Source of the DNA: a virus
DNA length: 32,386 nt
Reading direction: 5' to 3' (one strand)
IMG/VR virus record: IMGVR_UViG_3300010354_000328
Span: 1 to 32,386 of that record
In this document: piece by piece, positions 1 to 32,386 of the stretch
How the letters are laid out: each line of letters starts with the position of its first letter
Numbering within the stretch: the stretch's first letter is position 1
The notes under the pieces: generated by a model
What the model saw: only the letters and a program-made list of their open reading frames with translations
What the model was told of the DNA's origin: nothing
The model's database searches: none
Program-made: the position numbers and the translations under genes

Positions 1-534
1 GCTATCAATTTCTGGTATAGACGTATCAATAATCTCATCTTCATATTCAAACAATTCACATTTAAGTTCATAAACGTAAGTTTTATTCAACTGATAAAAT
101 GGTTGCTCATGCTCTACAAATTTAATTTCAAATAATCTTTGCCCCAATGGAAAATAAATTAAATCTCCTTCTCTAGGACGGTGATATTCAACTATACCTT
201 CATCTTGATCATCACCCATGAATGGAGTAATAAAGTCTTCAAATCGTTCTTTTGAAATTATAAGTGTTAATTCATCCCTTAAACTCATGCCAAATTTGGT
301 TAAAATATCTCCAGATCCACTATAACCTTCATAGTTAACTATGTAAGCTTCGATCAAATAATTATCATCAAACTTTGAAGACTGCACCTCACGGATAATA
401 TTTTGTGTTCTGATAAACTTTCTTGGAATATATGTGACATCTACTCCATATATTTTAAGTTGTTCATTGATTAGATCTTGGATTAATCTTTGCTCACTTA
501 AAGAGCCTTGTAGAAAAAAGGGATTTAGTGCCAT
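1..534 (-). CDS. 14: Neck protein gp14 (3' end beyond window)
   Basis: This is the N-terminal 178 codons of a T4 gp14-type neck protein. In T4, gp13 and gp14 together close the filled head and form the site where the tail attaches. The gene starts at the ATG at 534-532, which shares one base with the TAA stop of gp13 (TAATG), so the two are probably translationally coupled. The protein begins MALNPFFLQGS and contains NYEGYSGSGDILTKFG, REGDLIYFPLGQRLFEIKF and YVYELKCELFEYEDE, which I recognise from cyanophage gp14 proteins. The frame is open to base 1, so the C-terminus lies outside the window. The identification rests on recalled family sequence and on the adjacent gp13. Confidence 0.9.
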   Translation of the reverse strand, partial: MALNPFFLQGSLSEQRLIQDLINEQLKIYGVDVTYIPRKFIRTQNIIREVQSSKFDDNYLIEAYIVNYEGYSGSGDILTKFGMSLRDELTLIISKERFEDFITPFMGDDQDEGIVEYHRPREGDLIYFPLGQRLFEIKFVEHEQPFYQLNKTYVYELKCELFEYEDEIIDTSIPEIDS

Positions 535-1361
535 TATCCAATAAAGTCGTATGGTGGTAATTCATAATCCATTGCCATTCTCGACTGTATTTCATCCAAT
601 TCCCTTTCCGCATCATCATATATTTGTCTACCATTTAATTCAATTCCACCAGGAAGTTTGACTCCTTGAAACTTAATTAAATTTTGACCCCATTGCCTTT
701 TAATCAATGCGGTAAGATATCTTTTTAAAAAACTATCATTATAAACTTTGGTAAAATCATTTGGATTTAAAATTCTATAGCAATCTAAGACAATAAAATT
801 GTCTGCTTTTTGTGCTCCCCAATCTATATCCAGATACAGTCTATTTTGCCTTTTATTAAATCTAATTTGTTTATCGGTGGTTAGTAGAAAATCAATATCT
901 TCCAGATAAGATTTTACCATTGAATATTGTAGAAGTTCAACTGAGTTGAAATAATATAAATCATTTAAGAATAACTGATATTTAATACTAAACATTCCGC
1001 CAGAAATAGAACTAGTATCAAATTTAAATACTTTTTCTACTCCTATTACAGAATCTGGAACTTGGATATAATTATCACTTTCATACCAATTATATGTTGC
1101 ATTTTTTGAGGTTGTTGTGGTTGTTGTAATTCCAACTCCAGATGGTGGATCTCCAGTTGCTCTATTAATATCTTCCTGTGTAATTTTATATTTTAAATAC
1201 ATCCTTTCGACACCATCAAAGTGTCTTTCTTGGAAAAGTTGTAAAGCATCATCAACCAAATCATCAATTTGATCGTCATTTACGTTTATTTCTAAAACCG
1301 GAGCTCCAAGACGTCTTAAGCAATAATCAATTAGTCCTTGGCGAGATGATGGTTGCGCCAT
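534..1361 (-). CDS. 13: Neck protein gp13
   Basis: This is a 275-residue T4 gp13-type neck (head completion) protein; T4 gp13 is slightly longer, about 309 residues. It acts late, at the portal vertex, with gp14. The N-terminus MAQPSSRQGLIDYCLRRLGA followed by PVLEINVNDDQIDDLVDDAL is characteristic of cyanophage gp13, and the C-terminal half contains LNPNDFTKVYNDSFLKRYL. A T4-type late promoter (TATAAATA, 1387-1394) lies 25 nt upstream of the ATG, so this gene heads a late gp13-gp14 transcript. The run of threonines near residue 80 is probably a flexible loop. The start is supported by the promoter distance and the conserved N-terminus. Confidence 0.92.
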   Translation of the reverse strand: MAQPSSRQGLIDYCLRRLGAPVLEINVNDDQIDDLVDDALQLFQERHFDGVERMYLKYKITQEDINRATGDPPSGVGITTTTTTSKNATYNWYESDNYIQVPDSVIGVEKVFKFDTSSISGGMFSIKYQLFLNDLYYFNSVELLQYSMVKSYLEDIDFLLTTDKQIRFNKRQNRLYLDIDWGAQKADNFIVLDCYRILNPNDFTKVYNDSFLKRYLTALIKRQWGQNLIKFQGVKLPGGIELNGRQIYDDAERELDEIQSRMAMDYELPPYDFIG

Positions 1362-1386
1362 TTATAATAATTCTACGTTATAAGGG

Positions 1387-1394
1387 TATTTATA
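1387..1394 (-). promoter_or_regulatory. T4-type late promoter for gp13-gp14
   Basis: The minus strand reads TATAAATA, a full match to the T4 late promoter core recognised by the gp55 sigma factor with the sliding clamp. It lies 25 nt upstream of the gp13 ATG and overlaps the TAA stop codon (1390-1392) of the preceding 59-residue gene. There is no -35 element, as expected for this promoter class. Confidence 0.8.
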
Positions 1395-1569
1395 TTGTAT
1401 TTGAATTAAGATTTGATAGAACTTCTTGCTGTTTTAAGTATAGTTTAAAGTAAGATTTTGCAATATTTCGCAAATCATCAACATCATCTATCTTATCTAT
1501 TTCTGATGCATATTTGTAGTATTCAAAACTTTTACTTAGATTTTCTAGATCAATTTTATCAGGATCCAT
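1390..1569 (-). CDS. Conserved small cyanophage protein, 59 aa
   Basis: This 59-codon frame starts at the ATG at 1569, inside the end of the preceding gene (11-base overlap), and stops at TAA 1392-1390. The protein begins MDPDKIDLENLSKSFEYYKY and continues as an acidic, probably alpha-helical chain with FKLYLKQQE near its end. I recall similar small proteins next to gp13 in other T4-like cyanophages, but their function is not known to me. The position between a DUF4815 virion protein and gp13 suggests late expression and perhaps a small structural or assembly role, which is inference. Its stop codon overlaps the gp13 late promoter. Confidence 0.75.
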   Translation of the reverse strand: MDPDKIDLENLSKSFEYYKYASEIDKIDDVDDLRNIAKSYFKLYLKQQEVLSNLNSNTI

Positions 1570-1762
1570 TTATCAACTCCCTTAATAGTAATTTTATTTC
1601 ATTAATGTCTTTTTTCATTTGTTCAATTTCATCTTTTTGTTTTCTTTTATCATTTCTCATTTTAATATATTCATCATAACTGTGTGTATCACAATTAACT
1701 ATTGCTCCTGTTTTTTCATCTCTAAAAAGGTCTTTGTGACCCTCTACTTTAATCATTCCCAT
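1559..1762 (-). CDS. Conserved small protein with C-terminal coiled coil, 67 aa
   Basis: This 67-residue protein begins MGMIKVEGHKDLFRDEKTGA and ends in a charged heptad-like helix (roughly residues 35-64, DKRKQKDEIEQMKKDINEIK), which looks like a short coiled coil. It starts one base after the stop of the 2,359-residue virion protein and overlaps the start of the next small gene by 11 bases, so it belongs to the same late transcript. I recall homologues at this place in cyanophages (often annotated only as structural or hypothetical), but I cannot name a function. The coiled coil suggests an oligomerising accessory of the neck or baseplate, which is inference. Confidence 0.8.
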   Translation of the reverse strand: MGMIKVEGHKDLFRDEKTGAIVNCDTHSYDEYIKMRNDKRKQKDEIEQMKKDINEIKLLLRELINGS

Positions 1763-1763
1763 A

Positions 1764-4700
1764 TTATGCTAATGCAATGACTCTTAAATCTTTTAATGTA
1801 ACTGGTTTTGATTCATTTGTACTATTCATTACTATTTTAATGACAAATCCAGAAAATGGTTCCAGATTATCTGCGGTAAATTGATATTCTGAAAATTGAT
1901 TTTCTGAATTAGGTCTAACAAATCTATCTGGTAGACCACTATTTTTAGAAACATCAACAACTCTATTTCCATACCCATCATTATCTGTATCAACAAGATT
2001 ATCATATCCTGGGAATAAAATATATGATTGTGTTATTTCACTTGAATCTGACTTAAACAATTTATATAATACTCTAAAGTCTGCCTGACTTGGTCTATTC
2101 ACACCAACCAAAACTTTTAATGCAGATGCATTTTGCTCTAGATCGATTCTCTTAGAAATATACACCGACCCATGAGGATCACCAGATATTTGATTTGATC
2201 TTCCATCTAAAACATAATCTGCAATTGGTTTATTAATCCTATTTCTACCTAAAACAACAAGAGAGTTGCTGACATCAAGAACTGGTGATAAATTTGGATC
2301 ATCAGATTGCATTCTAATTTTAAAAGTCAAAGACTTATTTTTTGGTAGAGATGTTAAATAACGTTTTTCATTAATCTCAGAGCATACCATTCTAACGTCT
2401 GGTAAAAACTTGGTTCTATTAATTTCAACATCTTCATATCCTTTATCTTGGAAAGAAACCTCATTTCCACCAGCACTAGTTCCAGTAACAGTTCTTACTC
2501 TAGCAGAAATTGTAGTATTTTGACCTGGTGTTATAGTTGAAAACTGTGGCAGTATATTACTATATTGGATATTTTTAGATGCTGAAACTGCAGATCCACC
2601 GAAAGCACCATTGGATTTAAAGTTTAACATAGTTGATCCAGATGATCTAGATCCTCTATCAAAGGCAAGATAATATTTATCCATAGTTTTGTATGATTGA
2701 ATTTCTGGATTATCTGCCATCTCATGTGTTGTATTAATTTTAGTCAATGAAACCCCATTACACTCATATTTTCTACAAACTGTTCCTGAATTATGTGACT
2801 GAATATTAGATCCATCAAGTCCTCTACTACTAATACCTAAAGTGTTACCAGAATTAATTGAATTATATTCAATAATTTCCGTACCAACCTGAATATATCC
2901 TCTAGAAGTAGTTATTCCCTCAAAAGTATCAAATCCAGATGTACTTGCTAAAGAAATTAAAGTTGAATTTGCAGTTAGATTTCCTGCCAATGAAACTGGA
3001 GCAGTATCTGGAGAACATCCAACAATTTGAATAACATTATTACCAGAATGCATTGAATGATTATACTGGGTTACTTCAAAAATATTTCCAGAGTGAAGGG
3101 GTCCTAACTGAGTTGAGTTAGAAATCGTAACTGCTGGAGAAGGTGCAATTGCTGCATCTCCACTATAAACTAATAAGTTGCCTGAGAAATTTTCACCTTG
3201 AACATTTGTTAGATAAAGAGTATCGGTGCTAGATATTGCGCTAATTGATATTCTTCCATCTTTACCACGCTGAACGGAACTTGTAGTAATTCCCAAAATA
3301 TCTCCAACTGAATAACCGTTTCCTGCACTTGTTATGGTTACTCCTGTAACTCCACCATCAGAACATACTATGGTTGCCTGCGCTCCAGTGCCATTTCCAG
3401 TTATTGGATACAAACTTACACCGGTATAAGTTGTTGAAGAGCTTGTATATCCAATTCCAGTATTTGCAATAGAAACAGTTGAAATTGGTCCACCAATTTT
3501 CTCAATAAATCCTGTGCTTTCTGGTAATCCAGCAGATCCATGTGAGACTTTTCTACCAACACTTAGTTCTGTTGGTAAAGCAGTTGTTCCAGAAGAAAAA
3601 GTAACTTTTAATTTTCTTGGTAATCCATTAATTGGATTTTCTGTTAAAATTGGTATAGGATTTTCTACTGATAAGTTATTTGCTCTTAGTGGCGGATTGT
3701 ACCAATAAACACTACCATCATTACTTGTAAAATTAGCCTTATGAAGTCTAAATTTCATGTCTTCATATTGACTTGCAGTCCAAATCGTTCCATTTTGTGA
3801 TTTGAATAGACTACCTCTTGAATATTGTTGAGAAACAACAACTGCTTCCGCTTGTGGTAAAGATTGTGTAGTGATGGTTGTTTCACCCATTTTGGCAATC
3901 CAAACATTATAAGCATCTGAATTGGGTGAAAGTAGAACAAAACAGTATTCAACTCCTGGTTGCAAATAAATCGGGGATGGGAAAGTTATTCTAGTTGCTA
4001 CACTTGCATCATTTGAAACTTCAATATCCGATGGTTCCAAAACAACTCGTGCAAAATCCTGAACAAGTTGGTTAGTTGGAGTTCCCAATTCAACTGTTCT
4101 TATTTCAACAAAAAGATTAGCAGTTGAATCTTTAGATTGGAAATAAACATCTAAAGAAGTTAAAAATGCTCCAGTTTCATCTACAGTAAAAGACTGCGCT
4201 AGTGGATCTTTACCTCTTCTTGGTGGAGGTGGTGGAGGATTTCTAACAGTTACATAACTTGTTGTTTGAGTCTGAACTATTCCATTAGCAGTATAGGTTG
4301 TTTGTGCATCACTTACCGATGCTGCATCACCAGGAATTGCTGGTTGATTTGTTGAACTTTGAGTTAATTTAAAAACTCTTTGTCCGCTTCTAACTCTAAC
4401 TTCTGGTGTTGGTGTGGTATTAGGATCACGAATAAAAAATGATCCTTGTAAACTTCCAGTCTGGTCTGTAATTAAACGAATATTTGAAACAACAGCAACA
4501 GCATTGCTTGTTTGACCAACTAATCTAGAACCAACTGCAAGAGCCCCTCCATATGTCGTTAAACTTTCGTCAGCCAAAGATCTCACATCAATATTAAGAA
4601 CAGTTGATGATGCTGAATATGATGATGGTAAAGTTTGACTTGTGTTATATGGGTTTGTTGAATAAATTTTTTCTGGATTATTATATGGACCAGATTTATG

Positions 4701-7700
4701 ATTCGCAGTTGCAATTCTGGCTCTAAAAATTTCAAGATCAGTTACAATATGACTAATTCCTCTTACAGTCTCACCTACCTGAAAAACTCCAGATTGCATA
4801 GTAATTTCAATCAACTTTGGAACAACATCCAAGTTATCTATTGCATCTAAAAAGTGATAATGTCTAGTTAAAGGTCTTAATGCACCTGCACTAAATTGAA
4901 CATTTCTAGATCTCATGTAAGGATCTGGTTGACTACTAACTCTTACATCTTCAACATATGTGTACTCTCTTCCACCAGAAAATACAGTTCTCCTATTGTT
5001 GATGTAAATATTTCTAACCCAATTATCTGTTGCTGGATTTAATACAATGTCACCGCTATATTCAATAACATTAAATGGATTGACATTTTCAATTCTTGAA
5101 GCTAAGTTTTGTCGCAACCACAATGTTTCTTCATAATCAAGTGTGATAAGATCTCCAGTTTTTCTTACGTTACTATCTAAAAGATTTAAATTGGTGTCAA
5201 AATCTGCAGTTTCTGTATTAATAGTAGGATCTAAAGCTAATTGTAATCCAAGAGACCAAAAATCAACTTTTGGTCCTAAAGTTTTTCTTGCAGTGTCTAC
5301 GGTACAATTAACATCTGGATCGGATAATTCTATAAAAGCATTGTCCTTAAAATCATCTGCAAAAAATCCTGTTTTAAATCTTGTTAAACCTTCAGCATCT
5401 TGAACTTGCAGTGTTTGTGTGTTTAATTCTAACAAACTTAATGAAGTTGTTATTTCTAAATTTTCTATTCTATCTTCTAGTTGACCGATATCGCGCATTG
5501 TATATCTTTTATTATCAACTAGAGTGATTTGTACATCATCTGGATCATACAAATATGCTGGATAGTCAATTGTAGCAAGATCCATTGCCTCTTCAACATT
5601 GACTGGTAAAGTTGGATTTGGCGATGAAACTCCTTGAATTACAGATATCTGACCTAACTTATTCAGAACAACTCTATCTTTTCTTGGTAAGTAATATGAA
5701 TAAGAAACGAAAGAACTCTCACCTGGAGATATTACATAAGAAAATGGTGGCGAAGCAAAAGATTTATCTTCAAATGTAAATGGTGATTTATTAGTATCAG
5801 TAAATCTAGAAACTCTAGGTCTAAAGTCTAATGTATCTGTCGCTCTTCTTCCATTTGGTAATAATGGAATATCTTTTTCAAATCTTTCAGATTGATATGA
5901 ATTAACTGTTATAATATCTCCAGAATCATTAATTGGAACATCATAGTAATTGAAAATCACTAAAAGTTGTCGACTTGGTGCGGCTGCTCCAGGTAATCTT
6001 ACAATCTTGGAATAATCATAGTATTGATTTTTTTGTCCTTTATCTAAAGTATAGTTATTTGTTAAATTGGAGTAGACACCAAGAGTTACATCCAATAGTT
6101 GTGCTCTTATTTGCGATTCTTCAAAAATTACATCTTCACCCGCAATAAATTTATTAGAATTCAAATAAACAAATTCGATATCAACACCATTAGATAATCT
6201 TGTTACTATCTGACCTATAGCTCGACTTGTTACACCTCTAATTTTTTCTCCAAGAATAGATTGAGTATTTAAGGATAATCCATTAGGGAATGATAGTTTG
6301 TCTAAAATAGGAGCAGATGTATCTAGAGATTCGTAAATTGCAATAACATTAGTTACATCTGGAAGATTTAGTGATATTTCTTCATCTTCAACTCGCAATC
6401 CATAAAATTGACTACTGCTCAATCCACTAATAGCTGTGGAAATTCCACTATTACTCTTATTTACTGATAACTTTTCACTTCTTGTAAATATTTTATTTTT
6501 ATTAGAAACAATATTTTTTCTTAATGTAACATTAACTGTAGTTGTAGCTGGTTGAGAAGCTAACAAACCAGTTATATTAAGTTGCGTACCATTATTAGTT
6601 ATTGTGACCTGATCACTTGATAGGCTTTCAATAGTTCCATTTCCATATATAATAGAATATTTTTCTTCGTCAAATGGTTCAAAAAATGCACTAGTAATTC
6701 CAGTATTAGCAATGGTCAAAGTCATTTCACCATTTGCATTAGTTGTTCTTTCTCTAATTTGAGTCGAAATGACTAAATTAGCATCAGAAAGATTAACACT
6801 TGAAACATTTTGATTTGTAAGAGTTGCATACATTGATGTATTTGCACCATCTACAACATTTGGAGTTTGGAGTGTAAATGAAACATTTAACTCTGATGTT
6901 GGTAGTGTTCCATCATTAACATTTGATATACTAGGTACAGATCCCAATTCAATTCTATTTCCTTCAGGAAATACTCTAACAACTCTATTGTAGGTAATCA
7001 AATTTTGATTTGGTTTTTGATATCCAATAATACTATTTGTTGATATTCCAATAAAAGATCTTCCTGGAGAAGTAGCTATTCCAGCAGTTCCAATAGTTAT
7101 TGTATCTGAGGCAGTAAAATCTGGTGCTATTCTTGGAGTTAAAACTGAGTCTGCTGAAAAATTAACCTTCATCGCAGGAGTTATCCCTGGTGCATTTTGA
7201 AATACTGATTTTATGTCATCTTTCGTAAATGCAAAAATTTGATTAATTGACCTGGAAATAACGGTTGTACCGTTAATAGATACTTGTTCACCAACGATAA
7301 AAGTTCCAGAAGTGTTTGATAAAGTAACAGTAGCACTCGATGCAGCACTGCTCAAATATCCAGAAGCTCCACTACTTAGTCCTTTTATGTAAGTTCCTTT
7401 AGGTGCGTTTGATGAATCTAATGGTAAATTAAGAACTAAATTTGTATAAGTTTGAATATCAAACAAATATAAATCCCAATTAGTAGATGCATTTTGATAT
7501 GCGGCATCTGTTACATTAAATCCATAAACTCTAGCTTCTCCAATCGAAGTTGATCCTGTACCAGCGGATCCTTTTCTAACTCCAAACAAAGAAATTTTTG
7601 TTCCACTTGTACTTATTCCTACATATGGAGAACCATATACATTATTAACTGTTAACTTAGAACCGAATTCATATGGAACTAAAGCAGCACTAACATTTGC

Positions 7701-8843
7701 TGTTTCTCGTGGTTTTGGTACATCTAAATTTGTAGATCCTGGAATATCTATGTCATAACCTCTAACATAAGCTTTTCCTGGAGAAACTCTAACTACTAAA
7801 GAATCATCTGAAGGAATATTTCCTTGCTCTGTTTTTTGAGTAGATTGATAAACCCCATCATTGTTTATATTATCATTTAATGAATTTAATACATCAACAT
7901 TAAATTGATTAAGTGCATAATTTCCAGACTCATCAAAAGTTCTTTGAGCAAAATAATCTTTTATAATGGAATATACGGATTTATCTTGAAGTTTTTTAAT
8001 TTCTCCGCGATCAATTCTGATCAATTCTACAAAGTTTTTATCATCAAAGTCATCTAATATTTTTTTAGTTAAAAATGTTTTTATTCTAAATCTATCTGCT
8101 CCTGGAGAACTAAAATTTGAAAATCCCCTTGCGTTATCATTCAAAGATAAATCTTCATCCGATGTTATAATTTCTTCTTGAATAGATAGACCAACTCTAT
8201 AACTTGGAGAATTGTTATATGGATCGAGGATTATAGTAGAATTTTCAACATTTACAAATGTACCTCTTATAAAATAAACACCCTGAGCAAGATTGACAGA
8301 TGCACCAGTTGCTGAAGCATTTAAATCTATTAAACTTGCAATCGTATCACCACTGTTTATAGTTGTATTTCCATATGTTATATTATCTAATGCTATCAAG
8401 ATTTCACCATCTTCAAATCTTGAAGTTTCGTAATCAGATCCAGTTGTATTGTACTTAATATAAAGAGTAATATACTCAACACCATCATTTGGAGGTATAC
8501 TGTAGTTTTTAATAACTGCGGTAACGCCAGAATTTTGTCCCTGAATTCTAACACCAATAAGTTTATCAAGATATAAACTTACATCTAGTCCCAAATGGGT
8601 AGAATTTATTTTTAGCGAATAATAACTACTATCATAAGTAATGGATCCTGGTATGACCATTGATCCTTCTTTAAATAAATGACTTCCAAAAGATTCAATT
8701 TGATTTTGGAAAATAGACTGTAAAGTAGTCAGTTCTCTTGCTTGAACTGGAAATCCTGGTTTAAATAAAACTTTATAAAAGTTTTTATCAACACTATAAT
8801 CGTCGTAATATGGATTGATATTAAAATTAGTTTTCTGTGGCAT
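1764..8843 (-). CDS. Large DUF4815-type virion structural protein, 2,359 aa
   Basis: This very large beta-rich protein begins MPQKTNFNINPYYDDYSVDK and continues with VLFKPGFPVQARELTTLQSI, the start of the DUF4815 family found in phage virion proteins. Near residue 1535 there is a six-proline run, PPPPPPRRGKDPLAQSF, probably a rigid hinge. It precedes a compact domain (about 1540-1660) rich in aromatic and beta-strand patterns such as FPSPIYLQPGVEYCFVLL. Around residues 1800-1860 it has GIGY and GNGTGA repeats like those in its two upstream neighbours. It starts three bases after gp8 and ends one base before the next small gene, so it is part of the late baseplate operon. It is probably a baseplate or fibre-attachment component. 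Its exact T4 counterpart (gp9 or gp10 position) is unclear to me. Confidence 0.85.
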   Translation of the reverse strand: MPQKTNFNINPYYDDYSVDKNFYKVLFKPGFPVQARELTTLQSIFQNQIESFGSHLFKEGSMVIPGSITYDSSYYSLKINSTHLGLDVSLYLDKLIGVRIQGQNSGVTAVIKNYSIPPNDGVEYITLYIKYNTTGSDYETSRFEDGEILIALDNITYGNTTINSGDTIASLIDLNASATGASVNLAQGVYFIRGTFVNVENSTIILDPYNNSPSYRVGLSIQEEIITSDEDLSLNDNARGFSNFSSPGADRFRIKTFLTKKILDDFDDKNFVELIRIDRGEIKKLQDKSVYSIIKDYFAQRTFDESGNYALNQFNVDVLNSLNDNINNDGVYQSTQKTEQGNIPSDDSLVVRVSPGKAYVRGYDIDIPGSTNLDVPKPRETANVSAALVPYEFGSKLTVNNVYGSPYVGISTSGTKISLFGVRKGSAGTGSTSIGEARVYGFNVTDAAYQNASTNWDLYLFDIQTYTNLVLNLPLDSSNAPKGTYIKGLSSGASGYLSSAASSATVTLSNTSGTFIVGEQVSINGTTVISRSINQIFAFTKDDIKSVFQNAPGITPAMKVNFSADSVLTPRIAPDFTASDTITIGTAGIATSPGRSFIGISTNSIIGYQKPNQNLITYNRVVRVFPEGNRIELGSVPSISNVNDGTLPTSELNVSFTLQTPNVVDGANTSMYATLTNQNVSSVNLSDANLVISTQIRERTTNANGEMTLTIANTGITSAFFEPFDEEKYSIIYGNGTIESLSSDQVTITNNGTQLNITGLLASQPATTTVNVTLRKNIVSNKNKIFTRSEKLSVNKSNSGISTAISGLSSSQFYGLRVEDEEISLNLPDVTNVIAIYESLDTSAPILDKLSFPNGLSLNTQSILGEKIRGVTSRAIGQIVTRLSNGVDIEFVYLNSNKFIAGEDVIFEESQIRAQLLDVTLGVYSNLTNNYTLDKGQKNQYYDYSKIVRLPGAAAPSRQLLVIFNYYDVPINDSGDIITVNSYQSERFEKDIPLLPNGRRATDTLDFRPRVSRFTDTNKSPFTFEDKSFASPPFSYVISPGESSFVSYSYYLPRKDRVVLNKLGQISVIQGVSSPNPTLPVNVEEAMDLATIDYPAYLYDPDDVQITLVDNKRYTMRDIGQLEDRIENLEITTSLSLLELNTQTLQVQDAEGLTRFKTGFFADDFKDNAFIELSDPDVNCTVDTARKTLGPKVDFWSLGLQLALDPTINTETADFDTNLNLLDSNVRKTGDLITLDYEETLWLRQNLASRIENVNPFNVIEYSGDIVLNPATDNWVRNIYINNRRTVFSGGREYTYVEDVRVSSQPDPYMRSRNVQFSAGALRPLTRHYHFLDAIDNLDVVPKLIEITMQSGVFQVGETVRGISHIVTDLEIFRARIATANHKSGPYNNPEKIYSTNPYNTSQTLPSSYSASSTVLNIDVRSLADESLTTYGGALAVGSRLVGQTSNAVAVVSNIRLITDQTGSLQGSFFIRDPNTTPTPEVRVRSGQRVFKLTQSSTNQPAIPGDAASVSDAQTTYTANGIVQTQTTSYVTVRNPPPPPPRRGKDPLAQSFTVDETGAFLTSLDVYFQSKDSTANLFVEIRTVELGTPTNQLVQDFARVVLEPSDIEVSNDASVATRITFPSPIYLQPGVEYCFVLLSPNSDAYNVWIAKMGETTITTQSLPQAEAVVVSQQYSRGSLFKSQNGTIWTASQYEDMKFRLHKANFTSNDGSVYWYNPPLRANNLSVENPIPILTENPINGLPRKLKVTFSSGTTALPTELSVGRKVSHGSAGLPESTGFIEKIGGPISTVSIANTGIGYTSSSTTYTGVSLYPITGNGTGAQATIVCSDGGVTGVTITSAGNGYSVGDILGITTSSVQRGKDGRISISAISSTDTLYLTNVQGENFSGNLLVYSGDAAIAPSPAVTISNSTQLGPLHSGNIFEVTQYNHSMHSGNNVIQIVGCSPDTAPVSLAGNLTANSTLISLASTSGFDTFEGITTSRGYIQVGTEIIEYNSINSGNTLGISSRGLDGSNIQSHNSGTVCRKYECNGVSLTKINTTHEMADNPEIQSYKTMDKYYLAFDRGSRSSGSTMLNFKSNGAFGGSAVSASKNIQYSNILPQFSTITPGQNTTISARVRTVTGTSAGGNEVSFQDKGYEDVEINRTKFLPDVRMVCSEINEKRYLTSLPKNKSLTFKIRMQSDDPNLSPVLDVSNSLVVLGRNRINKPIADYVLDGRSNQISGDPHGSVYISKRIDLEQNASALKVLVGVNRPSQADFRVLYKLFKSDSSEITQSYILFPGYDNLVDTDNDGYGNRVVDVSKNSGLPDRFVRPNSENQFSEYQFTADNLEPFSGFVIKIVMNSTNESKPVTLKDLRVIALA

Positions 8844-8846
8844 TTT

Positions 8847-10412
8847 TTAAAATTCCAGGATGATTTTAATGTCTTCTTTTTGGCGGGTATTTCTTGTAAT
8901 CAATGGTCTATTATCCAAATAAATTATTTGCCCCGATCCTTTATTTATCTCTGGTGATGCAAGACCTTTATTAAAAATAATTCCAAGATTAATTAATTTA
9001 TTTCCTGTTGGATTTGTTGTAATTCCAGAGAATCCAGTGTCAACTGATCCAGAAAATCCAGAGATATTTCCACCTATTGGATTTGCTGAAGACTCAAATG
9101 ATAAAACTCTCGATCTAGTTGAAATTCCAACAGAATCAGTTTCATCATATGTTCCAGTGTTAAAATATAACGAACGATCTTGAATATATTTCAGAACGTT
9201 AGTTTCGGCATCATAAGAAACTACATAACCATATGCAATACCGTTTGTTACTTGTTGTGAAATTATTTCTCCAACTTGAGGATTTTGTAAACTTACACTT
9301 CCACTATTAAACTTAATAGCGTAAGTTGATGAAAATTGATTTCCAGTAAATGTTGATGTTGAACCAATAGAAGTCGGATTTTTTAAAATACCAACTTGAG
9401 CAAACTTGGTATCTATTGGAAAGTCTTTTGTTGAGTCATCAAATCTTGCATATAACATTACCCTATCTGTACCAAGTTCTTGGTATATATCAAATCCGTG
9501 ACCTTTAGATGGGGGAATAATTGGAATTAATCTTGCAGATTCTGTGATAGAGTTAACAATAGAAGTTTCCAAATCAACTTGTCCAAAAGTATATCCTTTT
9601 CCACCAGAAGTTACTACAGCATTTGTTATCTTTCCGCTGGTAACAGTTAAAACAACTTTACCTCCAGTTCCATCACCATTAATACTAACTTCTCTGTTAT
9701 TAAGCGAAGCAGAGTATCCAGATCCTTGTTTATCAATATATACTTTTTTAATTTTATTATTATTTACATCAGAATCAGAGTTTTCTCTAACAGATTGAAT
9801 TTGTGCATCACTAGATGCTAACCAATCATTAGGAACTGTAATGTATTCCGTTGAATCAAATTTGATAATATCACCAGGTGCTACGGTAAAAAGATATTTC
9901 CATAAATAACCATCACCACTCTCTCCAGCTCTAGATGGTTCCAAATCTGTAAATAATGGTTCATCTTGAGAAGCATTGCCAATGGTATTAATTCCGGATG
10001 AACCATTGTCTATGCAAATGTATACTTTATAGTCCCTATTCATTACATAATAATTTGCATCATATAACCTCGTAGATTGTGTAAGAGGTGATGGATTAGT
10101 CAAACTATAATCCGACCTATACATTTCATATCGTGTTCCAGAAGCCCAATCAATTCTTCTAATAACTCTTCTAACATTTGAAGTTGTAACTCTTCTACCA
10201 TACATCATAGTGTCCGATGCATGGTAAATATTGGATACATTATCTACTGGAGCAATATCTACTTGGTTCCAATTTGCATTTCTACCAAATCCAACTGTAG
10301 TGGGATTTGGTAGACCCACAAAAATATAATAAGAATTATTTGGATCACTAAAAGAATCTATAAAATTTGAAGCATTTAATATTCTAAACTGATCTGTAAC
10401 AATTGCAGACAT
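8847..10412 (-). CDS. 8: Baseplate wedge protein gp8
   Basis: This 521-residue protein is homologous to T4 baseplate wedge gp8 (about 334 residues). From memory of T4 gp8, three regions align: SGDGYLWKYLFTV with T4 PGDGYVWEYLFEI, STEYITVPNDW with NEYIVVP, and the extreme C-terminus SGQIIYLDNRPLITRN...IKIILEF with SGEMIYMENRPPI...INILFTF. The N-terminus MSAIVTDQFRILNASNF is typical of cyanophage gp8. An insertion of roughly 200 residues in the middle (about 220-430) carries GSGY and DGTGG repeats shared with the flanking giant proteins and explains the extra length. A TATAAATA late promoter lies 18 nt before the start. The start is supported by promoter distance and the conserved N-terminus. 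Confidence 0.92.
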   Translation of the reverse strand: MSAIVTDQFRILNASNFIDSFSDPNNSYYIFVGLPNPTTVGFGRNANWNQVDIAPVDNVSNIYHASDTMMYGRRVTTSNVRRVIRRIDWASGTRYEMYRSDYSLTNPSPLTQSTRLYDANYYVMNRDYKVYICIDNGSSGINTIGNASQDEPLFTDLEPSRAGESGDGYLWKYLFTVAPGDIIKFDSTEYITVPNDWLASSDAQIQSVRENSDSDVNNNKIKKVYIDKQGSGYSASLNNREVSINGDGTGGKVVLTVTSGKITNAVVTSGGKGYTFGQVDLETSIVNSITESARLIPIIPPSKGHGFDIYQELGTDRVMLYARFDDSTKDFPIDTKFAQVGILKNPTSIGSTSTFTGNQFSSTYAIKFNSGSVSLQNPQVGEIISQQVTNGIAYGYVVSYDAETNVLKYIQDRSLYFNTGTYDETDSVGISTRSRVLSFESSANPIGGNISGFSGSVDTGFSGITTNPTGNKLINLGIIFNKGLASPEINKGSGQIIYLDNRPLITRNTRQKEDIKIILEF

Positions 10413-10430
10413 ATTATTAGGTTTTTTTTC

Positions 10431-10438
10431 TATTTATA
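10431..10438 (-). promoter_or_regulatory. T4-type late promoter for gp8
   Basis: The minus strand reads ATATAAATAG, containing the full late core TATAAATA. It lies in the 36-bp gap between the giant gp7-position gene and gp8, 18 nt upstream of the gp8 ATG. It gives gp8 and the genes after it their own late start independent of the 12.3-kb gene upstream. Confidence 0.8.
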
Positions 10439-10448
10439 TTAGGTTTCA

Positions 10449-13400
10449 TCAAGTCACATTTTTAACAGTAGATATTTTGCGAATAGCACCTAAATCTCTT
10501 AATCCAAATCCTCTTCTTTGTGCAGTTGGGAAGGTACTTAATCCTGAGTCAATAATAAGACCAGTTACTCCGATAGAAACTGGATTTGTCAAATTTCTAG
10601 TAATGCTACCTAATTTACCCCAAGAAAATTTACCAATAGGATATTCTCTAGTTCCTGTTGTTGCTATTCCAACAATATTAGATCCAGATTCTATATTACA
10701 AATAATAAAAGCTCTGTCAGCATCTCTTGTTATTGAATGGATGCGATATATGTTATCTACAAAATTAGTGCTAATACCAATGACATCAGAGTTAACAAAA
10801 TCAACAGAAGTAATACCATTGCCAACATTTGTATCTCTAATGTAAATTGGATAATTAACCAATAATTCTGAGAAATTAAGAGATGGATCTTTTCTTTGTA
10901 GGAAGAATTTTAAAGCTAAAGGATGACCACCAAATCCAGAAGTCGTTGTTATGCCCGTTATAATACCAGAAAATCCTGATACGGCACTTCCATCAATATC
11001 AGTAAGAAGTTCAGTTTTTAACGTTGGTGTTGGAACTAAAACTTGTGGAGCAACTGTATATCCATATCCAGGACTTGTGATAGTTACAAATGTAACTATT
11101 CCAGAAGTAACATAAGCAATTCCTGTTGCCGTTGATCCAATTCCAATATTTCCAGGATAATCTAGTGATGGAGGTTTAGCAAACTTAATTGGAAGTGATG
11201 CGACATCATATCCAGATCCACCATCAAGAATATTAATAGTAGTAACTTCACCAGAATTTATAGATGCTGACAAACTAGCACTTCTAGGTTCTTCGGAATC
11301 TTGCAATAAAAGATTAAATGAGTCAATAGTAATGCCATACTTATCCTGTTCATATTTGAAAAATGCTGCATCATCGACGAATATTTCGGTGTCAAGAGGT
11401 TTAACATCATATATTACCTTGGCAGATGGATAAATTTGAGTTTCTAAAGAATCTCTAGATTTATAAACTGGATCTCCATTTATAAATCTATCTACCTTTT
11501 GTTTAGTCCAATATAAAGGTCTAGTAAAATCTTCTGTTACTCCAATACCACTATAAACATTAGTTTCGATAACATCAGAACTTGATATATTATATACAAT
11601 TCTATTATCCTGTTGGAATGGGTATGAAGTGCTTCCATATACCTGAACAATGTCTCCATTTTTAATAGTTTCAGTTATATTAATTAATTTACTATCAACT
11701 CCACGAGTTCCTCTGTAAAAATATATTGAAATTTTTGCATCAGGTCCTGGAGGATCACTGAAAGTAAATGAAGTTCCTCCACTAAAATTATATGCGACGT
11801 TTGGTTCTTGTATAACACCATTTATAAAAATTAAAAGAACAGAAGATAAATCTATATCTGAAGAACCCAATACATTTGGATCAGTTTCTATGCTAAGTAA
11901 TTGTGAATTGTAGTATAATGGGAATCTTGTTCTACGTCCATCTTGAAGTAGAGCAATACTATCAATAAAATCTAGTTCTCCAAATTGCCAAGATGAGAAT
12001 GAATCATCAAAAATATCTGTAACTGTTAATTCAAACTCACGTACTGGACTTGATAATCCTAAGGCAGTTACTAAACCAATTGGTTTTATAACATCGCCAA
12101 TTTCAAAACTATAACCAGGTCTGGTAATTTTAAATGAAGTTACCTCAAATAATGTTGAACCTATTCCTGTAGTTGAACTTGCACCAACCTCTAAAGATAC
12201 TAGAAGACCTTTACCACATTCTGTTGTTGCACCAGTTGCTACTCTAGAAACTCCAATAACTGGTAAGTTTTCATAAGAAGGATCTTCGATATCTATTTGT
12301 ACAGTTGATGTGCTATATCCAGATCCGCCATCATTTATTACAAAACTTAATGTTCCACCTGCACCGACAATGGCGGAAATATTTGCAGCAGATCCTGTAT
12401 GTGATGAATCAGTTATAGCAATAGATACTGGTTGCCTATAACCAGAACCATAATTCAAATTATACCAAGGGAAGATAGTTCCCATTCCAACATAAAAGTG
12501 TGTTGAGGTGCTGTATCCGATAAAGGCTGTAAAAGTTCTTGCGGAAACTATACCAGCAACACCATAAGATCCAGAAAGTCCTGATGGTGGCAAATATGTA
12601 ACTATTCCAGAAGATGCGGTTGTAAAACCTAAACCAATTAATTTAACAGAATCTCCTGCCACTAATTCGTGGGGGGTAATCGTAGTTATTTCAGCAATTC
12701 CAGTTGAATTATTATACGTTGCTGTGCTTACATTTTTTCCAGTTCCAGTGTATGCAATGCTAACAATATTTGTAATTGATCCAGCAGCGCCAACTGATGC
12801 TTTCACTTTTGCACCAACAAGAGGAGCAAATCCTAAACCATTGGTTGATCCTAGAGCAACAACAACACCACCCCTTGGTAGTTGATTTTGATTGATATCA
12901 AAATCACTTATTATTAGATCTCCATTAGATGAAGAAATACCAGTGAACTGTATAAGTGTTTTACCTGCATTTTCTCCATAAAAATAATTATTTCCTGCAT
13001 TATTAGAAGTAGTTGGAGTTTGATATATATCGTTAATGAAAACAACACCACTTCCAGTTTCGATCCCAGATGTGCTTATTCCCTGAACAGTTATTTCAAA
13101 AGTTTGTCCAATTCCAGTAAATTGGTCGGAAATATCATCATAAATGACATTTTTAGTATAATCTTGTCTCAAATAAACTCTTCCTGAAAATTGATCTCTT
13201 GCAGCAATTAAATTATTTTGACCTATTCTTTGATTTGCATTACCTTTTGGTGGATCTGTAAAATAAACTTTTCTTCCAGATACAGTAAATGCTCCTCTGT
13301 AAATTCTTGCAATAGATCCATCATCATGTGTGGATTCTGCTGTTCCAACAGAACCTCTTCTAACTTCTGCTAATTTATAAGTTCCAAATCCAACAATTGG

Positions 13401-16400
13401 ACCAGAAATAGTTTCTGCAAGTCCAACATTTACAATTTTCATATATTCATTATTAACTTTTAGCAAATCTTTTGATCTGATGGTTGCTATTCCAGATAAA
13501 GAGATAAATGTTTGACCAACACTAACCTTTGCATTAGGATTGCTATTTAAATTATATGCAATAGGTGTAAAAGTTAATGGTTTTTGGACAACACCATTAA
13601 TAGAAATAATGCATTTTTCATCTTTTTTAACCATTTCAAGTAAATGTGCGTTACCTTGACCAAATGATGTAATAGTTACACCAATTCCTAAGAATGCATA
13701 ATCTCTTCTTGTTGAAAGTTTTAATTCATCTTCACTAACTTTAATCGCATATACTCTATTTGGTAATACGTTAGTCACAATACCAACTGAATTTAAAGTG
13801 TTACCAATTCCAATTGATGATGCGGGAAGACCTGGGAACGTGGAAGTTGGTGTATAAATCAGTTCTTCACCAGTTTGGAAGAAATGAGATTGGATTTTTA
13901 TAATTCCAGTAACAGGATCAACCTGAGAACTATTGTATGGTGTAAATTGTTTTTCAAAAATTGGAATTCCAAAATTATTAGCATCAAATGCTAATGCTTC
14001 CCTTCTCTCCCCATTAATAGCATTATATTGTGATAATATAACTTCATATGATGATGTTCCATATTCTAAAGTTGGTGGAAGATTACTTAAATCAAAGTCT
14101 CTATATAAAATTTCATTAAAACTATTGATTTCAACAGATTCTCCAATATTTTGATCTGGATAAAATTTCATAATAACATTAGATCCATCAATTTCTGATC
14201 CAAACGTTCCTATTCCGCTTGTGCTTCCGATTGATAAAAATGGATATTGTACAGTATATGAGTCATTTTCATCATGAGTCATCATTACTTGATGCAATGC
14301 ACTGGTGTTTCCATATGAAACTCTAATTACAGACTTAACAGCAGAATCTAAAACTGTATTCAATTGAATAACATTAGTTGTTGAAATTCCAGAAGAAACC
14401 AGTGTTTCAAATCTCGAAGATCTTTCAGTACCATCTAATTGTAAAGTTTCTTTAAATCTATAAGTTCCTATACCAACAGCAGTTGTTCCAAAACCAATTA
14501 CATTACTTTGAACTAGAACTCCATTTGAATCCAAATTTGTGTATTTTAATATTAAATTTCCAGAAACAATATCAGCATCAAATGATCCTGGTAAACTGGT
14601 TGAAAATCCTGTGCTTGTATCAAAAGAAAAATCTGAAATATAAGTATTTGAAGAATCATGATCTAAAAATACTTCGGAATAGTATAGCTTATTTTTAACA
14701 ACATTTTTAATGAAAATATTAAAATATGCTGATTTTATTTTATTTACATCTGTAGAAAATATTGTCGCTATTCCAGTAATCGAATTAGTTGAAACTCCAA
14801 TGAAATTATTTGATGACGTTAAATCAACAAAACCAACACTTTGTGTTCCTATTCCAGTATTATCTTCGGATATAAATTTTTGTTTTAAAATTTTGAAGTC
14901 ATAATCTGTATCAAATAAATCTGCTGGACTAATTCCCAAGTATACATTATCTGCATCATCTTTAACACCCTGAATATCTCCAAGTTTTTCATTTTTTGTA
15001 ACTAAAGTAGCTTTTTCTAAAGTAAAGACACTGGCACCATTGTATAGAACAACTACCTCGGTTAATTGAGTTTCTTTAGAGATTGGATCTGAGATTTGAA
15101 CAAGATATTGTTGATATGGATTTACAATAGTGTCTGTGATAACATCTGTTTCTTGAGTAAGAGATTCTCTGTTTAAAAATTTTGGTCCAAAATCATCTAT
15201 TTTTAAAACTCTATTTGATAAGCAAAGGAAATAATCAGACAAAGTTTTATTTTCTAATTTTATAAATCTTGATTTTCCGCCAACAGTGTAAATATCTGAA
15301 ACCAAATCAAAGTTATTAATTGTATCAACTCTCTTGTCTTCAATAATATCTAAAAGGATAATGTCATTTGTTACTGTATCATAGTCAACAATAACACTAT
15401 TTTCAATTTGAGTATCTGAGAAATTTTTTAATCCAGATGGATGCAGTAAACTATTCACTGATGTTATCATCTTTTCATATTCAATAGAACTACGAATAGA
15501 ATATGAAAGATTTTGATAATAATCATTATCTGGTGTTGTTTGATTACTTACATTCAACTTTCCAACATCATCATTCCATCCAAGATTACTAATATTGGAG
15601 AAAGAAACTCCAAATTTTCCAGAGTTTTCTATAACTTCTGATACTCTAGCCTGAACTCCAGAATATTTACCTCTCACTATATCGTCTGTAGATGGAACAT
15701 ACGGACCAATAATTTTGAAAAATCCTGGGTTTGTTTCTGAAACTATAGAATCTCTTTGAATAAAACCAGATCCAGTATCTACAAGTAATGGCTCACTATT
15801 TAAAAATAGTGATGGTGATTGTTCTATTGTAAAAGTTGGATAGTTAGATTTAGATACTACTGCACCAAATCCACTTTGAGCAGATTTTGCAAATCCTGGG
15901 TTTGTTGTTAAATTACTAAGATCAAAAGTTACAGTTGCAGGAACTGTATTGACATAAGATTTAACTTTAAAAAATCTATAATTATAATCTTTAGAGTTAA
16001 AACCTGTTCCATATGGACTATCTTTCTCAATACCCTCAACAAAAATTTCCTCTCCTATAGAAAATACATCGGTTGAAAATCCAGTAATTGGGGTTGATAG
16101 AATACAGGTTATATCATTACCACTTTGAGATATTGAACTTATAAAGACCCCATTACTATTATCTACAGCAATTACTCTGTGATTATCGAGACTAATTCCA
16201 TTTATTGGAGAAAGTATTTTAACATCACTAATGGATCCAGATGCAACAACAGGTTCTAAATTATTGTCATCTAGAATTAAATTCTGATCAGCATCTACAA
16301 GAATTAATTTTGGTGGACTAAAATAATTTCTTCCGCCAAAAGTTATATTAACTTTATCTAAATTATAAGAATCCTTAACGATTATAATTGGCGAAATTGC

Positions 16401-19400
16401 AGCTTGTGGTCTTAAAGTTTTATCAGATGCATATTCAAATCCTTGCTCTAAAATTTGAACATTGTTTATATTTCCGATAGATCTAGATCTTGGTAATAAA
16501 CTTGCACCATTTCCACTATCACTTTGGACTGATTTAAAAATTGGAATATTTTTGTATCCGAAACCTGGGAAAAGAATATCAATTCCCGCTATTCCTCCAG
16601 TAACAGTTTTTGACTTTGTTGTGTATTTTAATACATCGCATTCCGATGAAAGATATGAATATCTTTCTGGTTCTCCATTAACGTTTATATTAAATATTGT
16701 TGATGATGAACCTACTACGCCACTTATTTTATAAGTATTGTTATAAACACTGTCAGTAAATAAAATTTCAGATCCAAATTGAACTGTTTTGTCTGATGTA
16801 CTAATATAACCAGATTTTTCTAATCCGTAAAAAAGTTTTGGAGGTAAGTCATCAGAATAATTTAAAGTAACTGAAGTTAACGAAGATCCATAAGAAACAT
16901 TGAAAACTGAAGTACTTGCAACGGAAACAAATTCATTTTTTAAATCAGAATCATAGAAAAACTTTAATTTATAATTGGACAGAGAAGAATCGGAAGTATC
17001 AAAAACTATGTTCGTATTTTTATAACTTTTAATTTGTGGATTTATCAACCCAATTTTATGACCAGATCCAGAAGAAGAAATGCCAATTATATTTGGAATT
17101 TCTTTCTTAACGTCTAAAATTGTTTCACAAAGTTTTATGGTGTTGATATCAACACCATAAACGTAATATTCACCATTCACTAAACCATTTATTGGAGATG
17201 TTGATTTGTATAAAATCTTATCTCCAGTTTTTAATCCATGATTTGGTAGTGTAATGGAGTTTTGATCTGAATTTACATCTCCATTATTAAATTCTTCAAA
17301 ATTCAAGATTAACTTTTCAAAATCAGCATCATAAAAAACTTTAATTGATGATGAAGTTGTTCCAATACCAACGGATATATTTGGTTGTACAATTAATTTA
17401 ATTTCTTCCCCATTTTGTAATTTGTGATATGTATTCAAACCAACAGTTGTTGTTATTCTTTGTACTTGGCATGTGGTTTGTTCCTCCTGACTTTCAAAAT
17501 AATAATCATATGCATTACTACCTTGATTGGTTATATAAACTGGAGAGGAAGATATCCCAGCAATTGTAGAAAATCCGATATAATCTTTTGATTGATTAAT
17601 AATATAAACTGCGGAAGTATCTTCTCCGTCTTCTGGCCAATGAAATGCAGTTGATCCTGGAGTTGTTGAAATTGCTAAAGGATTTTTAGAATTTGACTTT
17701 CCAAGTAAAACTCTTTGTCCAGTTCTAAATGGATGATTTGGTAAATATATGCTTTGTGTTTGTACAGAAATTGGAGTATATACATTACCAATTCTATAAG
17801 ATTTATTAATACCAATTCCAGGAGTTGTTCCAATACCAACTGACTCATGTGGATTGAAATAAACTTTATCCCGTGGTTTAGATGCAAAATAATCAGTATT
17901 AACCGCAATATCAAAACTGTTTGCTAAAATAGATATTTCAGTCGTTTCCGTATGTGCGGCACCAACATCAGATCTTTTAACTCTTAAAACGGCATCATTT
18001 CTAAAAATATTTAAAACTGATAAAAATTCATTTTCAATTCTTAAAGTACTTCCTACAGATAAACTATTTGGAATTCTAGAAACATAGATATCTGTTACAA
18101 ATCCAGCAACACTATTTGATGGTAAATGTTGTTGTAAAAATGTTCTATCTGAAGAAAATCCTATTACATGGTTTTTAGATATTTTGGTATTAACCATGCT
18201 TAAACCTGAGATAACAACAGTATCTAAATTTGTTAATGTATGATATGGAAGAGTATAAATTTTTACTGTTCTAGGATCTTTCCATTCAACAATAGAATTT
18301 GTATATGTCTCAATATTTGTTTTGACACTTTCTACATCTACCCCCTCCAATGAAGAAACTATAGCATCCAAACCTCCACCAACATCAGATGATTCAAATA
18401 AGACCTTATCATTTATCTTATAATTTTTTCCACTTTCAATAATATCAATACTATCAACAGAACCTCTAGATATTGATTTAACAACACTGATTTGATTTAT
18501 AAGTTCGTTTGATTCTATGATAAAATCATTTCCAGCATAATCGGAAGAAACTTTATATGGGAAAGTATTTCTTGATAAATTGCTATTATTAAAATCAAAA
18601 GACTGATCTAAAAATTCGTTTTCTTTTATTTTTGGAGATTTGTAATTATTTCCAATAAAGAATGGATATCTTGGTTGTAGAGTATTTGATCCAACATTTG
18701 TTTGTATACCAGCAAAATAAGCATATACACCGTCAGGAAATTCTGGTGTTTTACCATAACGACCATTATGTATATCTAAGTCCCCAGAGTCATTAAAAAT
18801 ATAATCATCTACAAAGTAACCTGCAGGAAATTCTTGTAGAGAAGGTCTGTTCTTTACGGAATTAGGGTCTAATACATATCCAGAATTTAATAACCTAGTG
18901 AATTGAGATTCATTTGGTTGAGAATAACCATATGGACCATAAATTGGATTTCCATCATACGCCCATCCAATTATTGGAGAATGTAAAGGATTTTGACTTG
19001 GTAAAGAATCTTCAAACTCTTGAACACCCAATGTTGGGGAATATCCAACCCATGAATATTTAAGACCACCATTACCATTAACTAAAATTTCATCACTTGT
19101 TCTAAACTGTTTATTTAAAGATAAAGGTCTAATATTTGTCTTAATAAAAGCTCCAGTTCCTCTTGGGATAACTCTCAATGAAGTATTTGAGTTAGAATAT
19201 CCAATTCCAGAATTAACAACTATTACATTTTCTAATTTGTTATTAATAATAACAGGTCTTAAAATAGCACCGGTGCCAGAACCTTCTACTCTTATTTCTG
19301 GAGTTGAATAATATTCAACTCCCTTACTCAGTACATCAACCTGTACAATTTTTCCATCAACAATTGTCGGTCTGACTTCAGCATTTTTTCCGGTTTTAAT

Positions 19401-22400
19401 TGTTATATTTGGAGTTTTTTCTAAATTTAAAATAGAAGATCCATAATTACTTCCTTCTTCATATAGATAAGCATCTACAATACTTCCAGTGACAACAGGA
19501 GTAGCTGTTATTATACCAGTAATACTACTTCCATATGAAACAGTGACAGAAAGAGAAATATCGGGATATTTAAAAATGTGATATCCATAATCTGATGGAT
19601 CTGTTCCTATTCCAGTGGAAGAAAATCTAACATACTTTTTCCTATCAAAATCTTCACTAATTGTGGCGCCAATGCTAACTAATCCAGCATTTGCTAATTG
19701 AAAAGTATTTTCATCATTTCTAATAATTTTATAGTACCTATCTGAAGATAACCCAGATATTGGAGTTTTAGTATAATTATATAATACAATATCTCCGTGA
19801 TTAAAATTATGATTTTTGAATGTTATAGTATTTGTTGCCGATGATATGCCACTACTTTTTACATATAATTGCCTATTTTCATATCCAGATCCAGGATTAA
19901 TAACTTTAATTGATTGTAAAACTTTTTTAGGAAGAGTACGAAACTTGTGTACACCTGAAGTATTTTCTGTAGTAATTCCTACAGTGTTAATTCCAACAGA
20001 AAAATCAAATTCAGTTTCATATAATCTGATAGTTTTTGGATTTACCCAACCAACATAATATCTCGAACCATTAACCAATGTTCTATCGAATGCATTACTG
20101 ATAGAAGATGGTAGAGGTGATTTGAAATATGTGCTTATTCCCAATGGACTGTTTCCATTAGGATTATAAATTATTTCTTGACCATTTACAAATTTATGAT
20201 CTTCTTTAAACGTTATAGTTTCTTCTGTTAAATCTATTCCACCACCAGATAATGTTGGACGAGCATCAAATTCAACTTCTCTAAATTTTTGAGTAACAAT
20301 GGGTTCAAAAACTGCACCAGAACCATTACCACCACTTAATACTACAGAAACTACTTCAGAAATTTCAAAATCTTGGGGATCAACATAAACATCTTTTACA
20401 TTTCCTCTAACAACCGCTTTAGATAAAGCTATTGTTCCATCTGTAGATCCAAGTGAAATTGGAGAATCTACCACTAATTCTGGTAGTCTTACTACATCAT
20501 ATCCATTTCCACCATTGAAAACCGTTACATTCGTTAATGGTCCATAATAAATTTTATTGTCTGATTTTGGACTTGCAATTTCAACACCATTTATTAGTAA
20601 ACCTACTCCACCAGATCCAATATCTTCTCCCACATTTCTACTAATGTTTTGAGATAATGGAAATTTTCTAAGTAATCTTTGAGCACCTATATTTTTATCA
20701 GAATTTTCTGATAAAATAAAACGATGTATGCCATCATTTGAAGATGGTGGAATGAAAGTAATATAACTTTCTGTACCAACAAAAGATCTAGAAGGATATA
20801 GTCTTATTTGTGTTTTAAATCCTTGATTTTGTGGGTCAACTTGAACAAAATACTCTCTGCCATCAATTAATCCAACTAAAGAATTATTGTCTGATTCATA
20901 TATGATGGAATCTCCAGTTTGAAGATCTGTATCCACATCAAAAGAGATAATACTATATGAAGATTTTTCTTCATCAAAACCTTGAATATATCCTTGACCA
21001 ATGGAGCTTAGAAATGGAGATCCTAATGCAGATGGAATAGTAGACTCAATTATTTTTTTGGATACATTGTAGTTTGGTAATGAGTTTGATGCAATATATG
21101 CATATTGGTTATCAACATATAAATTTTGTACGGAAGAAATTATTTCACCATTTCCTCCTAAAATATTTGCACCATTGCTTGTAGCATAATTTAATCTTCT
21201 TCTAAGATCATATTTTTTTGATGGATCTGGAACAGATGATGCTAATTGAACTTGTTTTAAGTTTTTATCTATATTTAAAACTTGAACATTAGCAACTACA
21301 ATATCTTGAGATCCAAGAAATAAAATATCGACGTAGTCTCCTACTTTTAAACTAGATTCATCAATAGTACTAAGTAATGTGTAGATAGATCCATTAATAT
21401 TGGAAACTTCATATCTACAACTAGTGTTGTAAATTAATGAATTTGCAAATATTTCTTTATAAGATTTATCGGATTCTGGATTTTCAATAATTTCTCCAAT
21501 ATTTTTGACAAATATTTTTTCACCTTCTTTTGCTATAAACTCATCACTTTCTGGTATAAATGATGATAAAACACCAGTCAATCTAAGCTCAACTTTTTTA
21601 TTTAAATCACCATTTTCATATCCAAAAATAGTTTCTGAAGATCTTATGTCTGAGGCAACAGGAATTGGTTGAATAATACCACTACAACCAAAAAATTGAT
21701 TTACGCTTTTACTTGTATAAGTTATTGTATTATTTCCACTTATTATTGTTCCACTTTCTGGAAATCCTATAGTGGAATCTACTGATATTACAGTTGAATT
21801 TGTATTAACTGCTTTTAAAACTCTTGTTTTTCCAGAAATAGCAAAACTTCCTTGTGGAATGTCCTCATCATATCCAACAAATAATGCTAGTTTATAATAA
21901 GTTTTATTTCCTCTCGTTAAAATTTCTACAGCAGAAACACTACTTTCTACTGAAGTATCTAATGTTCTCCTAACAGTTTGACCAAGAAGATTTAATGGAT
22001 TTCCAGATATTCTTTCCGCAATGACGATTTCTTTTCTATTTAAATCGGCAGATGATGCTTTTAAAAGATATTGCTCAAGGTCTATAACCTTTGGTTCCTC
22101 ATTATAAAGTATCTTAAATAAAATTTTAAAAGACTCTGGTGTTCCTTTTGCTTGATAAAAATCTCTAGATTGCTTTATAAAATTACTGACATCTAAATTT
22201 TCAGTAAATTCTACTTTTTCTAACCCCGGAGCAAAAGAATATCTAATTTTATCATAAAATTCTTTTAAAAATAGAGCACTTAGATTAGTAACAGTTGAAG
22301 AATTATTATGGGAGGATGCATTACTTGTGGTAAAAACTAATTCTCCAGGATCATTTTTACTATTATATTCAGTGATAGCAGAAAATCCACGGATACAACC

Positions 22401-22757
22401 AGTAAAAGTATTGGTTGTTAATCCAGTATATGTGATGATTTCATCGTCAATTTTAAGCAATCCATAACTAGATGGATAACCTTTTGTTGAAATGACGGGA
22501 ATAGTTGATGAAGATTCCGTTATTGAAGATGTTAAACTAGTAGTTCCAGAACGCACTTCTGGAGTTATATTATCAATTTTTAAATATTGATCTAGATTTT
22601 CTGCAATATCAACTGGACCACCTTGATATTCCTGAGAAATATAATATTGTTTTAAAAAATCAACATATTTTGGAAAATCCGATCTTACAAATTCTGGTAA
22701 TTGGCTTTCAATAACTTGCTGTACTTTAACTCTAGAATCAAAACCAGTTTGAATCAT
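10449..22757 (-). CDS. Giant gp7-position baseplate protein with YHYH domain, 4,102 aa
   Basis: This 4,102-residue virion protein sits between gp6 and gp8, the place of T4 gp7 (1,032 residues). Residues about 193-265 (SRDFYQAKGTPESFKILFKI, LYNEEPKVIDLEQYLL, LLGQTVRRTL) resemble the C-terminal part of T4 gp7 as I remember it (SYDFYSTKGIEASYKFLFKV, LYNEEVEIE). The gp7 core is therefore at the N-terminus here and some 3,800 residues follow it. Residues about 1257-1372 form a YHYH-type domain (HSPIIGWAYDGNPIYGPYG, later LDIHNGRYGKTPEFPDGVYA). Two small beta motifs recur: one beginning H-x-[FL]-x-x-G-[DE] (near 851, 981, 1669, 1832, 2951 and 3362), and one with G-x-GY. A good Shine-Dalgarno (AGAGGAAA) lies inside the end of gp6. 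It is presumably a wedge scaffold extended into an external fibre-like structure. Confidence 0.85.
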   Translation of the reverse strand: MIQTGFDSRVKVQQVIESQLPEFVRSDFPKYVDFLKQYYISQEYQGGPVDIAENLDQYLKIDNITPEVRSGTTSLTSSITESSSTIPVISTKGYPSSYGLLKIDDEIITYTGLTTNTFTGCIRGFSAITEYNSKNDPGELVFTTSNASSHNNSSTVTNLSALFLKEFYDKIRYSFAPGLEKVEFTENLDVSNFIKQSRDFYQAKGTPESFKILFKILYNEEPKVIDLEQYLLKASSADLNRKEIVIAERISGNPLNLLGQTVRRTLDTSVESSVSAVEILTRGNKTYYKLALFVGYDEDIPQGSFAISGKTRVLKAVNTNSTVISVDSTIGFPESGTIISGNNTITYTSKSVNQFFGCSGIIQPIPVASDIRSSETIFGYENGDLNKKVELRLTGVLSSFIPESDEFIAKEGEKIFVKNIGEIIENPESDKSYKEIFANSLIYNTSCRYEVSNINGSIYTLLSTIDESSLKVGDYVDILFLGSQDIVVANVQVLNIDKNLKQVQLASSVPDPSKKYDLRRRLNYATSNGANILGGNGEIISSVQNLYVDNQYAYIASNSLPNYNVSKKIIESTIPSALGSPFLSSIGQGYIQGFDEEKSSYSIISFDVDTDLQTGDSIIYESDNNSLVGLIDGREYFVQVDPQNQGFKTQIRLYPSRSFVGTESYITFIPPSSNDGIHRFILSENSDKNIGAQRLLRKFPLSQNISRNVGEDIGSGGVGLLINGVEIASPKSDNKIYYGPLTNVTVFNGGNGYDVVRLPELVVDSPISLGSTDGTIALSKAVVRGNVKDVYVDPQDFEISEVVSVVLSGGNGSGAVFEPIVTQKFREVEFDARPTLSGGGIDLTEETITFKEDHKFVNGQEIIYNPNGNSPLGISTYFKSPLPSSISNAFDRTLVNGSRYYVGWVNPKTIRLYETEFDFSVGINTVGITTENTSGVHKFRTLPKKVLQSIKVINPGSGYENRQLYVKSSGISSATNTITFKNHNFNHGDIVLYNYTKTPISGLSSDRYYKIIRNDENTFQLANAGLVSIGATISEDFDRKKYVRFSSTGIGTDPSDYGYHIFKYPDISLSVTVSYGSSITGIITATPVVTGSIVDAYLYEEGSNYGSSILNLEKTPNITIKTGKNAEVRPTIVDGKIVQVDVLSKGVEYYSTPEIRVEGSGTGAILRPVIINNKLENVIVVNSGIGYSNSNTSLRVIPRGTGAFIKTNIRPLSLNKQFRTSDEILVNGNGGLKYSWVGYSPTLGVQEFEDSLPSQNPLHSPIIGWAYDGNPIYGPYGYSQPNESQFTRLLNSGYVLDPNSVKNRPSLQEFPAGYFVDDYIFNDSGDLDIHNGRYGKTPEFPDGVYAYFAGIQTNVGSNTLQPRYPFFIGNNYKSPKIKENEFLDQSFDFNNSNLSRNTFPYKVSSDYAGNDFIIESNELINQISVVKSISRGSVDSIDIIESGKNYKINDKVLFESSDVGGGLDAIVSSLEGVDVESVKTNIETYTNSIVEWKDPRTVKIYTLPYHTLTNLDTVVISGLSMVNTKISKNHVIGFSSDRTFLQQHLPSNSVAGFVTDIYVSRIPNSLSVGSTLRIENEFLSVLNIFRNDAVLRVKRSDVGAAHTETTEISILANSFDIAVNTDYFASKPRDKVYFNPHESVGIGTTPGIGINKSYRIGNVYTPISVQTQSIYLPNHPFRTGQRVLLGKSNSKNPLAISTTPGSTAFHWPEDGEDTSAVYIINQSKDYIGFSTIAGISSSPVYITNQGSNAYDYYFESQEEQTTCQVQRITTTVGLNTYHKLQNGEEIKLIVQPNISVGIGTTSSSIKVFYDADFEKLILNFEEFNNGDVNSDQNSITLPNHGLKTGDKILYKSTSPINGLVNGEYYVYGVDINTIKLCETILDVKKEIPNIIGISSSGSGHKIGLINPQIKSYKNTNIVFDTSDSSLSNYKLKFFYDSDLKNEFVSVASTSVFNVSYGSSLTSVTLNYSDDLPPKLFYGLEKSGYISTSDKTVQFGSEILFTDSVYNNTYKISGVVGSSSTIFNINVNGEPERYSYLSSECDVLKYTTKSKTVTGGIAGIDILFPGFGYKNIPIFKSVQSDSGNGASLLPRSRSIGNINNVQILEQGFEYASDKTLRPQAAISPIIIVKDSYNLDKVNITFGGRNYFSPPKLILVDADQNLILDDNNLEPVVASGSISDVKILSPINGISLDNHRVIAVDNSNGVFISSISQSGNDITCILSTPITGFSTDVFSIGEEIFVEGIEKDSPYGTGFNSKDYNYRFFKVKSYVNTVPATVTFDLSNLTTNPGFAKSAQSGFGAVVSKSNYPTFTIEQSPSLFLNSEPLLVDTGSGFIQRDSIVSETNPGFFKIIGPYVPSTDDIVRGKYSGVQARVSEVIENSGKFGVSFSNISNLGWNDDVGKLNVSNQTTPDNDYYQNLSYSIRSSIEYEKMITSVNSLLHPSGLKNFSDTQIENSVIVDYDTVTNDIILLDIIEDKRVDTINNFDLVSDIYTVGGKSRFIKLENKTLSDYFLCLSNRVLKIDDFGPKFLNRESLTQETDVITDTIVNPYQQYLVQISDPISKETQLTEVVVLYNGASVFTLEKATLVTKNEKLGDIQGVKDDADNVYLGISPADLFDTDYDFKILKQKFISEDNTGIGTQSVGFVDLTSSNNFIGVSTNSITGIATIFSTDVNKIKSAYFNIFIKNVVKNKLYYSEVFLDHDSSNTYISDFSFDTSTGFSTSLPGSFDADIVSGNLILKYTNLDSNGVLVQSNVIGFGTTAVGIGTYRFKETLQLDGTERSSRFETLVSSGISTTNVIQLNTVLDSAVKSVIRVSYGNTSALHQVMMTHDENDSYTVQYPFLSIGSTSGIGTFGSEIDGSNVIMKFYPDQNIGESVEINSFNEILYRDFDLSNLPPTLEYGTSSYEVILSQYNAINGERREALAFDANNFGIPIFEKQFTPYNSSQVDPVTGIIKIQSHFFQTGEELIYTPTSTFPGLPASSIGIGNTLNSVGIVTNVLPNRVYAIKVSEDELKLSTRRDYAFLGIGVTITSFGQGNAHLLEMVKKDEKCIISINGVVQKPLTFTPIAYNLNSNPNAKVSVGQTFISLSGIATIRSKDLLKVNNEYMKIVNVGLAETISGPIVGFGTYKLAEVRRGSVGTAESTHDDGSIARIYRGAFTVSGRKVYFTDPPKGNANQRIGQNNLIAARDQFSGRVYLRQDYTKNVIYDDISDQFTGIGQTFEITVQGISTSGIETGSGVVFINDIYQTPTTSNNAGNNYFYGENAGKTLIQFTGISSSNGDLIISDFDINQNQLPRGGVVVALGSTNGLGFAPLVGAKVKASVGAAGSITNIVSIAYTGTGKNVSTATYNNSTGIAEITTITPHELVAGDSVKLIGLGFTTASSGIVTYLPPSGLSGSYGVAGIVSARTFTAFIGYSTSTHFYVGMGTIFPWYNLNYGSGYRQPVSIAITDSSHTGSAANISAIVGAGGTLSFVINDGGSGYSTSTVQIDIEDPSYENLPVIGVSRVATGATTECGKGLLVSLEVGASSTTGIGSTLFEVTSFKITRPGYSFEIGDVIKPIGLVTALGLSSPVREFELTVTDIFDDSFSSWQFGELDFIDSIALLQDGRRTRFPLYYNSQLLSIETDPNVLGSSDIDLSSVLLIFINGVIQEPNVAYNFSGGTSFTFSDPPGPDAKISIYFYRGTRGVDSKLINITETIKNGDIVQVYGSTSYPFQQDNRIVYNISSSDVIETNVYSGIGVTEDFTRPLYWTKQKVDRFINGDPVYKSRDSLETQIYPSAKVIYDVKPLDTEIFVDDAAFFKYEQDKYGITIDSFNLLLQDSEEPRSASLSASINSGEVTTINILDGGSGYDVASLPIKFAKPPSLDYPGNIGIGSTATGIAYVTSGIVTFVTITSPGYGYTVAPQVLVPTPTLKTELLTDIDGSAVSGFSGIITGITTTSGFGGHPLALKFFLQRKDPSLNFSELLVNYPIYIRDTNVGNGITSVDFVNSDVIGISTNFVDNIYRIHSITRDADRAFIICNIESGSNIVGIATTGTREYPIGKFSWGKLGSITRNLTNPVSIGVTGLIIDSGLSTFPTAQRRGFGLRDLGAIRKISTVKNVT

Positions 22758-22760
22758 ATT

Positions 22761-24683
22761 TTATTTCCTCTCTAATTCCCCGTTTAAATAGCTTGATGTG
22801 TAAAAATCTTTGATAAAGGCGACGCCAGATATTTCTTCACCAGAAGCAATAACATCCTTAACCATATTTATCTTACTATTTGAAACACTAAAATCCAAAT
22901 AGAGATCCTTTAATCCTATAACATCATTTGATTCGGGGACTGCTTCAATTTCAATAGTATTATTTGGTTTGTCTGTTCCCGTAATTATGATTGTTGAAAT
23001 ATTAATTTCTCCATTTTTATAATCAACAACACCTACAGATTTATAAACAACTTCATATGTTCCAGAAGAAGTTTTTCTAACTGCAGATAAAATGCCCTTT
23101 TTACTGCCATCTAGGTTTCCAAATTGATCTAGATTTGGTATGTCTGTAAAATAAACAGGATCACTAATGTTTGGAACATAAAAAGCAGTGCTTTTTATAT
23201 TTTTTCCTTCTCTATTAATATGAAACTCATTTCCAAAACAAAGCTCATACTGTGCTTGTTGATCTATAAGTGCTGCCAAATTTCTTCTTATTTTTACTTT
23301 TGTGATATTAGAAGTTATTGCAGAATCAACTCCATCAATAACTCTCAAAACTTTACTATACTTAAATCTACCCCCAAATTTATTTAAATCTACTGAAGAT
23401 GAATAAGTGTTTAATGAATTTATTATAGATGTCTTCAAATTTTCTACACTAGAAACTTGAGAAGAATTGTAGTAGATTGCAGAATCTATTTCAACATAAA
23501 GAACTTTTAGATCTACAATTTCTTGTGATATTCCACTTAAAGTATAACTCTTCAATTTAAATAAAATATTATTTTTATCAAAATTTGAAATAAAGTTACC
23601 ATTTTTTGGTTTAATACTTATTATCACCTTACCAAATTGTGGTGGGTTTAACTCCTCACCACCAACAACCGAAACTGATTGAGCATCTGGATATATTTGT
23701 GGAATGATAGCCTCATAATCTCTCGCAGTTACTGCTCTATACTGTGAAGAATATAATCTAGGTGCAAAATATTTAATTGATGAAATTGGTTCTATATCTC
23801 CGCCATTTTGAGAAGAAGAAATTATAGACGAATTAACAGCATTAGGTATTACAATGTTACCATTTTCGTTTCGGAAAGTTCCTGAAAAAGAAAAATTAGA
23901 TGCTCCATTACCATCTTTGCCATCGGTAATAATATATGTTACTGTGATTATAGTTTCATTTTCTAATTTCTTACCAAAAATTCCATCACCAAACAAAAGT
24001 TCATATTTTTCATCCTGAACTTCTTGCAACAAATAAGTCTCAGATGTTGAATCTACGTTCAAAATATTATCTATTTTTTTATATTCTCTACCCAATCCAC
24101 TATCTGCAGGTCCTTTCACATAAACAACCAGAGTCGATGTATCAATATCAGAATTTTCTAAAACAAATCTTTGATCTAAAGATCCATCAACGATAAATTG
24201 CTTTTTTAATAGTGTTCCTTGATAGATTGTTAGGGGGAAATCATCTGTCCCAAAAACAGCGTTTCCATTAATTACTGGAGTTGTGACATTTTCTGGCAAT
24301 GAAAAAATATAAGACGTACTGTTAATTGATCCAACAAATGCCAGTCCAGCCTCCAATGTTAAAGACTGAATGGAAGATGGAACAGTAACTGAAAATTTTA
24401 AAAGAGCTTTAGAGCAAGTTTTAGATCTAGGTACATATCCAATATTTCTTGCTAAAGAAACAACATTCTCTCTCAATGTTGCAGAGTCCAAAAAGGACTC
24501 ATTTACAATCATGTTAGAGTTAAATGCTGTAATATATGTGTTATATGCTAATGTATCTAAAAGCAAAGAAAAGTTAGATCCCTCAAAGTCAAAATCCGTA
24601 AAATTTGAATTTGCACGAAGATAGTCTTTGATGGATTGTTTAATTTGATCGAAATCTAGATTTGTAAACTTAGTAAAAGGCAT
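22761..24683 (-). CDS. 6: Baseplate wedge protein gp6
   Basis: This 640-residue protein is close in length to T4 gp6 (660), the wedge subunit that forms the ring joining adjacent baseplate wedges and belongs to the baseplate J-like family. The N-terminus is typical: MPFTKFTNLDFDQIKQSIKD, followed by DFEGSNFSLLLDTLAYNTYI and LRENVVSLARNIGYVPRS, a block strongly conserved in T4-like gp6 proteins. A central segment, RLYSSQYRAVTARDYEAIIP, matches the conserved J-like core. It starts one base after the gp25 stop, with that gene's terminal AGG TAA serving as Shine-Dalgarno. Its own C-terminal codons provide the ribosome site for the next gene. Expression should be late, from the gp25 promoter. Confidence 0.95.
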   Translation of the reverse strand: MPFTKFTNLDFDQIKQSIKDYLRANSNFTDFDFEGSNFSLLLDTLAYNTYITAFNSNMIVNESFLDSATLRENVVSLARNIGYVPRSKTCSKALLKFSVTVPSSIQSLTLEAGLAFVGSINSTSYIFSLPENVTTPVINGNAVFGTDDFPLTIYQGTLLKKQFIVDGSLDQRFVLENSDIDTSTLVVYVKGPADSGLGREYKKIDNILNVDSTSETYLLQEVQDEKYELLFGDGIFGKKLENETIITVTYIITDGKDGNGASNFSFSGTFRNENGNIVIPNAVNSSIISSSQNGGDIEPISSIKYFAPRLYSSQYRAVTARDYEAIIPQIYPDAQSVSVVGGEELNPPQFGKVIISIKPKNGNFISNFDKNNILFKLKSYTLSGISQEIVDLKVLYVEIDSAIYYNSSQVSSVENLKTSIINSLNTYSSSVDLNKFGGRFKYSKVLRVIDGVDSAITSNITKVKIRRNLAALIDQQAQYELCFGNEFHINREGKNIKSTAFYVPNISDPVYFTDIPNLDQFGNLDGSKKGILSAVRKTSSGTYEVVYKSVGVVDYKNGEINISTIIITGTDKPNNTIEIEAVPESNDVIGLKDLYLDFSVSNSKINMVKDVIASGEEISGVAFIKDFYTSSYLNGELERK

Positions 24684-24684
24684 T

Positions 24685-25086
24685 TTACCTAGTTGCCTCT
24701 AATATAAATGAAAATTCTTGTGTTGGAAACTCTTGACCAATAATATCGAAAAATACACTTACGTTAAATGTATTTGTATCTGGTTGAGGATCAACTTCAA
24801 CTGAAAGATTTTCAACTCTTGGTTCATAGTTTTCTATAACGATTTTAATTTGATCTTCGATAATTGAAGCCGTTGGATAATCTACAAAATCAAAAAGACT
24901 TCTTCTTATATCAGAACCTATTAGGGAATTAAAATATCTTTCAGTTGGTATTGTTTCAACCAGATTTCTTACCGCTCTGGCAATTGCCCTTTCATTAGTA
25001 ATGACGGGCAAATCTTTTGTTACAGGATGAGGATCAAAAGAAAAACTAATGTCTTTAAATGCTCTAGATACCCTTATAACTGCCAT
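24685..25086 (-). CDS. 25: Baseplate wedge protein gp25
   Basis: This 133-residue protein is the size of T4 gp25 (132 residues), the small wedge subunit of the gp25/gpW family that binds gp6 and helps start sheath assembly. The central NERAIARAVRNLVETIPTER and YFNSLIGSDIRRSLFDFVDY carry the conserved family core, including the E-R-x-F/Y-N-x-x-x-G-x-x-[IL]-R pattern (TERYFNSLIGSDIR). The order gp25-gp6-gp7-gp8 is the one expected. A TATAAATA late promoter lies 22 nt before the ATG, so this gene heads the long baseplate transcript. Confidence 0.95.
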   Translation of the reverse strand: MAVIRVSRAFKDISFSFDPHPVTKDLPVITNERAIARAVRNLVETIPTERYFNSLIGSDIRRSLFDFVDYPTASIIEDQIKIVIENYEPRVENLSVEVDPQPDTNTFNVSVFFDIIGQEFPTQEFSFILEATR

Positions 25087-25108
25087 TGTCGAAAAGTTTT
25101 CTTCAATC

Positions 25109-25116
25109 TATTTATA
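25109..25116 (-). promoter_or_regulatory. T4-type late promoter for gp25-gp6-gp7
   Basis: The minus strand reads AAATATAAATAG, with the full late core TATAAATA, 22 nt upstream of the gp25 ATG and just inside the intergenic gap after the 80-residue gene (stop at 25118). It is the probable late start for the baseplate wedge operon. Confidence 0.82.
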
Positions 25117-25117
25117 T

Positions 25118-25360
25118 TTACTTCCAGGAAGTTCCATACATTGGTTCAGTTCCATATTCCCAATCATCATAGTCATCATCATTTCTAATTTTTTCATGTA
25201 ACTCAATTTGTTTTTTAAGATCGTGCTTTGGGGCAAGATCATGCATGACTTCTTGAATAACTCTTTTTGGTGGTTCTTGATCATAATCAGTAATGAGTTT
25301 TGTGGTTCCCCACATCTCTCTCATGTAATCTGAGTTTCTATCAACTGGTAAATTAGACAT
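25118..25360 (-). CDS. Hypothetical acidic protein, 80 aa
   Basis: I do not recognise this 80-residue protein. It begins MSNLPVDRNSDYMREMWGTT and is highly charged, with a central helix-prone stretch (DLKKQIELHEKIRNDDDYDD, about residues 47-66) and an aromatic C-terminus (EPMYGTSWK). It has no membrane segment or signal peptide. The start is supported by an AGGAGC ribosome site eight bases upstream. A perfect inverted repeat (25369-25389) touches that site. It lies between speD and the gp25 promoter, so it is probably co-transcribed with speD. Function unknown. Confidence 0.75.
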   Translation of the reverse strand: MSNLPVDRNSDYMREMWGTTKLITDYDQEPPKRVIQEVMHDLAPKHDLKKQIELHEKIRNDDDYDDWEYGTEPMYGTSWK

Positions 25361-25368
25361 TTTAGCTC

Positions 25369-25389
25369 CTGTTTTATTGAATAAAACAG
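25369..25389. repeat. Perfect 10-bp inverted repeat next to a ribosome binding site
   Basis: CTGTTTTATT, a single central base, then AATAAAACAG form a perfect palindrome. On the minus strand the second arm runs directly into the AGGAGC ribosome site of the 80-residue gene. It could be an operator, a weak terminator of speD, or an RNA hairpin that controls access to the ribosome site. The sequence shows the symmetry only; the role is inference. Confidence 0.6.
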
Positions 25390-25399
25390 AACTTTTTTG

Positions 25400-25422
25400 G
25401 TAGGAGGTTGCTATCTCCCTAC
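25400..25422 (-). other. Imperfect hairpin after speD
   Basis: On the minus strand GTAGGGAG and CCTCCTAC can pair with one bulged base around a short loop, seven bases after the speD stop. It is followed by CAAAAAAG rather than a T run, so it does not look like a normal intrinsic terminator. It may stabilise the 3' end of the speD message. Confidence 0.35.
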
Positions 25423-25428
25423 TTCTAT

Positions 25429-25770
25429 TTAACGTTCGACTTCGCGCAAAGAATATGAATCAGAATTCAGATATTTAAGAATTTCTAATGCAATCAATCT
25501 AGGATTCCCTTCACCACAAGTGTAAACATCAACTGCTAAACAACCACTTTCTGGCCATGTATGGCAAGAAACATGACTTTCCGCAAGGGCAATCACGACA
25601 GTACATCCCTGGGGAATAAAACAATGGGAAAACGTGTTCAAAATGGTCATTTTTGCACGTTCAATGCCTTTGATCATGACGTCTTGTAGAGATTGCACGT
25701 CATTAATCAGTTCGTACTTTACATCATACACCTCTAAGAGTAGGTGTTTACCCATTGAAATCTGTTTCAA
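25429..25770 (-). CDS. speD: S-adenosylmethionine decarboxylase proenzyme
   Basis: This 113-residue protein is the small bacterial/archaeal type of AdoMet decarboxylase, which makes decarboxylated AdoMet, the aminopropyl donor for spermidine synthesis. It is a pyruvoyl enzyme that cleaves itself. The cleavage block AESHVSCHTWPE is intact: cleavage is expected between E64 and S65, S65 becomes the pyruvoyl group, and H70 and C85 (DVYTCG) match the catalytic His and Cys of the Thermotoga enzyme with an offset of two. GKHLLLEVYDV is the conserved N-terminus. The coordinates use a TTG start at 25770; an ATG at 25755 (MGKHLLLE) is an alternative, and neither has a clear ribosome site. speD is a known cyanophage auxiliary gene. 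A late-promoter-like AATAAATA (25792-25799) lies upstream. Confidence 0.93.
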   Translation of the reverse strand: MKQISMGKHLLLEVYDVKYELINDVQSLQDVMIKGIERAKMTILNTFSHCFIPQGCTVVIALAESHVSCHTWPESGCLAVDVYTCGEGNPRLIALEILKYLNSDSYSLREVER

Positions 25771-25791
25771 CTCAATTTTTTAGTAAAAATC

Positions 25792-25799
25792 TATTTATT
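25792..25799 (-). promoter_or_regulatory. Possible degenerate late promoter for speD
   Basis: The minus strand reads AATAAATA, seven of eight matches to the T4 late core, 21 nt before the TTG start of speD. It overlaps the TAA stop of the preceding gene (AAA TAA ATAG). Distance fits the three full matches elsewhere in the window, but a stop codon followed by AT-rich sequence can give this by chance. Confidence 0.4.
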
Positions 25800-26385
25800 T
25801 GATGTAAAAACCCCTTCTATGATAATCAACATCCTCAATAAAATTCATATTTTCAACGTTTTCATCATCCCAAACAGGTATTGCAACCGTATTATTATAC
25901 CTAAAATCAGGATTTTGGCGAAAATGCACTTCAATTAACTTTCCGCCGATGAATTCGCAGTTAATCCAGTCATATTCACCCTTCAAATTCTTTAAGATTT
26001 CGGGAAATTCTACTTTTTGGTCTATTTTTTCCCATTTTTGCCACCTATAATAGGGATCAGAGGAGTCTTTTGTGCCTAAAACGACTAATTCTGCTTCTTG
26101 ATGGTAAAAATCAACACTTAGATGAGTTCCTTCAAAGATTTCGCACCAAAATTCTGCAGGATGCATGTTATCAGTATGACTATCAATCCATTCTTTACGT
26201 GCAAAACGACCCATTCCAAGTAAATTGAATGATGGTCTGACAATATAAAAATCGGGTTTTGGAACTGTAGTTCCCGTAGGACCACAAGTATAACCCAAAA
26301 CCCGACTTAAAAATAACTTATTGTAGACCCAGAGATCATTTGGATCTATATGTTCCCACTCATCATTACAGTCTAAGTAGTACAT
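25795..26385 (-). CDS. Conserved cyanophage protein of unknown function, 196 aa
   Basis: This 196-residue soluble protein begins MYYLDCNDEWEHIDPNDLWV and ends with VDYHRRGFYIK. I recall closely similar proteins in many T4-like cyanophages, where they are unnamed. Notable segments are KPDFYIVRPSFNLLGMGRFA (about residues 43-62), AEFWCEIFEGTHLSVDFY and a strongly patterned CEFIGGKLIEVHFRQNPDF (about 144-162). The last looks like an enzyme active-site strand with its Glu, Asn and Arg, loosely like the C-terminal motif of ATP-grasp enzymes. That resemblance is weak and I do not assign the family. It is followed by speD with a 24-base gap. Confidence 0.8.
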   Translation of the reverse strand: MYYLDCNDEWEHIDPNDLWVYNKLFLSRVLGYTCGPTGTTVPKPDFYIVRPSFNLLGMGRFARKEWIDSHTDNMHPAEFWCEIFEGTHLSVDFYHQEAELVVLGTKDSSDPYYRWQKWEKIDQKVEFPEILKNLKGEYDWINCEFIGGKLIEVHFRQNPDFRYNNTVAIPVWDDENVENMNFIEDVDYHRRGFYIK

Positions 26386-26433
26386 TTATGAAAATTTGTA
26401 TTTTTACACGGTTGTTTTTACCGTGCTTTCCGA

Positions 26434-26586
26434 TCATTCTTTAATAACCCAACCATCTGGAGTGTACACCAGTTCAACTGGACCTTTTTTGGTTTCAGAA
26501 TCACTCCTTGTACCAGCAACGTAATTAAAAACCTGTGGGGATGGAGTTTCTTCTGTAAGTTCTGGTGTGGTTGCTTCTTCGCTCAT
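26434..26586 (-). CDS. Hypothetical mini-protein, 50 aa
   Basis: This 50-codon frame starts at the ATG at 26586, overlapping the TGA of the preceding mini-gene by four bases (ATGA), and stops at TGA 26436-26434. The protein begins MSEEATTPELTEETPSPQVF, an acidic low-complexity stretch, and ends with a short aromatic tail (YTPDGWVIKE) that could form one beta hairpin. The tight coupling to a recognisable cyanophage mini-gene and the clean coding pattern support it as real. I do not know its function. Confidence 0.65.
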   Translation of the reverse strand: MSEEATTPELTEETPSPQVFNYVAGTRSDSETKKGPVELVYTPDGWVIKE

Positions 26587-26732
26587 TTGCCTTGTCCTCT
26601 GTACTTTTTGCGAGCATTATTTCGAGATGTTGCAGCATATTTGGTGCCCCCACCATCTCCTTGACGAGACTTTTTGGGTGGACCAGGTATGTAGTTAGTT
26701 TTATTTAGTCCGCCTTTTGCTTTGACTGCCAT
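26583..26732 (-). CDS. Conserved basic mini-protein, 49 aa
   Basis: This 49-residue protein is very basic and glycine-rich: it begins MAVKAKGGLNKTNYIPGPPK, contains KKSRQGDGGG, and ends NNARKKYRGQGK. I recall near-identical small proteins in many T4-like cyanophages, without a known role. The composition suggests nucleic-acid binding or a disordered tail-packing role, which is inference. It starts at the first base after the stop of the 54-residue gene (26733) and overlaps the following mini-gene by four bases, so the three form a compact set downstream of the glycosyltransferase. Confidence 0.75.
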   Translation of the reverse strand: MAVKAKGGLNKTNYIPGPPKKSRQGDGGGTKYAATSRNNARKKYRGQGK

Positions 26733-26897
26733 TTAATTCTCTCCAATAATTTCAGTTTCAAGATCATTAGGGTCAGGAGAACCTGTTTGATAATATTGTA
26801 TCGCTAGGTCCTCCATAATATTCATATATTCTTCTTGTGTAAGAGAAGAAAAGATTTTACGTCCCTTACAGAGAATATTGTAAGTTTCGTTATTCAT
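26733..26897 (-). CDS. Conserved small cyanophage protein, 54 aa
   Basis: This 54-residue protein begins MNNETYNILCKGRKIFSSLT and continues QEEYMNIMEDLAIQYYQTGS with an acidic end (PNDLETEIIGEN). I chose the ATG at 26897 because it lies four bases after the glycosyltransferase stop (26902) and gives a compact protein like those I recall at this position in cyanophages. The frame stays open further upstream, but that part overlaps the glycosyltransferase and reads as out-of-frame sequence. The protein looks like two short helices. Function unknown. Confidence 0.72.
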   Translation of the reverse strand: MNNETYNILCKGRKIFSSLTQEEYMNIMEDLAIQYYQTGSPDPNDLETEIIGEN

Positions 26898-26901
26898 AAT
26901 A

Positions 26902-27663
26902 TCAAATGATTCGACTTTTTTCATGACCAACACGAACCCGAGGGTCGCACCAGATTTCGAATCCAGCATTGATAGCATCGAGACAGAACGAGACGTCTTC
27001 TCCACACATATCTTGAACATCACCAGACTCAAAGACTTGCATCTTCGGAGCGAACCAAGGATACTTCATATCAGGATGCTCAAATACACCCTTCTTAATG
27101 AGAACCCAACCAAATCCAGTGTAATCCACAGTGAATGGTTTACGGCGCTTTGTGATACTTTCAATGGTTTCGTGATTCATCACGCCTCCATTAGTACGGA
27201 AGTCATCTTCTTCCAGCCAATGAGCAACTGATGTAGTGCGACCATCTTCGGTGCAATACCAACCAGCAGCAATGTCCTTTTCCATCAAGATCAACTGCCA
27301 GAATCTTTCTGTGTTGAAAACAATGTCACTATCAATCCAGAGTTGGTAATCATAGGTGAGTTTACCATCCCATGGGAGTTGATCGGGACCACGGAGAACA
27401 TTTGCACCTAAGCACTTGCAACGTGCAAAGTTAACCATTGAAGAATAATCTTGAGAGATTTGAATACTTGCACCTGCTTGCACAAGATCAAAACAGAGTT
27501 GTACAAAGTTTTTGAGAAATGTAAATGAACAACCTCTGCCAGGCATACAAAAAACAATCGCTTTACCGCGTACCATTTCTCTTGCCTTATCCCAGTCCCA
27601 CTCTTGTTCTTGTGCTTGTGGTTTGACTGGGGTTTTTGCTTTTACAGTAAATCCTTTAGCCAT
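26902..27663 (-). CDS. GT-A fold glycosyltransferase-like protein, 253 aa
   Basis: This 253-residue protein looks like a GT-A glycosyltransferase. RGKAIVFCMPGRGCSFTFLK begins the nucleotide-binding fold (from about residue 32), and YDYQLWIDSDIVF (about 104-116) contains the D111-S-D113 metal and sugar-nucleotide motif. Conserved later segments are TVDYTGFGWVLIKKGVF (about 178-194) and CGEDVSFCLDAINAGFEIW (about 218-236), the latter resembling the ED acceptor-side motif of these enzymes. A near-consensus sigma70 promoter (27687-27715) gives a 23-nt gap to the ATG, unlike the late genes around it. Phage enzymes of this kind may modify a virion or host glycan, but the substrate is unknown. Confidence 0.78.
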   Translation of the reverse strand: MAKGFTVKAKTPVKPQAQEQEWDWDKAREMVRGKAIVFCMPGRGCSFTFLKNFVQLCFDLVQAGASIQISQDYSSMVNFARCKCLGANVLRGPDQLPWDGKLTYDYQLWIDSDIVFNTERFWQLILMEKDIAAGWYCTEDGRTTSVAHWLEEDDFRTNGGVMNHETIESITKRRKPFTVDYTGFGWVLIKKGVFEHPDMKYPWFAPKMQVFESGDVQDMCGEDVSFCLDAINAGFEIWCDPRVRVGHEKSRII

Positions 27664-27686
27664 AAGATAAAACGTTTTACTTCAGA

Positions 27687-27715
27687 ATCATACAATAATA
27701 TGTAGCGTTTGTCAA
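27687..27715 (-). promoter_or_regulatory. Sigma70-type promoter for the glycosyltransferase
   Basis: The minus strand carries a perfect -35 TTGACA (27710-27715), a 17-bp spacer and a -10 TATGAT (27687-27692). The ATG of the glycosyltransferase is 23 nt downstream. The TGA inside the -35 is also the stop codon of the preceding gene (GAT TGA). It is the best host-like promoter in the AT-rich part of the window. Confidence 0.85.
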
Positions 27716-27891
27716 TCCATTGGATTTATAAAAACTTCTTTATAACTTAGATCCGAAACATTATAATCTGTCTTCATCAACCCAACCATACGATTCATTG
27801 TTTTCCAAGTAATATCAAATTCATTTTCTGGTATCAAATCCATTAAGCATTTATTTTTTCCATAAATTTGATATATTTTAACTTTATTCAT
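27712..27891 (-). CDS. Hypothetical small protein, 59 aa
   Basis: This 59-residue protein begins MNKVKIYQIYGKNKCLMDLI and ends YKEVFINPMD. I chose the ATG at 27891 because it overlaps the preceding AbrB-like gene's stop by eight bases (ATGAATAA) and has a GAGAGAA purine stretch just before it; a start further upstream would extend it inside that gene. The protein looks like a small alpha/beta fold with a strand near the N-terminus. I do not recognise a family. Its TGA stop lies inside the -35 of the glycosyltransferase promoter. Confidence 0.68.
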   Translation of the reverse strand: MNKVKIYQIYGKNKCLMDLIPENEFDITWKTMNRMVGLMKTDYNVSDLSYKEVFINPMD

Positions 27892-28060
27892 ATTCTCTCT
27901 CAGTAAGTATGAGATCATTTCCTTCTATGGAAAATTTGATCTCAGTATCTTCATACCAAGATAGTTCATTTGCAACCCATTCAGGAATTACAATATTATA
28001 TTTCCCAGTAATTGGATCAACCTGTATGGATTCAAAATTTTCCCCGCGATTTTTTTTCAT
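27884..28060 (-). CDS. AbrB/SpoVT-like swapped-hairpin protein, 58 aa
   Basis: This 58-residue protein resembles the AbrB/SpoVT/MazE-type swapped-hairpin DNA-binding domain. After a basic start (MKKNRGENFESIQVDPITGK) comes the strand YNIVIPEWVANELSWYEDTE, where IPEWVANEL fits the usual IP-x-x-[LV]-x-x-x-L pattern, then IKFSIEGNDLILTERE, the second hairpin. Such domains dimerise and act as transition-state regulators or antitoxins. I use the ATG at 28060; an in-frame TTG at 28081 is possible. A TATAAT (28089-28094) lies 28 nt upstream of this ATG. It is coupled by overlap to the following 59-residue gene. Family assignment is by pattern only. Confidence 0.68.
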   Translation of the reverse strand: MKKNRGENFESIQVDPITGKYNIVIPEWVANELSWYEDTEIKFSIEGNDLILTEREYE

Positions 28061-28088
28061 ATCTGGTATATTTGATTTCAATTTTTAG

Positions 28089-28094
28089 ATTATA
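28089..28094 (-). promoter_or_regulatory. Candidate -10 for the AbrB-like gene
   Basis: The minus strand reads TATATAATC, containing a perfect TATAAT, 28 nt before the chosen ATG. No good -35 is present at 16-18 bp (AAAATT at 17). The distance matches the other promoters in the right half of the window, but in AT-rich DNA this could be chance. Confidence 0.4.
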
Positions 28095-28257
28095 TAGTGA
28101 CCTTATTGCAAAATTTTTATGTCGAAAATTTTTTTCATTTTGAATGTAATATTACTCTCGCTTGGGTAACACTTTATAGCTTAAGGGATCCATTGGTTTT
28201 TATAACGCGCCCCGCGCCACGGGGACGGCGGCGGGGGGGACTGCTGATCACGAACGC
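28095..28257. other. Non-coding junction between AT-rich and GC-rich DNA
   Basis: I see no gene in this stretch. The left half (to about 28,190) is AT-rich and on the minus strand contains weak late-promoter-like sites such as GCTATAAAGTG and GTTATAAAAACC. The right half turns abruptly GC-rich, with a small hairpin at 28210-28224 (CCCCG and CGGGG arms around five bases) and a run of seven Gs. It separates the mini-gene array from the AbrB-like gene. Confidence 0.6.
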
Positions 28258-28283
28258 AAAGGGGGCAGGCAGTGCCCACCCCC
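28258..28283 (-). terminator. Terminator-like hairpin after the first GC-rich gene
   Basis: Eight bases after the stop of the 80-residue gene the minus strand can fold GGGGG and CCCCC arms around an inner GGC/GCC stem, separated by a small internal loop, followed by only three Ts. It is in the right place for an intrinsic terminator, but the T run is weak. Confidence 0.45.
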
Positions 28284-28291
28284 GTCGTTGA

Positions 28292-28534
28292 TCAGAAGCG
28301 GCAGGCGAGCGGGGAGTGCCCCACGCGCTCTGCCAGGCGATCACGGGCAGCAGCGATCCGATCGGCGCGGTGGGTTGCCTTGGCGGCGGCGATGGCAGCG
28401 GGCAGGTCCTTCACCATAGAGGCGCCCAGTCCACGGGCAGGGGTCATGGTGCTGCCACGTCCGCTGCTCACGCGGATCGCCTGTCCTTTCACGTTCAGGT
28501 CGGAGGAACGAACGGTGCCGATTGCGCGGGTCAT
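28292..28534 (-). CDS. Hypothetical basic protein of the mini-gene array, 80 aa
   Basis: This 80-residue protein begins MTRAIGTVRSSDLNVKGQAI and has an alanine- and arginine-rich second half (LPAAIAAAKATHRADRIAAA, about residues 44-63) that should form a helix. I do not recognise a family. The start lies 31 nt downstream of the -10 of a strong sigma70-type promoter (28566-28593), a slightly longer distance than for its neighbours, and there is no Shine-Dalgarno. Frames on the opposite strand also stay open here because of the GC content, so the call rests on the promoter, the following hairpin and the tandem arrangement. Confidence 0.6.
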   Translation of the reverse strand: MTRAIGTVRSSDLNVKGQAIRVSSGRGSTMTPARGLGASMVKDLPAAIAAAKATHRADRIAAARDRLAERVGHSPLACRF

Positions 28535-28565
28535 GAGAGGAGGGGGGGTTGGTTGAACTGAGAGT

Positions 28566-28593
28566 ATTGTAGCAGATCGGGGGCAGGGGTCAA
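28566..28593 (-). promoter_or_regulatory. Sigma70-type promoter with stop codon in the -35
   Basis: On the minus strand -35 TTGACC (28588-28593), a 16-bp spacer, and an extended -10, TGC followed by TACAAT (28566-28571), then ACTCTCAG. The TGA inside the -35 is the stop codon of the upstream 68-residue gene. The promoter drives the 80-residue gene 31 nt downstream. Confidence 0.82.
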
Positions 28594-28796
28594 CCCTGCA
28601 GGGAACGCCACCCGCTCACGGGGCAACGAACATCGGGGGAGAGGGTCTCAGAGTACTGGGCGGCGATGGCGGCAGTGGGCACACCCCAGTGCTGGTATCC
28701 AGTGGGGCGGTAGGCGTTGCGCTCCTGATCAGCACGGGAGATCCATTTGATCTGACGGGTCTGGAGGTCAGAGCACATGGAGAGGGGGAAGATCAT
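28590..28796 (-). CDS. Hypothetical protein of the mini-gene array, 68 aa
   Basis: This 68-residue protein begins MIFPLSMCSDLQTRQIKWIS and contains RPTGYQHWGVPTAAIAAQYS, a well-patterned tryptophan and tyrosine segment that argues for real coding sequence. An internal start (MCSDLQ, six codons in) is possible. The chosen ATG lies 21 nt downstream of the -10 at 28818-28823, like its neighbours. No Shine-Dalgarno is visible (the leader is C-rich). The stop codon overlaps the next promoter's -35. I do not recognise a family. Confidence 0.65.
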   Translation of the reverse strand: MIFPLSMCSDLQTRQIKWISRADQERNAYRPTGYQHWGVPTAAIAAQYSETLSPDVRCPVSGWRSLQG

Positions 28797-28817
28797 GGGA
28801 GGGGGTGGTTTGAGAGT

Positions 28818-28845
28818 ATTGTAGCAGATCGGCGGCAGGGGTCAA
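28818..28845 (-). promoter_or_regulatory. Sigma70-type promoter with stop codon in the -35
   Basis: On the minus strand -35 TTGACC (28840-28845), a 16-bp spacer, and an extended -10, TGC then TACAAT (28818-28823), then ACTCTCA. From -35 to -10 it is almost identical to the promoter at 28566-28593. The TGA in the -35 is the stop codon of the 59-residue gene upstream. Confidence 0.82.
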
Positions 28846-29021
28846 TCCATCCCCAATGCCGCTTTCAGATCCTGGTATGCTGCCAACCAATGAGCAGCGT
28901 CGGCGTGGTTGCCCTTGGTGCTCTCATCACAGGCGATGCAGAGCAGGGCGGTGCGGACGGTTCCCCACGTGCGCTCAGGCAGAGTGACGGTGGTGAGGGT
29001 GGCAGGATTCCAGGAGGTCAT
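28842..29021 (-). CDS. Hypothetical protein of the mini-gene array, 59 aa
   Basis: This 59-residue protein begins MTSWNPATLTTVTLPERTWG and ends in an amphipathic helix (DAAHWLAAYQDLKAALGMD, about residues 41-59); two cysteines sit in the middle (LLCIACDES). I chose the ATG at 29021 because it lies 22 nt from the -10 block at 29044-29049 and directly after a leader sequence (CCGCAACGGACCT) that is repeated before another gene of the array. An upstream in-frame start would lie before the promoter. I recognise no family. Confidence 0.7.
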   Translation of the reverse strand: MTSWNPATLTTVTLPERTWGTVRTALLCIACDESTKGNHADAAHWLAAYQDLKAALGMD

Positions 29022-29043
29022 GAGGTCCGTTGCGGATGAGAGT

Positions 29044-29049
29044 ATTGTA
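29044..29049 (-). promoter_or_regulatory. -10 block with CTCTCA tract
   Basis: The minus strand reads TGCTACAATACTCTCA, an extended -10 identical to those at 28566 and 28818, 22 nt before the ATG at 29021. A consensus -35 is not present at the right spacing (GTGACC is only 11 bp upstream), so strength must come from the extended -10 or another factor. Confidence 0.65.
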
Positions 29050-29062
29050 GCAGGTCGGGGGG

Positions 29063-29224
29063 TCACTGCCCGTTGGTGTAGTCTCCGATGATGACCCCAT
29101 TGCAGCGGACCTGGGCGTAACCGTACTCTTCAGAGAGGTCCAGGCAGAGGTCCCAGGCACGGTCCTCATCGGTGGTCGTGTTCTCCCAGGGAGCGGAGGG
29201 GCAGATCACGTCGTAGCGGGTCAT
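29063..29224 (-). CDS. Hypothetical acidic protein of the mini-gene array, 53 aa
   Basis: This 53-residue protein begins MTRYDVICPSAPWENTTTDE and continues with an acidic helix (DRAWDLCLDLSEEYGYAQVR) and a final strand (CNGVIIGDYTNGQ). The start has one of the best ribosome sites of the array (AAAGGAAAC just upstream) and lies 23 nt from a perfect TATAAT (29248-29253). I recall comparable short acidic proteins in cyanophages but cannot name a family. Two cysteines are present. The stop codon lies in the G/C-rich stretch just upstream of the next -10 block. Confidence 0.75.
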   Translation of the reverse strand: MTRYDVICPSAPWENTTTDEDRAWDLCLDLSEEYGYAQVRCNGVIIGDYTNGQ

Positions 29225-29247
29225 TTGGTTTCCTTTGAACTGAGAGA

Positions 29248-29253
29248 ATTATA
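29248..29253 (-). promoter_or_regulatory. -10 block with CTCTCAG tract
   Basis: The minus strand reads TATAATTCTCTCAGTTCAAA, a perfect -10 with the tract shared by the other mini-gene promoters, 23 nt before the ATG at 29224. No clear -35 at 16-18 bp. Confidence 0.65.
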
Positions 29254-29258
29254 GGGGG

Positions 29259-29426
29259 TCAGCGGCGGATCAGGTCGCCTGCGGTGTACAGTGCGTCTGC
29301 TGTCACATGGCGGACGGGTTGAATCGGTTCCCAGAGCAACCACAGGAGGACAGCGGCGACGGAGAGGCGGACCATGGTCTGGCGGTGATAGGATGCGGAG
29401 CGGGAACGGGTCAGAGCGCGGATCAT
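29259..29426 (-). CDS. Small membrane protein of the mini-gene array, 55 aa
   Basis: This 55-residue protein begins MIRALTRSRSASYHRQTMVR, a strongly basic N-terminus, followed by one hydrophobic segment (LSVAAVLLWLLWEPI, about residues 21-35) and a polar C-terminus (ADALYTAGDLIRR). By the positive-inside rule it would be a single-pass protein with the N-terminus in the cytoplasm. The ATG overlaps the stop of the upstream gene by four bases (ATGA), so it is translationally coupled and needs no promoter of its own. An internal start (MVRLSVAAV) would leave only the membrane part. Function unknown; phage mini-proteins of this shape can target host membranes, which is inference. Confidence 0.62.
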   Translation of the reverse strand: MIRALTRSRSASYHRQTMVRLSVAAVLLWLLWEPIQPVRHVTADALYTAGDLIRR

Positions 29427-29581
29427 CGCCCATCCCAGACCTGAGAGGTCCAACCGTCGCGCATCATGCGGCGGCGATCATAGGCGTCGGCATCCATGAG
29501 GTCATCATGCTCCAGGTCCTCACCCCACTGACCAAGGGCAGCGCCCCACTGGGGGAAGGTCAGGTCGTCGGTGTTGGTCAT
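29423..29581 (-). CDS. Hypothetical acidic protein of the mini-gene array, 52 aa
   Basis: This 52-residue acidic protein begins MTNTDDLTFPQWGAALGQWG and continues EDLEHDDLMDADAYDRRRMM. I chose the ATG at 29581, 22 nt downstream of the TATACT -10 at 29604-29609; the frame extends further upstream but those codons lie over the promoter and terminator. It overlaps the next gene by four bases. The tryptophan spacing and acidic helix argue for a real, folded mini-protein, possibly a binder of a host target (inference). No family recognised. Confidence 0.68.
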   Translation of the reverse strand: MTNTDDLTFPQWGAALGQWGEDLEHDDLMDADAYDRRRMMRDGWTSQVWDGR

Positions 29582-29603
29582 CGGGTTCGTTTGATCTGGA
29601 ATC

Positions 29604-29637
29604 AGTATAGAGGCAAAAGGGAGGGGTCTCCCCCTCC
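29604..29637 (-). promoter_or_regulatory. Composite terminator-promoter element
   Basis: On the minus strand a hairpin (GGAGGGG and CCCCTCC arms around GAGA, 29620-29637) followed by CTTTT forms an intrinsic terminator for the 43-residue gene. The hairpin runs straight into TATACT (29604-29609), a -10 that is 22 nt before the next ATG; the matching -35 position lies in the hairpin (GGGAGA, weak). Outer bases GGC and GCC flank the hairpin as in two other copies of this design. Confidence 0.65.
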
Positions 29638-29649
29638 GTTGTGCCACTA

Positions 29650-29781
29650 TCAGAATTGGATCTCCTGGTCGGTGGGTTCGGCGGCAGCGTCCTCAGGAGA
29701 GGCAATGGTCTCCAGGATCTGCAGGATCTGCTCACCGTTGCTACCTTGACGGAGCAGGGAGAGAGCAAGTTCGCGGGACAT
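29650..29781 (-). CDS. Conserved small cyanophage protein, 43 aa
   Basis: This 43-residue protein begins MSRELALSLLRQGSNGEQIL and continues with QILETIASPEDAAAEP. I recall small proteins with almost this N-terminus (SRELALSLLRQG, GEQIL) in several T4-like cyanophages, always unnamed. The first 27 residues look like two short helices and resemble a mini helical hairpin. The ATG is at 29781; no clear promoter of the array's standard type lies 20-30 nt upstream, although a TGATACAAA sequence is close by. A terminator-like hairpin follows the gene. Confidence 0.75.
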   Translation of the reverse strand: MSRELALSLLRQGSNGEQILQILETIASPEDAAAEPTDQEIQF

Positions 29782-29815
29782 AGTGTGTTTGTATCAGTGT
29801 GGTTTGCTGGGCGGA

Positions 29816-29843
29816 GAATGTTTACTGACCCCTCCGCCTAATG
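29816..29843. other. Hairpin in the gap before the 43-aa gene
   Basis: Within the 88-bp gap between the 60- and 43-residue genes, GGCGGAG and CTCCGCC are perfect complements separated by about 15 bases. There is no T run on either side, so this may be a weak terminator of the upstream gene or a leader structure. Coordinates are approximate to a few bases. Confidence 0.4.
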
Positions 29844-29869
29844 GGTCACGGGTTCAGGGTGCCAGTGCC

Positions 29870-30052
29870 TCAGGCGGCACAGGGTTCGGGAATCAGGCGC
29901 AGCACGTCATCCTCCCAGCGGTAGAAGGTCAGGATGTCTTCGTAGGCGGCGTCAATGGCACGGCAGGCATCCGCTTTCAGGATGGCATTGCGGCACTGCT
30001 CAGCGATCTCATCAATGCTGCAGGCGCGGTCGGTGGCGGGGTTGTAGCGCAT
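29870..30052 (-). CDS. Hypothetical protein of the mini-gene array, 60 aa
   Basis: This 60-residue protein begins MRYNPATDRACSIDEIAEQC and is mostly helical (RNAILKADACRAIDAAYEDI), ending in DILTFYRWEDDVLRLIPEPC. That tail resembles the end of the 77-residue protein elsewhere in the array (EILTFKRREDGILEQV), which suggests a shared short motif or common origin. Four cysteines are present. The ATG lies 24 nt after the -10 block at 30077-30082. Function unknown. Confidence 0.7.
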   Translation of the reverse strand: MRYNPATDRACSIDEIAEQCRNAILKADACRAIDAAYEDILTFYRWEDDVLRLIPEPCAA

Positions 30053-30076
30053 GGGGTTCAGGTGTGAACTGAGAGA

Positions 30077-30082
30077 ATTGTA
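30077..30082 (-). promoter_or_regulatory. -10 block with CTCTCAG tract
   Basis: The minus strand reads TACAATTCTCTCAGTTCA, nearly the same as the block at 29248, 24 nt before the ATG of the 60-residue gene. No convincing -35 at standard spacing. Confidence 0.62.
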
Positions 30083-30123
30083 GGGCAGTCTTTAGGGCGC
30101 TGCCGTTCCCAGTGTGCCAGAGG

Positions 30124-30219
30124 TCAGACCGTCACCCTCCAACCACAGCGGGGGCAGGAAGGATGCCCACCGCAGGGGCAGGATGCGGCAACGGTCAGGG
30201 GGTCGTTGGAGCGGAGCAT
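30124..30219 (-). CDS. 31-residue putative zinc-binding mini-protein
   Basis: This 31-codon frame starts at the ATG at 30219 and stops at TGA 30126-30124. Its centre, SCPCGGHPSCPRCGW, places C14, C16, H19, C22 and C25 in a C-x-C-x2-H-x2-C-x2-C arrangement, a plausible single zinc site. The start is well supported: a TGAGGGA ribosome site lies just upstream, and the CATACT -10 of a composite terminator-promoter is 23 nt away, the spacing of the other array genes. I know no named family; a role in binding a host protein or nucleic acid is a guess. Confidence 0.6.
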   Translation of the reverse strand: MLRSNDPLTVAASCPCGGHPSCPRCGWRVTV

Positions 30220-30242
30220 TGGAATCCCTCAGGAACAAACGT

Positions 30243-30277
30243 AGTATGGCACGGGATCGGGGGGTCCTCAACCCCCC
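30243..30277 (-). promoter_or_regulatory. Composite terminator-promoter element
   Basis: On the minus strand GGGGGGT and ACCCCCC pair around TGAGG (30259-30277), 20 bases after the stop of the 77-residue gene. The loop supplies a -35, TTGAGG (30266-30271), with a 17-bp spacer to CATACT (30243-30248), 23 nt before the zinc-binding mini-gene. Outer GGCAC and GTGCC flanks extend the symmetry. There is no T run, so termination may be weak. Confidence 0.68.
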
Positions 30278-30297
30278 GTGTGCCAGTTAGTCGGGTG

Positions 30298-30531
30298 TCA
30301 CACTTGCTCCAGGATGCCATCCTCACGGCGCTTAAATGTCAGGATCTCCTGCAGGGCAGGGATCTGCTCAATCCAGCGCATCTCCATCTTGGTATAATCA
30401 TACCCCTGATCTTTCAGTTCCTTAGTGTAGGCAACTGCTGCAGAGTGATAGTCAAACAAGCGGAGAGAACTGAAGTCTTCGCCTTCATAATCCCATCCAC
30501 CGATCACAGCGTAGGCGCGGGGCAGAGTCAT
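30298..30531 (-). CDS. Hypothetical protein of the mini-gene array, 77 aa
   Basis: This 77-residue protein begins MTLPRAYAVIGGWDYEGEDF and continues SSLRLFDYHSAAVAYTKELK, an alpha/beta pattern with a likely strand-helix unit (YAVIGGWDYEGE, then the helix SAAVAYTKELKDQGY). I recall short cyanophage proteins with the VIGGWDYEGE segment, unnamed. Its C-terminal EILTFKRREDGILEQV resembles that of the 60-residue protein. The ATG lies 22 nt from the -10 block at 30554-30559, behind a leader identical except at two positions to that of the 59-residue gene. Confidence 0.78.
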   Translation of the reverse strand: MTLPRAYAVIGGWDYEGEDFSSLRLFDYHSAAVAYTKELKDQGYDYTKMEMRWIEQIPALQEILTFKRREDGILEQV

Positions 30532-30553
30532 CAGGTCCGTTGCGGTTGAGAGT

Positions 30554-30559
30554 ATTGTA
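30554..30559 (-). promoter_or_regulatory. -10 block with CTCTCA tract
   Basis: The minus strand reads TACAATACTCTCA followed by ACCGCAACGGACCT, 22 nt before the ATG at 30531. Upstream is a GC-rich run (GGGGCGCCACCCCC) right after the preceding stop codon, and no consensus -35. Confidence 0.65.
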
Positions 30560-30573
30560 GGGGGTGGCGCCCC

Positions 30574-30819
30574 TCAGAATGCCACCAGTTGGTCCAGATC
30601 CCATTGTGGCACAACCGCCACCGTAGCAAGGGTGCTGGCATTCTCTGCCAGCCAGCGGTTGACATGCTTGCTGGTGGTGACGCTATGCTTCACAGCAGTC
30701 CGCATCCAACCCTTGCCAGGCACCAGGGCGGCGACGGGGGTGGAGTAGGAGAACAGGACCTCAGTCCCGTCTGCCAGGGAGACCTGGGTTTGATTGCTGC
30801 CGATGGGTTGAACCTTCAT
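30574..30819 (-). CDS. DUF8033-like protein, 81 aa
   Basis: This 81-residue protein begins MKVQPIGSNQTQVSLADGTE and contains VLFSYSTPVAALVPGKGW (about residues 22-39) and KHSVTTSKHVNRWLAEN (about 44-60). The pattern of a short beta sheet with SYxTPVA and an SVTTSKHxNxWL helix matches small cyanophage proteins now grouped as DUF8033, as I recall. Function unknown. Unlike the rest of the array it has a long 5' region: no -10 block is seen at 20-30 nt, the best candidates being TAAGAT (30877-30882) and a TATAAT block (30940-30945). An AGAGGA ribosome site precedes the ATG. Confidence 0.75.
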   Translation of the reverse strand: MKVQPIGSNQTQVSLADGTEVLFSYSTPVAALVPGKGWMRTAVKHSVTTSKHVNRWLAENASTLATVAVVPQWDLDQLVAF

Positions 30820-31113
30820 GAGGTGTCCTCTAATGCTTTGGGGTGGGGTGCTGATCTCCCCTACAGCAAGTGAAGGATCTTACCACAGGACCTGTCCCGC
30901 TGTCGGGTGGTTTCGCTGGGAGGGTTCGCTTCTGAAAGTATTATAGGGGGTGAGGGGGGCAGGTCTACGGGGTGTGGTCCAGTTCAAAAAGTGGCACACG
31001 GGCAGCCGCTTCGCTCCCCCCTGGGCTCTATGATAAGGGCACAAGCGAAGGAGGGGCGGGGTAGCCCTGATGATGAAAACGGTCGCCACGCCCCCTGCCA
31101 TAAAATAAAAATA
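30820..31113 (-). other. Long 5' region of the DUF8033-like gene
   Basis: I see no convincing gene here. On the minus strand the stretch holds TATAATACTTTCAG (-10 at 30940-30945), then about 120 nt of leader that includes the palindrome ACAGGTCCTGT and a second possible -10, TAAGAT (30877-30882) with CCGACA 18 bp upstream. Frames that stay open across it run through both candidate promoters and have the unstructured composition of GC-rich non-coding DNA. It may be a regulatory leader or the remnant of a lost mini-gene. Confidence 0.5.
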
Positions 31114-31140
31114 TAAAAAAAGAGGGCAAATGTTGCCCCC
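31114..31140 (-). terminator. Intrinsic terminator of the nucleotidyltransferase-like gene
   Basis: On the minus strand GGGCAA and TTGCCC pair around three bases (31124-31138), seven bases after the stop codon, and are followed by TCTTTTTTTATATTTTTA. This is the clearest rho-independent terminator in the window. Confidence 0.85.
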
Positions 31141-31146
31141 TATTCT

Positions 31147-32055
31147 TTATGCTGTCTGAAACCTCCCAGAGTTAAAGTTTGCCCGCGAAAATACCTCACG
31201 GTTAACTAACTTAAACATGCCAAACTCATTGGACATCACATAACCTTCCGCATCAATTCTTTCGTATCCCTGATAAGGAGAACCCAGATAAGCGGCAGGT
31301 CCGTTGTTACGGCAGAGGAACAAACAGTCATCTTTGATTGACTTCACCAGTGCCCACAGACGCAGCAGGTTAGCATCACAATCAAAGTTCTCAGGATTGA
31401 CTTCCTCACCAGCACGAATGCAGGCATTGATCTGTTGTTTGATCTTTGCCGCTTCCTTATCACTCACAAAGGTTGCAGTTTGTGCCATTTGGCGGGCAAA
31501 CTTGCAGACCTCCTCAACATCAGCGAACGACTCTTGATTGTGCAGGATGTATGCATTCGGTTGCACAAACTTCACGTGCTCAGTGTCATTCCAGATGCTA
31601 CGGTCAGGGAATGCCTCAGCATCACGAAGATCGCTCTCAGCATAATAGCAAGTGTGAGGAGCGATGATAATCTGCTGGGAAACTACCTCAGGAAACTGAT
31701 ACGTGATCGTGTTAGGTTTGTACTCATTGTCACCACCAAACCCGATAAAGTCACCCTGATAAATGGTCTCAAATCGGGGCAGATAATCAAAGCAAACGTG
31801 AAGAATACGCGCAACTTCGCCCTGATAGAAGAGATCAATCTCCTCATGATTGTGAGCGATACGAATCTTTTTCTTGTTAAATACTGCCTTGGTTCCTACA
31901 AAGAACTCACCGCAGGCAGGATCAATCCCCCACACGATTGCAGGGGCACCGTCAATCTTAACGCTCAGATTGCCCTGAGCAGTGAACCAATCAAGGCACG
32001 AAAGATCACCCGTCAGGATGGTGTCTTCGGGGTGTTCAAGGTGGGTGTTTTTCAT
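31147..32055 (-). CDS. Ligase-type nucleotidyltransferase-like protein (DUF6267-like), 302 aa
   Basis: This 302-residue protein has motifs of the ATP-dependent DNA/RNA ligase nucleotidyltransferase fold. SVKIDGAPAIVWG holds motif I with candidate nucleotide-binding lysine K33 (K-x-D-G), FFVGTKAVFNKKK follows, YQGDFIGFGGDNEYKPNTIT could be motif III, and the C-terminus holds EGYVM (E270) and MFKLVNRE (K282), like motifs IV and V. I recall this family in cyanophages, now called DUF6267; no reaction is known to me, and there is no separate OB-fold domain. The N-terminus MKNTHLEHPEDTILTG is conserved, which fixes the ATG at 32055. That ATG is only 6 nt below a CATACT -10, so the mRNA may be leaderless. 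GC content is lower than in the mini-gene array. Confidence 0.82.
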   Translation of the reverse strand: MKNTHLEHPEDTILTGDLSCLDWFTAQGNLSVKIDGAPAIVWGIDPACGEFFVGTKAVFNKKKIRIAHNHEEIDLFYQGEVARILHVCFDYLPRFETIYQGDFIGFGGDNEYKPNTITYQFPEVVSQQIIIAPHTCYYAESDLRDAEAFPDRSIWNDTEHVKFVQPNAYILHNQESFADVEEVCKFARQMAQTATFVSDKEAAKIKQQINACIRAGEEVNPENFDCDANLLRLWALVKSIKDDCLFLCRNNGPAAYLGSPYQGYERIDAEGYVMSNEFGMFKLVNREVFSRANFNSGRFQTA

Positions 32056-32061
32056 GATCTT

Positions 32062-32096
32062 AGTATGGCACGAAAAAGGGGGGTCCGCAACCCCCC
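32062..32096 (-). promoter_or_regulatory. Composite terminator-promoter element
   Basis: On the minus strand GGGGGGT and ACCCCCC pair around TGCGG (32078-32096) and are followed by TTTTT (32077-32073), an intrinsic terminator for the gene at the right edge. The loop also supplies a -35, TTGCGG (32085-32090), with a 17-bp spacer to CATACT (32062-32067). The next ATG follows after 6 nt. GTGTCAC and CGTGCC flank the hairpin. The element is a near copy of 30243-30277. Confidence 0.75.
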
Positions 32097-32104
32097 GTGT
32101 GACA

Positions 32105-32386
32105 CTAAACGAACTGGCACACAGGCAGTGCCACTTCGGTCATCAGGACGCTCTCCTGGCGGAAGGCGGTTTTGAATGCCTCAGCGATCTCTGCCACGCT
32201 GTCGCTGTCGTCGGTGATAAAGGTCAGGATCGTAACCTGCTCTTGCTCACCCTTCCAGAATCCCACGCCTTCGGTGACGGTGAAACCGTCAAAGCGGGGG
32301 CAGACTTCCTCACGAATGAAGGTCTGCATCATCGCCTTGGTCACCGTGCCCGAATCGGGGATGTTGCGACCGAGGAACAGTTGGAA
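32105..32386 (-). CDS. DUF3574-like protein (5' end beyond window)
   Basis: The frame is open to the right edge, so the start lies outside. The visible 93 residues begin FQLFLGRNIPDSGTVTKAMM, continue EEVCPRFDGFTVTEGVGFWK and end with FRQESVLMTEVALPVCQFV. The succession LGRxIPDxGxV, PRFDGFTV, GxWxG and QESVL resembles DUF3574, a small ferredoxin-like fold family of unknown function, by pattern from memory. An internal GTG at 32344 would remove the conserved LFLGRNIP strand and is unlikely to be the start. A terminator-promoter element follows the stop. Confidence 0.72.
   Translation of the reverse strand, partial: FQLFLGRNIPDSGTVTKAMMQTFIREEVCPRFDGFTVTEGVGFWKGEQEQVTILTFITDDSDSVAEIAEAFKTAFRQESVLMTEVALPVCQFV

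Follow-up and report, generated by a model that had tools for sequence, protein, structure and literature searches.

We identified, in an uncultured T4-like cyanophage, a block of very small genes that we read, with a probability of roughly three in four, as a freshwater phage's hypervariable array of early-type gene cassettes, in which single genes are exchanged at shared promoter seams. The window analyzed is the whole IMG/VR contig of 32,386 bp. A GC island of ~3 kb (54-62% GC) houses the array, on a contig of ~31% GC; the island was not mentioned in the initial annotation. All eight mini-genes that had been listed lie on the minus strand (Table 1), and the distances from -10 hexamer end to ATG, recounted in the window, proved exact. 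The pattern TA[CT]AAT[AT]CTCTCA, said to be common to six of the elements, was confirmed by exact matching over the whole contig: TAYAATWCTCTCA occurs at those six sites, all on the minus strand, and nowhere else in the 32,386 bp, and the reversed pattern gives 0 matches. A seventh core, with one mismatch, carries the array past the limits first assigned to it.

Table 1. Features of the array and its surroundings, by position in the window. Gap, distance from -10 to ATG; exact, match to TAYAATWCTCTCA; new, gene absent from the initial annotation.
Position	Strand	Feature	Details
28261..28283	-	Terminator-like hairpin	10 bp then TTTGCG; T run; closes array
28292..28534	-	Mini-gene, 80 aa, family F3	Motif-led ORF; gap 31 nt; family in 25 loci, third-position excess
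28559..28571	-	Core TACAATACTCTCA	Exact; extended -10 (TGC), no dyad; TTGACC 16 nt upstream of hexamer
28590..28796	-	Mini-gene, 68 aa, family F1	Gap 21 nt; family in 31 loci
28811..28823	-	Core TACAATACTCTCA	Exact; extended -10 (TGC), no dyad
28842..29021	-	Mini-gene, 59 aa, family F11	Gap 22 nt
29037..29049	-	Core TACAATACTCTCA	Exact; extended -10 (TGC), no dyad
29063..29224	-	Mini-gene, 53 aa, family F17, phrog_17176	Gap 23 nt
29241..29253	-	Core TATAATTCTCTCA	Exact; no TG; upstream merely a degenerate dyad-like stretch (box 4/8)
29259..29426	-	Gene, 55-aa hydrophobic protein	New; start overlaps stop of 29423-29581 (ATGA); C-terminus recurs in loci L020/L041
29423..29581	-	Mini-gene, 52 aa	Promoter TATACTGATTCCA, -10 TATACT; gap 22 nt
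29604..29609	-	-10 TATACT	Of 52-aa gene
29620-29637	-	GC hairpin, T-rich tail	T run; upstream of TATACT
29640-29647	-	Box GTGGCACA	Upstream of hairpin 29620-29637
29650..29781	-	Mini-gene, 43 aa	New; F8-like by sequence similarity; weak -10 only
29870..30052	-	Mini-gene, 60 aa, family F2	Gap 24 nt; family in 31 loci
30070..30082	-	Core TACAATTCTCTCA	Exact; no TG
30113..30120	-	Dyad right half CTGGCACA	38 nt before -10
30124..30219	-	Mini-gene, 31 aa, F20-like	Cysteine-rich (CPCGGHPSCPRCGW); gap 23 nt, CATACT
30243..30248	-	-10 CATACT	Of 31-aa gene
30259..30278	-	Hairpin GGGGGGTTGAGGACCCCCC	Between dyad and -10
30279..30303	-	Dyad GTGTGACACCCGACTAA-CTGGCACA	Overlaps 77-aa gene stop
30298..30531	-	Mini-gene, 77 aa, family F7, phrog_17343	Gap 22 nt
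30547..30559	-	Core TACAATACTCTCA	Exact; no TG; upstream GC hairpin and box CTGGACCA (6/8) at 30590-30597
30574..30819	-	Gene, 81 aa, phrog_5643 (F4 in relatives)	New; PHROG E 1e-28; at least 100 viral relatives
30933..30945	-	Core TATAATACTTTCA	One mismatch; 120 nt before 81-aa gene
30975-30982	-	Box CTGGACCA, left half GTGTGCCACTT	Belongs to core 30933..30945
31147-32055	-	DUF6267 gene, 302 aa	-10 CATACT within 32062..32125
32062..32125	-	Dyad (TGTGCCAGTTCGTTTAGTGTCACA), GGGGGG/CCCCCC hairpin with T run, -10 CATACT	Of DUF6267 gene

The motif recurs in relatives of this phage. Across 154 related loci (1.34 Mb) it was found 331 times, versus 1 for the reversed control, and the first ATG follows it by 14-20 nt in nearly all sites. 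Thus, the regularity is indeed beyond chance; a motif as common away from starts as next to them, named at the outset as the result that would speak against it, was looked for and not seen. Among 218 sites picked solely by TGC+TACAAT in GC-rich DNA, 151 still carry WCTCTCA, so its conservation is more than a selection effect. Searching 50,697 phage records with the 43-nt core plus leader gave no good match. A host-derived promoter was rejected because GAYCTGCTACAATACTCTCA has 0 matches in 84,980 prokaryote genomes.

Tiny genes in series on one strand are typically separated by one short, probably regulatory seam, running from the upstream stop through, often, a GC hairpin to the -10 core, the leader and the next ATG. 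The hairpin probably ends or protects the upstream transcript. The core combines a -10 with a fixed predicted start region (TAYAAT-WCTCTC-A), host RNA polymerase would initiate at the A of CTCTCA, and the predicted leader is 15-20 nt long, C/A-rich and usually lacks a Shine-Dalgarno sequence. In place of a -35 there is either an extended -10 (TGC), which should work alone, or a dyad, probably bound by a dimeric factor. Because a core of ~25 nt is near-identical across seams and related phages, phage recombination could join different genes there, and each swapped gene would stay expressed. Functionally, this would be the PeSL (promoter early stem-loop) mechanism of T4 coliphages with another promoter.

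Gene combinations vary from contig to contig among the related loci. For example, in the direction of transcription family F2 comes before F11 in the window but after it in L062, and F12 follows F31 in L104/L105/L106 and F18 in L081/L082/L084. Such alternative joints recur in separate assemblies, which makes assembly chimeras unlikely. When the two members of a swap pair share the downstream gene, homology is mostly lost 0-13 nt ahead of the -10, against a control median of -3; when they share the upstream gene, the end point falls between +13 and +37, in most cases between +13 and +19, against a control median of +14. Recent swaps have near-perfect identity on one side of the core and none on the other. 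Gene-exchange junctions are seen at the element, where they are partly expected given short seams of ~45 nt of intergenic DNA and the presence of the motif, by selection, in all compared sites. Judged from where homology breaks, the -10 and leader appear to travel with the downstream gene and the hairpin or dyad to stay with the upstream gene, with the core as the shared seam. The differing combinations and sharp junctions at the promoter core support the shuffling of single genes between phages suggested in the initial annotation. Its description of self-contained promoter-gene cassettes holds in that there is mostly one promoter per gene. However, the exchanged unit is not simply a promoter plus its gene, since homology breaks around the core, and by sequence read-out the 52-aa and 55-aa genes (29423-29581 with 29259-29426) form a two-gene operon coupled by ATGA.

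The same junctions could arise in a promoter array without a recombination role, if the cores are alike because a factor or the polymerase needs them so and illegitimate recombination is followed by selection for intact promoters. CTCTCA lies in the discriminator/start region, where promoter constraint is plausible, and the junction positions go only somewhat beyond control. Moreover, in the isolate S-SRM01 TATAATACTCTCA is kept at the head of runs of several genes, so that the pairing of each gene with its own promoter characterizes the block and not the promoter itself. In that genome TATAATACTCTCA lies near 49135, 50237, 54708, 57392 and 61594. On the other hand, many different gene pairs have their junction at the core, with the one-sided identity described above, and a promoter would not usually require near-identity over ~25 nt. 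We regard this explanation as possible, though less likely than not.

Exchange at a shared seam, our preferred reading, involves an unusual promoter. Aligned promoters of the CTCTCA class have no conserved columns at the -35 box, and for this reason a canonical sigma-70 promoter with a -35 was rejected; a -35 hexamer (16-18 nt spacing) matching at least 4/6 positions occurs in 22% of sites without a dyad versus 7% in shuffles. The class has two versions, one with an extended -10 (TGC) and one with a dyad, TGTGCCASTT-N4-AACTGGCACA, whose right half begins 37-39 nt before the -10. The dyad box was not part of the initial annotation. A -10-like hexamer lies at 36-38 nt from ~56% of CTGGCACA sites versus ~5% background. 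Dyad and extended -10 largely exclude each other in the CTCTCA class: an extended -10 is present at 3/29 dyad sites versus 69/87 no-dyad sites, where it stands without a -35 (p = 3e-11; counted in unbiased loci, not in those fetched with the TGC pattern). The exclusion is weaker when any -10 is admitted (9/126 versus 191/826), and TG is also present in 31/109 dyad promoters. In prokaryote genomes the full dyad has 11 scattered matches, most in unrelated bacteria; one is on a contig labelled uncultured cyanobacterium. TGGCACA resembles the -24 element of a sigma-54 promoter, but this reading was rejected, as the spacing is wrong; cyanobacteria are not known to have sigma-54. Next to the array lies an AbrB/MazE-like gene (27884-28060), which was weighed as a candidate dyad-binding factor and set aside; its Pfam match is weak (E 0.12).

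Stems of at least 7 bp precede the core at 50/200 sites versus 17 expected, and hairpins are found at 21/109 sites of the dyad class versus 5 expected. They are present in only about a quarter to half of seams, and a T run follows in 3/71 of the GC-rich class; thus, many may not be terminators. In the window, a GC hairpin with a T run lies at 32096-32078 and at two further positions (Table 1). Most CTCTCA seams, counted over the related loci, lack one. Dyad and hairpins might instead be RNA 3'-end elements (terminators or stabilizers) of the upstream gene, unrelated to the promoter. The dyad does overlap the upstream stop codon and is also found at some 3' ends that no gene follows, and T-run hairpins occur in S-SRM01 and S-PM2. 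Yet a 3'-end role explains neither why the dyad right half keeps 37-39 nt from the -10 regardless of any hairpin, nor why dyad and extended -10 seldom meet in one promoter, and we consider it unlikely.

In the related loci, the 366 motif-led ORFs encode 195 distinct proteins in ~55 families; 96% reach at least 40 aa, versus 36% for other ATGs in GC-rich DNA. Every tested family has a third-position excess, with synonymous single changes at least as frequent as non-synonymous ones. By this codon-position signature the mini-gene families are under purifying selection, which bears out the earlier view of the small frames as credible genes. For family F2, a search of sequenced phages gave no match. 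Although small ORFs abound in GC-rich DNA (one in two random ATGs opens a frame of at least 25 aa), a chance or compositional origin of motif-like strings and spurious frames is refuted by the 331 versus 1 count, the codon-position signal and the fixed spacing, and is next to impossible.

PeSL cassettes reportedly occur in T4-type phages. Likened by layout and not by sequence, the array may best be read as their cyanophage counterpart with a new promoter architecture. Both have a promoter between small hypervariable genes, in the array joined by a stem-loop in only part of the seams, with a common sequence as the gene-exchange point, and in the array a repeated intergenic promoter likewise stands ahead of small variable-region genes. 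Here, however, there is no -35 but an extended -10 or dyad and a fixed CTCTCA start region, the hairpins often lack a T run, and a GC-rich island is set in an AT-rich phage. The T4 middle promoters, in which a MotA box and an extended -10 occur together, also lack a -35 and have an upstream activator-like box. In contrast, the box here is a dyad with its right half 37-39 nt before the -10, and in the CTCTCA class joint occurrence with an extended -10 gives way to mostly mutual exclusion. Cyanomyoviruses lack motA and asiA (PMC2984593, PMC5780444).

The dyad-spacer-promoter element is also present in the isolates S-SRM01, S-PM2 and P-SSM2; TGGCACA-N29-33-TATAAT occurs 9 times in P-SSM2, 5 in S-PM2 and 6 in S-SRM01, with 0 in reversed controls. 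Four elements (5090, 8587, 9870, and 11361) lie inside the S-PM2 "ORFanage," a cyanomyovirus cluster of small ORFans of shuffled order, arranged in operons with few elements, for which a PeSL mechanism was judged unlikely (Puxty 2015; PMC4503421). The ORFanage thus shares small shuffled ORFans and the element with the array but differs in having its genes in operons. In the haloviruses HGTV-1 and HF2, repeated intergenic promoter elements precede many genes, and those of HGTV-1 include an inverted repeat and were proposed to aid shuffling (PMC3950731, PMC8707807); these are, however, archaeal viruses with promoters of the TATA-box type.

No description of a dyad/extended -10 promoter class was found in the literature searched. 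The odds seem evenly balanced that this is a promoter class of Kyanoviridae in which a dyad at fixed distance from the -10 recruits a putative dimeric activator and is interchangeable with an extended -10, the core serving as the seam for single-gene exchange. How cyanophages switch on early and middle genes and how their ORFan pool turns over have been described as unclear (PMC2984593, PMC4503421). The element offers exact predicted start sites, two comparable promoter versions and a concrete gene-exchange junction, and its occurrence in cultured S-SRM01, S-PM2 and P-SSM2 makes existing isolates usable for testing. Tiny genes often escape annotation, and the element is a reliable marker for them. 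If the proposed class is real, its two promoter versions would define two expression classes and supply regulation that is missing from cyanophages without MotA and AsiA.

Here, we report that the array of promoter-led mini-genes on the minus strand of this 32,386-bp IMG/VR contig, which comes from an uncultured T4-like cyanophage, is real and well supported. Among named phages, S-SRM01 (Kyanoviridae) comes closest, and P-SSM2, S-SM2 and others also match. The initial annotation described eight mini-genes of 31-80 aa placed 21-31 nt after a -10-like element, six of these elements sharing a TAYAAT-WCTCTCA core; all eight gaps and all six motif matches were reproduced in the window. Further array genes, together with a further core, extend that list (table). 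The 120-nt leader of the 81-aa gene is unusually long for the array, and the same family has the usual short leader in relatives.

Coordinates and promoter features of the array and of other genes in the contig (cores named by start coordinate)
Feature	Coordinates	Extended -10	Dyad or box	Remark
Cores (CTCTCA class)	28571, 28823, 29049	TGC yes	dyad no
Core	29253	TG no	degenerate dyad only
Core	30082	TG no	box 8/8
Core	30559	TG no	box 6/8
Further core TATAATACTTTCA	30945-30933	TG no	box 6/8, dyad left half	120 nt before the 81-aa gene
CATACT promoters (two)		TG present	dyad present
Further array gene	29650-29781			beyond the initial list
Further array gene	29259-29426			coupled; beyond the initial list
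Further array gene (81 aa)	30574-30819			phrog_5643; beyond the initial list
Leader of the 81-aa gene	30820-30945
GC-rich island	28190-31100			~3 kb, GC3 73%, within a phage of 30-37% GC
AbrB/MazE-like small gene	27884-28060			adjoins the array
79-aa ORF	32105-32344			DUF3574 match (E 5e-12); S-AdoMet lyase as a weak second hit (E 2e-4)
4102-aa ORF	10449-22757			in the position of the P-SSM2 giant baseplate wedge initiator gene (gp7)

The regular spacing between motif and start codon, on which the initial annotation had relied, holds across relatives. Their loci were drawn from ~147 viral contigs by two protein scans, and the set used for motif counts (154 loci, 1.34 Mb, six of the loci being slices of the window) contains 331 motif matches vs. 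1 in the reversed control; for most matches, the first downstream ATG lies 14-20 nt away. When whole records are scanned, the motif clusters in the array block. The column profile of 106 non-redundant sites includes an extended -10 of the CTGC type and a leader rich in C and A, usually devoid of a Shine-Dalgarno sequence, and no -35 box was seen in it. Among sites chosen solely by TGC+TACAAT in GC-rich DNA, WCTCTCA is kept in 151 of 218. In S-PM2, the annotated start of S-PM2p035 (locus L285; AJ630128, 9900-10190) lies upstream of the gene's own -10, and the in-frame ATG 21 nt after TATAAT (~9933) is the likelier start. S-SRM01 has a promoter at MW015081 57380-57410, followed by an ATG at ~57408, where no gene is annotated.

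The motif-led ORFs (n = 366) encode 195 distinct proteins that fall into ~55 families, of which 26 are singletons. In every family tested, codon position 3 holds most of the differences, and among codons with a single difference synonymous changes equal or outnumber non-synonymous ones. Six window genes belong to families F1, F2, F3, F7, F11, and F17, and two others resemble F8 and F20; for F2, no relative was found in sequenced phages.

It had also been proposed that such self-contained cassettes would ease the shuffling of single genes between phages. Mini-gene content and order indeed vary between contigs, some families having up to 11 different upstream neighbours, and alternative joints recur in separate assemblies. 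Where two loci share a downstream gene (>85% identity) and differ in the upstream gene, homology usually stops 0-13 nt before the -10; where the upstream gene is shared, it stops between directly after CTCTCA and +37. The joins lie at the seams, the short intergenic stretches between successive mini-genes. Every seam carries the motif and is just ~45 nt in length, so junction positions locate the joins and do not prove the mechanism of exchange.

The array also differs from the rest of the contig in base composition. GC content is ~31% until 25 kb and then 54-62% at ~28.2-31 kb, and third-position GC reaches 73% in the mini-genes vs. 13% in the large genes. In a 205-kb relative with a median GC of 37%, values above 50% occur solely at the block matching the array (2-kb steps). 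The position of the GC-rich island is kept among relatives, with matching blocks in loci L058, L051, L020, L045, and L105. A high-GC gene pool or GC-biased repair through frequent recombination may account for it.

A second element is a dyad, TGTGCCASTT-N4-AACTGGCACA, which often overlaps the upstream stop codon; from the start of its right half to the -10 the distance is 37-39 nt. Within the CTCTCA class, the extended -10 is found at 3 of 29 dyad sites vs. 69 of 87 sites lacking the dyad (p = 3e-11; p = 3e-9 with stricter redundancy removal). In full genomes, TGGCACA-N29-33-TATAAT occurs 9 times in P-SSM2, 5 in S-PM2, 6 in S-SRM01, and once in Syn9, with 0 matches in reversed controls. Since the full dyad gives merely scattered matches in prokaryote genomes, a putative dyad factor is more likely to be coded by the phage than by the host. 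The AbrB/MazE-like gene beside the array, recognized by a weak Pfam match, is in some relatives itself motif-driven (family F28).

Hairpins are enriched at the seams. Stems of at least 7 bp lie directly upstream of the core at 50 of 200 sites vs. 17 in dinucleotide shuffles, and the same test gave no excess inside genes or further upstream. A T run follows only 3 of 71 hairpins; some elements in S-SRM01 and S-PM2 have a T-run hairpin ahead of the -10.

Judging by published descriptions (PMC4503421, PMC3950731), the closest system to the array would be the promoter early stem-loop cassettes (PeSLs) of T4 phages. In S-PM2, few PeSL-like elements were reported and they were judged unlikely to matter (PMC4503421); the dyad-spacer-promoter element described here occurs at four places in that genome. 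Marine cyanomyoviruses lack MotA/AsiA, and their early and middle control has been termed unclear (PMC2984593, PMC5780444). The most novel part of the finding is the promoter architecture, in which a dyad or an extended -10 is present and the -35 box is absent, and this architecture is open to testing in cultured phages.
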